Positions 1 through 64,000 of a DNA stretch of 64,000 bases are shown here, piece after piece; the first letter of the stretch is position 1, and each line of letters starts with the position of its first letter. The stretch is from Rikenellaceae bacterium. GTDB taxonomy: Bacteria > Bacteroidota > Bacteroidia > Bacteroidales > UBA932. Both the position numbers and the translations under genes were made by a program. Location: NCBI GenBank assembly GCA_022777205.1, contig JALFGP010000027.1, positions 1-64,000 on the forward strand, in the 5' to 3' direction. The notes beneath the pieces are model-generated. The model had not been told where the DNA came from, made no database searches, and saw only the letters and a list, made by a program, of their open reading frames with translations.

Positions 1-1220
1 GGGAAGACTGCGTAGATGCGACCTCTTGTGACATCTCCCGCCGGAAGTTCAGCTCTCAATCCACCGTTGTTGCAGATGGCGAAGTCCGGCTTCTCCCCGA
101 AGACATCCTCGCATATTTCCACCATGGCATCAGTGGCCCAGTTGCCCAGCAGACCTTGAGGAGAACCCTTGCGGAGAGTTTGCGGACAATTGCCGAGAAC
201 TTCCGACATCGCATCTTCAAGTTTGGCGGAATAGACCCCAAGTTTGTCAGCGAAATCCCGATCAATCCTTGCATCCAACCGGCTGTTTACGGGAATCAGA
301 CGGTAACTGAACCTTTCACGCCCGGAGCCGTTCATATTGATTTTCATATAGCCCAGATATATGCCCTTGCTGCCGGTCTGGACTATAGGCACTTCCTTCC
401 CTGAGAGATTGGTGGCATACCTCTCCTTCATAAGAAAAGTGTGGCTGTGGCCGCCGATGATAAAGTCTATGTTTTCGGTGTTCGAGGCAAAGCCGCCGTC
501 ATAGTATTTTTTGCTGTAGTCTTCGTCGTAACCCAGATGGGACAGGGCAATCACCATTTCCGCTCCTTTCTTCTTGAGTTCCCGTGCAAGTCTGTCCGCA
601 TCCTCCCAAGGATAGGAATACACCACGCCTTCGTAGGCTTTCGGGTCCACAAGCCCTTTCAGACGCGCTCCCAGACCTATGAATCCGATTTTGTGACCTC
701 CAGCCTCGATAATCGCAGATTCGTGGACATTCTCGGACAGGGCAGTACGGCTGAAGTCGTAATTGCTGCTCACCGTGACCACATCGTTCAGATTGAGCAT
801 ATGGCCAAGTCCCTCGATTTTCTTGTCGAATTCGTGGTTGCCTATGGTCTTGACATCATAGCCCATTTCCTTCTGCACCATCATTTCCACCTCCCCTCCC
901 AGGCAGGTGAAATAGAAAGTCCCTTGCACAAAATCCCCTGCATCAGCGAGAATTACAGCCTTTTCCGCTGCCCTGACGCTGTCCACAAGCACCTTGATGC
1001 GCGCCACTCCGCCCCGTCCAGAATTAAATGTCTCGCTCCCGTCTATGGGCTCAATCTGGCTGTGCAGGTCGTTGGTAAACAGAAGAACAATGCTTTCTGA
1101 GGCTGGGTCTTCATTAAAGTCTCCGGTCCCGGGCCGGTTTCCCGAAGATGATGAATCAGTGACTGTAAACTGGCAGGCGCAGGTGCATGCTGAAATGAAG
1201 AATAGAGATAATTTTTTCAT
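1..1220 (-). CDS. 5'-nucleotidase/metallophosphatase lipoprotein, 3' end cut off by the window edge
   Basis: Minus-strand reading from ATG at 1220 is open to position 1: MKKLSLFFISACTCACQ..., LLFTNDLHSQIEP, ILADAGDFVQGTF, TIGNHEFD, FIIGGHSHTFL, NNGGLRAELPAGDVTRGRIYAVFP. These are metallophosphatase and 5'-nucleotidase C-domain motifs. Missing from the ORF track because it runs off the edge. Confidence 0.9.
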   Translation of the reverse strand, partial: MKKLSLFFISACTCACQFTVTDSSSSGNRPGTGDFNEDPASESIVLLFTNDLHSQIEPIDGSETFNSGRGGVARIKVLVDSVRAAEKAVILADAGDFVQGTFYFTCLGGEVEMMVQKEMGYDVKTIGNHEFDKKIEGLGHMLNLNDVVTVSSNYDFSRTALSENVHESAIIEAGGHKIGFIGLGARLKGLVDPKAYEGVVYSYPWEDADRLARELKKKGAEMVIALSHLGYDEDYSKKYYDGGFASNTENIDFIIGGHSHTFLMKERYATNLSGKEVPIVQTGSKGIYLGYMKINMNGSGRERFSYRLIPVNSRLDARIDRDFADKLGVYSAKLEDAMSEVLGNCPQTLRKGSPQGLLGNWATDAMVEICEDVFGEKPDFAICNNGGLRAELPAGDVTRGRIYAVF

Positions 1221-1368
1221 AATGAGAATTATTGCCAGGCAAATTTAGTGATATTTTCCGGATTCGAATTTAAAAATGTAATAGTGGAAATTCCCGATTG
1301 GATTATGACTTTATGCTAACGAATATGATATTTTATATGCAAAATCTTGATATAAACTATAAAATATG

Positions 1369-1376
1369 TACATTTG
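1369..1376 (+). promoter_or_regulatory. Bacteroidetes -7 box TACATTTG, with TTG about 19 bp upstream, for hipB
   Basis: TACATTTG matches TAnnTTTG; TTG at 1347-1349; ATG at 1384 gives a very short leader. Confidence 0.45.
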
Positions 1377-1383
1377 CAGTGTT

Positions 1384-1719
1384 ATGAATAATCTTTCAAT
1401 GGAGGATCTTTACGGGAGGTCCAATAATGATATCGTTGTTGAACTCGGTAAACGGTTTCGCGATTACAGAATAGCATTGCGCTTGACTCAGAAAGACATT
1501 GCAGAGCTGACAGGTCTTTCTGTTATGACCATTGCCCGTTTTGAGAAGGGCGAAGGGTCAGCCATCAGACTTGACAATTTTGTGGCACTTGCCAGAGCAA
1601 TTGAGCGTCTTGAAGGGATAGCTGAATCAATACCGGATATTCCTGTCAGCTTGTATGGAAATCATACGGAAAAAGACATTGTAAAACGGAGAGTCAGAAG
1701 ACGAAAAAATGAAAAATAA
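1384..1719 (+). CDS. hipB: HipB-like XRE-family antitoxin
   Basis: HTH pattern LGKRFRDYRIALRLTQKDIAELTGLSVMTIARFEKGEG; immediately upstream of and overlapping hipA. Start moved to ATG 1384 because the 1366 start overlaps the -7 box. Confidence 0.8.
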   Translation: MNNLSMEDLYGRSNNDIVVELGKRFRDYRIALRLTQKDIAELTGLSVMTIARFEKGEGSAIRLDNFVALARAIERLEGIAESIPDIPVSLYGNHTEKDIVKRRVRRRKNEK

Positions 1720-2989
1720 CATTTTGAATGTCCTGCTGTATGGAAAAGAAATCTGCAAGTTGCAGTGGCAGGGAGGCTATGAAAAAGGATTTGGGAAAAT
1801 CGGAGCCAAGGTTTCGTTCAATCCGGAGTATCATACTTTTGGCGTTGATGTGGATCCTGTGGGACCATATAGACTTTCGACCTATCTTGTCAGGAGAGGA
1901 ATGTCTGATATATGCAGGAGAAATGAATATGAGGGTTTGCCAAGGTTTCTGAGTGCTTCGCTACCTGATGATTGGGGCAACCTGGTTTTTTTTCAGTGGA
2001 TGGAAGCAAATGGGCTCAGAAGCCACGATGTAACAGCTGTAGATAAATTGGCTTTCATCGGAAAAAGGGGAATGGGAGGCTTTGAATTCGTTCCGCAAAT
2101 GTATAATTCGTCAACCGATGATGCTGTTATGCTTGATGAGTTATATAATTTGGCAATTGAGATAGAATCGGCCAGGGAAGGAGTTGCCTTGAACTTGGCC
2201 AATCGTCCGGGAGTGAACGAACTGATGACTGTAGGTATGAGCGCTGGGGGAAAACACCCGAAGGCCATAGTTGCCATCAACTGGAAGACTGGTGAGGTTC
2301 GTTCAGGACAGGTCCTCCTTCCGGTAGATTTCGTCCAATACATTCTGAAGTTTCGGGATTCAGATACTTGGCCAACAGCAGAAATAGAGTATGTGTATTA
2401 CCAGATGGCCACAGAATGCGGAATAGAAATGGAAAAGTCTGTTCTCCTGCCAGTTTCCGGAGCCAATCATTTCCTGACAGAAAGGTTTGACCGCAAGGAT
2501 GGGAAAAAAGTACATTCTGCAACACTCCGTTCTTTGTGCGGTGAGGTAACATCTTATGATGAATTGTTCAAAGTTTGTCGCATCCTGCATCTCCCGTATC
2601 ACGATATTGAACAATTGTATCTGCGTGTTGTGTTCAATTATCTGGCCGGTGTGACTGACGATCACGACAAAAATTTTTCATTCATTATGTCTGAAGACGG
2701 GACTTGGAGACTCGCTCCTGCCTATGATGTGACTTTCACTGTCAATTACAAGAACCGTTTCATTGGGGACAGGCACGCAATGTCAATTGCAGAAAGTGAC
2801 AAACTCATTTCCCGAGGCCAGTTAATCAGACTCGCGTCGGAGAATGACGTGAGAAATGCAGATTCCATTATAACTCGGATTGCTGAAGTTCTGCAATCTT
2901 TCCGGGAAAAGGGTGCAAAAGTTCATATTGACGGTTTTCATTTGAATTTGATATCAGAATATATCCGGGAGCAAGAATCGAAGCTATAA
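1709..2989 (+). CDS. hipA: HipA-like serine/threonine kinase toxin
   Basis: HipA motifs: LPRFLSASLPDDWGN, GMSAGGKHPKA, HFLTERFDRKDGKKVHSATL, GVTDDHDKNFSFI, LAPAYDVTFT. Confidence 0.88.
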   Translation: MKNNILNVLLYGKEICKLQWQGGYEKGFGKIGAKVSFNPEYHTFGVDVDPVGPYRLSTYLVRRGMSDICRRNEYEGLPRFLSASLPDDWGNLVFFQWMEANGLRSHDVTAVDKLAFIGKRGMGGFEFVPQMYNSSTDDAVMLDELYNLAIEIESAREGVALNLANRPGVNELMTVGMSAGGKHPKAIVAINWKTGEVRSGQVLLPVDFVQYILKFRDSDTWPTAEIEYVYYQMATECGIEMEKSVLLPVSGANHFLTERFDRKDGKKVHSATLRSLCGEVTSYDELFKVCRILHLPYHDIEQLYLRVVFNYLAGVTDDHDKNFSFIMSEDGTWRLAPAYDVTFTVNYKNRFIGDRHAMSIAESDKLISRGQLIRLASENDVRNADSIITRIAEVLQSFREKGAKVHIDGFHLNLISEYIREQESKL

Positions 2990-2996
2990 GTTTCAT

Positions 2997-4448
2997 TCAT
3001 AAGAACAAATCGTCCAGAGTTATTTGATTTTGGACTATGCCGCTGTATTTGTTGCTTTTGATTCCGAATGTGCTTATTATTGTCAGATGGATAGCCTGCC
3101 TCTTTTTTATGTATGAAGACAGAATATTCATTCTGTTGCGCAGTACAAGGTCATAATCCTTTCCGATTTCGAACATACCGTTGTAAAACTTTATTTCACA
3201 CAGGTTTACGACTCTGTCCTTGCGCTCGATGACAAGGTCCATCTGTGTGCCTTTGTTTGACTCGTCTCCCCTCAACGTGAGAGCAGATTCTGTGGTTGCC
3301 ACTCCTGATATGCCCAGAGCTTTCTTGATTTGTGCGATGTGAGAGATACATAAATCCTCAAATGCAATTCCACGCCAGCTGTTTGTTGCAGCCAGATTCT
3401 GATTGTGTACCCAATATTCGGAATCATTGTTTGTGCTATTGTCTGCGAAACGCAGATAAAACAGACAGAAGGCATCCGTCAGCCGATATAGTTTTTCACC
3501 CTTTGCGGCATCCAAAGGGCGGTAGCAGATGATGAAGTCGCTGGCTTCAAGAGTGTTGAGTATTTTAGTCAGTCCGGCACCCGATTTAATTCCCAGGCAT
3601 TCTCCAATATCTGTTCTCGAAAATCCATAATGTCTGGATGCAAGCTTGCGTATGGCTTTGGCATACAGGTCAGGATTGGAAAACAGGGAGGCAAACAGGC
3701 GTGTGAATTCATTTTTCAGCGGGGCATTGGCTGCGAAAAAGAGTCTGTCGATGTTTTGCGCAACGCTGAGTCCTTTTTTGAATTTGTCGAGATAATAAGG
3801 AATGCCGCCAACAGCCATATATATTTCAGTGATGTCATACCTTGTCAGTTCAATCCCTCGGGATGTGAAAAACTCTTCGCATTCATTCAGTGTAAATGGA
3901 GATAATTTGATTTCACAGGTCTGGCGGCCATACAGTCCTCCGTGATTGTTTATCATATTGTCAGCCATCCAGGATGTTGCGGAACCGCAGACAATGCATT
4001 TTATATTGTCCCTGGCTGATGCCCATCCGTTCCAGAATGCTTCAAATGCTGTCAGAAATCTGGAGCCCGGAGTGTCCATCCAGGGCAATTCATCTATGAA
4101 CACCAGTTGGGCTCTGCCATCGTCAAGTGATGATAGCAGTTTCTCAAGCATATAGAATGCCTCCATCCAGTCTTTGGGACAGGCTGTCTCCTGAAGCCCG
4201 TAGTTTAGCAGTGAATGGTAGAAATGTTCCAGTTGTTCTTTTTTGCCGATTTTCCGGTTTTCATCGTACGGCGACAGTCCGGTATGGTAAAAAGTAATCC
4301 TGTCCTTGAATGTCTCCCGGACAAGGAAGGTTTTTCCCACCCGCCTTCGGCCGTATACGACCACAAGTTCTGCCCTGTCACTATCGTATCTTTCGTTCAG
4401 TTCCTGAATCTGAAATTTTCTTCCAATCAGTTTCGCCATTGGATTCAT
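2997..4448 (-). CDS. AAA ATPase (archaeal-type ATPase/DUF234-like)
   Basis: Walker A YGRRRVGKTFLVRETF, Walker B LVFIDELPWMD, sensor CIVCGSATSWM, C-terminal nuclease-like region (TQMDLVIERKDRVVNLCEIKFY). Confidence 0.82.
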   Translation of the reverse strand: MNPMAKLIGRKFQIQELNERYDSDRAELVVVYGRRRVGKTFLVRETFKDRITFYHTGLSPYDENRKIGKKEQLEHFYHSLLNYGLQETACPKDWMEAFYMLEKLLSSLDDGRAQLVFIDELPWMDTPGSRFLTAFEAFWNGWASARDNIKCIVCGSATSWMADNMINNHGGLYGRQTCEIKLSPFTLNECEEFFTSRGIELTRYDITEIYMAVGGIPYYLDKFKKGLSVAQNIDRLFFAANAPLKNEFTRLFASLFSNPDLYAKAIRKLASRHYGFSRTDIGECLGIKSGAGLTKILNTLEASDFIICYRPLDAAKGEKLYRLTDAFCLFYLRFADNSTNNDSEYWVHNQNLAATNSWRGIAFEDLCISHIAQIKKALGISGVATTESALTLRGDESNKGTQMDLVIERKDRVVNLCEIKFYNGMFEIGKDYDLVLRNRMNILSSYIKKRQAIHLTIISTFGIKSNKYSGIVQNQITLDDLFL

Positions 4449-4465
4449 ATTTAACGATTATGCCG

Positions 4466-4473
4466 CAAATATA
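4466..4473 (-). promoter_or_regulatory. Putative -7 box TATATTTG for the 2997-4448 ATPase
   Basis: Plus strand caaatata = minus TATATTTG, 18 bp upstream of the ATG. Confidence 0.4.
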
Positions 4474-4487
4474 TAAAATATATTGAA

Positions 4488-4551
4488 TTTGGCAGAATTA
4501 TTAATAACAAATCTGCCAAAAGCTATATAAAGGTATTTGTTTTGGCAGATT
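4488..4551. repeat. Three copies of a TTTGGCAGA motif (one inverted) upstream of the ATPase promoter
   Basis: TTTGGCAGA 4488-4496; AATCTGCCAAAA 4510-4521; TTTTGGCAGATT 4540-4551. The last two are perfect 12-bp reverse complements. Confidence 0.7.
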
Positions 4552-4638
4552 ATGTTTAGTGATATGACCTTCCCTAGAAAAGGTTGACACTTATGGGGTG
4601 GTTAAACTAATACGTATAGATAAAATAGCTACTGCTCG

Positions 4639-5976
4639 TCAATTCATAGGTATCAGTTCTATAATATCTAAATCTTGGTTTGCCTGTTCAGCCTGTGTGT
4701 ATTCTCCTGTCTCGATGTCTATACTGATGATATACTTTTTACCGTCTACAGGAGAAATAACGTTGCATTTGATTGTGCCGTGAGGTATATCACGAATTGT
4801 GGATAACACAGTGTAGTTTGAGGCGTCCGCCTCAAACTTACTTTGGACAAATCCGCATTCTAAAGTTTCAATATCAAACCACCATGAGACATCGAGACTT
4901 ACATCCCATGCCTTGCCTTTATACATATTATCCGAACGTGCTTGTATCACATTGTCATGAAGAGGCCATTCCGTTTCTGATACCGGCTTCATAAAATCTA
5001 TCCAAGTTCTTGTTTCAGTATCATAAGCAAGTATATTGCCTATAAACCAATATCGTTGGCCTTTCCATAGTTTATCATAACAGAATTTTTCATCACAGTC
5101 TGTCCTTCTGACGAAATAAGTCCAATCTATTCCACGCTCCCATACTCCGTTAACATAATAGTTGTATTCATTGTAATCAAGCATATCATTCGTTCCAGAT
5201 AGTTTAGTCAAAGGATCGGAAACTTCGATGCTTCCATACGATGTCCCGACTTCTATATTGACTAATTCTATTGAAACTTCCTCGTTTAAGTAGTAGTATC
5301 TGCTCCAGTCTTCCCAATTTTCGTAGTATTGAAAATTCTCTTTGGGAAGTTTTATTGCCATCAGCTTTCCGTCGGCTACGCTGAAGTATAAACGGTCTTT
5401 TTGACCTTCAAAATCTTCTTTGTTATGAGCTGGCTCGTTTGGACTCGTACCGTCTAATTCCTCAAAACCTCCGTTAGAATATAGACACTGCACGAAATTG
5501 TAGGTATGTCCATCATATAAATTCTCATCTACGTGACATAGAAGAACTAATGTCCCGTTATCAAGTATATGCATTTCACTATCATACTTAATTAGTTCTC
5601 TATAACTATATGGTGTCAGTTGTGCCATATCCTCAATAAAAGAGATTTTGGCAATTCCTGACGAAGTTTTTGTATAAAGATTACCAGCTTTATCCATTGC
5701 TGCATCGCGATTAGGTTTACTATTACTCCACTTTGGGAAATAAGATTGGGCAGCTTCTGGTATATAAAAAATCTTTCCGGTTGAATTCTGAACTAAAACA
5801 TCAAAAGAATTATTATCAGGCTCATAATATTGATTCATTGGTATTTCATTCCCGTCGCCATCGAAAAAACAACAGTTACAAAGATATGTGAAAGAATTAC
5901 AAATACTGCAAATTACATTTGGATGTACGGTTATATCCGTGCGTATAACAGTTTCTGTACCGTCTCCATCATACAA
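4639..5976 (-). CDS. Hypothetical protein, probable 5'-truncated gene
   Basis: 445 aa open frame starting at TTG. The frame stays open upstream (ERGIPFKTAEIRLKV) until a stop at 6052-6054 inside the hipB remnant. No signal peptide or lipobox visible. Confidence 0.55.
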   Translation of the reverse strand: MYDGDGTETVIRTDITVHPNVICSICNSFTYLCNCCFFDGDGNEIPMNQYYEPDNNSFDVLVQNSTGKIFYIPEAAQSYFPKWSNSKPNRDAAMDKAGNLYTKTSSGIAKISFIEDMAQLTPYSYRELIKYDSEMHILDNGTLVLLCHVDENLYDGHTYNFVQCLYSNGGFEELDGTSPNEPAHNKEDFEGQKDRLYFSVADGKLMAIKLPKENFQYYENWEDWSRYYYLNEEVSIELVNIEVGTSYGSIEVSDPLTKLSGTNDMLDYNEYNYYVNGVWERGIDWTYFVRRTDCDEKFCYDKLWKGQRYWFIGNILAYDTETRTWIDFMKPVSETEWPLHDNVIQARSDNMYKGKAWDVSLDVSWWFDIETLECGFVQSKFEADASNYTVLSTIRDIPHGTIKCNVISPVDGKKYIISIDIETGEYTQAEQANQDLDIIELIPMN

Positions 5977-6033
5977 GACTTTAAGTCTTATTTCCGCAGT
6001 CTTAAAGGGGATGCCTCTTTCGGGTGACAGCAG

Positions 6034-6248
6034 AGCAGACAGGTCTTTCTGTTATGACCATTGCCTGTTTTGAGAAAGGCGAAGGGTCAGCCATCAGACT
6101 TGACAATTATGTGGCGCTGGCCAGAGCAATTGAGCGTCTTGAAGGCATTGCCGAATCAATACCGGATATACTCGTCAGTTTGTATGAAAATCATACGGAA
6201 AAAGACACAGTGAAACGGAGAGTTAGAAGACGAAAAAATGAAAAGTAA
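6034..6248 (+). pseudogene. Truncated second copy of hipB (C-terminal about 70 codons)
   Basis: TGLSVMTIACFEKGEGSAIRLDNYVALARAIERLEGIAESIPDILVSLYENHTEKDTVKRRVRRRKNEK nearly matches residues from the middle to the end of the intact hipB at 1384-1719; the match holds at the nucleotide level. Confidence 0.85.
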
Positions 6249-6310
6249 CATCTCTTCTCAGTCCTCCAGGTCTATTCTGCAAACAGATCTTCTTTTTTTC
6301 GGTTTTATCC

Positions 6311-7447
6311 CTAATCCCTATCAATGAGGCCACGCTTCTCGAGCCAGAGGACGAAGAACTTGTCGTAGAGTGAATAAGTGCCCTTGTCTTCTGTTACGAA
6401 GTCCTTGTCCAACAAGCCCTTGAGTGCTGAGCTGACGCTGCTGCTGGAGAGCAGTGAATGTTTCTTGATGAATTTACCGCCCATTATTTGGGAGACTTTG
6501 CCCTCGGATGCGATTGCAAGGAGCAAATCTCTTTGCTTGAGCGGCATTTGGTAAAGAAGTGACTCGTAACTATCCGATGACATTCTCACGAGAAAATCTA
6601 CCGCATTGTCAATATCCCCGGATTCGCACATACAGCCGGCTTCCGTGCGGGAGTACAGTATGTTGAGTACACGGTGTATGTAGCTCGTCACTCCGTCAAA
6701 ACGCTCATACAGAACAGAAACTACATCCTTGGCCACTTTCTTCCCTCCCTGCTCGAACTTCTCAACGGTGAACCCGGTGTATTTGTCAAGCGGAATAGGT
6801 TGCAGGTTGATGATGGTGACACTCTGATAGAATGGCCTTGAAGGAGAGGTGAACATACCTGTCATCAGGTGTCGCTGGCTTCCGGAAAAAATGAAATGTG
6901 CATTTGTGGTTTTTTGAACATAAGTGCGAATGGTCGCTTCGACAGTCGTTTCCGGGTATTTCGTGATTTGTTGGAACTCGTCAATTGCCAGAATGCAGGG
7001 CTTGTCCGCGTTTTGCAGATACGAGAATATTTCGTCAAGTGTAGCAACAGGATTGCGCAACTCTCCTATGCCTATACTCCAGCTTGGCTGTCCGTTTATG
7101 TCGAAAGAAATCTCAGGACGAAGTGAACTGACGGCTGACAGGAACTTCTCCCATACCGCCTTGCCCTTCGGCCGTAGAGTATCCAGTACCGCTTTGCCCA
7201 GCAGATTGACAAGATCGTTCAGAGATTTTGACGCATAGATGTCCACCACGAAGCAATGAAAGTCGTTCCTGAATTCGTCACAATCGAAAACGTGATTAAT
7301 CAGTTCCGTTTTCCCGAGTCTTCTGGGTGATATGAGGGCAATATTGTTTTCGTTGCGTAGCAGTTGCCTCAAATCAGCGGTTTCGGCAACTCTGTCGCAG
7401 AAATACTCATTACCGGCGTATCCGTTTGTAACAAAAGGATTTTTCAT
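6311..7447 (-). CDS. AAA ATPase (ATPase_2-like)
   Basis: Walker A ISPRRLGKTELI, Walker B CILAIDEFQQI, FIFSGSQRHLM, C-terminal winged-helix-like region ending GTYSLYDKFFVLWLE. Confidence 0.82.
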   Translation of the reverse strand: MKNPFVTNGYAGNEYFCDRVAETADLRQLLRNENNIALISPRRLGKTELINHVFDCDEFRNDFHCFVVDIYASKSLNDLVNLLGKAVLDTLRPKGKAVWEKFLSAVSSLRPEISFDINGQPSWSIGIGELRNPVATLDEIFSYLQNADKPCILAIDEFQQITKYPETTVEATIRTYVQKTTNAHFIFSGSQRHLMTGMFTSPSRPFYQSVTIINLQPIPLDKYTGFTVEKFEQGGKKVAKDVVSVLYERFDGVTSYIHRVLNILYSRTEAGCMCESGDIDNAVDFLVRMSSDSYESLLYQMPLKQRDLLLAIASEGKVSQIMGGKFIKKHSLLSSSSVSSALKGLLDKDFVTEDKGTYSLYDKFFVLWLEKRGLIDRD

Positions 7448-7463
7448 TTTCTTGTCTTTTTCG

Positions 7464-7471
7464 CAAAGATA
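7464..7471 (-). promoter_or_regulatory. Putative -7 box TATCTTTG for the 6311-7447 ATPase
   Basis: Plus caaagata = minus TATCTTTG, about 17 bp upstream of the ATG. Confidence 0.4.
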
Positions 7472-7486
7472 ATGAAATTTGTTTTA

Positions 7487-7535
7487 TATTACTATCTTAT
7501 GATAACTATTTTATGATTACCATAAAATAGTAATA
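7487..7535. repeat. Inverted repeat plus third copy (ACTATYTTATG) upstream of the ATPase promoter
   Basis: Arms 7487-7505 and 7517-7535 complementary at 17/19; extra copy ACTATTTTATG 7505-7515, perfect reverse complement of CATAAAATAGT 7521-7531. Confidence 0.7.
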
Positions 7536-7541
7536 ACGCTG

Positions 7542-10500
7542 TTATTCCCCGTACTCGTCCCGGGATTTGATGGCCAGGGCGGATTCGGGGAGGGTGCAGA
7601 ATGCGTCGATGAAAGCGGCGGCAAGACGGCTGTCGGTTAGCAGAGGGACGTTGAAATCCACTGCGGCACGGCGGACTTTGTAACCTCTCTCCAATTCGTT
7701 GGCGGAGAGGTTTTTCGGTATGTTCACCACCAGATCCACTTCGTGGTGCCTTATCAGGTCTGTGGCCGGGGTACCCGCCCGAGTGCCTTCCGGTTTGTCC
7801 GCCCGGGCTTCATCCGGCCAGAGGACCTTGGTGGCAGGTATGCCGTTCTCGTCAAGATATTGCCAGGTGCCGCCGGTTGCATAGATTTTCAAGCCTTTGG
7901 CCACCAGCAACTTGCAGGCGTTGAGCAGGTCAGCCTTCTGGAGGGCGTCTCCCGAGGACATCAGCACGGCTTTCTGCGGTATTCTGTAGCCCACGGAAAG
8001 CATACCCTTGAGCAGGGCTTCTGCTGTGCTGTCTCCCAGGCAGCCCACTTCGCCGGTGGAGGCCATATCCACGCCTGAGACCGGATCGGCCTGGTTCAGT
8101 CTTGAAAATGAGAACTGGGAGCATTTGATTCCGGTGTATTCGAGGGCAAAAGGATCGGCAGTCACGGCCTCGGGACTTTCCCCCAGCATAGCCTTTGTGG
8201 CAAGTTCTATCATATTGATTCCCATTACTTTGGACACGAATGGGAAACTTCTGGAGGCCCTCAGGTTGCACTCTATCACTTTCAGGGAGTCGCCCTTGGA
8301 CAGGAACTGGATGTTGAAAGGACCGGTGATGTTCAATTCCCGGGCTATGGCTGAGGCAACTTTGCGGATACGGGCTGCTGTCACCGCGTAGATGCGGCGC
8401 GCAGGGAACTGTATGGTGGCATCTCCTGAATGCACTCCAGCAAATTCGATATGTTCCGATATGGCTGCGAAAAGGACTTTCCCGCAGTCAGCCACGGCGT
8501 CACATTCAATTTCCTTGCATCTCTGTATGAATGAGCTGATTACCACAGGATGCTCGTCCGAGACTTCCACTGCCAGGTCCAGGAATTCCTTCAGCTGGGA
8601 GTCGCTGTGGCATACGTTCATAGCTGCTCCGGAAAGCACATAGGACGGCCTCACCAACACCGGATAGCCCACTTCGGAAATGAACTTGTGCACCCCTTCC
8701 ATATCAGTTAATTCGCTCCAGCGCGGCTGGTCTATGCCGAGTTTGTCCACTATGGCGGAGAACTTGCGTCTGTCCTCGGCCCTGTCTATGTCTGAGGCTC
8801 CCGTACCCATCAGCGGGATGCCGGCTTCGGCAAGAGGAAGGGCGAGATTGTTCGGTATCTGTCCTCCCACGCTGACGATTACCCCCTCCGGTTTTTCAAA
8901 GCCGCAGATATCCATTACGGTCTCGAAACTCAATTCGTCGAAATAGAGACGGTCGCAGCAGTCGAAATCGGTGGACACAGTTTCAGGATTGAAGTTTATC
9001 ATCACTGCCTTCCTGCCTGAGCGGCGTACCGTATTGACAGCGTTCACCCCGCACCAGTCAAATTCCACGCTGCTTCCTATTCTGTAGGCACCCGAGCCCA
9101 GGACAATAACAGCTCCACCTTCCGGTCTGCAATCGTCTTCCACGGCATTGTAGGTAAGATAGAGGTAATTGGTGTCGGAAGGGAATTCGGCTGCGAGGGT
9201 GTCTATTCTGCGTATATGTGGACGCAAGCCCATAGACTCGCGGAACTTTCTGACTGTCAGTTCTTTCTCCCCGAAAACCCGGCCAATCTGCACATCCGAG
9301 AAGCCAAGCTGTTTGGCACGCCTGAGGTCTTCTGCGGACATCTGAGCGAGACTGCCGGTCTCTTCCATCTGCCTGTAGCAGCTTTCAATGTTTGCAAGCC
9401 GGTCGAGGAACCATTTGTCTATATGCGTCAGGGCATTGATGCGGTCTATGCTGTAACCGCTCTCGAAAGCTGCCGCAATGGCGAAAATCCTCGTATCTGT
9501 CGGATTGCTAAGGGCGTAATCCAGGTCCTCTGTCTTGTAGGGCTTGTTGCAAACGAAGCCGTTGGCTCCCTGACCTATCATCCTGAGTCCCTTCTGCAGG
9601 GCTTCCTCAAAACAGCGCCCTATGGCCATCACCTCTCCCACACTCTTCATACTGGAACCCAATTCTCTGGACACTCCTTTGAATTTGCCCAGGTCCCAGC
9701 GGGGAATTTTGCAGACCACATAGTCCAGGGCAGGCTCGAAGAAGGCCGGGGTGCTTCCGGTGACAGCATTCTTGAGTTCGAAAAGTCCATAGCCGAGCGC
9801 GAGTTTTGCAGCCACGAAGGCGAGGGGATAACCGGTGGCCTTGGATGCAAGGGCGGAAGAACGGCTCAGTCTGGCGTTCACCTCGATTACCCTGTAGTCA
9901 TCCCCGTCAGGGCTGAAGGCATATTGCACGTTACATTCTCCCACTATGCCTATATGTCGCACTATGTCAATGGCTTTCTTGCGCAGGAAATGATACTCCC
10001 GATTGGACAGAGTCTGGGACGGAGCCACGACTATGCTCTCTCCGGTGTGGATGCCGAGGGGGTCGAAATTTTCCATATTGCAGACAGTGATGCAGTTGTC
10101 ATAGCGGTCGCGCACCACCTCGTATTCGATTTCTTTCCAGCCTTTCAGGGATTTTTCAATCAGCACCTGCGGAGAAAAGTTGAAGGCTTTGGCCACTGTC
10201 TTCTGCAACTGGTCTTCATCTTCGCAGAAACCGGAGCCCAAACCTCCGAGTGCATAGGCGGCCCGCACAATTACCGGAAAGCCCACCATTCTGGCTGCCT
10301 CCATCGCCTCCTCGGGTGTGGATGCCGCGTGGGATTTAATGGTCTTGACCCCGATTTCGTCCAGTTTCTGCACGAAAAGTTCCCGGTCCTCAGTCTCGAT
10401 TATGGCCTGTACCGGAGTGCCGAGCACCTTCACTCCGTATTTTTCCAGAACCCCGCTGCGATGAAGTTCCACTCCGCAGTTGAGGGCGGTCTGGCCTCCG

Positions 10501-10754
10501 AATGCGAGCAGAAGGCCGTCAGGACGTTCCTGCTTTATGACCTGCTCTGTGAACTGAGGGGTTACGGGCAGGAAATAGACCTTGTCCGCCACCCCTTCCG
10601 AAGTCTGCACCGTGGCAATGTTCGGATTCAGCAGCACAGTCTGCACCCCTTCTTCCCTGAGGGCTTTCAGGGCCTGTGCCCCGCTGTAGTCAAATTCTCC
10701 CGCTTCACCTATTTTGAGGGCTCCGGATCCGAGCACCAGTACTTTTTTCACCAT
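7542..10754 (-). CDS. carB: Carbamoyl-phosphate synthase large subunit
   Basis: MVKKVLVLGSGALKIGEAGEFDYSGAQALKALREEG; duplicated ATP-grasp halves; MGS-like C-terminus. The ORF call to 11054 adds a spurious N-terminus overlapping carA. Confidence 0.95.
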   Translation of the reverse strand: MVKKVLVLGSGALKIGEAGEFDYSGAQALKALREEGVQTVLLNPNIATVQTSEGVADKVYFLPVTPQFTEQVIKQERPDGLLLAFGGQTALNCGVELHRSGVLEKYGVKVLGTPVQAIIETEDRELFVQKLDEIGVKTIKSHAASTPEEAMEAARMVGFPVIVRAAYALGGLGSGFCEDEDQLQKTVAKAFNFSPQVLIEKSLKGWKEIEYEVVRDRYDNCITVCNMENFDPLGIHTGESIVVAPSQTLSNREYHFLRKKAIDIVRHIGIVGECNVQYAFSPDGDDYRVIEVNARLSRSSALASKATGYPLAFVAAKLALGYGLFELKNAVTGSTPAFFEPALDYVVCKIPRWDLGKFKGVSRELGSSMKSVGEVMAIGRCFEEALQKGLRMIGQGANGFVCNKPYKTEDLDYALSNPTDTRIFAIAAAFESGYSIDRINALTHIDKWFLDRLANIESCYRQMEETGSLAQMSAEDLRRAKQLGFSDVQIGRVFGEKELTVRKFRESMGLRPHIRRIDTLAAEFPSDTNYLYLTYNAVEDDCRPEGGAVIVLGSGAYRIGSSVEFDWCGVNAVNTVRRSGRKAVMINFNPETVSTDFDCCDRLYFDELSFETVMDICGFEKPEGVIVSVGGQIPNNLALPLAEAGIPLMGTGASDIDRAEDRRKFSAIVDKLGIDQPRWSELTDMEGVHKFISEVGYPVLVRPSYVLSGAAMNVCHSDSQLKEFLDLAVEVSDEHPVVISSFIQRCKEIECDAVADCGKVLFAAISEHIEFAGVHSGDATIQFPARRIYAVTAARIRKVASAIARELNITGPFNIQFLSKGDSLKVIECNLRASRSFPFVSKVMGINMIELATKAMLGESPEAVTADPFALEYTGIKCSQFSFSRLNQADPVSGVDMASTGEVGCLGDSTAEALLKGMLSVGYRIPQKAVLMSSGDALQKADLLNACKLLVAKGLKIYATGGTWQYLDENGIPATKVLWPDEARADKPEGTRAGTPATDLIRHHEVDLVVNIPKNLSANELERGYKVRRAAVDFNVPLLTDSRLAAAFIDAFCTLPESALAIKSRDEYGE

Positions 10755-10758
10755 AATA

Positions 10759-11832
10759 TTATAAAAGCTCAATGAATTTGTCGAACAAAAACTCCGTGTC
10801 GAGAGGCCCGCTGGATGCCTCCGGATGGAACTGTACGCTGAAGAAAGGTTTGCTGCGATGGCGTATGCCCTCGTTGGTCCCGTCGTTGAGATTGATGAAA
10901 TGGGGTTCCCATTCTTTGTCAAGTGTCTGGGTGTCAACAGCAAATCCGTGATTCTGGGATGTGATGTAGCAGTGGTTGCTGCCGCAGAGCCTAACCGGCT
11001 GATTGTGTCCTCTATGTCCGTATTTGAGCTTGTAGGTGGATGCTCCGGCAGCAAGGCTCATCAGCTGATTGCCCATACATATTCCGAAAATTGGTTTGTC
11101 CCCGTTATATGCCTTGCGTATGTTTTCAACCGTCTTAGTGCAAAGGCTCGGGTTTCCGGGACCATTTGAAATCATAAGTCCGTCCCATTCGAGGCTGTTG
11201 AAATCGTAGTCCCAAGGCACCTGGACCACTTTCACACCTCTGGATGCAAGGCAGTGCAGGATACGGTGTTTCACTCCGCAATCCACCAGCACCACCGTCT
11301 TTTCGCCTTCCCCATATACCCGAGGCTCGCTGCAGCTGGCAAGGGCAACCTGGTTTTCATTGTCAGGGTTGTACCACTGAGGTTCTTCTGCACCTTCCGG
11401 GACTATTTTGCCGAGCATCGCACCTGAATCCCTGATGATACGGGTGAGAGCCCTTGTGTCCACTCCGCATATTCCCGGAACCTTTTCCTCTTTCAGCCAT
11501 TCTTCCAGGCTTGTGCGGGCATCATAGTGGCTGTAGGTCTCGCTATAGTCGGAAATGATGAGTCCTCGGGCCTGTATGCGGTCAGACTCGAAGGTGGTTC
11601 TTATGCCGAATGAGTCCCATTCTTCCTGAGGTACACCGTAATTGCCTACAAGAGGGTAGGTTACGCAGAGTATCTGGCCCGAGTAGGACGGGTCGGTGAG
11701 GCTTTCCGGATAGCCTACCATTGCTGTGGAAAAGACAATTTCGCCGGAGGTGGCCCCGTCATAGCCGAAACTGTAACCTTCGAAACATCTGCCGTTCTGC
11801 AGGAGGAGTTTCGCTTTCTTTCTGTTCATCAT
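10759..11832 (-). CDS. carA: Carbamoyl-phosphate synthase small subunit
   Basis: Class I glutamine amidotransferase GICMGNQLM, NGPGNPSLC, SVQFHPEASSGPLDTE. Confidence 0.95.
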   Translation of the reverse strand: MMNRKKAKLLLQNGRCFEGYSFGYDGATSGEIVFSTAMVGYPESLTDPSYSGQILCVTYPLVGNYGVPQEEWDSFGIRTTFESDRIQARGLIISDYSETYSHYDARTSLEEWLKEEKVPGICGVDTRALTRIIRDSGAMLGKIVPEGAEEPQWYNPDNENQVALASCSEPRVYGEGEKTVVLVDCGVKHRILHCLASRGVKVVQVPWDYDFNSLEWDGLMISNGPGNPSLCTKTVENIRKAYNGDKPIFGICMGNQLMSLAAGASTYKLKYGHRGHNQPVRLCGSNHCYITSQNHGFAVDTQTLDKEWEPHFINLNDGTNEGIRHRSKPFFSVQFHPEASSGPLDTEFLFDKFIELL

Positions 11833-13190
11833 ATCAGTCTGGTTTTGCCTTTGCCCCAAGCTGAGGCTTCGTCCATCAATGTCTTGATTCTGTCGTTGGC
11901 CAAGTTGCCTATGCTGCCAAGGTGGGTGTGGTGCAGGTCTTTGACCGTGAGGGAAGCACCGCCATCAGTCTCCGAAATCCCATCTGAACCTCCGAAACGG
12001 AAGCGCCCCTCGTTGACCTCAATCCCCACTTCCTTATAGGCATCCCTGAAAGGCATCCCGGCGAGAGTTCTGCGGTTGACCTCTTCCACCGTAAACATAT
12101 ATTTATATATGGGATTGTCAAGAATATGTTCATTGATTTCAATATGCCTGAGCATATAAGAGGTCATCTCCAGACACTGGTGAGTGTATTCCAGAGCCGG
12201 AAAAATCACCTCCTTGAGCAATTGCCAGTCCCGGTGGTATCCGTGAATGGTGTTGCTGCACATCATAGCCACGGTATTCTGGGCCGACAGGATCATATTG
12301 CAACGCCCGCGGATGATTTCCCAAACGTCCGGATTCTTCTTGTGAGGCATTATGCTGGAGCCTGTAGTGAGCTCATCCGGGAATTTGATGAACCCGAAAT
12401 TGGGACACATATATGCTATGCAGTCTGAGGCGAATTTATTGAGAGTCAGTGCTATACCCCCTATGGCGGAAGCAATGCACCTTTCCCCTGCACCTCTGCC
12501 CAACTGTGCCGCGACGCTGTTTACGACAGGGGAGTCGAAGCCGAGCAGTTCCGTGGTCATCTCCCTGTCCAGAGGGAAGGAATTGCCGTAGCCCGCAGCT
12601 GAGCCCAGAGGATTGCGGTTGGTGATTTTCCAGCAGCCTCCGCACTCGTACATATTGTCCACAAGAGCTTCAGAGTAGGCCCCGAACCACATTCCGAAGG
12701 AAGATGGCATTGCAATCTGGGTGTGGGTATAGCCCGGAAGCAGCACCTGACTGTATTTCCCGCTGAGGCTCTGGAGCAAGTCGAACAATTCAAGCGTTTC
12801 CTCGCGCAGTTTCAGCAGTTCGTCCCTGAAAAACAGTCTCAGGTCCACGAGCACCTGGTCGTTGCGGGAGCGTCCGGAATGAATCTTCTTGCCCACCTCT
12901 CCAAGCCTCTGTGTAAGAAGAAGTTCGACCTGTGAATGAATATCCTCCACATCCTCTCCGAGCGTGAATTTCCCGGCCCTGATTTCGTTTTCCAGAGCCT
13001 TGAGCCCCTGAATGAGGACTTCGGTTTCATCCCCGCTGAGCAGACCTGTCTTGCCCAGCATTTTCACGTGTGCCATAGACCCGGTCACATCGTAAACTGC
13101 CAGTCTCAGGTCCAGTTCCCTGTCCTTTCCCACCGTGAAATCTTCCACTATACGGGTTGCGCTTTTGCCTTTGTTCCAGAGTGTTGCCAT
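11829..13190 (-). CDS. argH: Argininosuccinate lyase
   Basis: GSSIMPHKKNPDVWE signature; HSGRSRNDQV; overlaps the carA start by 4 bp. Confidence 0.95.
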   Translation of the reverse strand: MATLWNKGKSATRIVEDFTVGKDRELDLRLAVYDVTGSMAHVKMLGKTGLLSGDETEVLIQGLKALENEIRAGKFTLGEDVEDIHSQVELLLTQRLGEVGKKIHSGRSRNDQVLVDLRLFFRDELLKLREETLELFDLLQSLSGKYSQVLLPGYTHTQIAMPSSFGMWFGAYSEALVDNMYECGGCWKITNRNPLGSAAGYGNSFPLDREMTTELLGFDSPVVNSVAAQLGRGAGERCIASAIGGIALTLNKFASDCIAYMCPNFGFIKFPDELTTGSSIMPHKKNPDVWEIIRGRCNMILSAQNTVAMMCSNTIHGYHRDWQLLKEVIFPALEYTHQCLEMTSYMLRHIEINEHILDNPIYKYMFTVEEVNRRTLAGMPFRDAYKEVGIEVNEGRFRFGGSDGISETDGGASLTVKDLHHTHLGSIGNLANDRIKTLMDEASAWGKGKTRLI

Positions 13191-13192
13191 TG

Positions 13193-14272
13193 CTAAAAAT
13201 GTTTGGCGAGTTCGCCTATGAGGTTAATATATGTTTCAATTCCATTTTGCACTTCCTCTACCGTGATGAATTCGTCGCTTTTGTGGGAACGGCTGGATTC
13301 ACCCGGGCCGATTTTCACGCAGTCGGAGTCTATGCGCATCCAGTCCGAAGTGGTGGGGGAGGAGAATTTTTCTATTCCGAGTCCATCCAAGGCTTTGAAA
13401 AGGGGAGAGCCGCTGCGGGTGGCGCTGGAACGGTTGTTCAGGTTTCTTGCCTCGAGGCGGCTTTTGCAGATACTCTGCAGCTCGTCCAATATTTCTGCGC
13501 AGGTATAGACTTCGGTTGGGCGTATGTCTATGGTGAACTCGCAACGGTCCGGAACCACATTATGCGCTGTGCCTGAATGGATTATGGTTACGGTCTTATG
13601 CACCTCGCCCATTGTGGGGGAGATTCTGGAGAATTTGTGGGAACGGATGGCCGCTATGTCGTCGAGGGCAATGTAGAGGGCGTTGATGCCTTCGTTCCGG
13701 GCCGCGTGGCCGCTTTTGCCTTCAGCCACAGCATCGATTACCAGCAGGCCCCTTTCGCTCGTTGCTGCTTTCAGGCCGGTGGGTTCGCCTATGATTACCA
13801 TTTCGGGGTGGAGAGGACCTTCCGGACCATAGAGCCAGCGGGCACCGTTCTCTCCGCTTCTTTCTTCTTCGCAACTCAGGGCAAGAATCAGGTTGAAGGG
13901 CAGTTCACGGCTCAGGAAGTGCCTGTAGGCGGCTATCATTGCCACAACGCAGCCCCCGTCGTCATTGGAACCCAGACCGTAGATGACGTGCTGGTTGTTG
14001 TCGGGACCGGCCGGGTCGAAGGGGTTGCATGTCCAGCCCTGGCATACTGGGACAGTGTCTATGTGGGCATCTAGGACCAGTGTTTTTTTTTCCGGGTCCA
14101 TTTTCTCCAGCCCGGCTACTAGGTTGTTGCGCAGTCTTTCGTGCACAACACCCCAGGCAGACAGACGGCTGCCGATCAGGTCAGCTACTGCTGTTTCCTC
14201 AAAAGAAACTGAGGGAACTGTCACCATTTCTCTCAGCAGGTTCAGACTTTGTAATCCTATTATCTTGTCCAT
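13193..14272 (-). CDS. M20-family N-acyl-ornithine/citrulline deacylase (ArgE/DapE-like)
   Basis: LVLDAHIDTVPVCQGW, SNDDGGCVVAMIAA, ALSCEEERSGENGA; position in arg operon. Confidence 0.88.
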   Translation of the reverse strand: MDKIIGLQSLNLLREMVTVPSVSFEETAVADLIGSRLSAWGVVHERLRNNLVAGLEKMDPEKKTLVLDAHIDTVPVCQGWTCNPFDPAGPDNNQHVIYGLGSNDDGGCVVAMIAAYRHFLSRELPFNLILALSCEEERSGENGARWLYGPEGPLHPEMVIIGEPTGLKAATSERGLLVIDAVAEGKSGHAARNEGINALYIALDDIAAIRSHKFSRISPTMGEVHKTVTIIHSGTAHNVVPDRCEFTIDIRPTEVYTCAEILDELQSICKSRLEARNLNNRSSATRSGSPLFKALDGLGIEKFSSPTTSDWMRIDSDCVKIGPGESSRSHKSDEFITVEEVQNGIETYINLIGELAKHF

Positions 14273-14316
14273 ATTTCCATTCTGATGCCCAAACAAGTCT
14301 GGAAAGACTTGCATCT

Positions 14317-15087
14317 TTACAGTTTTATTACAGTTCCGATGCCGTTGTCAAGCCCGGAGGAATTGCGGATGGTGACACCGGATGCCCCGTTGCGCAGGCA
14401 CAGGAATGCATTTTCCAGCTTAGGAATCATTCCCTCTGCCACTATGCCCTCCTTCTTGAGCCTCTCAAAAAGCCCCGGATCAATCTCCGGTATGACACTC
14501 CCTTCATCATCCTTGTCCCTCAGCACTCCGTTCTTCTCAAAGCACACCACAAGTTCTGTCCCAAGAGCCGCTGCCACCGATGAAGCCACTGTGTCTGCAT
14601 TGGTATTGAGCAGCTTTCCCTTCCTGTCGTGGTTTATTGCACTCAGCACCGGCACAAGTCCCATCCCGCAGAATGATTCAAGCAGTTCAGTGTTCACACT
14701 CGCCGCAGTCACATCACCCACGGCTCCGAAATCCACCATCTGTCCCTCAATCTCAATCGGAGGTCTCCTGGTTGCGCAGATGACATTCCCGTCGCAACCC
14801 GAAAGCCCGATTGCATTGCAGCCGAAACTCTGCAGCAGGGCCACCACATTCTTGTTGCACAGCCCCGCATATACCCCGGTCACAACCTTCAGCGTTTCCG
14901 GATCCGTGACTCTGCGTCCCTGAATCTTCACCGGCCTGATGCCCATCAACTCCTGCACCCTGCTTGCCGCCACACCTCCTCCGTGCACCAGCATCCGGGG
15001 CCCGTCCAATGACGCGAACTCCCTGCAGAAGGTCTCCAGAGCCGCCTGGTCGTCCACCACGTTTCCGCCTATTTTGTAAACTTTCAT
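14317..15087 (-). CDS. argB: N-acetyl(acyl)glutamate kinase
   Basis: MKVYKIGGNVVDD, LVHGGGVAASRVQELMG, KQ/IPKLENAFLCLRNGASGVTI. Confidence 0.92.
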   Translation of the reverse strand: MKVYKIGGNVVDDQAALETFCREFASLDGPRMLVHGGGVAASRVQELMGIRPVKIQGRRVTDPETLKVVTGVYAGLCNKNVVALLQSFGCNAIGLSGCDGNVICATRRPPIEIEGQMVDFGAVGDVTAASVNTELLESFCGMGLVPVLSAINHDRKGKLLNTNADTVASSVAAALGTELVVCFEKNGVLRDKDDEGSVIPEIDPGLFERLKKEGIVAEGMIPKLENAFLCLRNGASGVTIRNSSGLDNGIGTVIKL

Positions 15088-15090
15088 AGA

Positions 15091-16041
15091 TTACTCTGAA
15101 ATCAACATCTTGAGTACCGTCTGCGCGGAAACCACCCTGTTTGCAGCTTCCGGAATCACCAGCGACCGCTCTGATTCAATAACATCATCGCTGACTATCA
15201 TATTCCTGCGGACAGGCAGGCAGTGCATAAAGAAGGCATTGTCAGTCAGCGCCATCTTCTCCGCAGTCACTGTCCATCCCATATCCCGACAAATCACCTT
15301 GCCGTAATTTTCAGCCCCGTATGGTGCCCAGTTCTTGGCATAGACGAAATCCGCCCCTTCCAGAGCCTCGTCCTGATTGTGGGTCACTTTGGCATTTCCG
15401 ACAAATTCCGGTGCAAGGTCATAGCCTTCCGGATTGGCAATAACGAACTCATAGTCAGTCATATTCAGTCCTTCAGCAAAGGAATTCGGCACGGCCTGAG
15501 GGAGAGCCTTGGGATGGGGCGCCCAGGTCATCACCACCTTCGGGCGGGCCTTGGTCTTGTGTTCTTCGATGGTAATCAGGTCTGCAAAAGTCTGGAGAGG
15601 ATGCCTTGTGGCCGCCTCCATACTGAACACCGGCTTGCCTGAATACTTGATGAACTGGTTGAGGATTACCTCATTGTAATCGTCTTCACGGCTTTCGAAG
15701 CGGGCAAAGGACCTGACGCCTATCACGTCGCAATAACTGCCCATAACGGGTATGGCTTCCAGCAGATGTTCGCTCTTGTCGGAGTCCATAATCACTCCTC
15801 GTTCAGTCTCCAGTTTCCACGCTCCCTGGTTCACGTCCAGCACCATCACGTTCATCCCCAGATTGAGGGCGGCCTTCTGAGTGCTCAGGCGCGTGCGCAG
15901 ACTGTTGTTGAAAAACACCAGGAGAGCAGTCTTGTTCTCGCCCAGTTTTTTGTCGGCAAAAGGGTTCTGTTTCACCCACAAAGCCTCCTTCAATGCAGCT
16001 TGCAGGTCCCCAAGTTGAGTTATTGATGTAAATGTTTTCAT
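15091..16041 (-). CDS. argF': N-acylornithine carbamoyltransferase (SOTCase/AOTCase type)
   Basis: FFNNSLRTRLSTQKAALNLGMNVMVLDVNQGAWKLETERGVIMDSDKSEHLLEAIPVMG, FMHCLPVRRNMIVSDDVIES; resembles the Bacteroides fragilis succinylornithine transcarbamylase. Confidence 0.9.
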   Translation of the reverse strand: MKTFTSITQLGDLQAALKEALWVKQNPFADKKLGENKTALLVFFNNSLRTRLSTQKAALNLGMNVMVLDVNQGAWKLETERGVIMDSDKSEHLLEAIPVMGSYCDVIGVRSFARFESREDDYNEVILNQFIKYSGKPVFSMEAATRHPLQTFADLITIEEHKTKARPKVVMTWAPHPKALPQAVPNSFAEGLNMTDYEFVIANPEGYDLAPEFVGNAKVTHNQDEALEGADFVYAKNWAPYGAENYGKVICRDMGWTVTAEKMALTDNAFFMHCLPVRRNMIVSDDVIESERSLVIPEAANRVVSAQTVLKMLISE

Positions 16042-17171
16042 ATCAGTTCATTCCAGGCTTTCACAAAGGATTTCGCCGTGTCCATTCCGAGGGTAAGGGC
16101 AGGCAGAAGGCGTATGACCTTGGCTCCCGATGCTCCCGTGAAGAAATGCTTCTCGAAAAGCAGTCTCTCCCTCAGTTTCTCGTAGCCAGGTTTCACTTCC
16201 AGTCCTATCATAAGTCCGCGTCCACGGAACTCAGTCAATGCCGGATTGCCTTTGAAAGCCTCCCTGAGCCAGTCACCGACCTTAGCTGCGTTTGCTATAA
16301 GGTTCTCGTTCTCAATCACATCGCACACCGCAAGAGCTGCAGTGCAAGCCAGATGGTTGCCTCCGAAAGTGGTGCCCAGCATTCCGTAACGGGCCTGAAT
16401 GGTCGGGCTTATCATAACGGCTCCGATGGGAAAACCGTTGCCTATGCCCTTGGCCATTGTGACCAGGTCAGCCCTGATGCCGCTCCACTGGTGGGCAAAG
16501 TATTTTCCGCTCCGGCCGCATCCGGACTGTATTTCATCCAGAATCAGCAGGACTCCATATTGGTCGCAAAGCCTGCGCAGCTCACGAAGGAAGGCATCGC
16601 TCGGCATCTGTATTCCGGCCACCCCCTGTATTCCCTCAATCATCACAGCTGCATATTCTCCTCCGGACAGTTCTTTCTCCACTGCATTCAAGTCATTGAG
16701 AGCCACAAATTTGACATTATCCGTTCCGTTGAAAGGGGAGCGTATGTCCGGATTGTCAGTGGCTGCAACCGCGCCGGAAGTCCTGCCGTGGAAGGCGTGC
16801 CCGAAAGCCAGAATCTTGGCTTTACCGGTATGGAAGGAGGCCAGCTTCAAGGCATTTTCATTTGCCTCGGCTCCGCTGTTGCAGAGGAAGAGTTTGTAGT
16901 CGTCGTAATTGCTCAACTTGCCCAGTCTGTGCGCAAGGTCGCGCTGCAGGTGGTTCTGTACGGCATTGGAGTAAAATCCGAGTTCTCCAAGCTGCTCAGT
17001 GAGCATTTTCACATAGTGCGGATGGCAGTGGCCTATGCTGATTACCGCGTGGCCGCCGTAGAGGTCCGTATAGACTTCTCCGTTCTTGTCAATAAGTCTG
17101 GTGCCGAAGCCTTTGACCGGCTCGATGTCCCAAGTTTTGTAAACGTCAAAAAGTTCCATAGTCATTCGCAT
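16038..17171 (-). CDS. argD: Acetyl(succinyl)ornithine aminotransferase
   Basis: PLP class III: LFLCNSGAEANENALKLA, LLILDEIQSGCGRSGKYFAHQ, VTMAKGIGNGFPIGAV. Confidence 0.94.
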   Translation of the reverse strand: MRMTMELFDVYKTWDIEPVKGFGTRLIDKNGEVYTDLYGGHAVISIGHCHPHYVKMLTEQLGELGFYSNAVQNHLQRDLAHRLGKLSNYDDYKLFLCNSGAEANENALKLASFHTGKAKILAFGHAFHGRTSGAVAATDNPDIRSPFNGTDNVKFVALNDLNAVEKELSGGEYAAVMIEGIQGVAGIQMPSDAFLRELRRLCDQYGVLLILDEIQSGCGRSGKYFAHQWSGIRADLVTMAKGIGNGFPIGAVMISPTIQARYGMLGTTFGGNHLACTAALAVCDVIENENLIANAAKVGDWLREAFKGNPALTEFRGRGLMIGLEVKPGYEKLRERLLFEKHFFTGASGAKVIRLLPALTLGMDTAKSFVKAWNELI

Positions 17172-17212
17172 TCAATAAGTTGCACTTCCTGAGTGAGAGA
17201 TGCGAAACCATC

Positions 17213-18175
17213 TCAGAAAGCCGATGCCTTCAGAGAGAGTCCCGTGCGCTCATCCAATCCGAGCATTATATTCATATTTTGTACCGCTTGCCCGGAAGCA
17301 CCCTTGAGAAGATTGTCCAAAATGCTGGTGATTACTATTTTACCGTTATGTATTTCTGTGTGTATGAGGCATTTGTTTGTATTCACCACCTGCTTGAGGT
17401 CCGGAGCGAAAGGGCAGTGGAAGGTGAAAGCAGAGCAGCTATAGAAATCCTTGTAAAGCGCCGTTGCCTCTTCTTCCGTGAGCTGGCATCCCGTCTGGAC
17501 ATTTGCAAATATGCCCCTGGCGAAATCACCGCGCATAGGTATGAAATTGATTGCCGGCACCTCGCATCCCGACAGCAGTCCCAGATTCCTGCGTATTTCA
17601 ATAAGGTGCTGGTGGGAGAAGACCTTGTAGGTGGACAGGTTGTTGTCCCTCCAGCTGAAATGGGTGGTGGCGGAAGGTTTCACTCCGGCTCCTGTGGAAC
17701 CTGTGAGGGCTGTCACCTGCACTTCCTCTTTCAGCAGACCCGCCTTTGCAAGCGGAAGTAGGGCCAGTTGTATCGCTGTGGCAAAACATCCCGGATTTGC
17801 AATCTTGTCCGCCCCGGCAATGCGTCCTTTCTGCCATTCCGGCAAGCCATAGACATAGCCCTCGGACTCATCTCTGAAATCTTGAGCCAAGTCTATGATT
17901 TTCAGACCTTCGGGGCAGGGATGAGCCTCCCAGAACTCACGGCTTTTGCCGTGTGCCGAGCAGAGGAATACCAAATCCACGCTGTCCAAAGGAGCGTCTT
18001 CGCAGAATTGCATATCGGTTTCCCCGTAGATGCCTCCGTGCACCTGCCAGAGAAAGTTTCCTGCATTGCTCGATGACTGCACGAAGGACAGTTGCACTTC
18101 AGGATGGTTCAGCAGCAGCCTTATCAGCTCTCCGGCGGTATAGCCCGCTCCACCTATGATACCTATTTTATACAT
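17213..18175 (-). CDS. argC: N-acyl-gamma-glutamyl-phosphate reductase
   Basis: MYKIGIIGGAGYTAGELIRLLLNHPEV, ANPGCFATAIQLALLPL. Confidence 0.95.
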   Translation of the reverse strand: MYKIGIIGGAGYTAGELIRLLLNHPEVQLSFVQSSSNAGNFLWQVHGGIYGETDMQFCEDAPLDSVDLVFLCSAHGKSREFWEAHPCPEGLKIIDLAQDFRDESEGYVYGLPEWQKGRIAGADKIANPGCFATAIQLALLPLAKAGLLKEEVQVTALTGSTGAGVKPSATTHFSWRDNNLSTYKVFSHQHLIEIRRNLGLLSGCEVPAINFIPMRGDFARGIFANVQTGCQLTEEEATALYKDFYSCSAFTFHCPFAPDLKQVVNTNKCLIHTEIHNGKIVITSILDNLLKGASGQAVQNMNIMLGLDERTGLSLKASAF

Positions 18176-18199
18176 ACTTCAGTTTCGTAAGTCCTAAAT

Positions 18200-19402
18200 T
18201 CATAGCATCTCGTCAGGATGGGCCCCGTAATACATTCTCAAAGGATTGGAGAGCATCTTGATGAAGCCTTTGGCATCCTCGGCAGTCCAGCCCTTCTGGC
18301 CTTCTCCGTATTCCCCGAGTTTGGATTTGAGCAAATCGTCAGGTGAATCCACTCCCACTGTGGAGAAGGAATAAGGACGGAGTTCGAGTGTCACAGTTCC
18401 ATTGACATTGCGCTGGCTGCTTTCCAGCATTGCCTCGATGTCCCTCATCACCGGCTCCATATACTGGCTCTCGTGCAGGAACATTCCGTACCAGTTGGCC
18501 ACCTGGTCCTTCCAGTACTGCTGCCACTTCGAGAGCGTGAACTTTTCAAGGAATTTGTGAGCCCCAATAATGAGCATAGGTGCAGCAGCCTCGAATCCAA
18601 CCCTGCCCTTGATGCCCACGATGGTATCTCCCACGTGCATATCCCTGCCAATGCCATAAGCCGAGCCGATTTCCTCAACAGCCTGGATTGCAGCGATTTT
18701 GTCGTCAAAATGCTTCCCGTTCACCCCGACCAGTTCCCCGTGACTGAACTCCAGGGCCAGAATCTCGCTGCCGGTTTTGCTCACCTGCTTCAGATAGGCG
18801 CTTTCAGGCAAGCCTTGGGTCGAGTCAAGGATTTCGCCGCCGCAGATGGATGTGCCCCAAATCCCCACATTGTATGAATATTTGAGCTTGGTGAAATCTG
18901 CGAAGAAGCCGTGAGAGTTGAGGTAGTCCACTTCCTCCTTGCGGCTGAGTGTTTTGTCGCGTGTAAGGGTGATGATTTCCATTTCGGGACACATCACGAG
19001 GAAGGTCATATCGAAGCGTACCTGGTCGTTGCCTGCCCCGGTGGACCCGTGTGCAATGGCGTGGGCTCCGATTTTCCTGGCATATTCGGCAATAGCCATA
19101 CCCTGGAAAATCCTCTCGGATGAAACCGACACGGGATAAGTCCCGTTCCTGAGCACATTGCCCCAGACCATATACTTGAGGCTCTTCTCATAGTATTGCT
19201 TTGTGACATCGAGGGTTACATATTCCTTTGCGCCGAGAAGAAGGGCGTTTTCCTCATTTTTCTTCAACTGTTCCGGGCTGAATCCGCCTGTGTTGGCGCA
19301 GGCTGCATAGACTTCATAACCCATTTCTTTGGCCAGATACATCACCGTGTAGGAGGTGTCCAGACCGCCGCTGAATGCGACCACTACTTTTTTCTTTTCC
19401 AT
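18200..19402 (-). CDS. argG: Argininosuccinate synthase
   Basis: VVVAFSGGLDTSYTVMYLAKE, AHGSTGAGNDQVRFD. Confidence 0.95.
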   Translation of the reverse strand: MEKKKVVVAFSGGLDTSYTVMYLAKEMGYEVYAACANTGGFSPEQLKKNEENALLLGAKEYVTLDVTKQYYEKSLKYMVWGNVLRNGTYPVSVSSERIFQGMAIAEYARKIGAHAIAHGSTGAGNDQVRFDMTFLVMCPEMEIITLTRDKTLSRKEEVDYLNSHGFFADFTKLKYSYNVGIWGTSICGGEILDSTQGLPESAYLKQVSKTGSEILALEFSHGELVGVNGKHFDDKIAAIQAVEEIGSAYGIGRDMHVGDTIVGIKGRVGFEAAAPMLIIGAHKFLEKFTLSKWQQYWKDQVANWYGMFLHESQYMEPVMRDIEAMLESSQRNVNGTVTLELRPYSFSTVGVDSPDDLLKSKLGEYGEGQKGWTAEDAKGFIKMLSNPLRMYYGAHPDEML

Positions 19403-19404
19403 AT

Positions 19405-19980
19405 TTATTTTTTCAATTCTTCGGGTTTGGGACTTTGAATCTCAAGATGCTCCTTCGGGTCGTAGAGCAGACCGGTGCAGATGCACATCTTATAGTCGTG
19501 ACTTTTGAGTATGTCGAAATGCCGGCAACCCTCGCAGCCTTTCCAGAACTCAGGATCGTCGGTGAGTTCGGCAAACGGCACAGGTCTGAAGCCGAATTCG
19601 TAGTTCATCTTCATCACTGCCGCACCTGTGGTGATGGAGAAAATCTTGGCGTCCGGGTAAAGTGCCCGTGAGAGCAGGAAGGTCTGGCGTTTGATTTTCT
19701 TGGCCACTCCCATCCCCCTGAATTCGTGCGCCACGATGAGTCCGGAATTGGCTACGAAACTCTTTCCGCCCCAGGACTCGATGTAGGAGAATCCCGCAAA
19801 GCGTCCGTCGTCCGTCAGAGCAATCACGGCCTTGCCCGCCATTATTTTCTCACATATATATTCAGGAGTGCGGTTGGCGATTCCCGTTTTCCTTTCGAGG
19901 GATGAAATGTAGATTTCGTCGCAGATTGCCTGGGCGTAAACTGTGTGGCTCTGGTTCGCCACCATTACTTCGATTTCCAT
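19405..19980 (-). CDS. GNAT acyltransferase, candidate first step of arginine synthesis (N-acylglutamate synthase)
   Basis: GNAT fold motifs (VIALTDDGRFAGFSYIESW, VAHEFRGMGVAKKIKRQTF); first gene of the arg operon. Confidence 0.75.
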   Translation of the reverse strand: MEIEVMVANQSHTVYAQAICDEIYISSLERKTGIANRTPEYICEKIMAGKAVIALTDDGRFAGFSYIESWGGKSFVANSGLIVAHEFRGMGVAKKIKRQTFLLSRALYPDAKIFSITTGAAVMKMNYEFGFRPVPFAELTDDPEFWKGCEGCRHFDILKSHDYKMCICTGLLYDPKEHLEIQSPKPEELKK

Positions 19981-20039
19981 ATTTTTTGTTTTTTCACCGG
20001 CTTGGACTCACATTTCTCTCTGGCACACAACGTCCCGAA

Positions 20040-20235
20040 TGGCAAGACAAACCGAGATTGTCAATTGCAATTTATGATAGAAAATTCTTTGCGTTATTGC
20101 GAGTGTGGTAATTTGTAAGCTGCTGGTCTTGCGCTGCTTACAGAAGAATTTTCCGAAAATGTGGGAGGTTTCTAAGCCTCCTATCTTCGGACAGAAAAAC
20201 AAAGTATGAATCCTGTTTCCTTCATAACGCGGCAA
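20040..20235 (-). ncRNA. Candidate structured 5' leader/cis-RNA of the arg operon (or a structured intergenic repeat)
   Basis: Several inverted repeats: GAAAATTCTT 20080-20089 / AAGAATTTTC 20144-20153; GTAAGC 20115-20120 / GCTTAC 20136-20141 enclosed by it; CCGAA 20153-20157 + GGAGG 20164-20168 / CCTCC 20177-20181 + TTCGG 20186-20190; GACAA 20046-20050 / TTGTC 20058-20062. Confidence 0.45.
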
Positions 20236-20240
20236 AGATA
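20233..20240 (-). promoter_or_regulatory. Putative -7 box TATCTTTG for the arg operon
   Basis: Plus caaagata; would give a leader of roughly 245 nt before the GNAT gene. Confidence 0.35.
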
Positions 20241-20335
20241 ATAATTTTTCAAATTATCACCAACGCCGAATGTCACGAATTTGACTGATTTCAGCTTTTT
20301 GATTTCAGACTTCAAAGATATGAATTAAAAAATGT

Positions 20336-20343
20336 TATATTTG
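20336..20343 (+). promoter_or_regulatory. Putative -7 box TATATTTG for the HTCS gene
   Basis: Matches TAnnTTTG, 64 bp upstream of the HTCS start. Confidence 0.4.
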
Positions 20344-20406
20344 CAATTCCGACAAGGAATATGAAAATTATTTCCGGAATATTCTGACTCAGACACATAT
20401 TGAATT

Positions 20407-23400
20407 ATGCGATTGAACTTGACTTCCTTGTTTTTGACAGGTCTGCTTCTGGGACTGTCATACAACTTTACTGCAAGGGCTGTGGACTTGCCGGATTACG
20501 ATTTCCACACTATATCCAATACTACCTATTACGGTGGTATCCATGGAATTACGAAAGACCGTACAGGAAGAATCTGGTTCAGTGGCCATGAGGCTGTCTG
20601 CGTTTATGACGGGAAAACATTCGTGAGAATGGAGAAGGAGATAATGAAAATGTCCCCCTATGATTCGTGGAATTTCGGTGAGGTCAAGACTGCCGGAAAT
20701 GATTCCAGGCTTTTTGTTGGAAGTAATCACGGAATGATGGCATTGGATTATGACAGCATGTCTTTTGAATGTCTGTTTCCAGGTAACATCGGTCCTTTTG
20801 ATGTCAATGGGAAAGGGGAGGTATGGATGATAAGAGACGGAAGAGTGGAGATGTTCAATGCAAACGACTGCTCATCCGGCACATTTCTCCCGTCTTTTTC
20901 CCAGTTTCCATCATTTGTTTCGTCGGTTTTCTGTACGGAGAACGATGTTTATGTTTCAGTAGGGAATGTCCTGATGAAATACGATCCGGATAATTGCAGG
21001 TTTGACCGTTTCACCGTTGTCGGGGGGGGTAGAACAGAAATAAAGGATGTGCTGAGTTACGGGGAGGATGTATTTGTACTTACCTTGATGGATGGCTTGT
21101 TCAAATGCCGCCCGGACGGTACTGTTCTCCACTCCGGATTGGGCCGGATGGTTTCGGACAGTTCCACGAGTGCAAAAATGCTCTATGCCGATCCCTCAGG
21201 GGTCATCTGGGTGGCGACTCAGACAGGGCTCCTGCTGATGGATCCGGAGTCGGGAAAAACAAAGGTCTTCAAGATGGACCTGATGCGTCCGTATTCTCTT
21301 CCGAACAATTCCGTGTGGTCCATATTTCCTGATCCTGACGGCGGCTTGTGGATAGGCACATACGGAGGAAAACTGGCTTACAGCACGATTTCCTCCAGTG
21401 ATGTGAGGTTTTTCTCTGCCTGTGCCGGTGGTTTGTCCCACCCTATAGTGAGCAGTTTCGTCGAGGACCGTCACGGGAATTTATGGATTGGTACGGAAGG
21501 TGGTGGAATTTCTGTGTGGGACAGGTCTTCCGGTGAATTCAGGTATTTCACTCATTCTGACGGAAGCTCTCTTGCGTCTGATTTTATCAAGAAACTTTGG
21601 AAAGACGATGACGGTGTCATTTGGGTTGCGTCATTCAATGGCGGTCTGCAGGTCTATGAGGAAAAGACCCGGAAATTCAGGACAAAGGCTGGTTCTTCCT
21701 CCCAGTATACTTTGAGTGTATATGATTTTCTGGAGGATGGAGACGGTGGATTGTGGATGTCAAGTCCCGATGAGAATCTCAAGCATCTCGACGAAGAAGG
21801 GAAAGTGATGGCATCTGTCTTGTTCACCGATTCCGATGGACATCATTCCGGTACTTCCGCGGAGATGATATACCGTGATGATGAGGGGCATCTGTGCCTC
21901 CTTTCGCGTTCAGGCCTGATTGTGGCAGATGCTGCATCCGGAAGGGTCGTAAGATTCCATCATCTTGACGGTGTGCCCTTCCAGTCCAACAATTTAATCT
22001 GTTTCTGCCGCATGTCTTCAGGTGACATCTGGTTTGGAACAGGAGAGGGTGTTAATGTCCTGCGGAAAGACGGTGGTTACAGGCACCTGGTTGACTCTGT
22101 CGGGGAATCACTTTCAGGAAGGTTCGTTTTTGGCATTGTCGAAGATGAGTCTTCCGGTAATGTCTGGCTCAGTACGGACGATGGCCTTTATTTGTATTCA
22201 GGAGAAAAGGGACTGTTCTCCAGGTCAAGCATTGACAACAACGAAAACTGCGGGTCATATTATATAAGGTCATATTACAAGACCTCGCGCGGGGAGATTC
22301 TTTTCGGAGGTACTTCCGGATTTGTGATGTTCAATCCGTCAAGGATGGCATTCAATACACAGAAACCGCAAGTTTTCTTCACTGATTTTCTGATTGACAA
22401 CACCGTCTCCCTGCCCGGGACCAAAGATTCCCCTCTCAAGAAATCCGTCCTGACATATACTTCCGCTGAATATGATGATTGTCTCGTCTTGAACCACAGG
22501 CAAACCAATTTCGGGATACGGTTGTCTTCCGACAGCTATCTGAATGCAGAAAAGAACAGATACGCCTACAGGATGAAAGGATTATCCGATGATTGGATGG
22601 AACTGCCTGAGGGGCAAAGGATGGTCTCATTCTTCAATATGCGTCCGGGTAAATACCGGTTTGAGGCAAAGGCGGCAAATAATGATGGAATCTGGGGGGA
22701 CAAGGTGACATCGCTTCAGATAGAGGTCCGTCCGTCTCCATTCCTTTCAGTGTGGGCGTATTGCCTATATGCTTTGATAATCTCCCTTTCTGCATTTGCC
22801 ATTTGGAGGTTCTCAATGAACAAGAAGATACTGGAACAGAAACTGGAAATGGAAAGAGTGAATGAGGAAAACATCAGACAGATGACTCAGGCGAGAATCA
22901 ATTTCTTCACAAGCATATCCCACGACCTGAAGACTCCGCTTACACTCGTTGTGGATCCTCTGAAGCAGTTGAAGGAGCATCTGCCTCAGGAGTCTCCGGC
23001 AATCGCAGATGTGCGTCTGATAGAACAAAATGTCGTAAGAATCAAGAGGATGATTGTCCAGTTGCTTCAGTTCAGGGAGATTGAAAGCCAGAAGATTGTG
23101 CTGGACAGGCGGTCGGGAGACATTGTCCGCTTCATAAAAGATATATTTTCCCTTTTTGACAACATAGCGGCGAACAAGGAGATTGAGACGGAATTCCGTA
23201 GCGAGATGGAAAGTTTCTACACCATGTTCGATTACGATGTGATGGAGAAAATAGTCACCAATCTCATTTCCAATGCCTTTAAATACACTCCTCAGGGTTG
23301 TTTCGTCAGGATTGCCATATCAAGGCTTGGAAGTGTGGACACTTCAGGTCAGGAGTGGCTTTCAATTGTGGTCACCAACACGGGAACGGAGATTCCTGAT

Positions 23401-24456
23401 GATAAGAAGGAACTGATATTCAATGCATTCACCCGACTGCCCCATCAAGCGGACAAACTTATAGAGCATAGCACAGGGCTTGGGCTTGCCATTGTTAAGG
23501 AACTGGTGGACAATCTGGGAGGACAAATTTCCCTCACTTCCGAGAATTCAACCGTGTCTTTCGAAGTCCTGCTTCCATTTGTTCCTGACGGAGAATCAAA
23601 GAATGCCGGAGATGAGGGTGGTTATGAATATGCTGTTTCAGAGGCGGACAGCCTGCTTTCAGAAGCCTCTTATGAAGAATCGGTCAGAAAAGACTGCCGC
23701 AAGACACATTCCGTTGTCGTTGTGGAGGACGATGTAAATCTCAGAAACTATCTCGAAAAGAGACTTTCCGTCAAATATAATGTCTATACGGCGACCAATG
23801 GAAGCGACGGCATAGCCAAGACACTCAAGGTGAATCCTCAGCTGGTGGTCACGGACTTGATGATGCCGGATTCCGACGGGTTCGACGTGTGCCGTAAAAT
23901 CCGGCAGGACATCAGGACGAGCCACATACCGATCATAGTCCTTTCGGGAGCCGGAAATCAGGACGACAACAAGGTCAGGGCAATGGAGTGCGGTGCAAGC
24001 GTGTTCATTGACAAGCCTGTGGATATGGAATTCCTGATGAGGCAGGCTGACAACCTCATCGGGTCGTTGAGAAAACTCAGGGAGAAGTACAGCCGGAGGT
24101 TCATTGCCGAGCCATCGAAAGTGACCATATCCTCAATGGACGAGGAGATTCTAAAAAGGGCGATGGACCATATTGAAAGGAATATGGACAATTGTGACTA
24201 TGATGTTGATTCGTTCGTGTCAGATATGGCTATAGGACGGACAATCCTGTACCGGAAGATTAATGACCTGACAGGGATGTCCATAAAGGAGTTCATTCTT
24301 GATGTCCGGTTAAAGAGGGCGGCCCAGCTTCTGAAAGAGTCTGAGTACACCATATCTGAAATCGCCGATATGACCGGATTTGCAAATCCGAAATATTTCA
24401 GCATCTGCTTCCGTCGTCATTTTGATCTTTCTCCGAGCGAATTCAGGAAAGGTTGA
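20407..24456 (+). CDS. Hybrid two-component system (HTCS) regulator
   Basis: Periplasmic propeller repeats (GVIWVATQTGLLLMD, GNLWIGTEGGGISVW), Y_Y_Y region, histidine kinase (SISHDLKTPLTLVVDPL), receiver (LVVTDLMMPDSDGFDVC), C-terminal AraC HTH (ISEIADMTGFANPKYFSICFRRHFDLSPSEFR). Confidence 0.96.
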   Translation: MRLNLTSLFLTGLLLGLSYNFTARAVDLPDYDFHTISNTTYYGGIHGITKDRTGRIWFSGHEAVCVYDGKTFVRMEKEIMKMSPYDSWNFGEVKTAGNDSRLFVGSNHGMMALDYDSMSFECLFPGNIGPFDVNGKGEVWMIRDGRVEMFNANDCSSGTFLPSFSQFPSFVSSVFCTENDVYVSVGNVLMKYDPDNCRFDRFTVVGGGRTEIKDVLSYGEDVFVLTLMDGLFKCRPDGTVLHSGLGRMVSDSSTSAKMLYADPSGVIWVATQTGLLLMDPESGKTKVFKMDLMRPYSLPNNSVWSIFPDPDGGLWIGTYGGKLAYSTISSSDVRFFSACAGGLSHPIVSSFVEDRHGNLWIGTEGGGISVWDRSSGEFRYFTHSDGSSLASDFIKKLWKDDDGVIWVASFNGGLQVYEEKTRKFRTKAGSSSQYTLSVYDFLEDGDGGLWMSSPDENLKHLDEEGKVMASVLFTDSDGHHSGTSAEMIYRDDEGHLCLLSRSGLIVADAASGRVVRFHHLDGVPFQSNNLICFCRMSSGDIWFGTGEGVNVLRKDGGYRHLVDSVGESLSGRFVFGIVEDESSGNVWLSTDDGLYLYSGEKGLFSRSSIDNNENCGSYYIRSYYKTSRGEILFGGTSGFVMFNPSRMAFNTQKPQVFFTDFLIDNTVSLPGTKDSPLKKSVLTYTSAEYDDCLVLNHRQTNFGIRLSSDSYLNAEKNRYAYRMKGLSDDWMELPEGQRMVSFFNMRPGKYRFEAKAANNDGIWGDKVTSLQIEVRPSPFLSVWAYCLYALIISLSAFAIWRFSMNKKILEQKLEMERVNEENIRQMTQARINFFTSISHDLKTPLTLVVDPLKQLKEHLPQESPAIADVRLIEQNVVRIKRMIVQLLQFREIESQKIVLDRRSGDIVRFIKDIFSLFDNIAANKEIETEFRSEMESFYTMFDYDVMEKIVTNLISNAFKYTPQGCFVRIAISRLGSVDTSGQEWLSIVVTNTGTEIPDDKKELIFNAFTRLPHQADKLIEHSTGLGLAIVKELVDNLGGQISLTSENSTVSFEVLLPFVPDGESKNAGDEGGYEYAVSEADSLLSEASYEESVRKDCRKTHSVVVVEDDVNLRNYLEKRLSVKYNVYTATNGSDGIAKTLKVNPQLVVTDLMMPDSDGFDVCRKIRQDIRTSHIPIIVLSGAGNQDDNKVRAMECGASVFIDKPVDMEFLMRQADNLIGSLRKLREKYSRRFIAEPSKVTISSMDEEILKRAMDHIERNMDNCDYDVDSFVSDMAIGRTILYRKINDLTGMSIKEFILDVRLKRAAQLLKESEYTISEIADMTGFANPKYFSICFRRHFDLSPSEFRKG

Positions 24457-24488
24457 AGCAAATACTTGATTTATTATGGTATATCAGG

Positions 24489-24534
24489 TGGTTCAATTTT
24501 GTACAATTATGCTGATGTGTACAAAATTAAACCA
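24489..24534. promoter_or_regulatory. Inverted repeat between HTCS and the PUL operon; candidate operator or terminator
   Basis: TGGTTCAATTTTGTACA (24489-24505) / TGTACAAAATTAAACCA (24518-24534), 16/17 complementary, 12-nt spacer. Confidence 0.55.
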
Positions 24535-24608
24535 TTTCCGTATGAAATGCTACTATAGTTCTCGCCCTTTTTCTTGACTTTTGCCATAGTAAAACCACAA
24601 ATAGCACA

Positions 24609-26210
24609 ATGGCATCAAATCGTTTAATCAAGGTCTTGTACCTTTTGTTCATTTTTTCATCAGTAATCTCCTGCGGAGAGAAAGCAGTCCCGGATGTGGA
24701 TAATCCGGGTATTACAGGAAAGAGCGTCACAGTGTCTCCGGACCGCACGAGTCTCTTCAGAAATCCGTTTTCAGGCTGGATGATTTACTCCGGAATGGGG
24801 AGCAACATCGACCAGGGAGGAAGTACTGAGGAAGCGAGATTCTGGCAGAGATATGACAACTTCCCGTCATCCATTGGTACTGTCAATGTTCCGAGGGATT
24901 ATGCTCCCATTCTCCTTATGCGCGTAATATGGTCTCAGGCAAACCCTGCACCGGGAGTCTATGTCTGGCAGGAAGACTGCAACACTCCGGAGGCCAAAAG
25001 GTTCAAGATGCTTGTGAACGGGGCAAAGGAAAGAAATATGCGTCTCGCCTTCAATTTCACCGCCGACAGCCAGGATAAACACGACCCGGCTTGTCCTGAA
25101 TATCTCAGGGAGAGAGGATGCAAGTATTTTGAAACCAAGACCGGCAGTGCCACTGTTTGGACTCCTTATCCGGACGATCCGGTCTTCCAACAGTGTTATG
25201 CGGAGTTTATCCACGATTTTGCAAAGGAGTTCAATGACCCTGACCTTATTGCATTCATCGGGGGCTTCGGCATCGGAAAATGGGGAGAGTACCACGCGTG
25301 CAGGTATTCCACAGGTGATGAAACTCCAAGAGAACAGGTGTTCGATTTTCTCGTTGACACATTTGTGAAGGAGTTCACGAAGATTCCTATTACCATCAAC
25401 GCACACAGATGGATTGGAACGGGAGTCCAGTGGAGGGATGATTTTGATCCGGATTCGGAAAGGCTGGTCCAGGGGGCCATTGCCAAGGGATTTTCCCTTC
25501 AGAGTGCGGCTTTCGGAATGCACCGTTATTTCTCCACCTGGGAGAAGGCGATGCTTTACAAGAATAGGTATTCAGTTCCGATTGCATCTGAGGGAGGATG
25601 GGTGAAAGCTTCTCATCCGGAGGCTCTTAAAACAGATGGCTACAAGGACTGGGGAGATGTCCGCAGGGGAGAATTCCTGGATGCCCAGGAGTCTTGCGTG
25701 AATACTCTTGATTTGCGTTACAATGAAAATATTGAAGCGAGCGAGGCATACGTCTGGTTCAATGAGGCTTACGAATATGTGGAGAAATTCATCCAGGAAG
25801 GCTGCTACAGAATCTATCCTGACAAACTCACTCTTCCGGAGACAATCCGAAACGGCGAGGATTTCAAGATTTCCCACCGCTGGATAAACCTCGGATGGTC
25901 TTATTGCCCGACCAACATCAAACAGTGGGAGGGACGCTACCACACCACTTTCGCCCTTTTGGACAAGAGGACATACAAGACCGTAGCATTTGTGTACGAT
26001 GACAATGCCAGACCGTCGGACTGGATAAAAGGTCAGCCGAGCAACTATACCCTCACGGCAAGATTCGAAGATGTCCCTCCCGGAGATTATTTCTGGGCGG
26101 TTGGCATCACGGACAGTTGGAATGACAACAAGCCGGGAATCTACATTGCCGCCAAGCAGAATGTAACCTCCAGCGGGTGGTTGAAACTCTTTTCTGTAAA
26201 AGTTGAATAA
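24609..26210 (+). CDS. DUF4832/DUF4874-type lipoprotein, TIM-barrel candidate glycosidase
   Basis: Lipobox FSSVISC; FRNPFSGWMIY; GGFGIGKWGEYH; ASEGGW; C-terminal HRWINLGWSYCPTNI beta-domain. Confidence 0.75.
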   Translation: MASNRLIKVLYLLFIFSSVISCGEKAVPDVDNPGITGKSVTVSPDRTSLFRNPFSGWMIYSGMGSNIDQGGSTEEARFWQRYDNFPSSIGTVNVPRDYAPILLMRVIWSQANPAPGVYVWQEDCNTPEAKRFKMLVNGAKERNMRLAFNFTADSQDKHDPACPEYLRERGCKYFETKTGSATVWTPYPDDPVFQQCYAEFIHDFAKEFNDPDLIAFIGGFGIGKWGEYHACRYSTGDETPREQVFDFLVDTFVKEFTKIPITINAHRWIGTGVQWRDDFDPDSERLVQGAIAKGFSLQSAAFGMHRYFSTWEKAMLYKNRYSVPIASEGGWVKASHPEALKTDGYKDWGDVRRGEFLDAQESCVNTLDLRYNENIEASEAYVWFNEAYEYVEKFIQEGCYRIYPDKLTLPETIRNGEDFKISHRWINLGWSYCPTNIKQWEGRYHTTFALLDKRTYKTVAFVYDDNARPSDWIKGQPSNYTLTARFEDVPPGDYFWAVGITDSWNDNKPGIYIAAKQNVTSSGWLKLFSVKVE

Positions 26211-26229
26211 CACTCTAATCTAAATAAAT

Positions 26230-29200
26230 ATGTTTTCAAGCAGAAACTCAAGTGTTTTGAGGCGCAGTCTGTTGGTGATTGTATCTTTCATCACAGGTCT
26301 GTCAGCCGTGTTTGCCCAGGACACTGCCGGTTTGAGAATAGTCGGTAATGTCACTGATGAGAAGGGGGAGCCTCTTGTGGGTGCCACCATCTATGCTAAG
26401 AACGACAAGAATGTCAATGCCATCACGGATCTTGACGGTAAGTACACCATCGTGGTCCCCGAAAAATGGACGGTATTGGTGTATAACTATGTCGGTTTCG
26501 TTACTAAAGAGGAGACGGTTGGAGACCGCAAGGTCATCAATGTCGAACTCGTGGAGGACATCGGACAACTGGACGATGCAGTCGTAGTCGCATACGGTAC
26601 CCAGAAGAAGGAGTCTGTCGTTGCTTCCATCACTACAATCGAGCCTCAGGCCCTCAAGGTCTCGACAACCCGATCTCTGACCAACAATCTTGCCGGTAAT
26701 GTGGCCGGTGTGCTTGCAATACAGCGTTCCGGAGAGCCGGGCTATGACAATTCAACATTCTGGATCCGTGGTATCTCCACTTTTCAGGGTGTAGGAGGTG
26801 ACCCTCTTGTCCTTGTCGATGGAATCGAAAGGAGCCTCGACACGATTGATGCAGAGGAAATAGCCTCTTTCTCAGTGTTGAAGGATGCTGCTGCAAGTGC
26901 AGTTTACGGTGTGCGTGGTGCCAACGGAGTAATCCTTATCAACACAAAGCGCGGACAGGCTGGAAAACCTAAAGTTACCATCAAGGCGGAGTTCGCCGGC
27001 ACCCAGCCTGTCCAACTTCCGAAGTACATCGGTGCAGCAGACTATATGCAGCTTCTGGACGATGTCCTCGTTGACACAGGCTCCCTCCCGATGTACACCG
27101 ACCAGATTGCAAAGACAAGGGCCGGGTACGACCCTGACCTGTATCCTGATGTAAACTGGATAAAAGCCATCTCGAAGGATTGGGCGAACAACCAGCGTGT
27201 TACTGCGGAAATCAGCGGAGGTAACGAAAGGGTCGTGTACTCGATTGTCTGCGCTTACTACAATGAGCGAGGAATCCTGACAAGGGACGCTACGAAGGAA
27301 TGGGACCCTTCAATCAAACTCCAGAGGTACAATGTCCGCTCCAATGTGGACATCAAAATCACCAATACCACAAAGCTCCGCATCAACATCGGAGGTTATC
27401 TCCAGGAGCGCAACTCCACTCCGGAGAGTGTGAGCGAGATTTTCAACAGGGCTTTCAGGGCGGTTCCTTTCAAATTCCCTGTCCAGTACTCGACCGGTGA
27501 GATTGCCGGAACAGAGGAGTCCAATGTCTGGGCAATGGCTACCCAAAGGGGTTACAACAGAACAACTGCCAGCAAAATCGAGACCCTTGTGACTCTCGAG
27601 CAGGATCTCAAATTCCTTACTGAAGGTCTCAAGGTGAGGGCATCGTTCTCATTTGACCGCTATGCTACGGGAACCGTGAGCCGTTCGACAAATCCTACCA
27701 TATACAATCCGGCATCAGGACGTAATGAGGACGGTTCGCTCATTCTCACTGTAAAGAACAACGGAAGCAACACCCTCGGACATTCCAATTCAGGAACATA
27801 CGGCAACAAGAGTGTGTACCTTGAAGCGGCTGTCACATACGACAGGACCTTCGACAAGAAGCACGCTGTTTCAGGCCTGCTCCTGTTCAACAGGAGAAAT
27901 TACGACAACGGAAGCAAACTCCCATACAGGAACCAGGGACTTGCCGGAAGGGCTTCCTATACTTTTGACAACCGCTATGTGGCAGAGTTCAACTTCGGTT
28001 ACAACGGTTCAGAGAACTTTGCTCCGGGAAAGAGATATGGTTTCTTCCCATCAGGGGCCATCGGATGGGTAATTTCCGAAGAACCGTTTATGGCCAGGGC
28101 TAAAAAGGTCCTCTCGAAACTCAAAGTCAGGGCTTCTTACGGACAGACAGGTAATGCATCTCTTGACGGGCGTCGATTTGCCTATCTCTCAACCATTACC
28201 GATGACTGGGCCACCCTCGGCGAATACCGTTGGGGATATGAGTCCAATTACAACAAGAACGGTATGGCTGAAGGTGACTTTGCTGTCCCTGACCTTACCT
28301 GGGAAAAAGTCAACAAGGCTGACGTCGGCTTTGAAGTCGGCCTCTTCGATGGGGTTGCCGACCTTCAGGTGGATTTCTTCGATGAAAGGCGAAACAATAT
28401 CTTTATGGAAAGAACATCCATCCCTCAGACAGCAGGTTTCATAAAATCCCCTTGGCAGAACTTCGGTAAAGTGAAGAATCAGGGTGTCGATCTCTCCCTC
28501 AATATCAGGAAGCAGTTCGGTCGTGACTTCTTTCTCAGTGTGATGGGAACCTTCACCTATGCTCACAACACAATCATCGAGATGGATGAACCTGCAGCCG
28601 TTATCGGAACCAACAGGGCTCAGACAGGACATCCTGTAGGACAGCTTTTTGGCTATGTTGCCGAGGGCCTTTACACATACGATGATTTTGTTGATGTCGA
28701 GACCGGAGAACTCCAGCCTTACCTTCCGCAGGTGACCCTTGTGTCAAAAGTACGGCCGGGTGACATCAAATACAAGGATGTCAACAAGGATGGTTTCATT
28801 GACGTTTACGACAAGTCTCCTATTGGAGGAACAAAGAATCCAGAGATGGTTTACGGATTTGGTTTCACTTTCTCTTGGAAGGACCTTGATATTTCAGCCC
28901 TTTTCCAGGGTGTCGGCAAGACTTGGAACATTCTTTCCGGAAACATCATCCCGGCATCCAACAAAGGAACGACCTACAATGTCTTCACCAACTACACCGA
29001 CCGTTGGACGGAAGAAAATCCGAGTCAGAATGTGTTCTATCCAAGACTGGACTACGGAGTGAATGCGAACAACAGCCAGGCTTCCACCTGGTGGCTCAAG
29101 GATATGAGTTTCCTCAGGCTCAAGAACATCGAAATCGGTTACTCCCTTCCTAAGAGATTCGCAGAGAAATCATTCATCTCCAGTGCGAGAGTTTATGTCC

Positions 29201-29322
29201 GGGGAACCAATCTGCTGACATTCTCGAAATTCAAACTTTGGGATCCTGAATTGTCATCAAATACCGGTGCTGCCTATCCGGTAATGAAATCAATCTCTGC
29301 AGGTCTTGAATTCAAATTCTAA
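26230..29322 (+). CDS. SusC-like TonB-dependent transporter
   Basis: Carboxypeptidase-like domain (IVGNVTDEKGEPLVGATIYAKN), plug (SVLKDAAASAVYGVRGANGVILINTKRG), C-terminal aromatic EFKF. Confidence 0.97.
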   Translation: MFSSRNSSVLRRSLLVIVSFITGLSAVFAQDTAGLRIVGNVTDEKGEPLVGATIYAKNDKNVNAITDLDGKYTIVVPEKWTVLVYNYVGFVTKEETVGDRKVINVELVEDIGQLDDAVVVAYGTQKKESVVASITTIEPQALKVSTTRSLTNNLAGNVAGVLAIQRSGEPGYDNSTFWIRGISTFQGVGGDPLVLVDGIERSLDTIDAEEIASFSVLKDAAASAVYGVRGANGVILINTKRGQAGKPKVTIKAEFAGTQPVQLPKYIGAADYMQLLDDVLVDTGSLPMYTDQIAKTRAGYDPDLYPDVNWIKAISKDWANNQRVTAEISGGNERVVYSIVCAYYNERGILTRDATKEWDPSIKLQRYNVRSNVDIKITNTTKLRINIGGYLQERNSTPESVSEIFNRAFRAVPFKFPVQYSTGEIAGTEESNVWAMATQRGYNRTTASKIETLVTLEQDLKFLTEGLKVRASFSFDRYATGTVSRSTNPTIYNPASGRNEDGSLILTVKNNGSNTLGHSNSGTYGNKSVYLEAAVTYDRTFDKKHAVSGLLLFNRRNYDNGSKLPYRNQGLAGRASYTFDNRYVAEFNFGYNGSENFAPGKRYGFFPSGAIGWVISEEPFMARAKKVLSKLKVRASYGQTGNASLDGRRFAYLSTITDDWATLGEYRWGYESNYNKNGMAEGDFAVPDLTWEKVNKADVGFEVGLFDGVADLQVDFFDERRNNIFMERTSIPQTAGFIKSPWQNFGKVKNQGVDLSLNIRKQFGRDFFLSVMGTFTYAHNTIIEMDEPAAVIGTNRAQTGHPVGQLFGYVAEGLYTYDDFVDVETGELQPYLPQVTLVSKVRPGDIKYKDVNKDGFIDVYDKSPIGGTKNPEMVYGFGFTFSWKDLDISALFQGVGKTWNILSGNIIPASNKGTTYNVFTNYTDRWTEENPSQNVFYPRLDYGVNANNSQASTWWLKDMSFLRLKNIEIGYSLPKRFAEKSFISSARVYVRGTNLLTFSKFKLWDPELSSNTGAAYPVMKSISAGLEFKF

Positions 29323-29335
29323 ATACAGTCTTGAA

Positions 29336-31282
29336 ATGAAAAACAACAAATTTATATACCTGATCGCAGGTCTTGTGGCAGTTTTCAGTGCTGTTTCCTG
29401 CGACTATCTCGACAAGCAGCCGGACGACCAATTGGACATCGAGACTGCATTCGAGAACAAGACAAACCTTGAGAGATGGCTGGCCTACATCTATAACGGC
29501 ATCCCTACCTTTTACCACTACGATGGTGCGATAGCCATTGCAGATGACCTTACCCCGCCTGTAGGCTGGGAGTCACAGGGTTTCAAGGCAATCCTGTATC
29601 AGAACGGAAACTTCACGCCTGCACAGGGAGGTATTATCAGCTACTGGAAAGAATTTTCAAAAAGGATTCGTTCTGCCTACATATTCATCGAGAATGCTCA
29701 TCCTCTCTTTGATGTTTCTGCAAAGGAAATCGAATGGATGAAGGCCGAGTGCCGTTTCTTCATCGGCTATTATCACGCGATGATGGTGATGACATACGGA
29801 GCGATTCCGATGATTACAGGTCCTGCCCAGGGCACGGATGCAGCTGATATGCAGCTCAAACAGGCCCCTTTCTATGAGGTGGTTGATTGGGTGGCACAGG
29901 AACTCAAGGATGCATCGGAAATCCTTCCTTCTTCCTACGAAGAGGCGAACAAGTACGGAAGGGCGACTTCCCTGATGTGTCTTGCCGTGCGTGCCCGTCT
30001 TCTGACATTCGCAGCCAGTCCGCTGGTGAACGGCAATCCTGATTTCGCAGGTTTCGTGAATTCTGACGGTACTCCGATTTTCTCTTCGGAATATGATCCG
30101 GAAAGGTGGAGAACTGCGGCTGATGCCAACTATGAGGTCCTTGAAGCAGCAAAGGAAAGTGGATATGAACTCTATGTCGAGAGGCTTGACAACGGTTCGG
30201 TTGACCCGTATATGTCATATATGAATGCCGTTCTGATGCGTTGGGACCAGGGCAACCACGAGGTTCTCTTCCCTAAGACATACGACAGCGGCGCATATTT
30301 CGACAGACAGTGCAACCCGCGCAGTATGGGTGGTGCAGGCGCAATCGGAGTGACCCAGAATCTTGTCGATGCCTTCTTTATGAACAATGGACTTGTTCCT
30401 ATCCTCGGGTATGACGGAAACGGCAATCCTGTAATCAATGCCAATTCCGGCTACACCGAGACCGGCTATTCTACTCAGGACTACAAAGACGACACGAAAT
30501 ATTTCTATGCTGAGCAGGGTGCTGTAGAAGGACAGAAGACCAATCACGTCATTACGACCGCAGGTACCTACAATATGTATTGCAACCGTGAACCTCGCTT
30601 CTACATTTCCGTGCTCTACAATGAGCAGTACCACTGGGGCAAGGACAAGCACAAATCCTCCAACAAATTCACCGACTTCTTCTCCGGTGGACAGGACGGA
30701 GGTCCGAGTCACGATTCTCCGACTGCCGGCTACCTCGTCAGAAAGATGGTCGATCCGTCAGCCATCCCTTCTGACGGTTCTGGAAAATTCAAGACCCGTC
30801 ACGGAGCAATCTACCGTCTTGCTGAGGCATATCTTTCATACGCGGAATGTCTGTTTGAGTACAGTGTCGCAAGGGGAACCCTCGGAGCCAACAAGAACGA
30901 GATATTTACATATATCAACAAAATCAGGGAGAGGGCAGGCATTCCTCTCTACGGTAACGGTGTTGACGGGGACGGAGTTGCGATGATTCCGCTTTCGGAC
31001 AATGAGAACGAACTGCGTGATCTGATTCACAGGGAGAGAAGGGTCGAATTGAATTGTGAGGCAGGAAGCCGCTTCGATGACCTCCGTCGTTGGAAAGAGG
31101 CAGCAGATGTCCTTAACGGGCCTTTCTATGGAATGGATTCCCGTGCTACCAAAGCAAACAGGGATGAATATTACAAAAGAACCCAGTACCAGACCCGCCG
31201 TTTCATCAGCTATTGGTGGCCGATTCCTCAGGATGACATTGACAAGAACCTCAATCTCCGTCAGGTGCCGGGTTGGAGATAG
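29336..31282 (+). CDS. SusD/RagB-like glycan-binding lipoprotein
   Basis: AVSCDYLDKQPDDQ lipobox; C-terminal IHRERRVELNCEAGSRFDDLRRWK. Confidence 0.96.
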   Translation: MKNNKFIYLIAGLVAVFSAVSCDYLDKQPDDQLDIETAFENKTNLERWLAYIYNGIPTFYHYDGAIAIADDLTPPVGWESQGFKAILYQNGNFTPAQGGIISYWKEFSKRIRSAYIFIENAHPLFDVSAKEIEWMKAECRFFIGYYHAMMVMTYGAIPMITGPAQGTDAADMQLKQAPFYEVVDWVAQELKDASEILPSSYEEANKYGRATSLMCLAVRARLLTFAASPLVNGNPDFAGFVNSDGTPIFSSEYDPERWRTAADANYEVLEAAKESGYELYVERLDNGSVDPYMSYMNAVLMRWDQGNHEVLFPKTYDSGAYFDRQCNPRSMGGAGAIGVTQNLVDAFFMNNGLVPILGYDGNGNPVINANSGYTETGYSTQDYKDDTKYFYAEQGAVEGQKTNHVITTAGTYNMYCNREPRFYISVLYNEQYHWGKDKHKSSNKFTDFFSGGQDGGPSHDSPTAGYLVRKMVDPSAIPSDGSGKFKTRHGAIYRLAEAYLSYAECLFEYSVARGTLGANKNEIFTYINKIRERAGIPLYGNGVDGDGVAMIPLSDNENELRDLIHRERRVELNCEAGSRFDDLRRWKEAADVLNGPFYGMDSRATKANRDEYYKRTQYQTRRFISYWWPIPQDDIDKNLNLRQVPGWR

Positions 31283-31309
31283 TAAATGGACAATTTGATT
31301 TTATTTAAT

Positions 31310-32668
31310 ATGAAACACGGATATATTTTGGGTTTTACGGCAGGTCTGCTTTCACTTGCTGCCTGCAACAAGGGAGGCTTCCCCGGACCGGACAGAAGTT
31401 TGTATGACGTTGTAGAGACAATGACTCTCGAAGCTTCATCCACCGAGATTGTACTTGATGCCGAGGCGCTGGATGAGGTCGCCCTGACACTGAACTGGAC
31501 TCCTGCAAGGGAGATGTCCGATGACTATATAGTCACTTATGTGACCTACCTCGACATTGAGGGTAACGACTTTAGCAATGCCGTCCGTCAGGTTGAGGAT
31601 GACGGGGTGTTCTGCAAGGAATACACTACCAGCCAGCTTCAGACCCTCCTTACGGAGAAATGGAACAAGAATTACTCACGCGCGGTGAGTATGGAGTTCA
31701 AGGTCATCGCTAAATGGGACGGCGGTGAGAAATATGTTATGCCAGAGGTCAGGACAACAAGTTTCAGCGTCCGTCCGTACCGTCCTCTCACTTTTGATGC
31801 CGACAGGATCTATCTGTCGGGAGATGCCGTGACCGGAACGACCAAAAAGGCAATCGGCAAGACGCCGGAGAATGAATACATCTATGCCGAGGAACTTTAT
31901 CTCAAACCTGGAAAGCTTACTATTCCAATTGAATATCAGGGGATAACCTCATACATTTGTCCTGAAGAGGGTGATGTTGACATTCCTGATGCTGACCAGG
32001 TCGACGGGAAACCTGCAGGAACAAAGGCTTATCCTGCAACTGTCAAGGAACTGAAGGAGGGAGTTGAACTTCCTGCTTGGAATGTTCCGTCAGAGGGTTA
32101 CTGGAGAGTAATCATTGACATTGAGAACAAGACAGTCAAGTTCTTCTCTCCGAAGAACAGGCTTGAGCCTTTGAAAGTCGAGTTCGCATACGAGGGCAGG
32201 GACCCTGCATACTGGATTCTCACAAAGACTCTTCTTGCCGGCAATTACTACATCAACTCAATGACAGGTTGGGATAGCTGGAAAGGAAAAGCCTATCCGT
32301 TCCAGGCATCGAAGGTGGATCCGCAGATCATTTTCTGGCAGGGATCAACGTTCACAATGACCGATGGCTTCTGTATCAAGCTCGCCCAGGGACCTGCCGA
32401 GGTGGATAACATCCGTCAGGGAGAAGGTACGACCGGGAACGACCCTAACAAGGACGGTGCAGGAATGACCTTCATCTCCAAAGTTATGGCATTTGTGCCT
32501 GCTGAACAACCGGGAGTCCCTGTGACAGCCGACATTGAACTCAAGATGGGAGAATGGATCCCGACAGCGACCGCCGTTTCCAACAGAAAATGGAAACCTG
32601 CTGCAGGAGGAGTAAGGCTCAGCAGGATAACCATTGATGCAAGAAACAATCTTATTCGTTTTGACTGA
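31310..32668 (+). CDS. SusE/SusF-like outer-membrane glycan-binding lipoprotein
   Basis: Lipobox SLAAC; SusE-like N-terminal domain (LTLNWTPAREMSDDYIVTYVTYLD...); C-terminal WDSWKGKAYPFQASKVDPQIIFWQG; follows SusD. Confidence 0.8.
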   Translation: MKHGYILGFTAGLLSLAACNKGGFPGPDRSLYDVVETMTLEASSTEIVLDAEALDEVALTLNWTPAREMSDDYIVTYVTYLDIEGNDFSNAVRQVEDDGVFCKEYTTSQLQTLLTEKWNKNYSRAVSMEFKVIAKWDGGEKYVMPEVRTTSFSVRPYRPLTFDADRIYLSGDAVTGTTKKAIGKTPENEYIYAEELYLKPGKLTIPIEYQGITSYICPEEGDVDIPDADQVDGKPAGTKAYPATVKELKEGVELPAWNVPSEGYWRVIIDIENKTVKFFSPKNRLEPLKVEFAYEGRDPAYWILTKTLLAGNYYINSMTGWDSWKGKAYPFQASKVDPQIIFWQGSTFTMTDGFCIKLAQGPAEVDNIRQGEGTTGNDPNKDGAGMTFISKVMAFVPAEQPGVPVTADIELKMGEWIPTATAVSNRKWKPAAGGVRLSRITIDARNNLIRFD

Positions 32669-32674
32669 TAGATT

Positions 32675-34261
32675 ATGCGATATACAGTAAAAAACAGTAT
32701 CCTTTTGGTTGCGGCGGTAATCGTTTCCGCCTGCGCCTGCGCGAAAGAACCGGGTTCCCAGAATACTGGGAACCCCGGGGAAATCGCAGGCAATACCACT
32801 GTGAAAATCACTGCCGACAAGACATCAGTCCTGCGGAACCCTCTGACGGGGTGGGTGATGTATGTCTCCGGTACAGCCGATCCTTCTTATTTTGACACGA
32901 AAGTCAGTGTCCCGGATCTTGGCAAGGAAGTCTATGTCAGGGATTATGCTTCTGCCTGCTACATCAGGACCGGATGGAAGAATCTGAATCCTTCGAAAGG
33001 TAAATATGCGTGGGAAGATCCTTCCAGCAGCATTTACAAATTGGTGAAAAGGGCTGAAGAGCTTGGACTGCCAATTGCGTTCCGCGTCGTTGTGGACGGA
33101 AGGGACCAGAGGGAAAACACTCCGCAGTTCGTATTTGATGACGGAGCCGAATACTGGCTTTCGGACAGCAAATTTCCGGACAGAAAGACTCCTTTGGCAA
33201 TCGATCCGATCTGGAGAAAGCACTATGAGACTTTTGTAAAGGCATTTGCTGAATATTTCAATGATCCGAAGAAAACAGCATTCATTGATGCTTATGGCCT
33301 TGGAAAATGGGGTGAAGGACACAATGTCTGCTATGAGCAGAACAATGCCATCACCTCGAAGACTTCCGAGTACAAGGCTGAGACAATGCGCTGGATTACG
33401 AAACTCTATGCGGACAATTTCACAAAAGTTCCTCTCGTGATAAATTATCACCGTCAGATAGGACATCCTATCAGTGAGGGTAAGAACCCGCAGCCGGACA
33501 GCGAAACCGTCCTTCAGATAGCAATCGACAACGGCTACTGTCTGCGTGCAGATTCATTCGGAATGAACAACCAGGATTGGGGCTATAATGACTGGGAGAA
33601 GGCTTATGTCCAGAAATGGCTGTACAAACTGCCTGTCCTTATGGAGGGAGGTTGGATCGTTTCCAGCCATTCTTACTGGAATGACCCTGCCGGTTATAGG
33701 AAAGGCCATCCTGAAGATGTCCGCAAGGGAGAATTCGATTCCTCAATGGAGGCACACGTGAATATGATGGACTTCCGTGTCGGGGATGAGACGAAGAGCT
33801 GGTTCGAGAATGCCTACGAATACGTTGAGCGCTTCATCTCGGAAGGCGGTTACAGGCTCTATCCGACTCAGGTCTCTTTCCCGACCAAGGCGAAATTTGG
33901 AGACAAAGTCACCATTGCCCACAGTTGGGCCAATCTGGGATGGGGCTTCTGTCCTGTGAATCTCCCGCAGTGGAACTACAAATTCAGGGTTGCAGTCGCT
34001 CTTCTTGACAGCAACGACAATCCTGTCAAGATTTTCGTGGATGAGCAGACTGATCTGTCGCAGTGGCTCAAGGGCAATATCACTTCCTACAAGACCGAAG
34101 TGGAGATGAAGGGAGTGGCTGTCGGAGGCTATTCCTGGGCAGTTGGCATAGTTGACACCACACGTGACAATGAAATAGGAATCCGTCTTGCAGCAGCATC
34201 GAAGTACCAGACTGAATCCGGTTGGGTACGTGTCGGGACGGTTTCAGTTTCAGCAAGATAA
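32675..34261 (+). CDS. Second DUF4832-type TIM-barrel lipoprotein, paralog of 24609-26210
   Basis: RNPLTGWVMYVSG; DAYGLGKWGEGH; VLMEGGW; HSWANLGWGFCPVNLPQWNYKFRVAVALLD. Confidence 0.75.
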   Translation: MRYTVKNSILLVAAVIVSACACAKEPGSQNTGNPGEIAGNTTVKITADKTSVLRNPLTGWVMYVSGTADPSYFDTKVSVPDLGKEVYVRDYASACYIRTGWKNLNPSKGKYAWEDPSSSIYKLVKRAEELGLPIAFRVVVDGRDQRENTPQFVFDDGAEYWLSDSKFPDRKTPLAIDPIWRKHYETFVKAFAEYFNDPKKTAFIDAYGLGKWGEGHNVCYEQNNAITSKTSEYKAETMRWITKLYADNFTKVPLVINYHRQIGHPISEGKNPQPDSETVLQIAIDNGYCLRADSFGMNNQDWGYNDWEKAYVQKWLYKLPVLMEGGWIVSSHSYWNDPAGYRKGHPEDVRKGEFDSSMEAHVNMMDFRVGDETKSWFENAYEYVERFISEGGYRLYPTQVSFPTKAKFGDKVTIAHSWANLGWGFCPVNLPQWNYKFRVAVALLDSNDNPVKIFVDEQTDLSQWLKGNITSYKTEVEMKGVAVGGYSWAVGIVDTTRDNEIGIRLAAASKYQTESGWVRVGTVSVSAR

Positions 34262-34292
34262 ATAAGAACATATTTAATAAAACATAAAACTG

Positions 34293-36383
34293 ATGAAAAA
34301 GAATTTCGTAAGATTCGCTTCGGCGATTGCCATCCTTTCTCTCGGAGTGGCCTGTACGGACCTCTCCGGTGTGGAGGAAAGAATTGAGACCCTTGAGACC
34401 CAGATGGCCGCAATGGCAAATCAGCTCAATGCATTCAATGCAAATATAAGGGCACTTGAGGACTTTACCCAGTCGGGACAGACTGTAAAGGACATTGTCA
34501 AGAACGGGAATGTCTATACCATTACCCTTGGAAACGGTACTGTACACAACATAACAATTGAGAATGGACCTGTACAACTCAATGTCTCAATTGATTCAGA
34601 AGGCTACTGGACAATCGACGGAAGCCGCATCAAGGATGCGAGCGGCAATCCTGTGAAGGCCCTGGGCGAGAAAGGCGACAAGGGTGAGAACGGTTCCAAC
34701 GGACAGGACGGAGCCAACGGAAAGGATGGAAAGACTCCGATCTTCGGCGTTGATTCAGAAGGTTACTGGACCATCAAATATTCAGAGACCGAAACTCCTG
34801 CAAGGGTGACCGACGAGAACGGAAATCCTGTCAAGGCTGTCGGTTCATCATCTTCCACAGGTGAACCTTCCACAGGAAGCTGCCTGTTCAAGAGTGTTTC
34901 CGTTGAGAACGGATACCTTGTGATTGTTCTCAATTCAACTCCTGACCAGACCTACAGACTCCCGATTGAGGCTGGTTTCCGCATTTCAGTGAGCAAGGAT
35001 TTCATCGCAGTACTGCCGGGACAGAGCGTTGACGTACCTTTCGAGGTGATTGGGAAAGATGCCACAACTCACGTTTTCGTTGAAGCTCAGGGTTACACTG
35101 CAACTCTCGGGGATGGCGTGGTTACTGTCACTGCTCCCGATCCGCTTCCTGAAACAGGTTACCTCATCATCAAGGCCATCAGGAATTCCGATTCTTCTAC
35201 AAAGGCCGTTTATCTCACTTTCGAGAGTGGGGAACTTACTTTTGTGTATGATGCAAAAACCGTCCTCAGCGAAGGTGGCAAAGTCACAATCCCCGTCAGC
35301 GCAAACGTTGACTACACTGTGAATATTCCTGAAACCGCTGCTTCCTGGATTCATCTTGCCGGATCGACAAAGGCTCTTGTTTCGTCAACAATCGAACTCA
35401 TCATCGACGGGAACACCGGTGAGCAGCGTGCTGCAACTGTCAGCATAGTTCCGTCACTTGGAGAGACGAAAAACATTCAGATTGTTCAGGCAGGTGCCGG
35501 CGAGGCAGTCTTCAATCAGGTTGACCTTGCAACCGTAGCATCATTCTCTCTTTCAGGAACTTCTCTTGATGCTCCAGCTGCCCTTGCACAGACAGTTGAG
35601 AATAAGGATGTGTTCGCATTCTATTCTACCTTGAAAGCCGGTAAACTCTATGTCGAGATGTTCGATGCCGAGAGCAAATCCCTCGGTTCCATCATCCCTG
35701 CATCCGGAACAGACATCAATGCCGGCAATGCTTCAGAATTCAAACAGGATTTTGTCGGCAACGGCGCCTGGGAGATTCCTGCAGAAGGAACCTACCGTGT
35801 TGTTCTCAACCGTGCGGCAAAGACAATCTCATTTTACGATGAAGCTACCGATTTGCAGCCTTTGACAGTGAAATTCGCTTATGAGAACGGTACATCGTGG
35901 TACCTCACCAAGACCCTTGTTCCTGGTACTTTCTATGTCAGCACCAACAGCGGATGGGACAGCTGGAAAGGCAGAAAATACACTTTCCTGGCTTCAGCGG
36001 CAGACCCTCAGGTGTTCTACTGGGAAGGCGAGTGCGCCATCGACGGAGATGGGGATCCGAAGCAGGTCAGCTTCAAGATTGCTCAGAGCAAGGCCGACGT
36101 TGATTTGATTGAGGCCGGTACTGGAACAGGTGGTGCAGATCCTAACACCCAGTCAGGAATGAACTTCATTTCGAAATCATACGCATTTGCTCCGGCAGAT
36201 GCTGATGGAACTGCACTTTCAACTGACGCAGAACTGATTGTGAATGAGTGGTTGCCTTGCGCAGGTGCAGTCAGCAACAAGAGGTGGGTTCTTGCAAAGG
36301 GCTCGAAAGTCAATGTCATCCGGTTCATAATCGACGCGAGGAATATGAGAGTCCGCTTTGATGTTGAAGAAACAGCTGAATAA
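34293..36383 (+). CDS. SusF-position surface lipoprotein: DUF4988-like repeats, collagen-like tract, BACON-like domain, SusE/F C-terminal module
   Basis: SLGVAC lipobox; coiled-coil N-terminus; VSIDSEGYWTIDG / GVDSEGYWTIKY; GEKGDKGENGSNGQDGANGKDG; WDSWKGRKYTFLASAADPQVFYWEGE. Confidence 0.72.
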   Translation: MKKNFVRFASAIAILSLGVACTDLSGVEERIETLETQMAAMANQLNAFNANIRALEDFTQSGQTVKDIVKNGNVYTITLGNGTVHNITIENGPVQLNVSIDSEGYWTIDGSRIKDASGNPVKALGEKGDKGENGSNGQDGANGKDGKTPIFGVDSEGYWTIKYSETETPARVTDENGNPVKAVGSSSSTGEPSTGSCLFKSVSVENGYLVIVLNSTPDQTYRLPIEAGFRISVSKDFIAVLPGQSVDVPFEVIGKDATTHVFVEAQGYTATLGDGVVTVTAPDPLPETGYLIIKAIRNSDSSTKAVYLTFESGELTFVYDAKTVLSEGGKVTIPVSANVDYTVNIPETAASWIHLAGSTKALVSSTIELIIDGNTGEQRAATVSIVPSLGETKNIQIVQAGAGEAVFNQVDLATVASFSLSGTSLDAPAALAQTVENKDVFAFYSTLKAGKLYVEMFDAESKSLGSIIPASGTDINAGNASEFKQDFVGNGAWEIPAEGTYRVVLNRAAKTISFYDEATDLQPLTVKFAYENGTSWYLTKTLVPGTFYVSTNSGWDSWKGRKYTFLASAADPQVFYWEGECAIDGDGDPKQVSFKIAQSKADVDLIEAGTGTGGADPNTQSGMNFISKSYAFAPADADGTALSTDAELIVNEWLPCAGAVSNKRWVLAKGSKVNVIRFIIDARNMRVRFDVEETAE
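34665..34733 (+). repeat. Short collagen-like G-X-Y tract in the SusF-position lipoprotein
   Basis: GEKGDKGENGSNGQDGANGKDGK. Confidence 0.8.
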
Positions 36384-37537
36384 TGACTGGAAAAAATATA
36401 TTAAAATCCTTGGCACAGGCGTTGCTTGCATTCATTCTTATGTTTGCATCCGGCACAGCCTGTGCCAAGATTGATCCCTACAGGGGACTTTCTCTTGAAC
36501 TGTCCGAAGTCTCTGAAAACCTGACTGTAGGACAGACAGCCCGAATTGAGGCCGAAGTCAGGGGCGACAATGCCTCTTCTGTAAAAACGACAATCAAATG
36601 GCAGTCCCTCAATCCGACTGTCCTTTCTCTCAATTCAGAAGGAAACACCGCGACCGTAAAGGCCCTCAAGGGCGGTGTCGCTTCCATTCGAGTTTCCGTC
36701 GCTGAATGCGAAAATCTCAACCAAAAACTGACCTTCAAAATCAAGGAGGAAGGCGACGGAATTCTCCGCATCCTGGCAATAGGAAACAGCTTCTCCCAGG
36801 ATGCCGTGGAGCAGTATCTCTATGAACTGTTTGCAACCAGCGGACAGAAGGTAATCATCGGAAACCTCTACATAGGAGGATGCAGCCTTGAGAAGCACTA
36901 CAACAACATTATGGGTGACAAGGCTGCATACGAATACAGAAAGGTGGTCAATGGCCAGAAGACCAATCTCTCGGGCGTGAAGATTTCAACGGTGCTGGAG
37001 GAGGAACCGTGGGATTATGTGAGCATCCAGCAGGTAAGCGGCCTTTCGGGGCAGTACGAGACCTGCACACCTTATCTCCCGGAAATATTGAACTATGTCC
37101 GTTCACATTCGAAATTCGACGTGAAACTCATCTGGCATTCCACCTGGGCATACTCCAAGGACTCGACCCACGGTGATTTTCCGAAATACAACAAGGACCA
37201 GATGACGATGTACAATGCGATTGTCGAAGTAGGGCAGAAAGTTATGGCTAATACATCATATTCTTTCGACCTTCTGGTTCCTTCCGGTACGGCAATCCAG
37301 AATGGAAGAACCTCGTCTCTGGGTGACACCTTCAACAGGGACGGTTATCATCTGGAGGTCAATTACGGAAGATACACCGCCGCCTGCACCTGGTTCGAGG
37401 CAATTTCAGGCAAGAATGTAGAAGATGTGTCATACGCTCCTTCAACTGTAAGCGAGGCCAATGCACGGATTGCCCGTGCAGCCGCCCACAGGGCAGTTGC
37501 CTCACCTTATTCAGTAACTGAGCTGACGGGATTCTGA
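36383..37537 (+). CDS. Ig-like plus DUF4886-type SGNH hydrolase-fold lipoprotein
   Basis: ILAIGNSFSQDAVEQYL, WDYVSIQQVSGLSG, DGYHLEVNYGRYTAACTWFEAI. Confidence 0.75.
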   Translation: MTGKNILKSLAQALLAFILMFASGTACAKIDPYRGLSLELSEVSENLTVGQTARIEAEVRGDNASSVKTTIKWQSLNPTVLSLNSEGNTATVKALKGGVASIRVSVAECENLNQKLTFKIKEEGDGILRILAIGNSFSQDAVEQYLYELFATSGQKVIIGNLYIGGCSLEKHYNNIMGDKAAYEYRKVVNGQKTNLSGVKISTVLEEEPWDYVSIQQVSGLSGQYETCTPYLPEILNYVRSHSKFDVKLIWHSTWAYSKDSTHGDFPKYNKDQMTMYNAIVEVGQKVMANTSYSFDLLVPSGTAIQNGRTSSLGDTFNRDGYHLEVNYGRYTAACTWFEAISGKNVEDVSYAPSTVSEANARIARAAAHRAVASPYSVTELTGF

Positions 37538-37600
37538 CATTGATGAAACTCAAACCTGAATTTTGTCGTCCTCAAGCATACTAAAAAATTGAATACATAT

Positions 37601-40600
37601 ATGAAATTTATTCATCTATTTACAGGAATATTCTTGATTTTCTCAATAACCGCCTCTGCCCAACACCGGCTCACCCCTGAGGACGAGGCGCGTGCGAAGG
37701 AACTGGTCAGCAGGATGACCATTGAGGAGAAAATCGATTATATCGGTGGACTGAAGTCATTTTATATCAGGGCAATCCCACGGTTGGGAATACCTCAGAT
37801 CAGGATGGCGGACGGTCCTTGCGGTGTGAGGAACAACACCAAAAGCACCCTGTACCCGTGCGGTATATGCTCGGCGGCATCCTGGAACCGTGATGCGGTT
37901 GAGGCTCTTGGGCACGGACTGGGGGCTGACGCGAAGGCAAGGGGTGTTGACATAATGCTCGGTCCGGGGGTGAACATCTACCGTTCGCCTTTGTGCGGCA
38001 GGAATTATGAATATTTCGGTGAAGACCCTTACCTTGCTTCGGAAGTGGCGAAGCACTATATCCTCGGAATGCAGGATGAGGGAGTGATGGCGACAGTCAA
38101 GCATTTTGCCGCCAACAACCAGGAATATGCCCGCCACACCGTCAGTTCCGATGTCGATGAAAGGACTTTGAATGAAATATATTTCCCTGCATTCCGCAAG
38201 GCGGTCCACGAGGCAGGCGTCGGTGCGGTGATGGACAGTTACAATCCGGTGAACGGGGTTCACGCGACTGAGAATGCCTGGATGAACATTGATGTCCTCC
38301 GCAATCAGTGGGGTTTCAAGGGAATATTGATGTCCGACTGGACTTCTACCTATTCCACTGTCGGAATTGCAAACGGAGGGCTTGACCTTGAGATGCCGAA
38401 GGGAGTCTTTTTTACACAGGAAAGGCTCAAGGCTGCCATTGAAAACGGGACTGTCAGAGAGGAGGACATCGACTTGAAAGTTCAGCACATCCTCCAGACA
38501 CTCATTTCATTCGGGATGCTGGATGCGCAGAAACCCGAAGTGAACGATCTCGATGAAAGGCAGGAATCCCGGGATGCAGCCCTTCAGGTTGCCAGGGAAG
38601 GCATCGTGCTTTTGAAAAATGAAGGCAGTCTTCCAATGGCCAAAAGGGGAAAGATTCTTGTCATGGGCCCGAATGCCGACCGCATTGCGACAGGAGGCGG
38701 AAGCGGGTTTGTGACTCCGATTTCTTCTGTTTCAGTGTATCAGGGACTTGTTGATGCAAAGGGTGCGAAGAATGTGAAACTTCTCTCGGAAGACATGCTC
38801 TACAAGGACATATATTCCGAAATATTTACTGATGAGACATTCTCTGCCCGGGGCTTCAAGGCGGCATATTACCCCAACAAGAAGTTCGAGGGCGAGCCTG
38901 TGATGGAAAGGATTGACGGTAGGATTGACTTCCATTGGAAATATTCATCCCCTTGCGAAGGACTTCCTGATGACGGTTTCTGTGCCCGATGGGAAGGTGT
39001 TTACAAGCCTGCCCAGGACGGGACCCTGCGTTTCAGAATGAGCGGGGACGACGGCTACAGGATTATCGTGAACGGGAAACAAATCGGCGGCGACTGGGGC
39101 AACCATTCGCTTTCCTCAAAATCCGCCTTTATGGATGTGAAGGCAGGACAGACCTATAATTTCCGTTTTGAGTATTTTGAGAATGTCGGGGAGGCGACGG
39201 TCATTCTTGAGGCCGGGATGATGGACAGCGCGATGATGTATGCTGCCTTGAAGAATGCGACGGCAGTCGTCTATTGCGCCGGTTTCGACAGCGACATTGA
39301 AGGAGAGGGATTCGACAGGGGATTCGCCCTTCCGCAAGACCAGAGGCGTGTTATCGGGATGCTCTCCGAAGCCCATCCGAATGTAAATGTGGTGCTGAAT
39401 GCAGGCGGGGCAGTTGATTTCAGAGGCTGGTCCGAGGATGTGGAGTCCGTCCTTTTGGCCTGGTATCCGGGACAGGAAGGCGGAACGGCCGTTGCGGACA
39501 TTCTGACGGGAAAGATTTCTCCGAGCGGGAAACTTCCGATTTCAATGGAAAATGACTGGAACGACAATCCTGTCCGGAACAGCTACTACGAGAATGCAAA
39601 GCAGCAGAAGCACGTGGAGTACACAGAAGGTATTTTTGTCGGCTACAGGGGATATGACCGCAGCGGCAAGACTCCGCGCTATCCTTTCGGCTACGGCCTT
39701 TCATACTCTTCATTCGGCTACTCGGATTTGAAGGTGGAAGTCCTTCCTGACGGGAATGTGAAGGTCGGAGTGACTCTCACCAACACGGGAAAGATGGATG
39801 CCGCTGAAGTGGTCCAGGTCTATGTCAAGGACTGCGAGGCTTCTGTAGTGCGCCCGGAAAAGGAACTCAAGGGCTTCAGCAAGATTTTCCTGCGAAAGGG
39901 TGAAACCGCGACAGTTTCGCTCCTCCTGAAACCGGAAGACTTTGCATTCTACGATGTTGACATTAAGGATTTCAGGGTTGAGCCGGGCGAGTTCGTCATC
40001 TATGCCGGAGGCTCTTCCGCTGATCTGCCTCTGTCGGAAAGGATTTCATATTCATATAATTGCAGGGAAGTGTCTGAACCTGCCGCCGTGGCAGAGGGGA
40101 CTGTTCCTTTTATGACGAACATATATGGAAGGAAACATACGTCCCTGAACGGAAAATGGAACGCCTTCACTGACCTCTACGACCAGGGACGGAAAATGGA
40201 GGTTTACAAGAACCGCAAGCCACAGGACGGGACACAGTTCTTTGAATATTCATTCGAGGGCGGAATGCGTCTGGATGTCCCCGGGGACTGGAACTCCCAA
40301 TCTCCGGAGTTGAAATACTACGAAGGGACGATGTGGTACGCCCGCCATTTTGATGCTCCTGCGGTTTCGGAGCGCGACTTTCTTTACTTCGGGGCCGTCA
40401 GCTATAGGTGCAGGGTCTATCTCAACGGGGAATTCATTGCGGAGCACGAAGGTGGTTTCACTCCTTTCCAGGTTGAGGTGACTGGGAAACTGAAGGAGAA
40501 AGACAATTTCCTCTGCATCGAGGTGAGCAACCGCCGTACTCCTGACGCGATACCGGCAATGAATTTCGATTGGTGGAATTACGGCGGAATCACCCGGGAT

Positions 40601-41833
40601 GTTATGCTTGTGCAGACTCCCGGGGTGTTTGTCGAGGATTATTTCATCCGGCTTGACAAGCACAGGGCGGACCTTGTGCACGCCTCTGTGAAACTTTCGG
40701 AAAAACGGTCTCTGGAATGCTGCATTGAGATTCCGGAACTGAATATAAGGCAGACTGTTACGACGGATTCGCTTGGAACGGCCACCATCTCTTTCCCTGT
40801 GACTGGACTTCAGAGATGGTGCCGGGAGAACCCCAAACTTTACGATGTGACGGTTTCCTGCGCCAATGACAGTGTCAGTGAGAGGATTGGTTTCAGGAAC
40901 ATTGAGGTCAGGGGCGAGAAAATCCTCCTCAATGGTGAGCCTGTGTTTATGCGCAGTGTTTCGTTCCACGAGGAGATCTCGCAGAGGATGGGCAGGGCCT
41001 TCTCCCGCCCTGACGCGCAGATGCTGATTTCCGAGGCGGAGGCGCTCGGGGTCAATATGATAAGACTTGCGCACTATCCCCAGAATGAGCACATTGTCCG
41101 CCTTGCGGAAGAAAGAGGGATTCTTGTCTGGGAGGAAATCCCTGTGTGGCAGGGAATTGCCTTTGATGATGAGGGAACCCTTGCAAAAGCGCAGAGAATG
41201 CTTGCCGAAATGATTTACAGGGACAGGAACCGCTGTGCAATCGGATATTGGAGCATAGCGAATGAGACAAAGCCTTCGCCTGAAAGGAATGCCTTCCTCC
41301 GATCCCTTCTTGCTACAGGGAAGGCGATTGACACCTCAAGGCTCTACATTGCGGCCTTTGACCTTGCGTATTTCGACAAGGACAAAAAGACTTTCGTGAT
41401 GGAGGATGACTTCACAAAGGAGCTGGATGTCGTTGCGGTGAACAAGTATATGGGCTGGTACCATCCCTGGCCGTGCGACCCATCTGAAGCCGTTTGGGAT
41501 GTGGCGGCTGGCCAGCCTCTGATTATCTCCGAATTCGGAGGGGAGGCCCTTTACGGACAGAACGGTCCTGATGACGAGGCTTCTTCCTGGAGCGAGGACT
41601 ATCAGGCAAGGCTCTACCGTGACAATCTTGAGATGTTCAACCACATCCCGAACCTTGCGGGAGTCTCGCCGTGGGTGCTCTTCGATTTCCGTTCCCCTTA
41701 CCGTTTCCACCCGACCAATCAGGATGGCTGGAACCGCAAGGGACTCGTCTCCGACAAGGGACAGCGCAAGAGAGCCTGGTATCTTATGAATGAATATTAT
41801 AATATAAAACAATCATTATCTTATGAAAACTAA
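37601..41833 (+). CDS. Fusion glycosidase: GH3 with PA14 insert and Fn3-like domain, followed by GH2
   Basis: GH3: GPGVNIYRSPLCGRNYEYFGEDP, VKHFAANNQE, GILMSDWTSTYS; PA14: GVYKPAQDGTLRFRMSGDDGYRIIVNG; GH2: LNGEFIAEHEGGFTPF, MIRLAHYPQNEH, SIANETKPS, IISEFGGEAL. Confidence 0.93.
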   Translation: MKFIHLFTGIFLIFSITASAQHRLTPEDEARAKELVSRMTIEEKIDYIGGLKSFYIRAIPRLGIPQIRMADGPCGVRNNTKSTLYPCGICSAASWNRDAVEALGHGLGADAKARGVDIMLGPGVNIYRSPLCGRNYEYFGEDPYLASEVAKHYILGMQDEGVMATVKHFAANNQEYARHTVSSDVDERTLNEIYFPAFRKAVHEAGVGAVMDSYNPVNGVHATENAWMNIDVLRNQWGFKGILMSDWTSTYSTVGIANGGLDLEMPKGVFFTQERLKAAIENGTVREEDIDLKVQHILQTLISFGMLDAQKPEVNDLDERQESRDAALQVAREGIVLLKNEGSLPMAKRGKILVMGPNADRIATGGGSGFVTPISSVSVYQGLVDAKGAKNVKLLSEDMLYKDIYSEIFTDETFSARGFKAAYYPNKKFEGEPVMERIDGRIDFHWKYSSPCEGLPDDGFCARWEGVYKPAQDGTLRFRMSGDDGYRIIVNGKQIGGDWGNHSLSSKSAFMDVKAGQTYNFRFEYFENVGEATVILEAGMMDSAMMYAALKNATAVVYCAGFDSDIEGEGFDRGFALPQDQRRVIGMLSEAHPNVNVVLNAGGAVDFRGWSEDVESVLLAWYPGQEGGTAVADILTGKISPSGKLPISMENDWNDNPVRNSYYENAKQQKHVEYTEGIFVGYRGYDRSGKTPRYPFGYGLSYSSFGYSDLKVEVLPDGNVKVGVTLTNTGKMDAAEVVQVYVKDCEASVVRPEKELKGFSKIFLRKGETATVSLLLKPEDFAFYDVDIKDFRVEPGEFVIYAGGSSADLPLSERISYSYNCREVSEPAAVAEGTVPFMTNIYGRKHTSLNGKWNAFTDLYDQGRKMEVYKNRKPQDGTQFFEYSFEGGMRLDVPGDWNSQSPELKYYEGTMWYARHFDAPAVSERDFLYFGAVSYRCRVYLNGEFIAEHEGGFTPFQVEVTGKLKEKDNFLCIEVSNRRTPDAIPAMNFDWWNYGGITRDVMLVQTPGVFVEDYFIRLDKHRADLVHASVKLSEKRSLECCIEIPELNIRQTVTTDSLGTATISFPVTGLQRWCRENPKLYDVTVSCANDSVSERIGFRNIEVRGEKILLNGEPVFMRSVSFHEEISQRMGRAFSRPDAQMLISEAEALGVNMIRLAHYPQNEHIVRLAEERGILVWEEIPVWQGIAFDDEGTLAKAQRMLAEMIYRDRNRCAIGYWSIANETKPSPERNAFLRSLLATGKAIDTSRLYIAAFDLAYFDKDKKTFVMEDDFTKELDVVAVNKYMGWYHPWPCDPSEAVWDVAAGQPLIISEFGGEALYGQNGPDDEASSWSEDYQARLYRDNLEMFNHIPNLAGVSPWVLFDFRSPYRFHPTNQDGWNRKGLVSDKGQRKRAWYLMNEYYNIKQSLSYEN

Positions 41834-41972
41834 TCCAGCAACTTTCAGGATAGACTATATTTCTCCTGAAATGGAAATGATTGCCCTGAATACAGGTGAC
41901 GTCCTAATTGGATACAGCAATCAGTCCTCAGAAAGCGAGGACCTTAATGATGAATATGATTACAATTATTGA
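41823..41972 (+). CDS. Small 49-aa ORF not in the ORF track
   Basis: MKTNPATFRIDYISPEMEMIALNTGDVLIGYSNQSSESEDLNDEYDYNY; overlaps the upstream stop; precedes the beta-helix gene. Confidence 0.5.
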   Translation: MKTNPATFRIDYISPEMEMIALNTGDVLIGYSNQSSESEDLNDEYDYNY

Positions 41973-41982
41973 TTTTGTTGCT

Positions 41983-44862
41983 ATGAAGAGATATCATCTT
42001 ATTTTTGCTGTCGCTTCCATCGCGGCACTTTTCTCCTGCTCAAAGGAAGCTGCCTCCAATGTAGAAAATGAGGACATCAAAGAACCTTCAACAGGTGTGA
42101 CAATTCCTGAAAATCCCCAGACTGTGACTCTCAGTGCGTGCTTTGAGACGGATGCTCCTGAGGTCAAGACTGTCCGTGACGGAAAGAAAGTGCTTTGGGA
42201 AAGCACTGATAAAATTGCCGTAGTGGCAAAGTACAATGATGAGGTAAGGTTCTATTATTCAGAGCCAGCCGGAGAAGGCGGATCTTCTGTTAAGTTCCAG
42301 GTCGGTGTTGACGACGGGGCGGAACTTCTATATGCAATCTATCCTGCGGAACTTGTGAAAACAGTCCCTGTCATTGGCGAATCCTCAGTCACAGTACCTG
42401 TGCCTGCAGTTCAGGACGGCAGTTTTGCAAATGCCAACATAACTGTCGCTGAAATCAAGGGAAAAGGAATCACTTTCAGAAATATCTGTAATTTGGTCAA
42501 GTTTACGACGACATCAGACATTACCAAGGCTCAGCTTTGTGTCCTTGACAGCCGTAATCTTGCCGGTGAAGCGGTTGTGTCTTTCGACGAATCCGGGATT
42601 TCCATCACTGCTTATGCAACTGCCGACAGGGTTACTCTTGAAAATCTGAAAGGTGCAGGAGAATATTACTTCGCCACACTTCCTGATGAAACTGCCTGGA
42701 CAGGTTTCGGACTCAGAATTGGTGACGCTTCAGGCTACAAGCCTGGAATTATTGGCTCAAAACCTTTCCCTAAGAACACACGCGGCACTGTCACCAATGT
42801 CGGCACTGTTGACAAGCACATCCAGGAAGGTGATTACAATCTGACTTCCGACCAGGCTAACGTGCTCGCAGATTTGATCGCTTCGGACTTGACGTCAAGC
42901 ACTACACGCAAAAACATAGCGAAGGCGTGGAGGATTCACAATAAGACCATCAATCTGGCTGCAGGAGAGTATGATATGGGCAAGGAAATTATGGTGGAGT
43001 TTGGTGGTGCTGACGAATGGGTTAATGTCAATATCGTCGGTGAAGACTTAACATCCGTGAATATTGTCGGAGGATATTCCAAGAATGAAAGCCGCCGTAT
43101 TATGGAAATCGGCAACAAAACCCGCCTTTCTTGCAAGCAAATCACTTTCAAGGATGCTTTTCTTTCCGGAACAGCAGGAGACGGGGCCGGTTTTATGTTC
43201 CAGACCTACAATTCCGGAATCAGTTTTGAAAGTTGTCGTTTTACCAATCTTAAAAACAGTACTGACAGAAGTGGCGGCGTGTTCAAGCTTCAGAAACCGA
43301 CTGTAAATTTCACCAATTGTACTTTTGACGACAATTTCGCAAAGAACGGAGGTGTTTATTTCCAATATGAGGGAACTGCGAATTTCACTAATTGTACATT
43401 TGAGAACAACACAGCATCCAGCGTAGGAGGTGTGTTCAGCGACGCAAACGGCAAAAGTAATTTTGACGGATGTGTTTTCAAGAACTGTTCGGCAGTTGAG
43501 GGAGGTGCAATGGCATCATACGACAACAATGTGACCGTGACAGTGAAAAATTCAAGGTTTGAGGCTTGCCATTCCCGTAAAGGAGGTGCCATCATAGCAA
43601 AGAAAAAATCCACCACCACATTGGAGAATGTTGTTTTTGAAGGATGTTATTCAGACGGACAGGGTGACAATTCTGGTGGAGGTGCCTTGTATATACTTGG
43701 TGATGGTTCTGCAACAATCAATGCCAAAAAATGTACCTTCAAAGGCTGTTATACTTTGTCTAACGGAGAAGGTGGAGCCTATCAGCTCCGTGGTGGAACA
43801 TTGAATGTTGAGGATTCCGATTTTAACGGAAACTACACAAATGAATCCAAACCGGGTGGTGTAGGACACAATTGGGGAAGTTCAACGATGAGTTTTACCC
43901 GTTGCAATTTCGTCGGCAATATATCGTCGAAGAAAGAATATCAGGGAACAGGTGGAAGTACCGCAGGGGTTCATTTCGCAGGTACGGGTGCGACTTTGAA
44001 GTATACTGAATGTGTGTTTGACGGGAATGCCGCTTCAAATGCCTCCTGCTTTGATGTCAGGGCTGACTGCTATGTGGCGTTCGATGGCTGCGAGTTCAAA
44101 AACAATGAAGCAGGTTCAAACGGGGTAATCAGGAATACTGATGATGCCGCCAGCATAGTCCTGGTGAACAATTGCTCCTTCCATCACAACAACCAGAGGA
44201 AAGATGACAATGCCCAGATCTTCAACGGCGGAAAAACAGGACAGTTCTTTTGCTATAATACTACGATTTATGGAAACACCCAATCAGGTACTGTAGGAAG
44301 TGGCTCCTTGATTTCCACCCTCGGTTCTATGGCGATAGTGAGTAGTACTCTCATAGCCAACTCTTCCCGTTCGGTCATCCAGCAGAATAAAAACTGGTGG
44401 AATGTTGTTGCTCTCATTATGAATTCAATATTGCTGAATGAAAACGAATCTGCTCAACTTCTTATATTCGGTAATAACGAGACCACTCCGCATATGAAAA
44501 ATGGAGGTTACAACATAGTGGCTCCTCAAGACCCGAATGCCCAAAAGAAGTTCACTCTTGGAGAGACGGATGTCCCGAATGCAAATATGTCATATCTTAC
44601 CGGTGGCCAGTTCAATGCTGAAACAGGGAAGTATATGTGGAATGGCCCGTCTGCGGAGAGGTCGCTTGCAAGCGTGGATGCAATCAAGACTTTCCTGAAT
44701 GAAAATCTGAAACCGGACAACAAAAACAACAATGTGAATATTAATAAAGATAAAGTAAAAAACCTTGGAGCAGAATTTGTGGCTTGGTTGGAATCAATAA
44801 ACGCTTTCGATTCCAGACCTGTGACAGGTCTGTGGCCGGGAGCTTATCAGAATAATCAGTAG
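41983..44862 (+). CDS. Lipoprotein with fimbrillin-like N-terminus and right-handed parallel beta-helix repeats
   Basis: LFSCSKEA lipobox; repeated FTNCTF..N.A..GGV / FDGCVFKNCSAVEGGAM / FEACHSRKGGAI motifs. Confidence 0.75.
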   Translation: MKRYHLIFAVASIAALFSCSKEAASNVENEDIKEPSTGVTIPENPQTVTLSACFETDAPEVKTVRDGKKVLWESTDKIAVVAKYNDEVRFYYSEPAGEGGSSVKFQVGVDDGAELLYAIYPAELVKTVPVIGESSVTVPVPAVQDGSFANANITVAEIKGKGITFRNICNLVKFTTTSDITKAQLCVLDSRNLAGEAVVSFDESGISITAYATADRVTLENLKGAGEYYFATLPDETAWTGFGLRIGDASGYKPGIIGSKPFPKNTRGTVTNVGTVDKHIQEGDYNLTSDQANVLADLIASDLTSSTTRKNIAKAWRIHNKTINLAAGEYDMGKEIMVEFGGADEWVNVNIVGEDLTSVNIVGGYSKNESRRIMEIGNKTRLSCKQITFKDAFLSGTAGDGAGFMFQTYNSGISFESCRFTNLKNSTDRSGGVFKLQKPTVNFTNCTFDDNFAKNGGVYFQYEGTANFTNCTFENNTASSVGGVFSDANGKSNFDGCVFKNCSAVEGGAMASYDNNVTVTVKNSRFEACHSRKGGAIIAKKKSTTTLENVVFEGCYSDGQGDNSGGGALYILGDGSATINAKKCTFKGCYTLSNGEGGAYQLRGGTLNVEDSDFNGNYTNESKPGGVGHNWGSSTMSFTRCNFVGNISSKKEYQGTGGSTAGVHFAGTGATLKYTECVFDGNAASNASCFDVRADCYVAFDGCEFKNNEAGSNGVIRNTDDAASIVLVNNCSFHHNNQRKDDNAQIFNGGKTGQFFCYNTTIYGNTQSGTVGSGSLISTLGSMAIVSSTLIANSSRSVIQQNKNWWNVVALIMNSILLNENESAQLLIFGNNETTPHMKNGGYNIVAPQDPNAQKKFTLGETDVPNANMSYLTGGQFNAETGKYMWNGPSAERSLASVDAIKTFLNENLKPDNKNNNVNINKDKVKNLGAEFVAWLESINAFDSRPVTGLWPGAYQNNQ

Positions 44863-44868
44863 CTATTT

Positions 44869-47800
44869 ATGAGAAAAACATTCATCACCGCTTTGCTTCT
44901 AGCCGTTTGCGGCCTGTTCCCCGGAGTCCTGTCTGCAAAAACGTCCGGCATTCTCGTTGAGGCAGAAAGTTTCACACACAAGGGAGGCTGGGTCGTGGAT
45001 CAGCAGTTCATGGACATTATGGGGTCGCCTTACCTCCTTGCCCACGGACTGGGAGTTCCTGTCTCGGATGCGTCCACGCAGGTAACTGTTCCTGAAAGTG
45101 GTGTTTACGAGGTCTGGGTGAGAACCTACAACTGGGTGTCCCCCTGGACTTCCGGCAGGGGACCTGGACGGTTTGTCGTGAAGATTGACGGGAAGACACT
45201 TCCGAATGAACTCGGGGCGGATGGTGATGAATGGATGTGGCAGTCTGCCGGCAAGGTCCGCCTGAAGGAAGGGACCGTCTCCCTTGCTCTGGGTGACCTT
45301 ACCGGTTTTGACGGACGTTGTGATGCGGTTTTTCTCACAAAGGACAGGAACTGTCCTCCTGCATCCGTGGAGGAACTCGCTGCTTTCAGGAAAGAGAAGC
45401 TGAATCTCCCCGATGCGTCTGTCAAACAGTTTGACTTCGTTGTTGCCGGTGGCGGAATCGCCGGGATGTGCGCTGCTGCGGCAGCCTCGAGAAACGGCCT
45501 GAAGGTGGCCCTCGTGAATGACCGTCCGGTTCTTGGCGGCAACAACAGTTCGGAAGTCAGGGTGCATCTGGGCGGTTATGTCGAGATGGAACCCTACACC
45601 GGTCTGGGCAGGATGCAGCGTGAGTTCGGACACACCAGGGGCGGAAATGCCAAGCCGGCTGAATACTACGAAGATGAAAAGAAACAGCAGTTCATAGAGG
45701 CGGAGGAAGGCATAAAACTGTTCTCCAATTTCAGGGCTGTGGATGTCGTGAAAACCGGAAACAGGATTTCGGCTCTCAGAATCAAGCATATAGAGACCGG
45801 TGAGGAAATCCTTCTGGAGGCTCCTCTTTTCTCTGATTGCACGGGTGACGGAACTGTTGCCGTCCTTGCCGGGGCATCATATATGACCGGCAGGGAGGCC
45901 CGGAGCGAATTCGGGGAATCCCTTGCCCCTCAGCAGGCGGACAAGATGACGATGGGGGCATCCGTCCAGTGGTATTCTGAGGACAGGGGAGAGAAGACCT
46001 CCTTCCCGGAATTTGCCTACGGCATCGATTTCAATGCCTCCAACTGCGAGAAGGTCACGATGGGCGAATGGAAATGGGAGACGGGAATGAACCTCGACCA
46101 GATCGCGGATGCAGAAAGGATCAGGGACTACGGCCTTCTTGTGGTCTATTCCAACTGGAGTTTCCTCAAAAATCATCTTGAAAACAATTCAAAATGGGCG
46201 AACCGTTCCCTCGTTTGGGTTGCATATATAGCCGGCAAAAGGGAATCACGCCGCATTGTCGGGGATTACATCCTCACACAGAACGACATAGACAGGAACA
46301 TCCCCCACGAGGACGCTTCATTCACAACCACCTGGGCAATCGACCTGCATTCACCTGACAGTGACAATTCGGCAAAATTCCCGGGCAACGAGTTCAAGGC
46401 CTCGACGGTGCACAACTGGATTCATCCATATCCCGTTCCTTACAGATGTCTGTATTCCCGGGATGTGGACAATCTTTTCCTCGCCGGCAGGAACATCAGC
46501 GTGACCCACGTCGCCCTCGGCACTGTCAGGGTGATGCGCACCACTGGAATGATGGGCGAGGTGGTCGGTATGGCGGCCTCAATCTGCTCCCGGAACGGCT
46601 GCACACCAAGGGGAGTCTATGAGTCCCATCTTGATGAACTCAAGGCAATGATGAAAGAGGGGGCAGGAAAGAGGGAAGGTCTGAACAACCAGAAATTCAA
46701 TCTGCCCAACCGCTTGCTTGACAGGCCTGTCGCTGCAGGCTGGAGCCGTCTTGAAAACGACACCCTCATTGTCGGGAATCGTCTGATTGAAAGGAAGTTC
46801 GTCTGGAACGGAGGCAATCTGATGACCTTCAGCGTCACCAACAAGGAAACGGGAGTCACCAGAAAAAGCGTTGCCCTCAAACCGGATTTCTCCGTGTCCA
46901 GGGACAGTTCACCCGGCAGAGAAGCCTCTTTTGAATCTGTGGATGTCCCTTCTGACGGCATCACACCGGGCTTCCACAAGGCAGTCGTGACCACGATTGT
47001 CGGACAGGTCACGGTCCGCAGGGAGTTCAGAGTCTATGCCGATGTGCCTGCAATCGCCTGTGACACCTATCTCAAAGGCTGTCTCCCGGGGATGGAGCCT
47101 TCTGCTGAGACCTCAGCGGCGGACCGGAAGAACATTGAATCCGTTGCCGATATGGCTACAAAACCGGTTCAGGCTGTCCTTGACCAGGTGGATTTCGGTG
47201 GAAGGCACTGGCACTCCAAAGCCGTTGAATTCTGGGACGTGACCGACTGGAACAACACTCTTGTGGCTGAAAGGGAGTTCATTCCGTACCACAAGATGTC
47301 CTACCGTGGCAATCTGCTGTTTTTCAGGGATGCTGCCGCTTCCGACGGCTATTTCTTCCTGAAGGAGGCCCCTTGCTCCAGCACCCAGCTCAGCTATCCG
47401 GGCTCGGACTTCACTGCTGAATACGGCCATTTCACCGTTACAGGGCTTGGAATAAAAGGCTCCGACGTCAGTCCTGACCAATGGACCGGTGTCTATTCCT
47501 GTGTCCTCGGAGTGTGTGACGGCACTGAACTGTCGGCTCTCAAAGCCCTCAGAACCTATCAGAAGCAGCTCCGCCTCCACAGTCGCGGCCGTGACGAGAT
47601 GATAATGATGAACACCTGGGGAGATCGCAGCCAGGACTCGAAGGTCAATGAGAAATTCTGCCTTGAGGAACTGGAGAAGGCTGCCCGTCTGGGAGTCACA
47701 CACTTCCAGATTGATGACGGCTGGCAGGCCGGCAAAAGTCCGAACTCCGCCGTTGCGAAAGGCTCTTTCAAGAACATTCACGACAATCCCGACTACTGGA

Positions 47801-48729
47801 CTCCCGATCCTGTGAAATATCCCCGTGGTCTGACCCCGATTGTCCAAAGGGGCCGGGAACTGGGAATCACCATAGGTCTGTGGTTCAACCCGAGCGTCCA
47901 GAACGACTTCGAGGACTGGAAAAAGGACGCGGACATTCTTGTAGGCCTGTTTGAGAAATACGGCATCTATGTCTTCAAGATCGACGGCTTGACCATCACC
48001 TCGAAGAAGGGCGAGACCAATCTCCACCGTCTTTTCGACGACGTGCTCCAGCGCACCGGAAACAAGGTCCTGTTCAACCTGGATGCCACTGCAAGCCGCA
48101 GGGGAGGCTATCATTCCTTCTGCAGTTACGGCAACATTTTCCTTGAAAACCGCTACACCGACTGGGGCAACTACTATCCTTACCAGACCCTGCGCAACCT
48201 CTGGATGCTTTCGAAATATGTCCCGGCTGAAAGGCTCCAGATTGAGTTCCTGAACAAATGGAGGAATGCCGGGAAGTACGGCGATGACCCTTTTGCTCCG
48301 GGAAGGTATTCCTTCGACTATCTTTTTGCCGTCTCTATGGCCGGACAGCCCCTTGCCTGGATGGAGGCGTCCAATCTTCCGGAGGAGGCTTTCTCCGTCG
48401 CTCCTATGCTTGAAACATACAAATCATTCAGTTACGATTTCCATGAAGGTCTGATTTTACCAATCGGGGAGGAACCTTCAGGAAAGTCCTGGACAGGATT
48501 CCAGTCAATCCGCAGCGACCGTTCCGGCTATGTCCTTGTCTTCCGTGAGATGACCGGTGAGTCCGAATCGCGGGTCGCCACCTGGCTTCCTGAGGGCTCC
48601 GAAGTCTCTTTCAAACCATTGGCGGGCAGCGGCGAAGCCTTCGAGGGCATCGTGGAAGAAGACGGCAAGGTCCGCTTCCGTCTTCCGGAAGACAACTCCT
48701 TCTCTTTGTATGAATATGAAATAAAGTAG
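44869..48729 (+). CDS. FAD-dependent oxidoreductase (FAD_oxidored-type) fused to a GH36/GH27-like glycosidase, with N-terminal beta-sandwich
   Basis: Dinucleotide motif [73 protein letters not shown]; clan-D-like [10 protein letters not shown] and [10 protein letters not shown] (Asp codon 47983-47985). Confidence 0.85.
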   Translation: [1286 protein letters not shown]

Positions 48730-48746
48730 TATATTTAAAGCTTTAT

Positions 48747-50099
48747 ATGAAATTGAAAAATATACTTTTGTCTTTGGCATCACTTCTCCCGGTCGTTTCC
48801 TGCAACGCCGGCTCCTCCCCGGAGATGTCGTCAGTTTCATCGCTTTTCATATACGGAGAGGCTGCGGAAGGCTTGACCCAGGCCCGCAAGGCGGCCTTGA
48901 GCAAGGTGTATGACGGCGGAAACAATGCTGTCGCCGGAGTGTTCGAGACTTACCTGAATTTCTCCGAAGGGGGATTTTCAGTCGTTGATGCTGAAGGCAA
49001 TGCCTGGACACTGTACGAAGGAGGAAAAGTGATGAAAGACGGCGGAGCGAGTGTCTTCAGCGGGGAAAGTGGCGTTTGCCGCCTCAGGATTGACACCAAC
49101 ACCGGTCTGTGGTCCATGGTCAAGGTCAATGCCGTGACATTCCGTTCATTCTATGGTGACAGGGTTTCCGTCGAAGGTGAATATTCCGGACTTGGAAAAT
49201 GGAAATTCTCAGGGATTCCTCTTGATTCAAAGGCAGGCGAGGTGAAATATTACAGGTTTGACGTGGCTTCTGACAATCCTGAGGAACTTGCATACCTGTG
49301 CTCCACAATGGACCTGAACACATCCGATCCTGAATCCTACAAATCCCCTTACCAGTATGTCAGAACCCTCGGGAAGACCGCCTTCGAATCAATTGCCGGA
49401 CAGGATGACGGCAGTGCTGCGGCCTTCCGTTTTGCTGCTGCGGATGAGGGGACGACTGAAATAACCCTTTCACTGAATTCCGGACAGTCAAGGTACATTC
49501 ACTCGGTGGAAATCGCCCCTCCGGGACCTCCTGCTGCATTTATGGGTGATTCAATCACGGAAAACTGGAGGAAATCCTCCACCGGCCATCCCGAGTTCTT
49601 CACTGACAACAATTATCTGAATTTCGGTATCAGCGGACAGACAACCACACAGATGCTTGCCCGTTTCGGGCAGGAGGTAGTGGCGAACAAACCTCAATGC
49701 GTGGTGATTTGCGGCGGAACCAACGACATCGCGGGAAACGGAGGTGCGATTGATAACGAGGCGATTCTGAAAAACATCGCGGAAATGGGAGATATGGCCC
49801 AGGAGGCCCGCATCAAGGTGATTCTGTGCTCGATTCTGCCGACTGACCATTACTGGTGGAAAGCCGATATGACTCCCGGGGAAATCGTTTCGAGAATCGC
49901 CGATATGAACGTCCGCATCCGCAACCTGTGCAACACCAGGGATTGGACATACGTGGATTATTTCACCCCGATGGCGGACAAGACCACGGGCGCCATACTC
50001 ACTCAGTATTCCGATGACAGAATCCATCCGAACAAGGACGGCTACACGGTGATGGAGGGCATCATCCGGCCGGTAATACGTGAAGTTACAGAAAAATAA
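48747..50099 (+). CDS. SusE-like N-terminus plus SGNH/GDSL esterase lipoprotein
   Basis: Lipobox LPVVSC; SGNH blocks AAFMGDSITENW, GISGQTT, CGGTNDI, DDRIHPNKDGY. Confidence 0.88.
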   Translation: MKLKNILLSLASLLPVVSCNAGSSPEMSSVSSLFIYGEAAEGLTQARKAALSKVYDGGNNAVAGVFETYLNFSEGGFSVVDAEGNAWTLYEGGKVMKDGGASVFSGESGVCRLRIDTNTGLWSMVKVNAVTFRSFYGDRVSVEGEYSGLGKWKFSGIPLDSKAGEVKYYRFDVASDNPEELAYLCSTMDLNTSDPESYKSPYQYVRTLGKTAFESIAGQDDGSAAAFRFAAADEGTTEITLSLNSGQSRYIHSVEIAPPGPPAAFMGDSITENWRKSSTGHPEFFTDNNYLNFGISGQTTTQMLARFGQEVVANKPQCVVICGGTNDIAGNGGAIDNEAILKNIAEMGDMAQEARIKVILCSILPTDHYWWKADMTPGEIVSRIADMNVRIRNLCNTRDWTYVDYFTPMADKTTGAILTQYSDDRIHPNKDGYTVMEGIIRPVIREVTEK

Positions 50100-50112
50100 A
50101 AGGTAATATTAT

Positions 50113-52332
50113 ATGAAGAAATCAATGACTCTTATTTGGCTGGTTGTGGCAGCCGTTATTTCATTTTCTTTGGACAGTGACTGCTTTGCAAGGAAGCGGA
50201 CAAAGGAGCCTGTGTACAAGAATTCCGCGGCATCTGTCGAGGACAGGGTCAGTGACCTGCTTTCAAGGATGACCCTTGAGGAGAAACTGCTCCAGCTCAG
50301 CCAGTACACCCTGGGCAGGAACACTGTGGAAAACAATCTCGGGGAGGCTGTCAGGGACGTGCCTGCGGAAATAGGTTCCCTGATATATTTCGGCGACGAT
50401 GCCGTCCTGAGGAATGAGATGCAGAGAAAGGCCGTGGAGGAGTCCCGGCTGGGCATTCCGATTCTGTTCGGCCACGACGTAATCCACGGTTACAGGACAA
50501 TGTTCCCCGTACCTCTTGCGCAGGCTTGTTCGTGGAACCCTGAAATGGTCAGGAAAAGTTGTACCGTTGCTGCCCAAGAGGCTTATTCCTGCGGTGTTGA
50601 CTGGACTTTTTCTCCTATGGTGGACATCGCCAGGGACCCCCGTTGGGGAAGGATAATGGAGGGCTATGGGGAAGATCCTTACGCGGCCTCCGTCTATTGC
50701 CGTGCAGCGGTGAAAGGATATCAGGGAGACGACCTTTCGGCTGAAAACACGATTGCTGCCTGCCTGAAGCATTATGTGGGTTACGGTGCTTCGGAAGCCG
50801 GAAGGGATTATGTCCCGACTGAAATCTCCGACCAGACGCTTTGGGACACATATCTTCCTCCGTTCGAGGCCGGAGTGAAGGCCGGGGCGGCGACTCTGAT
50901 GAGCGCTTTCCACAACATAAGCGGGACACCTGCCACAGGAAACAGATACATTCTCACCGAAGTGCTCAAGGAAAAATGGGGACACGACGGATTCGTGGTC
51001 TCGGACTGGGATGCCGTGCGCCAGCTTGTCAATCAGGGAATGGCAAAGGACGCGAAGGAGGCGGCTATGATTGCGTTCAATGCCGGTGTGGAGATGGATA
51101 TGGTCGATGACCTTTACAAGAACCATCTTCCGGAATTGATCAGCGAGGGCAAGGTCAGGATGGAGCAGCTGGACGATGCCGTGAGGCGTGTCCTGAGAAT
51201 CAAGTTCAGACTGGGACTGTTTGAGCATCCTTTTGCCAGCGAGACGCCTCAGGAGGAAAGGTATCTTTTTCCGGAGAGCGTCGCTCTGGCAGAGGAGGCG
51301 GCAGCTGAGACAATGGTGCTTCTGAAAAATGAGGGAGGCATTCTTCCTTTGAACCCGGAGTGCAATCTGGCCGTTGCCGGTCCTGTTGCCCTTTCAAGGG
51401 AGGTCCACAACGGCAACTGGATCGCAAGGGCCCGTGCGGAGGATGTCATTACCGTTGCAGAAGGTCTGGAAAAGGAGTTCAAAGGCAGAATCCTGACGGC
51501 GGAAGGCTGCGGTTTCGAAGGGGATGACAGGAGCGGCTTCGAGCAGGCCCTCAAGGCTGTCCGGGAGTCTGATGTCGCTGTCGTCTGCATCGGACACAAG
51601 GCAGGTTGGAGCGGAGAGAACTGTTCACGCTCCACCATTGAAATTCCTCAGATACAGATTGACTTCTTGAAGGCTGTCAAGGCTGTCGGTAAACCGGTTG
51701 TCACCCTTGTTTCCGGGGGACGTCCTTTGGACCTTCGTGAGGTGGTTGACAATTCGGACGCCGTCCTGATGATCTGGCATCCGGGTACGATGGCAGGACC
51801 TGCGGTTGCAGGAATCCTCGACGGCAGGTACAATCCTTCCGCGAAGCTTGCCGTGACATTCCCTTACAGCACCGGCCAGATTCCGATCTATTACAACAGG
51901 AGGAACAGCGGCCGACGTGGCACCCAGGGACTGTACAAGGACATCCAGAGCGAACCTCTTTTTGAATTCGGCTACGGATTGAGCTATTCCACATTCGAGT
52001 ACCGGAACCTTACCTTGGACTCAGATAAGGTCAGCCCGGAAGGCAAGGTCACCGCGTCTGTCGAAGTGGTGAACACAAGTTCCCGTGACGGACAGCAGGC
52101 GGTTCTGTGGTTTATCCGTGACCCTTACAGCCTCATCACAAGACCTGTCAAGGAACTGAAATTCTTCGAGAAGAAGATGATTCCTGCCGGTGAATCAATG
52201 GTTTTCAAGTTTGAAATCGACCCGTTGAGGGATCTCGGATTCGTGGACCGGACCGGACGGAAATATCTGGATTCCGGGGAATACCGGATTATGGTCGGCG
52301 GTCTGGAAGCCGTTCTGGAAGTTGTTGAATGA
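50113..52332 (+). CDS. GH3 beta-glucosidase (BglX-like)
   Basis: FGHDVIHGYRTMFPVPLAQACSW, DPRWGRIMEGYGEDPY, GFVVSDWDAVRQL, Fn3-like C-terminus. Confidence 0.93.
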   Translation: MKKSMTLIWLVVAAVISFSLDSDCFARKRTKEPVYKNSAASVEDRVSDLLSRMTLEEKLLQLSQYTLGRNTVENNLGEAVRDVPAEIGSLIYFGDDAVLRNEMQRKAVEESRLGIPILFGHDVIHGYRTMFPVPLAQACSWNPEMVRKSCTVAAQEAYSCGVDWTFSPMVDIARDPRWGRIMEGYGEDPYAASVYCRAAVKGYQGDDLSAENTIAACLKHYVGYGASEAGRDYVPTEISDQTLWDTYLPPFEAGVKAGAATLMSAFHNISGTPATGNRYILTEVLKEKWGHDGFVVSDWDAVRQLVNQGMAKDAKEAAMIAFNAGVEMDMVDDLYKNHLPELISEGKVRMEQLDDAVRRVLRIKFRLGLFEHPFASETPQEERYLFPESVALAEEAAAETMVLLKNEGGILPLNPECNLAVAGPVALSREVHNGNWIARARAEDVITVAEGLEKEFKGRILTAEGCGFEGDDRSGFEQALKAVRESDVAVVCIGHKAGWSGENCSRSTIEIPQIQIDFLKAVKAVGKPVVTLVSGGRPLDLREVVDNSDAVLMIWHPGTMAGPAVAGILDGRYNPSAKLAVTFPYSTGQIPIYYNRRNSGRRGTQGLYKDIQSEPLFEFGYGLSYSTFEYRNLTLDSDKVSPEGKVTASVEVVNTSSRDGQQAVLWFIRDPYSLITRPVKELKFFEKKMIPAGESMVFKFEIDPLRDLGFVDRTGRKYLDSGEYRIMVGGLEAVLEVVE

Positions 52333-52379
52333 TGAATATTGAGGCTTAGTCTCAGCCTCTGAATGATATATATTCCGTT

Positions 52380-54929
52380 ATGAGATTGAAATCAATATTA
52401 ATTTCATTGCTTGCATCGTCAGCCTTCCTTTCGGGGCTGCCGGTCTCTGCCCAGAGAACCGAAGTCCTTCTGGAAAAAGGTTGGAAATTCCATCTTGGAG
52501 ATGCCCCTGGCGCCGAGTCTGTTGATTTTGACGATTCCCGCTGGGAGAGTGTGACCATCCCGCACGACTGGGCGATAACCGGTCCTTTCGACATCGCCAA
52601 TGATCTTCAGAGTGTTGCCGTGACACAGAATATGGAGAAGACGGCCACTTTGAAGACAGGGCGCACCGGAGGATTGCCATACGTCGGTGCCGGCTGGTAC
52701 AGACTTCGTTTCGACGTCCAGCCGGGACGTACTGCTCAGCTGCTCTTTGACGGGGCGATGAGCGGAGCCAGGGTTTACGTCAACGGACGGGAGGTCTGCA
52801 GTTCCCCTTACGGCTACAGCCCTTTCCACACGGATGTCACTGATGCTCTCAATGATGACGGAAAGGGGAATGTCCTGGCGGTGCGGCTGGAGAATCTGCC
52901 TTCCTCTTCCAGATGGTATCCCGGAGCGGGACTTTACAGGAATGTACATCTCATAACAACAGGAAAGGTCCATATACCCGTGTGGGGTACTCATCTCACC
53001 ACACCGCACATTGAGCAGGACTATGCCTCGGTGCACATCGAGACTGAAGTCGCCTCAGGGGAGGGACGTTCCCTAAGCATCCGGACTTCCATCTATGCCC
53101 CTGACGGGACGGAAGTGTCGCAGAACGTTTTCGCCGGAAAGACTGCCCAGGGACAGCCTCTTGTGCAGAATCTCATAGTGGAGAATCCGCAGTTGTGGAG
53201 CCCTGAGACACCGTCTCTGTATGTGGCGGAGTCGAAGCTTTTCGATGGTGACAGCCTTGTCGATATTTACAGGACACGTTTCGGCTTCCGGACTGTTGAA
53301 TTTGTTCCGGAGAAGGGATTTTTCCTCAACGGGCAGCCCCGCAAATTCCAGGGTGTCTGCAACCACCACGACCTCGGCCCTCTCGGAGCCGCAGTCAATG
53401 TGTCGGCCCTCAGGCACCAGCTTCTGCTGCTGAAGGATATGGGCTGCGATGCAATCAGGACTTCCCACAATATGCCGGCTCCGGAACTGGTGGATCTTTG
53501 TGACGAGATGGGCTTTATGATGATGATCGAGCCTTTCGATGAATGGGATGTGGCCAAATGCAGCAACGGCTACCACAGATTCTTCAATGAGCAGTCCGAT
53601 GTCGAGGGAGTTACCTGGGCTGAAAGGGATATGGTCAGGATGCTCCGCAGGTGGCGCAACAATCCGTGCGTCGTCTTGTGGAGCATCGGCAATGAGGTCC
53701 CTTCACAATGCGATCCGCAGGGTTACCGTGTTGCGAAATTCCTTCAGGATATCTGCCACAGGGAAGATCCTTCCCGCCTTTGCACCTGCGGAATGGACCA
53801 GGTGTCCTGTGTGCTTGACAACGGTTTTGCCGCTTTGATTGACGTGCCCGGGCTCAATTACAGGACATTCCGGTACAAAGAGGCCTGGAATACCCTTCCA
53901 CAAAGGTTCATCCTCGGGAGTGAAACGGCATCTACGGTCAGTTCACGCGGCGTTTACAAACTGCCTGCCCAAAAGCGTTTCAGTGCGACCGATGAGGACC
54001 ATCAGTGCTCGGCCTATGACCTGGATGCCTGTCGCTGGTCCAATGTTCCCGACATTGATTTTGCCCTTGCGGATGATTATCCATGGACTATGGGACAGTT
54101 CGTCTGGACCGGTTTCGACTATCTCGGGGAACCGTCTCCGTACGACACTGACGCCTGGCCGAATCACAGTTCGATGTTCGGAATAATCGACCTCGCGTCT
54201 ATCCCCAAAGACCGCTTCTATCTCTACCGGAGCATCTGGAACAGGGAGAATCCCACCCTGCATATCCTTCCGCATTGGAACTGGGAGGGGCACGAAGGGC
54301 AGGAAATCCCGGTGTTCGTCTATACTTCCTGGCCCCAGGTCGAGCTGTTTGTCAACGGAGTGAGCCAGGGTGTACGCAGAAAGGCCTCCGGGACTCCTGC
54401 CGAGGGACTTCAGACCGAGAACCACGAGGAACGCTACAGACTCATCTGGGACGGAGTGAAATATGAAAAAGGTGAATTGAAGGCTGTGGCGTACGACCGG
54501 GATGGGAATGTCGTGACGGAAGAAACGGTCCGCACGGCCGGCAAGCCTCATCACATAGAGATTGTCAACGGATTGTCATTCACCGGTGTGGAGGAACTGC
54601 CCGTCCTGAAAGCGGACGGAAAGGACCTCTGTTACCTGACCGTCAGGATAGTTGACAAGGACGGCAATCTCTGTCCGGGGGCAGGGAATCTTGTGGAGTT
54701 TTCAGTCACAGGAGCCGCTTCGTACAGAGCTGCCGCAAACGGTGATCCGACTTGCCTTGACATTTTCCACCAGACGCGGATGCACGCTTTCGGAGGAATG
54801 CTCACAGTGATTCTCCAGGCAGGAGAAACCCCAGGTGAAGCCACAATAAAAGCTTACTCCAAAGGTCTCCGGAGCGCTTCAGTTTCCCTTGGGGTAATGT
54901 TCACAGAAGTGGACAAAACGGCATTTTAG
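52380..54929 (+). CDS. GH2 beta-galactosidase-like enzyme
   Basis: GWKFHLGDAPGAESVDFDDSRWESVTIPHDWAI, IRTSHNMPAPE, LWSIGNEVPSQ, FILGSETAST; DUF4982-like and Ig-like C-terminus. Confidence 0.93.
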   Translation: MRLKSILISLLASSAFLSGLPVSAQRTEVLLEKGWKFHLGDAPGAESVDFDDSRWESVTIPHDWAITGPFDIANDLQSVAVTQNMEKTATLKTGRTGGLPYVGAGWYRLRFDVQPGRTAQLLFDGAMSGARVYVNGREVCSSPYGYSPFHTDVTDALNDDGKGNVLAVRLENLPSSSRWYPGAGLYRNVHLITTGKVHIPVWGTHLTTPHIEQDYASVHIETEVASGEGRSLSIRTSIYAPDGTEVSQNVFAGKTAQGQPLVQNLIVENPQLWSPETPSLYVAESKLFDGDSLVDIYRTRFGFRTVEFVPEKGFFLNGQPRKFQGVCNHHDLGPLGAAVNVSALRHQLLLLKDMGCDAIRTSHNMPAPELVDLCDEMGFMMMIEPFDEWDVAKCSNGYHRFFNEQSDVEGVTWAERDMVRMLRRWRNNPCVVLWSIGNEVPSQCDPQGYRVAKFLQDICHREDPSRLCTCGMDQVSCVLDNGFAALIDVPGLNYRTFRYKEAWNTLPQRFILGSETASTVSSRGVYKLPAQKRFSATDEDHQCSAYDLDACRWSNVPDIDFALADDYPWTMGQFVWTGFDYLGEPSPYDTDAWPNHSSMFGIIDLASIPKDRFYLYRSIWNRENPTLHILPHWNWEGHEGQEIPVFVYTSWPQVELFVNGVSQGVRRKASGTPAEGLQTENHEERYRLIWDGVKYEKGELKAVAYDRDGNVVTEETVRTAGKPHHIEIVNGLSFTGVEELPVLKADGKDLCYLTVRIVDKDGNLCPGAGNLVEFSVTGAASYRAAANGDPTCLDIFHQTRMHAFGGMLTVILQAGETPGEATIKAYSKGLRSASVSLGVMFTEVDKTAF

Positions 54930-54945
54930 TATGTCAATATTTCCA

Positions 54946-55185
54946 TCAGATATATCTCCTGACCTTCTTGCAGTACTCCTCATATTCGGTACCGAAGGTT
55001 TTGCGCAGGAAGTCCTCCTCCTGCCTTATCTGAAGGTGCAGCATCACTACAGGAAAGACAGCGAACAGCAGATGGATGATGTTAGGGAAAGCCATCAGCA
55101 GACCTATGTACATCAGGTCAAAGCCTACGAAGGCGGGATTACGGCTGATGCGGTATATGGGTGCCTTCACTATCATTTGTCTCAA
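54946..55185 (-). pseudogene. C-terminal fragment of an isoprenylcysteine/PEMT-type methyltransferase
   Basis: YRISRNPAFVGFDLMYIGLLMAFPN...LQIRQEEDFLRKTFGTEYEEYCKKVRRYI; only about 79 aa, TTG start inside the end of the upstream gene. Confidence 0.6.
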
Positions 55186-55436
55186 ATCATCAGCATTATC
55201 CGTCCCTCAGCCTTGACGAAGGTGTCCGGGAAGTGCATCACCACGGCATATACCTGGGCCGAGGTCACCGGCTGGCCGTCCTTGCGTACGTGCAGCTTCC
55301 TGCGGTTGATGATTTCCGCAATCTGCTCCGTGCGCAGGCCCCCGTTTCTCTCTGCAAGGACATATAATATAGCTTCCTCAATCTTCATTACAATCTCATT
55401 ATCTTCTTCGACTATCTCAGCACCCTTTTCCGTCAA
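55182..55436 (-). CDS. Small winged-helix (HARE-HTH-like) protein
   Basis: IEEAILYVLAERNGGLRTEQIAEIINRRKLHVRKDGQPVTSAQVYAVVMHFPDTF. Confidence 0.55.
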   Translation of the reverse strand: MTEKGAEIVEEDNEIVMKIEEAILYVLAERNGGLRTEQIAEIINRRKLHVRKDGQPVTSAQVYAVVMHFPDTFVKAEGRIMLMI

Positions 55437-55710
55437 GACTGCAAGATGCCCCAGAGGAGTAGCCGTTTGGTATGAATTCTTCAGTATCGAAGCTTATTCT
55501 TCCGTCTTCAGCGACAAAGCACGGTATACCGATGGAACCGTTAGCCTTGACGGAGTCGAAGGCAGGTGAGGTGTCCCGAAGCCGGATGAACGCCTTGAGG
55601 TTCCTCACGTGCTCACCGATGTCGATAATCTCAAAGTTCGGATTGTCCGAGAGTCTTGCCTTGACCTCAAAGCAGTCCGGGCAGGTTGACATTACATATA
55701 CTTTGGTCAT
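55417..55710 (-). CDS. Glutaredoxin-related protein
   Basis: MTKVYVMSTCPDCFEVKARLSDNPNFEIIDIG...GSIGIPCFV. Confidence 0.75.
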   Translation of the reverse strand: MTKVYVMSTCPDCFEVKARLSDNPNFEIIDIGEHVRNLKAFIRLRDTSPAFDSVKANGSIGIPCFVAEDGRISFDTEEFIPNGYSSGASCSLDGKGC

Positions 55711-55722
55711 AATATACTCTCT

Positions 55723-56043
55723 TTAGTCTATAATTACGGCTGTTCCCGATGCAGTAACCATCAGCATACCGTTGTCGGCTCCGAGCACCTCGTAGTCGAT
55801 GTCAATTCCTACGACGGCGTTGGCTCCCATGCTGCGTGCGCGCTCAGCCATCTCGTCCATGGCATTCTGGCGCGCCTTGACGAGCTCATTCTCATACGAG
55901 CCTGAACGTCCGCCGACGAAGTTGCGGATGCTGGCCGCAAAGTCCTTCAGGAAGTTCACTCCGGTGATGACCTCCCCGAAGACGACTCCCTTGTATTCCC
56001 TGATTGTGTGGCCTTCAATGGCCGATGTAGTTGTCAGTATCAT
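55723..56043 (-). CDS. YbjQ/UPF0145 family protein
   Basis: [30 protein letters not shown]...[15 protein letters not shown]. Confidence 0.9.
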
Positions 56044-56070
56044 ATTCTTTTCTAGTGTTTTGTCCTATTC

Positions 56071-56562
56071 TCAATCCCGTTTACCCGGCAATTTGTCAAT
56101 AAAGTTTGCCTTTACCATCTCATACGCCCGCTGCGGGGCGAATCTGTCAGTGTCGGGACGAAGAAGGATATCAGTATCGTCAAGGAACTCCGAATCCTGA
56201 AGTTTTATTTCCATATTCTGCACGAACTGTTTATAGGTAGGTGCTTTGTCCACGACAAAATCCATATACTTGCTGTAGCATTCAAGCACTTTGTACACAT
56301 CCAAGTTTCCATAATTCAATGCTACCTGCATATCAAATAGGTCACGTCCCTTCTTCCTTTGATATAAAGCTCGCAGTTTTGTTCCCACCAATTCATCAAG
56401 TGCATAAGTAGTTATTTCACATCTGCCGCTGAACCACTTGTTATTGACCTCAAACGGAATTTTGCGAAAACCCAACACGCTGAAATGCTCTTTGCAGTTT
56501 ATCTCAACTTTCAGTCGTATCGGTTGTATTGGAGGAATTTCAGACTCCATTCGGAAAAGCAT
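56071..56562 (-). pseudogene. AbiEii toxin, N-terminally deleted (catalytic nucleotidyltransferase half missing)
   Basis: Reads as the second half of AbiEii: LFRMESEIPPIQPIRLKVEINCKEHFSVLGF...ITTYALDELVGTKLRALYQRKKGRDLFDM...; no upstream nucleotidyltransferase segment. Confidence 0.75.
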
Positions 56563-57382
56563 AGTCTATTTCTATATCAATATTCATATCCACTCTCCAA
56601 CGGTTGCTCTCCGGTGAGTCGGATGCCGGATGACCGGGGCTCATCGTAACGGCATTGAAATAACCGACTTTTTCTTTCAGCATTCCATACAGAGCATCAG
56701 CCATATCCTTCTCAAACAGAATATTATCCAACAGATACCCAAGCCTCTGTACTGTTGTTGCCGTTGTATGCTGGAGAACGGTTCTCATCTTGTTAATATC
56801 AATGGTATCAACCAATTCGGCGATAACTGTGGCAGCTCTTTGATAACCTCCTACGTGCGAAGCAAATTGGATGAGGTCCGTTGCCGTCAACTCTGCCGAT
56901 GAATAGTATATACGACCCATCTCTCCATTTCTTGTCTCAATAAGTTCTTTCGGTATCTGCTGGCGGTAATTCCAGTCCAATAGAGAATTCCTGTTTGATG
57001 TTCTTGTCCTGGGCCCGGTGGTTACAATCTGAGTTATCATTGTTCTTTGGTGAGAAGCACCATATATGGCCGCAGCCGACAATAATCCTACATAGTAAGG
57101 CTTGCCAAGGTGCTCCATAAGCTCGTTTATGTAATAGCTTGGAGGCACTATCCCCTTTAGCTGATACTGTATAGGAATGATAACATAGAATCCCTTGTAT
57201 ACATTTTCAATCCTCCTTGCTGATACCAGTCTTTTGATGTCAGTTTTCAACGATTTCTCCGTCCGTTCATGAAACTCACAACGAACTTGCTGGAAAGAGA
57301 AGGAGGTAACCCCTCGTTGTTCCAATTCTTTTATCCAGTCGTTCAAACTCATATTCGTCTGTTTTGTTGCAAAGGTAAGCAA
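56540..57382 (-). CDS. AbiEi antitoxin
   Basis: Winged-helix N-terminus; FYVIIPIQYQLKGIVPPSYYINELMEHLGKPYYVGLLSAAAIYGASHQ; adjacent to AbiEii. Confidence 0.85.
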   Translation of the reverse strand: MLTFATKQTNMSLNDWIKELEQRGVTSFSFQQVRCEFHERTEKSLKTDIKRLVSARRIENVYKGFYVIIPIQYQLKGIVPPSYYINELMEHLGKPYYVGLLSAAAIYGASHQRTMITQIVTTGPRTRTSNRNSLLDWNYRQQIPKELIETRNGEMGRIYYSSAELTATDLIQFASHVGGYQRAATVIAELVDTIDINKMRTVLQHTTATTVQRLGYLLDNILFEKDMADALYGMLKEKVGYFNAVTMSPGHPASDSPESNRWRVDMNIDIEIDYAFPNGV

Positions 57383-57520
57383 TTCCTGCTTACCTTTGCA
57401 ATATTTTTAATGAAAAATTTCAAGTCAGATTGAAGGAATTAAATGACTTTTCCTACATAAATCATCCCAGATTCTCAAGATATTCAAAAAATCAGTACCT
57501 TTGTGGAAATTGGTTTGTCA

Positions 57521-58174
57521 ATGGATGTCGCGTTTCTGATAAAAGAGTATTTTAAGGGTGCGGAGAGCAATCTTTCAATAGATGTTTTCGACGCACTTAC
57601 GTTGAATTCAGTTTATTCCAATGTATTAAGAGTCCTTACATCCCACTTCGAGATAGAGACAAGCGTACTACAATCATTGAGTTATTGTTTCTATGAAATC
57701 CTCGATAACGTACATATCCATTCCGGTAAGCCGCTTGGTACCGCGATTACTCACTTTGATTCTGAAAACGATGTGCTCAAAATCCTAATTGCAGATGATG
57801 GTAAAGGGATTAGAGCTTCTTTGTCAGAGAATGCAAAGTATAAAGATATTGATGAGGGAGAAGCTCTTCGTCTTTGCCTTGAGGATTCAGTGACAGACGG
57901 AAAGGGAATGGGCTTTGGGCTATATGCTACCTCCCGTTTGATGAAGGAAGTTGGACTGGAATTTATTATCCATTCCGGACACCATAAATTGATTGATAAG
58001 GATGGCGATATTTCGATAGTACAGAATGGCTTATGGCAAGGTACGATAGTCTATATGGAGATATGCACCAATATAGATGTCAATCCGGATGATGTAGTTG
58101 AAAACCGAACTGATATTGAGGCAGAGTTTAACGAGCCTTTCTTGGAGTCAGATGAATTGAATACATTATGGTAG
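57521..58174 (+). CDS. GHKL (histidine-kinase-like) ATPase
   Basis: N box CFYEILDNVHIHSG, G1 IADDGKGI, G2 DGKGMGFGLYATSRL. TACCTTTG -7-like box at 57496-57503 argues for the ATG at 57521. Confidence 0.75.
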   Translation: MDVAFLIKEYFKGAESNLSIDVFDALTLNSVYSNVLRVLTSHFEIETSVLQSLSYCFYEILDNVHIHSGKPLGTAITHFDSENDVLKILIADDGKGIRASLSENAKYKDIDEGEALRLCLEDSVTDGKGMGFGLYATSRLMKEVGLEFIIHSGHHKLIDKDGDISIVQNGLWQGTIVYMEICTNIDVNPDDVVENRTDIEAEFNEPFLESDELNTLW

Positions 58175-58467
58175 AGTTCAAATTTGCACAATATGGAGAG
58201 AATTTTGGCACCAGGGATATGGGTGCGAAAATTCGTAAGGAGCTTCTTGCCCTACTGGAAGGGGGTGAACGTATCGTCTTGGATTTTACTGGTGTAAATG
58301 TGGTGACCAACTCGTTTGCAGATGAATGCATTGCTAAGTTGTTGCTGGATATGCCACTTGAGGAATTAAAGAAAAAGACGACATTTCGTGGTCTCAATCC
58401 CGTAGCTGAGAAAAGCGTCCTTGTGGCACTTCAGCGACGTTACAAAGTGCTTAAATCTCTGCAATAG
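58168..58467 (+). CDS. STAS-like DUF4325-type protein
   Basis: GERIVLDFTGVNVVTNSFADECIAKLL; overlaps the GHKL gene stop. Confidence 0.75.
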   Translation: MVEFKFAQYGENFGTRDMGAKIRKELLALLEGGERIVLDFTGVNVVTNSFADECIAKLLLDMPLEELKKKTTFRGLNPVAEKSVLVALQRRYKVLKSLQ

Positions 58468-58525
58468 CTTCTTGAACGGGACTAAAGGACTTAGTTCTAA
58501 CGACAACCGGCAAGATCGAATTTAT

Positions 58526-58580
58526 GTGCGAAAACCAGCGGAAACTTCAAACAAAATATAGTTTCCGCTGGTTTTCGCAC
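58526..58580. terminator. Perfect 21-bp inverted repeat between convergent genes; candidate bidirectional terminator
   Basis: GTGCGAAAACCAGCGGAAACT (58526-58546) / AGTTTCCGCTGGTTTTCGCAC (58560-58580), 13-nt loop. Confidence 0.7.
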
Positions 58581-58582
58581 GT

Positions 58583-59794
58583 TTAGTAGAGGAATCCCAG
58601 CATCCAAAGAGGCAGCTTTGCGCCATCAGGCATATCCCAGTCATCTGCAAATATATACGAATCGGGAAGTCCTGCAATTTGAGAGAAATCTTTGCTTCTC
58701 CCGCCAATTTCAAATGTGTATTTTGAATCAATCTTGAAATCCCCTTGAGCTTTACCATACTCTACCAGATGGGATTCTGACAGACTGTTGATGGCGAAGC
58801 TCTCTCTTGCCGTCCCTATTTCAACCTTGTCAGGGGCAATGGCATACAGAAGGTTGGGATTTTCCAGATAGACTTTATCCGGTTTGGAAAGCTTGCCCGT
58901 CTTTTTCTTGTCTGAATACAGCAGATTAAGTATTTTGGCATCTCCCAAATACTTGAGATACTCGACGACAGTATCTCTGCCGATTTCCATAGAACCGGCA
59001 AGTTTGTTCGCATTGACCTCAAACGGAACCTCTTCAGCTATGAGCTTGACCAAAGCCTGTACTTTTCGAATATTCACCACATCAACTTTGCATATCTGCG
59101 GCAATTCCGTTTCTATGATGTAGTTCACCACCTGCTCTATACGGGTGAAGTATTCCCCCTCTCCCTCAAGCAGGAACGGATAGTAGCCTTTTGCAAGATA
59201 TTCCTTGAAGAGAGGAATCGGTTTGCATTTTGACGAGACCATCTCCCACAAGTCGACAGGATGAGTAAGGATTTCCTCCAACGTCCACTTCGGAAAATCC
59301 AGCCCGTGATAGAAACGCAGCGCTCCCCGGAACGACAAGCCGGGCATAGTGTACTTGATTGCACGTCGAGACAGGTCGGCATCACCTTCTTTGAGTTTAA
59401 GAAGAGAGGATCCGCTCACAATGAGTTTCAGTTTCGGGAAGAGCTCATATATCTCTTTTACCTCCTTGCTCCAGTTCGATGTGCCGGGCTTATACTTGTG
59501 GATTTCATCAACGACCAGCAGTTCTCCTCCATTGATGAAGAACTGTTCGGCGAGTTCCACCAAAGAGAGTGTGGAAAAATCAACCGAATCAGCCGAGCAA
59601 TAGAGCGCTCTTCTGTCTCCGATTTGGTAATTGCGCTTTACATATTGTCTCAGAAGAGTGGATTTGCCTACACCCTTCGGACCCATTATGCTGATAATCT
59701 GTGCATTCCAATGGATTTGGTCCATCTGTTCACGAACAATATCCATTGATGTATTGGCAAGTAACCTGTCGTGTTTCCGAAATAACGTATCCAT
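58583..59794 (-). CDS. AAA_14/DUF4143 ATPase
   Basis: IISIMGPKGVGKSTLLRQYVKRNYQ, LLVVDEIHKY, LIVSGSSLLKL, C-terminal DUF4143 region (LENPNLLYAI...FEIGGRSKD). Confidence 0.88.
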   Translation of the reverse strand: MDTLFRKHDRLLANTSMDIVREQMDQIHWNAQIISIMGPKGVGKSTLLRQYVKRNYQIGDRRALYCSADSVDFSTLSLVELAEQFFINGGELLVVDEIHKYKPGTSNWSKEVKEIYELFPKLKLIVSGSSLLKLKEGDADLSRRAIKYTMPGLSFRGALRFYHGLDFPKWTLEEILTHPVDLWEMVSSKCKPIPLFKEYLAKGYYPFLLEGEGEYFTRIEQVVNYIIETELPQICKVDVVNIRKVQALVKLIAEEVPFEVNANKLAGSMEIGRDTVVEYLKYLGDAKILNLLYSDKKKTGKLSKPDKVYLENPNLLYAIAPDKVEIGTARESFAINSLSESHLVEYGKAQGDFKIDSKYTFEIGGRSKDFSQIAGLPDSYIFADDWDMPDGAKLPLWMLGFLY

Positions 59795-59813
59795 ATGAGC
59801 TTCTTTTACGTCT

Positions 59814-59821
59814 CAAAGGTA
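59814..59821 (-). promoter_or_regulatory. Putative -7 box TACCTTTG for the 58583-59794 ATPase
   Basis: Plus caaaggta, 20 bp upstream of the ATG. Confidence 0.4.
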
Positions 59822-59829
59822 CAAAATAT

Positions 59830-59877
59830 GTTGCACATAAACAACAGTTTTATTGAAAAGTGCTGTTTAAGCGCAAC
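59830..59877. repeat. Imperfect inverted repeat upstream of the ATPase promoter
   Basis: GTTGCACATAAACA (59830-59843) / TGTTTAAGCGCAAC (59864-59877), 12/14 complementary. Confidence 0.55.
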
Positions 59878-59914
59878 ACTTTCGAGTATAATCCAAGGTT
59901 ACATAAGATAGATT

Positions 59915-60433
59915 TCATTTCACAATAGGGTCCCCGCAGTAGTCCTTCCTGCCGCAGTCCCGGCACCTGAACCCTGCCCATACCGAGTCTAAATGATCCA
60001 TTGCGGCGGCCACGAGCGCGGAGTCGTCCGTAAGTATGCCCGCCTCAAAGTTGCGTCTGCGGCCGGACTTCATTCCCATCCCGGCGCCGGTCAGGTTGGC
60101 AGACCCTATGTAGGCCTCCTTCCCGTCGAAAACGAATATCTTGAAGTGCACCCTGGGGCACAGGGCCCTCTCCAGCCCCGTAAAGAGTGACGGATATCGG
60201 TCGAACTCCTCACGGAAGACGGGACCGGGCTCCTTGGCGTGCAGGAGCCTCACATTTACGCCCTTGCGGACCAGATTTGCAAGGACGGCAAGGAAAGGCA
60301 GGCTGTCGAGGCCCAGCTTGATGTGCAGGTCCTTTATGTCGGCGGTCCCTATCCAGAGGGATGACTTCACCGAGGCGCAACGGGCGATGACCTCGTTGTA
60401 ATGGTCAGTGTCACAGATGTATCTTGTCGGCAT
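59915..60433 (-). CDS. Single-HKD phospholipase D-like nuclease with C-terminal Cys cluster
   Basis: HFKIFVFDGKEAYIGSANLTGAG; C-terminal CRDCGRKDYCGDP. Confidence 0.85.
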   Translation of the reverse strand: MPTRYICDTDHYNEVIARCASVKSSLWIGTADIKDLHIKLGLDSLPFLAVLANLVRKGVNVRLLHAKEPGPVFREEFDRYPSLFTGLERALCPRVHFKIFVFDGKEAYIGSANLTGAGMGMKSGRRRNFEAGILTDDSALVAAAMDHLDSVWAGFRCRDCGRKDYCGDPIVK

Positions 60434-60456
60434 AGGCGAATTATTTGACGATAAAG

Positions 60457-60573
60457 TTAGTGAATAACTCTGCATAGCTTGCAGTTGGATATTATTCCAT
60501 TGTCATAAAGAATCATTTCGCCGCTCTCTGTAGTTCCGATGGCCACCGGCCATCTGCAATCATTGTTGTCCAT
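60457..60573 (-). CDS. Small ORF, 38 aa, unknown
   Basis: MDNNDCRWPVAIGTTESGEMILYDNGIISNCKLCRVIH; fits between two co-directional genes. Confidence 0.3.
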   Translation of the reverse strand: MDNNDCRWPVAIGTTESGEMILYDNGIISNCKLCRVIH

Positions 60574-60576
60574 ATT

Positions 60577-61650
60577 CTATAATCCTTTAAGTTCCCTGTG
60601 TATCTTCCTGAGAGCCTTCAGGAAATCCCCGGCCAAATTATCGTCTTTTCGGCAGTCCGGAAGCCGGGAGATTTCCTCCAGTTCGAAATACTCAATGCCC
60701 CTCCTCCAGACGAACTCCCCGAGGCTCTCTCCTGAAGGGCGGCTCTGTGCCTCGTGCATGAACTTGTCAATGAACTCCTGCTCTGAGCAGTTCTTCCACC
60801 AGAAGAAGCGCGTCCCGTCCTGCTCGCTTATCTGCTGCACGGTCACGTCCACCTTCACCTCGAAGGTGTTCATCCTCAGAAGGTCCGGGATCGGGTAGTC
60901 CTGATGAGTCACGACTGCGTGAGTCGCATAGCACATGCATATATGGTCGAGTTTCGGATGCCTCAGCCAGCTTTCCGCCCAGGTCGTGCCGTCGTCGAGA
61001 TGATTGTCGATGTCAAGCTCGGCATCGCTCATCGAGGACTTGTGTCCGCAGCCCGGATTCCAAAATGGACGGCAGGAGATGATTCCCAGGTCGCCTTTGA
61101 CATCCCTCTGGAGGGTGTCGTTGATAAGGATCATCCTCGTGAAGTCGGACCCGTAGAACCCGTCATCCTCCAGGTGTATAACGTCCTGCGCCGAGTCTCC
61201 CCAGTACTTCAGCGTCCCTTCCACCGTGAGGTCATCGTCCTTGGGGTCCATCGGGAGGTCGAGGATGTTCCGGTACATCCTGCCGGTCCTGGAGAACATG
61301 TTGCAGGTAAGTTTATACAGATGCGCATTGACGCTCTCCATCCTTTTTACCTCTGCCTCGGAGCAATGGATTTCGAACATCTTCGAAAGAAGATAGTATC
61401 GTCTCCCGAGCAGGTCCTCAACCTTCTCGGCTGTCCTTTCGCTCTTCTCCCACCGTCTGGACGAGAGCTTCAGGGGGTCTCCCGTGAGGCGGAGTATGCT
61501 TTTCTCCACGTTCTGCACCTCTGCGCGGTATCTCTCTATTCTCTCTTCTTCCGGGAGTGTCTCAAGAGCATCAATGGTCTCAAACCATTTCATTTGCTGC
61601 TCATATAAATCGCCGTAATGTTTCATTGTTTTTTGAATTTTATGCTGCAA
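60577..61650 (-). CDS. Conserved-looking hypothetical protein (start perhaps at MKHYGDL)
   Basis: 357 aa open frame with plausible composition; no family recognised. Confidence 0.6.
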   Translation of the reverse strand: MQHKIQKTMKHYGDLYEQQMKWFETIDALETLPEEERIERYRAEVQNVEKSILRLTGDPLKLSSRRWEKSERTAEKVEDLLGRRYYLLSKMFEIHCSEAEVKRMESVNAHLYKLTCNMFSRTGRMYRNILDLPMDPKDDDLTVEGTLKYWGDSAQDVIHLEDDGFYGSDFTRMILINDTLQRDVKGDLGIISCRPFWNPGCGHKSSMSDAELDIDNHLDDGTTWAESWLRHPKLDHICMCYATHAVVTHQDYPIPDLLRMNTFEVKVDVTVQQISEQDGTRFFWWKNCSEQEFIDKFMHEAQSRPSGESLGEFVWRRGIEYFELEEISRLPDCRKDDNLAGDFLKALRKIHRELKGL

Positions 61651-61774
61651 ATATAGTATATATTACTGCAAGAATATGGCAGGAAGAAATCCTGTCGCAG
61701 AATCTTTAATGTGCTGCCATATTCTTGCAGTGAAACTTGCTTTCTTTGTACTCTGAAACCAATAAACAATAAAT

Positions 61775-61912
61775 ATGACACTTTCTGAACTGCTCTGCAA
61801 GGTATCGTTCGACGAGCTCATACCCACTCTGGAAGAAGTGTATGACGTGAAGGACATCTACTCCTACAGGGAGGCGTTCGATGAGCTTATGCTCAAGTCT
61901 AGAATATATTGA
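61775..61912 (+). pseudogene. Truncated DUF6557-like N-terminus
   Basis: MTLSELLCKVSFDELIPTLEEVYDVKDIYSYREAFDELMLKSRIY, then an early stop. Confidence 0.35.
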
Positions 61913-62167
61913 CAGGACTCTGGAAAGGAACGGAGGCACGATGGAAGTGAGTTCTGGCAGGAACAGCTCTCACCCACTGCCGTACAATATGTCGTTGGCG
62001 GAGCTTTCAAAGGCGAAGCCTATCATATAATGTTTTTCTAAGTAGGCGTCAAAATAGTAAGCACAAAGAATGAGTTGAATTAAATTGACTATATTTGCGT
62101 TATACTTTCGATTCATCTCAACTGTTATAGAAATTATAACCGACAACAATTCAAATAGTAACTTTGT

Positions 62168-63976
62168 ATGTACAAACACATTCTCACAATCGCATTATCC
62201 ACTTTGTCTATTTGCATTTCCCATGCTCAAAGCACTTGGATGGACAATCCTTTTGCATCGAAGGGCACAATTGTCGCTCCGGTGCTGAGCAGTTCGCTTG
62301 TGGATGAGATTGTGATTGTTTCCGATAATCCTGGAGACTGGAAATTCAACGCATCTTTAGAAAATGATGGAGAGAAAGAAATAATCAGCATATCGATGGA
62401 CGCTCCTCAGCCTTGTGCACCGGCAAAGTTCAACGTCTATTTCACATTTCCTCAGAAAGGCGCCTTCAACACTTGGAGTTCGGACGTCTATTGCGGAACC
62501 CATCTCGACCCGTTCTGGGGCAGCAGCAACGGTTCCAGCGCACTTGCGTTCAGAATGCCGCTCTATGAGTATTTCGACGACAACGATACAAACTGCCTGA
62601 CAATCGCATGCAGCGAGACTTTCAGACGGGTGGAGGCAGCCCTCGGCGTGATGGAGGAAGGTTGCGACGTCTGTTCGGAGTTGCGTTTCTTTAGAGAAGC
62701 CGAGGCTCCGATGAGCCATTATGAAACCCGGATTATGCTCGACGGGCGTCGCGTGTTTTGGGGAGAGACCATTCAGGAGGGCGTCAGGTGGATGATGGAA
62801 GAAAAGGGTCTACAGGCCTTTGACACTCCTGAAGCCGCTTTCGAGCCGCTCTATTCAACTTGGTACCAGTTCCACCAGAACGTGACTGACAAGACAGTCG
62901 AAGAAGAATGCAGGCTCGCGGCGGATCTCGGAATGAAAACCATAATTCTTGATGACGGATGGCAGACTGCCGATGGAAACAGAGGTTATGCTTTTTGTGG
63001 AGACTGGAGACCGGCTCCCGAAAAATTTCCGGATATGGCCGCACACGTCGCCGCAGTGCACAAACTCGGTATGAAATATATGATTTGGTACAGCGTGCCT
63101 TATGTCGGATTCAACAGCGAAGCATACGCAAAGTTTGAGGGAAAATATCTCTATATTGACTGGGGCAGCCGCTGCGCCGTGCTTGACCCACGTTTTCCGG
63201 AGGTCAGAAAACATCTTGTGGAATTGTATTGTAAGGCGCAGAAAGATTGGCATCTGGATGGTTTCAAACTCGATTTTATCGACAGTTTTGGGCTGCGGGG
63301 AGAGGATCCGGCCGTAAAGGAGAACTATGCCGGACGCGACATTATGAATGTCAGTGAGGCGGTGAATGTGCTGATGAAAGAAGTCTCCTCTGCGCTGAAG
63401 GCCATAAAGCCGGACATTCTCCTTGAATTCAGGCAGCAATACATCGGGCCGGCCATCAGACAATACGGCAATATGTTCCGCGCTGCCGACTGTCCCGGAA
63501 ATGCGAAGGACAACAGAATGAGAATAGCTTCGCTGAGGCTCACGAGCGGCTCGACGGCCGTACACTCGGATATGTTGGAATGGAATCTGGAAGAAACTCC
63601 GGAGAATGTCGGACGCGCGATAATCAACTCTATTTTCGGAGTCATCCAGTATTCCGCGATGTTGAAGGATATTCCGCAAGAACATCTTGCTGTAATGCGA
63701 AAATGGATGGCATTTGCATCAGAGCACCGCGAGACTCTGCTGCATAGCGAGTTCCGCCCTCATCACCCCGAACTTGGCTACCCGCTCATCGAGGCAGAGA
63801 GTGACTCAGAACTCATAATTGCCGTCTATCAGGACAACGCCGTCGTTGAGGCTGCCCCTCGCGGCAAGCGTCTCTACATCCTCAACGCATCCGGATCTGA
63901 GCGCATAGTCATCCGCCGCGGTGACAAACTCCGCACTGTAAAGGTTCCTTGCGGTGACTGGAAAGAGGTGAGATGA
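62168..63976 (+). CDS. GH36-like alpha-galactosidase
   Basis: Signal peptide MYKHILTIALSTLSICISHAQ; TIILDDGWQTADGNRGYAFCGDW; WHLDGFKLDFIDSF; LLEFRQQYIGP. Confidence 0.88.
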   Translation: MYKHILTIALSTLSICISHAQSTWMDNPFASKGTIVAPVLSSSLVDEIVIVSDNPGDWKFNASLENDGEKEIISISMDAPQPCAPAKFNVYFTFPQKGAFNTWSSDVYCGTHLDPFWGSSNGSSALAFRMPLYEYFDDNDTNCLTIACSETFRRVEAALGVMEEGCDVCSELRFFREAEAPMSHYETRIMLDGRRVFWGETIQEGVRWMMEEKGLQAFDTPEAAFEPLYSTWYQFHQNVTDKTVEEECRLAADLGMKTIILDDGWQTADGNRGYAFCGDWRPAPEKFPDMAAHVAAVHKLGMKYMIWYSVPYVGFNSEAYAKFEGKYLYIDWGSRCAVLDPRFPEVRKHLVELYCKAQKDWHLDGFKLDFIDSFGLRGEDPAVKENYAGRDIMNVSEAVNVLMKEVSSALKAIKPDILLEFRQQYIGPAIRQYGNMFRAADCPGNAKDNRMRIASLRLTSGSTAVHSDMLEWNLEETPENVGRAIINSIFGVIQYSAMLKDIPQEHLAVMRKWMAFASEHRETLLHSEFRPHHPELGYPLIEAESDSELIIAVYQDNAVVEAAPRGKRLYILNASGSERIVIRRGDKLRTVKVPCGDWKEVR

Positions 63977-64000
63977 TGGAAAGATGCGGTCTCCATTAGC

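What the first reader, a model, noticed from the sequence alone, without database searches (positions are those of the whole stretch)
20040..20240. Strongly structured, probably non-coding leader before the arginine operon
Within ~150 nt there is a 10-bp perfect stem (GAAAATTCTT 20080-20089 / AAGAATTTTC 20144-20153) enclosing a second stem (GTAAGC 20115-20120 / GCTTAC 20136-20141, extendable to 9 bp with one mismatch). A separate two-part hairpin follows (CCGAA..GGAGG / CCTCC..TTCGG, 20153-20190), plus a small hairpin at 20046-20062. A TATCTTTG box at 20233-20240 could start a ~245-nt leader. The minus-strand ORF here looks like a chance reading of structured RNA. It could be a new arginine-responsive riboswitch/attenuator or a structured interspersed repeat. 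I have a vague, unverifiable impression of similar sequence in other Bacteroidales.
Basis: partly seen in the sequence, partly recalled or inferred. Interest (0 to 1): 0.72.

Follow-up and report, generated by a model that had tools for sequence, protein, structure and literature searches.

The report
Arginine leader-peptide switch before arginine operon
In front of the arginine-making genes of a gut bacterium lies a tiny hidden gene, rich in a rare arginine codon, plus conserved RNA hairpins that together probably let the cell sense arginine shortage; it seems to stand in for the arginine repressor protein these bacteria have lost.

Summary
The structures are real and the leader looks functional, but it is not non-coding. 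About 100 versions of this peptide precede the same argA-like gene across one Bacteroidales family (GTDB Cryptobacteroides and relatives). A frame-blind search found the CGA motif in frame in 105 of 107 leaders. CGA is 53% of the leaders' arginine codons against 3% in the window's genes. No genome with the leader has the ArgR repressor. Best reading: an arginine leader-peptide attenuator that matches no Rfam family. That core survives in lineages without the Arg peptide, so it has its own, unknown role. Its bulge resembles the arginine-binding motif of TAR/7SK RNA, an untested lead. In the same family, hisG and trp genes have His-run and Trp-run leader peptides, so attenuation is general there.

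The parts
20233..20264 (-). promoter: -7 box TATCTTTG (20240-20233) with a weak TTG/-33 element about 20 nt upstream
   Evidence: Sequence; TAnnTTTG is the Bacteroides -7 consensus (PMC7366714); the box sits 6-10 nt before the uORF ATG in nearly all leaders. No transcript data.
20181..20225 (-). leader peptide gene, 14 codons plus stop, MKETGFILCFSVRR*; control codons CGA AGA at 20189-20184, stop 20183-20181
   Evidence: Frame-blind phase test 105/107 in frame, 13 of 15 distinct spacings in frame; CGA 53% vs 3.1% of Arg codons; family-wide
20153..20190 (-). hairpin A: CCGAAGAU..GGAGG / CCUCC..AUUUUCGG; its 5' arm is the Arg codons, the stop and GGAGG
   Evidence: 93.5% of cells paired, 0/500 shuffles; covariation score 3/500
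20080..20153 (-). stem B (10 bp, 20080-20089/20144-20153) enclosing a lineage-specific stem (20115-20120/20136-20141)
   Evidence: Sequence; GGAAATTC../..GAATTTTC recurs in many Cryptobacteroides leaders but is missing in others; the inner stem is absent even in the nearest relative L003
20042..20068 (-). core hairpin GCAAUUGACAAUCUCGGUUUGUCUUGC: 9 bp, UU bulge, 7-nt loop
   Evidence: Nearly invariant in 35 distinct versions; 100% paired, one compensatory pair; one strong copy per genome in 54 of 200 genus genomes
19405..19980 (-). first gene of the operon, GNAT acetyltransferase (argA-like, predicted)
   Evidence: Weak sequence match to solved GNAT PA4794; no Pfam or NCBIfam match; operon position
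11829..19402 (-). rest of the operon: argG, argC, argD, argF', argB, argE-like, argH
   Evidence: NCBIfam matches; ORFs

Best explanation
It is an arginine leader-peptide attenuator for the operon argA-like/argG/C/D/F'/B/E/H. Transcription starts a few nucleotides before the ATG of a 14-codon leader gene, so the leader gene is nearly leaderless. When charged arginyl-tRNA is plentiful, the ribosome reads the rare CGA codon and AGA, reaches the stop and leaves; hairpin A (whose 5' arm is those codons) folds and expression of the operon is cut. When arginyl-tRNA is short, the ribosome stalls on CGA/AGA and covers the 5' arm of hairpin A, the hairpin cannot fold, and the operon is expressed. Shown by comparison: the ORF is coding, arginine/CGA-rich, family-wide, tied to argA and mutually exclusive with ArgR, and hairpin A overlaps the control codons. 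Inferred: arginyl-tRNA as the signal and the direction of control. Unresolved: what hairpin A acts through. Intrinsic termination fits only some lineages; in Cryptobacteroides, Rho-dependent termination or mRNA decay (as in the Salmonella speF leader) is my best guess, with the conserved core hairpin as a second, independent input.
For: The ORF ends in Arg codons at the same place in about 100 distinct versions over many genera. Frame-blind phase test 105/107, 13 of 15 distinct spacings in frame, P 3e-5. CGA is 53% of leader Arg codons against 3.1% in the window's genes. Always upstream of the argA-like gene in the loci inspected. No ArgR in any of 56 leader genomes; ArgR in 7 of 32 without a leader (Fisher P 5e-4), and ArgR is usual outside the family (30 of 37). 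Hairpin A spans the control codons and shows covariation; unrelated hairpins sit at the same place in other genera. Attenuators with His and Trp runs occur in the same family.
Against: No transcript, ribosome or expression data. Only 10 of 115 leaders have a terminator-like hairpin with a U-run, so the classical output is missing. Folding does not predict a general change in access to the argA start on stalling. Some relatives have argA without leader or ArgR. The ArgR association is not corrected for shared ancestry, and the ArgR carriers come from only three genera. The peptides were partly selected for a terminal Arg, so raw Arg enrichment is partly circular (the phase and CGA results are not).
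Confidence: 0.8

Rival explanations
1. Ligand-sensing RNA: the core hairpin, not the peptide, is the main arginine sensor (a small riboswitch), and the uORF only tunes it.
For: The core is nearly invariant and one per genome, always before argA where inspected. It persists in lineages without an Arg uORF (L205, L192, L216, L085, L080). In L205 and L216 its 3' arm can pair with a downstream segment (z -5.3, -3.4). Its bulge context equals that of the TAR/7SK arginine sandwich (PMC6189040).
Against: The core is absent from all other genera of the family examined, which keep the uORF. Alternative pairing is not enriched in general. The core is very small and binding is untested.
Confidence: 0.1
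2. Protein site: the core is bound by a regulator, either as RNA or as a DNA operator (GACAA-N7-TTGTC dyad).
For: Sequence invariance beyond what pairing needs; in L205-type leaders it sits directly after the promoter.
Against: The outer arms pair only with a one-sided 2-nt bulge, which suits RNA better than a DNA dyad. Its distance from the promoter varies widely (it can lie some 150 nt downstream) while it stays 18-119 nt before argA. No candidate protein is known.
Confidence: 0.35
3. Arrest peptide: the nascent peptide itself stalls the ribosome in response to free arginine (TnaC-like), rather than through tRNA shortage.
For: The Arg codons sit right before the stop; a VRR/IRR tail recurs in several genera.
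Against: The residue before CGA varies (V, I, A, D, G), the tail varies (RR*, RL*, RI*, RRCA*, RVRA*) and the body of the peptide is hardly conserved; what is conserved is the rare codon.
Confidence: 0.12
4. Chance: an ordinary structured 5' UTR with a meaningless short ORF.
For: Short ORFs are common.
Against: Phase test, CGA bias, fixed place after the promoter and family-wide conservation.
Confidence: 0.02

Closest known systems
Bacteroid-trp leader (Rfam RF01692) and classical trp/his attenuators
   Same: Short leader ORF with codons for the end product before a biosynthetic operon, and a hairpin at the control codons. RF01692 matches a trp leader of the same family (L295).
   Different: Arginine, not Trp or His; near-leaderless start; use of the rarest Arg codon; no conserved intrinsic terminator; extra core hairpin. 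The window does not match RF01692.
Salmonella speF leader (orf34; PMC6386406)
   Same: Leader ORF with consecutive Arg codons whose reading rate sets alternative RNA structures; no simple intrinsic terminator needed (Rho, RNase G).
   Different: Controls a putrescine gene and is positively tied to ornithine; other phylum; no sequence relation tested.
ArgR repressor control of arg operons
   Same: Same pathway and logical role; outside the family argR usually lies just upstream of argA.
   Different: Protein repressor; absent from all leader-bearing genomes tested.
TAR/7SK arginine sandwich motif (PMC6189040)
   Same: A two-nucleotide bulge after an A-U pair and before G-C and A-U pairs; here the first bulge U is invariant and the second tolerates change.
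   Different: A short local resemblance only; no binding shown; unrelated origin.
tetQ translational attenuator of Bacteroides (listed in PMC5418344)
   Same: Attenuator in Bacteroides that controls translation of the downstream gene.
   Different: Responds to tetracycline; controls a resistance gene.

Membership tests
Amino-acid leader-peptide attenuator | Translated short ORF between promoter and operon | tested here: met
   Frame-blind phase test and fixed place after the promoter; translation itself not measured
Amino-acid leader-peptide attenuator | Codons for the pathway's end product enriched in the ORF | tested here: met
   Arg 18.8% vs 5.0% of codons (partly by selection); CGA 53% vs 3.1% of Arg codons
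Amino-acid leader-peptide attenuator | Hairpin that a stalled ribosome would block or switch | tested here: met
   Hairpin A includes the control codons; analogous hairpins in other genera
Amino-acid leader-peptide attenuator | Regulation by amino-acid supply | not testable with these tools
   No expression data
Classical transcription attenuator with intrinsic terminator | GC hairpin followed by a U-run before the operon | tested here: not met
   10 of 115 leaders only; none in Cryptobacteroides
Bacteroid-trp leader RF01692 | Rfam covariance model match | tested here: not met
   No match in the window
Riboswitch | Conserved aptamer that binds a ligand | tested here: inconclusive
   Conserved core hairpin; binding cannot be tested here
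Riboswitch | Expression platform competing with the aptamer | tested here: inconclusive
   Strong alternative pairing only in a few lineages (L205, L216); not enriched in general
Interspersed repeat | Several copies per genome | tested here: not met
   One copy in the own genome; one core per genome in the genus

The most novel reading that the evidence does not exclude
The 27-nt core hairpin is a natural arginine-binding RNA that uses a TAR/7SK-type arginine sandwich bulge, working together with an Arg-codon leader peptide, so that one leader senses both free arginine and arginyl-tRNA (or the Arg-rich nascent peptide docks on the core in cis).
Probability: 0.08. Interest if true: 0.88.

Novelty: new variant of a known kind. 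Interest (0 to 1): 0.6.

Why it matters
Rfam 15 gives no match for this leader, and the searches I made of the paper library found no description of it. It links loss of a repressor protein (ArgR) to gain of an RNA/peptide switch in one bacterial family, with clean presence/absence cases for studying regulatory turnover. It shows a near-leaderless leader gene built around the rarest arginine codon. It also exposes a one-per-genome, nearly invariant RNA hairpin of unknown partner, whose bulge suggests a direct arginine-binding test that a simple in-line probing gel could decide.

Tried and rejected
Interspersed repeat: rejected. Known Rfam RNA: none (the one sub-threshold hit, a human lncRNA on the other strand, is chance). 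Long minus-strand ORF 20008-20235: a chance frame, not the conserved uORF frame. Second coding ORF across the core: rejected, because the loop NN gives stop codons in one frame and there is no consistent start in the others. Pairing of the loop NN with the uORF end: no covariation seen. General alternative pairing between the core arms and the rest of the leader: not enriched (mean z -0.4 to +0.2). Sequestration of the argA start by the unstalled leader: no consistent effect. Intrinsic terminator in Cryptobacteroides: none. Rho site: C exceeds G between uORF and argA in 94 of 107 leaders, suggestive only, no control made. The core outside the family: an order-wide pattern search gave one chance match inside another gene. 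Literature searches for arginine attenuators or leader peptides in Bacteroidetes found nothing that describes this element; the library is open-access only.

Full report
Setting. The window lies in a GTDB Cryptobacteroides genome (order Bacteroidales). The nearest named relative of the argA-like protein is 99% identical, in an uncultured Bacteroidales MAG, and named Cryptobacteroides species follow. The leader is on the minus strand, upstream of a GNAT gene (19405-19980) that opens an operon with argG, argC, argD, argF', argB, an argE-like gene and argH. On the other side a divergent gene for a hybrid two-component sensor starts at 20407.

The observation. All stems are present at the stated coordinates, and the region folds better than dinucleotide shuffles (z -2.8 for the whole leader; z -3.2 for 20040-20200). 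It is single-copy and matches no Rfam family.

A hidden leader peptide. A genus-wide search found the leader in many species, before the same argA-like gene in the loci inspected. Aligning them showed that the conserved start is an ATG 6-10 nt after a TAnnTTTG box, opening a short ORF that ends in arginine codons: MKETGFILCFSVRR* in the window, others such as MLCVYYQSSRRDRR*, MNFSRYILVRI*, MSAVYSHNTSKRARR*. In other genera of the family the same plan appears with other bodies and tails (MKNSSHHINSTFFHRHVRRCA*, MKKTLYILRVRVRA*, MGMINHTIFHARVRR*). A search that ignored reading frame ([GA]NCCGA after the promoter-proximal ATG) gave 105 of 107 distinct leaders in frame, with 13 of 15 distinct spacings in frame (P 3e-5). 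In 103 distinct peptides CGA is 53% of arginine codons, against 3.1% in the window's long ORFs. Among 31 other short ORFs found by the same promoter rule only two had two or more Arg in the last five residues; one is itself an arg leader missed in the first set, and the other (L250) also precedes argA, in another family, in a genome without ArgR. Caveat: the peptides were collected partly by having an Arg near the end, so the raw Arg enrichment is partly circular; the phase and CGA results are not.

Near-leaderless start. With the -7 consensus TAnnTTTG (PMC7366714) transcription should begin only a few nucleotides before the ATG. This is inferred. In B. thetaiotaomicron only about 3.7% of 5' UTRs are shorter than 10 nt (PMC7366714), so this would be unusual. 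The His and Trp leader ORFs of the same family start further from the box, roughly 11-26 nt.

Hairpins. The 5' arm of hairpin A is made of the last Arg codons, the stop and GGAGG. Its pairing is supported by comparison (93.5% of cells paired, 0 of 500 shuffles; covariation score 3 of 500). Similar hairpins directly at the control codons recur with unrelated sequence in other genera (for example AGGGC..GCCCT or TGGGC..GCCCA in one genus). A ribosome stalled on CGA would cover that arm. A U-tract follows only in some lineages (10 of 115), so intrinsic termination cannot be the general output. The Salmonella speF leader works through Rho and RNase G and depends on two consecutive Arg codons (PMC6386406); this is the closest functional model.

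Exchange with ArgR. The ArgR C-terminal domain occurs in 9 of 150 family genomes; in eight of them it lies just upstream of argA, and in G073 on another contig. None of the 56 genomes with a strictly scored leader has ArgR, against 7 of 32 without (Fisher P 5e-4, not corrected for shared ancestry). Outside the family 30 of 37 argA genomes have ArgR, mostly just upstream of argA. The attenuator therefore looks like a replacement for the repressor. Some family members have neither.

The core. Cryptobacteroides leaders carry GCAAUUGACAAUCNNGGUUUGUCUUGC 18-119 nt before argA. In 35 distinct versions every position is invariant or nearly so except the loop NN and the second bulge base; one compensatory pair change (C-G to U-A) supports the outer stem. 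A covariance model found one strong copy per genome in 54 of 200 sampled genus genomes. Several lineages keep the core but have no Arg uORF, three of them with the core directly after the promoter (L205, L192, L216); there a downstream segment can pair with its 3' arm (z -5.3 in L205, -3.4 in L216). The core is therefore a separate element. Its bulge (UU, with an A-U pair below and G-C then A-U pairs above) equals the secondary structure described for the TAR and 7SK arginine sandwich (PMC6189040), including tolerance at the second bulge base. I treat this as a lead only: so short a context can arise by chance, and near-total sequence invariance would equally suit a protein site.

Wider picture. 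hisG in eight loci (six genera) of the family is preceded by ORFs with runs of 3-7 His codons, and trp genes in four loci by ORFs with WWW; L279, L292 and L300, the three read out in full, have clear intrinsic terminators. One trp leader matches Rfam's Bacteroid-trp. Leader-peptide attenuation is thus ordinary in this group for Trp (known) and apparently for His. The arginine leader is the variant that lacks a conserved terminator, starts almost at the 5' end, uses the rare codon CGA and, in one genus, carries the core.

Verdict. New variant of a known kind. That it is an arginine leader-peptide attenuator: confidence about 0.8. The output step and the role of the core remain open.

Noticed in passing
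L279, L280, L282, L286, L287, L289, L290, L292 (upstream of hisG); L295, L297, L300, L301 (upstream of trp genes): His-run leader peptides (e.g. MSKRTNINALHHHHHHHRHHKW..) and Trp-run ones (e.g. MSDMKYKITDKFWWWRSQFIQGRE); L279, L292 and L300 have intrinsic terminators. Only L295 passes Rfam Bacteroid-trp of the loci tested.
   Followed up: partly
L205, L192, L216: Core hairpin directly after the promoter with no Arg uORF, followed by a segment complementary to its 3' arm and an AT-rich inverted repeat just before argA.
   Followed up: partly
L250 (G406, another family): A uORF MKNELFHIEIFTSSTGRFIRKGEYHSPRPGRG sits after a TATATTTG box before argA in a genome without ArgR: possibly an independent arginine leader.
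   Followed up: no
L144 (G229): A short reading frame upstream of argA ends SSRRRSRRCNSVRR*, the most Arg-rich leader tail seen.
   Followed up: no
window 19405-19980: The argA-like GNAT protein has no Pfam or NCBIfam match above threshold and only a weak match to solved PA4794, although it heads the arginine operon.
   Followed up: no
L042, L045, L048, L050, L051, L053 (genus g16); L095, L100, L103, L108 (genus g12): Other genera have their own conserved hairpin in the place of the core: GGGACAGCAGAATCCC in g16 and GCAGGTANAGTCTCCTGC in g12.
   Followed up: no

Follow-up and report, generated by a model that had tools for sequence, protein, structure and literature searches.

A pair of DUF4832-related proteins, probably glycoside hydrolases, serving one polysaccharide utilisation locus in a Rikenellaceae bacterium

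Introduction

Two secreted paralogs placed on either side of a SusC/SusD/SusE system raise the question of what such a pair contributes to glycan uptake and, if the proteins are enzymes, by which mechanism they act. A sequence-only reading had proposed that they are glycosidases with two catalytic glutamates, an idea that we find mostly right. P0001 and P0002 are probably exported lipoprotein glycoside hydrolases that form a fixed A/B pair serving one SusC/D polysaccharide utilisation locus (PUL), with a pair of glutamates as the catalytic residues.

Results and discussion

The two paralogs and their locus

Within the window, by which we mean the whole 64,000-nucleotide stretch of DNA analysed, a SusC/SusD pair, a regulator and clustered CAZymes occur together, as in Bacteroidota PULs:

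20407-24456, + strand: hybrid two-component regulator (Reg_prop, Y_Y_Y, HisKA, HATPase, receiver and AraC-type HTH), probable PUL regulator
24609-26210, + strand: paralog A (P0001), 533 aa, intact open reading frame
26230-29322, + strand: SusC-like TonB-dependent transporter, clustering with the SusC of 57 other loci
29306-31282, + strand: SusD-like surface glycan-binding protein
31286-32668, + strand: SusE outer-membrane protein (Pfam SusE)
32675-34261, + strand: paralog B (P0002), 528 aa, intact open reading frame
34293-36383, + strand: DUF4988/BACON protein, probable surface glycan-binding protein, clustering with SusE/F
36383-37537, + strand: DUF4886 protein, whose relatives adjoin the pair in other loci
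37589-41833, + strand: GH3 (with PA14) and GH2 in a single 1414-aa protein
44869-48729, + strand: FAD-dependent oxidoreductase and melibiase-like GH in a single 1286-aa protein
48747-50099, + strand: GDSL/SGNH esterase-type protein
50113-52332, + strand: GH3 enzyme
52380-54929, + strand: GH2 enzyme with DUF4982 and Glyco_hydro2_C5

The two exported paralogs proposed earlier do flank SusCD/SusE, both as intact frames, and the three motifs that had been named in them, with their residue numbers and a glutamate spacing of roughly 100-110 residues, all proved correct on direct reading. P0001 carries R51-N-P-F-S-G-W57, G221-I-G-K-W-G-E227 and E328-G-G-W, and P0002 carries R54-N-P-L-T-G-W60, G208-L-G-K-W-G-E214 and E324-G-G-W, the motif glutamates lying 101 and 110 residues apart, respectively. 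The proteins are paralogs with 34% identity over their full length (E 5e-102). The 2.39-Mb assembly contains no third full-length copy; one further marginal partial match of 17 bits lies elsewhere in it. Judged by eye, both N-termini resemble lipoprotein signals with a final S/A-C. In P0001 the signal is followed by a predicted TIM-type barrel at about residues 56-370 and a C-terminal beta-domain at 402-532; P0002 has the same predicted architecture, with a weak DUF4832 match at residues 361-503.

Family membership and distribution

The description of the pair as DUF4832-type holds when profiles are compared with those of genuine DUF4832 proteins (hhalign, 99.9% probability over 423 columns), and only then. 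Under Pfam itself neither protein is assigned: P0002 reaches 24.9 bits for DUF4832, below the cut-off of 29.2, and P0001 gives no Pfam match at E 0.01. A weak DUF4832 match was found in 63 of 72 aligned homologs, which together with the profile homology indicates that the subfamily belongs to the DUF4832 superfamily as a divergent branch, the superfamily being taken in the broad sense of full-length homology with a conserved W-G-E and second Glu. The likeness to DUF4832 (PF16116)/DUF4874 extends to the N-P-x-x-G start and the C-terminal beta-domain. The window proteins differ in having G-K-W-G-E-x-H and E-G-G-W where DUF4832 has A-W-G-E-W and G-G-E-T, and in the subfamily-specific H266, E355, D368 and R370. 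Since the pair falls under the Pfam thresholds, it probably goes unannotated.

We scanned one genome per species across 84,980 species. A relative was encoded in 209 stretches; we kept 80 of these, which make up 74 loci. Relatives occur in Bacteroidota (Bacteroides, Segatella/Prevotella, Dysgonomonas, Pedobacter, Niabella and Mucilaginibacter) and in Actinomycetota (Streptomyces and Curtobacterium). This PUL enzyme pair is widespread, from human gut Bacteroides through rumen and caecal Bacteroidales to plant-associated Actinomycetota. The superfamily has another, distant branch, which keeps W-G-E and the second Glu and is found in loci L022, L023-L030 and L032 from the same family of genomes; its members likewise occur in neighbouring pairs, and several have a twin-arginine-like signal (MKRRDFIK) rather than a lipoprotein signal.

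Membership in established glycosidase families finds little expression at the sequence level. GH35 (PF01301) is touched by 1 of the 72 homologs (best E 0.059) and GH42 (PF02449) by 2 (best E 0.011), and no match to GH14 (PF01373) was listed among the 72 or in the organism's own genome. No significant match came from searching PDB sequences, whether the query was one of the proteins, a family profile or a motif profile. The profiles could not be aligned to GH35 (3.8% probability), and their alignment to GH42 reached 88% (hhalign), covering strands 2-3 only.

Conservation of the glutamate pair

E227 and E328 (P0001 numbering) are glutamate in all 115 homologs from Bacteroidota and Actinomycetota, and the equivalents E214 and E324 are invariant in 68/68 sequences of the alignment led by P0002. 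The residue preceding E227/E214 is likewise Gly in 115/115. Invariant across the 115 members are E227, E328, E355, D368, H229, H266 and R370. When the profile is aligned with that of bona fide DUF4832 proteins, E227 and E328 fall on E167 and E269 of L041, which are the only invariant glutamates of those proteins, and a second distant homolog set gives the same pairing, with E186 and E282. E355, D368 and H266, although invariant in the subfamily, are kept in neither canonical DUF4832 proteins nor the second distant set. That only E227 and E328 among the invariant acidic residues survive both comparisons is the strongest evidence for the pair originally chosen, and this conservation supports a catalytic role as expected of a catalytic pair, short of proof of catalysis.

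The same observation bears on whether the proteins might be surface glycan-binding proteins that use a glycosidase fold without catalysis, as their position among SusD/E/F binding proteins and their C-terminal beta-domain would allow. Binding-only descendants of enzymes have usually lost one catalytic residue, whereas both candidate residues are kept in every one of the 115 members and in canonical DUF4832 proteins, and we consider a purely binding role very improbable. A glycoside hydrolase identity is well supported, and the two named, conserved residues offer a direct mutational target.

Predicted fold and candidate mechanisms

AlphaFold2 models built from alignments of 72 rows (P0001) and 68 rows (P0002), with mean pLDDT of 91.8 and 93.9, each contain an eight-stranded TIM-type barrel followed by a C-terminal beta-domain, and bear out the earlier proposal of a TIM-barrel-like fold with glutamates on strands 4 and 7. 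Strand 4 spans residues 214-218 and strand 7 residues 325-329 in the P0001 model (201-205 and 321-325 in P0002), placing E227/E214 about nine residues past strand 4 and E328/E324 at strand 7. The structural comparison with clan GH-A that had been suggested, made here by Foldseek searches of the PDB with the predicted models, ranks clan GH-A enzymes (GH35, GH5) first. GH35 8faa is the first match for both proteins (E 4e-10 and 1e-9), followed among the top ranks by endoglycoceramidase (GH5), GH157 and GH30 for P0001 and by GH14 beta-amylase, mannanase and GH10 for P0002. TM-scores to the best matches are 0.3-0.4 over the full two-domain protein with an rmsd of about 14 A; the match is thus to the barrel and not to the whole protein, and the domain arrangement differs.

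The earlier assignment to clan GH-A retaining enzymes holds as far as the barrel, the position of the two glutamates and the Foldseek ranks are concerned; the retaining mechanism is not established. The predicted models have the (beta/alpha)8 barrel with Glu after strands 4 and 7 that GH35, GH42 and GH5 share, but they lack the Asn-Glu at the end of strand 4, where the loop instead reads G-x-G-x-x-G-E, and sequence similarity to the clan is almost nil. If the pair were nevertheless retaining members of clan GH-A with a beta-linked (equatorial) glycan as substrate, E227 would be the acid/base and E328 the nucleophile, some 5.5 A apart. The GH-A top ranks, the weak sequence matches to GH42 and GH35 with the partial GH42 profile alignment, the E-G-G-W on strand 7 and the partner GH3 and GH2 enzymes of the locus, families that act on beta-linkages, speak for this mechanistic sub-case; the displaced strand-4 Glu speaks against it, and we place it slightly short of an even chance.

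The G-K-W-G-E part of the G-x-G-x-x-G-E loop resembles the acid motif of GH14 beta-amylases, G-x-[SA]-G-E, and beta-amylases 1ven and 1veo are Foldseek matches 2 and 4 of P0002. GH14 beta-amylases are inverting. The missing Asn-Glu, the form of the acid loop and the beta-amylase fold match make an inverting mechanism plausible, in which E227 would act as acid and E328 as general base, possibly on alpha-1,4-linked aminosugar or uronate-containing chains. Against this, no beta-amylase appears in the Foldseek top 50 for P0001, the motif profile search of the PDB finds none, and there is no match to GH14 at the sequence level. A GH14 search of 396 Bacteroidota genomes gave marginal fragments only, none with the GH14 motif. 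GH14 is an exo-alpha-1,4-glucanase, whereas no starch enzyme is seen in the window's PUL. We regard GH14-like inverting chemistry as possible but rather doubtful.

A characterised distant relative, recently found to act on a biofilm polysaccharide, bears on both sub-cases. SIR_1591 of Streptococcus intermedius, a DUF4832 protein of the pel operon, disrupts Pel-dependent aggregates and is independently described as similar to beta-amylases and beta-galactosidases (PMC12345266). The aggregates consist of a polymer rich in GalNAc and are broken up by other alpha-1,4-GalNAc-ases as well (PMC12345266), which favours GH14-like chemistry and tells against retaining action on a beta-linked glycan; the cited passages of PMC12345266 report neither a catalytic mutant nor a product analysis for SIR_1591. 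SIR_1591 is a membrane-anchored Gram-positive protein from an exopolysaccharide synthesis operon (PMC12345266), in contrast to the lipoprotein pair of a Sus-type uptake locus. The earlier statement that no assigned activity was known for the family is therefore outdated at the level of the superfamily (PMC12345266): the window pair is a new branch of a superfamily that already has a reported glycosidase, rather than an activity-free family. For members of the subfamily itself, we found no measured activity in the literature. Setting the pair beside SIR_1591 could reveal whether a single fold supports both alpha- and beta-acting enzymes, or both inverting and retaining ones.

An ancient pair

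The homologs divide into clades A and B (FastTree, midpoint root, support 100 for the split), and 33 of 36 two-copy loci, which are phylogenetically non-independent, contain one member of each. Some loci, that of the window among them, have the copies on either side of SusCDE; in the others they stand in tandem after SusE. Recent tandem duplication is rejected as the origin of the pair, the two clades being well supported and common to several genera. On this phylogenetic evidence the pair is ancient, and its retention together suggests two complementary enzymes, which may differ in specificity.

Gene context and candidate substrate

SusC, SusD and SusE/F are present in most homolog loci. Around the pair, GH88/105-like proteins (35/67 homolog loci against 1/20 control SusD regions), GH3 (36/67 against 4/20), FAD oxidoreductase (24/67 against 1/20), melibiase-like GH (20/67 against 0/20), DUF4886 (26/67 against 0/20) and CE15-type esterase (19/67 against 0/20) are more frequent than in the controls, a contrast inflated both by taking the probes from the homolog loci themselves and by the make-up of the 20 control regions, which are from the same order and in many cases from only two genomes. 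The enrichment includes GH2 and uronate-related enzymes. Curtobacterium members adjoin a heparinase II/III-like protein, an ABC sugar transporter and LacI-type genes. From this gene context we infer an acylated, uronate-containing heteropolysaccharide as substrate; GH88/105 is absent from the window's own PUL, and for the Rikenellaceae organism the inference is therefore weak.

In the mechanism that we propose, each protein would combine a TIM-type catalytic barrel with a C-terminal DUF4832-like beta-domain that is probably carbohydrate-binding. The general acid would be the glutamate in the G-x-G-K-W-G-E loop that follows strand 4 (E227/E214), and the E-G-G-W glutamate closing strand 7 (E328/E324) would be either the nucleophile or the general base. 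At the cell surface or in the periplasm, the A/B pair may carry out the early cleavage of an acylated heteropolysaccharide that probably contains uronate; SusC/D would import the fragments, and the GH3, GH2 and melibiase-like plus oxidoreductase enzymes would finish them. In a fuller version, an unassigned DUF4832-related glycosidase family would need two partners in every locus, one from each ancient paralog clade. The partners would break different linkages in one and the same uronate-containing polysaccharide, with a GH-A-like barrel supporting inverting chemistry of the beta-amylase type; this version is unlikely to hold in all its parts. Once known, the substrate of the pair would give a function to a recurring 'unknown' type of PUL.

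Several minor features of the locus complete the description. The GH3 (with PA14) and GH2 parts of the 37589-41833 protein are separate genes in most other loci, and the oxidoreductase/melibiase-like fusion (44869-48729) corresponds to two adjoining genes in B. xylanisolvens (L089:17787-19652 and 19582-21615) and others, a natural fusion suggesting joint action on the same sugar. Between these, 41908-44862 encodes a 984-aa exported protein with repeats resembling a right-handed beta-helix, with no Pfam match and no relative among the 74 homolog loci. SusE (31286-32668) and the DUF4988/BACON protein (34293-36383) have a similar C-terminal region (LTKTL...GWDSWKG), so that the surface binding proteins are duplicated too, like the DUF4832-like enzymes. 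An arginine-biosynthesis operon, read from the sequence as argB-, carbamoyltransferase-, argD-, argC- and argG-like frames, adjoins the PUL at 14317-19980 on the minus strand.
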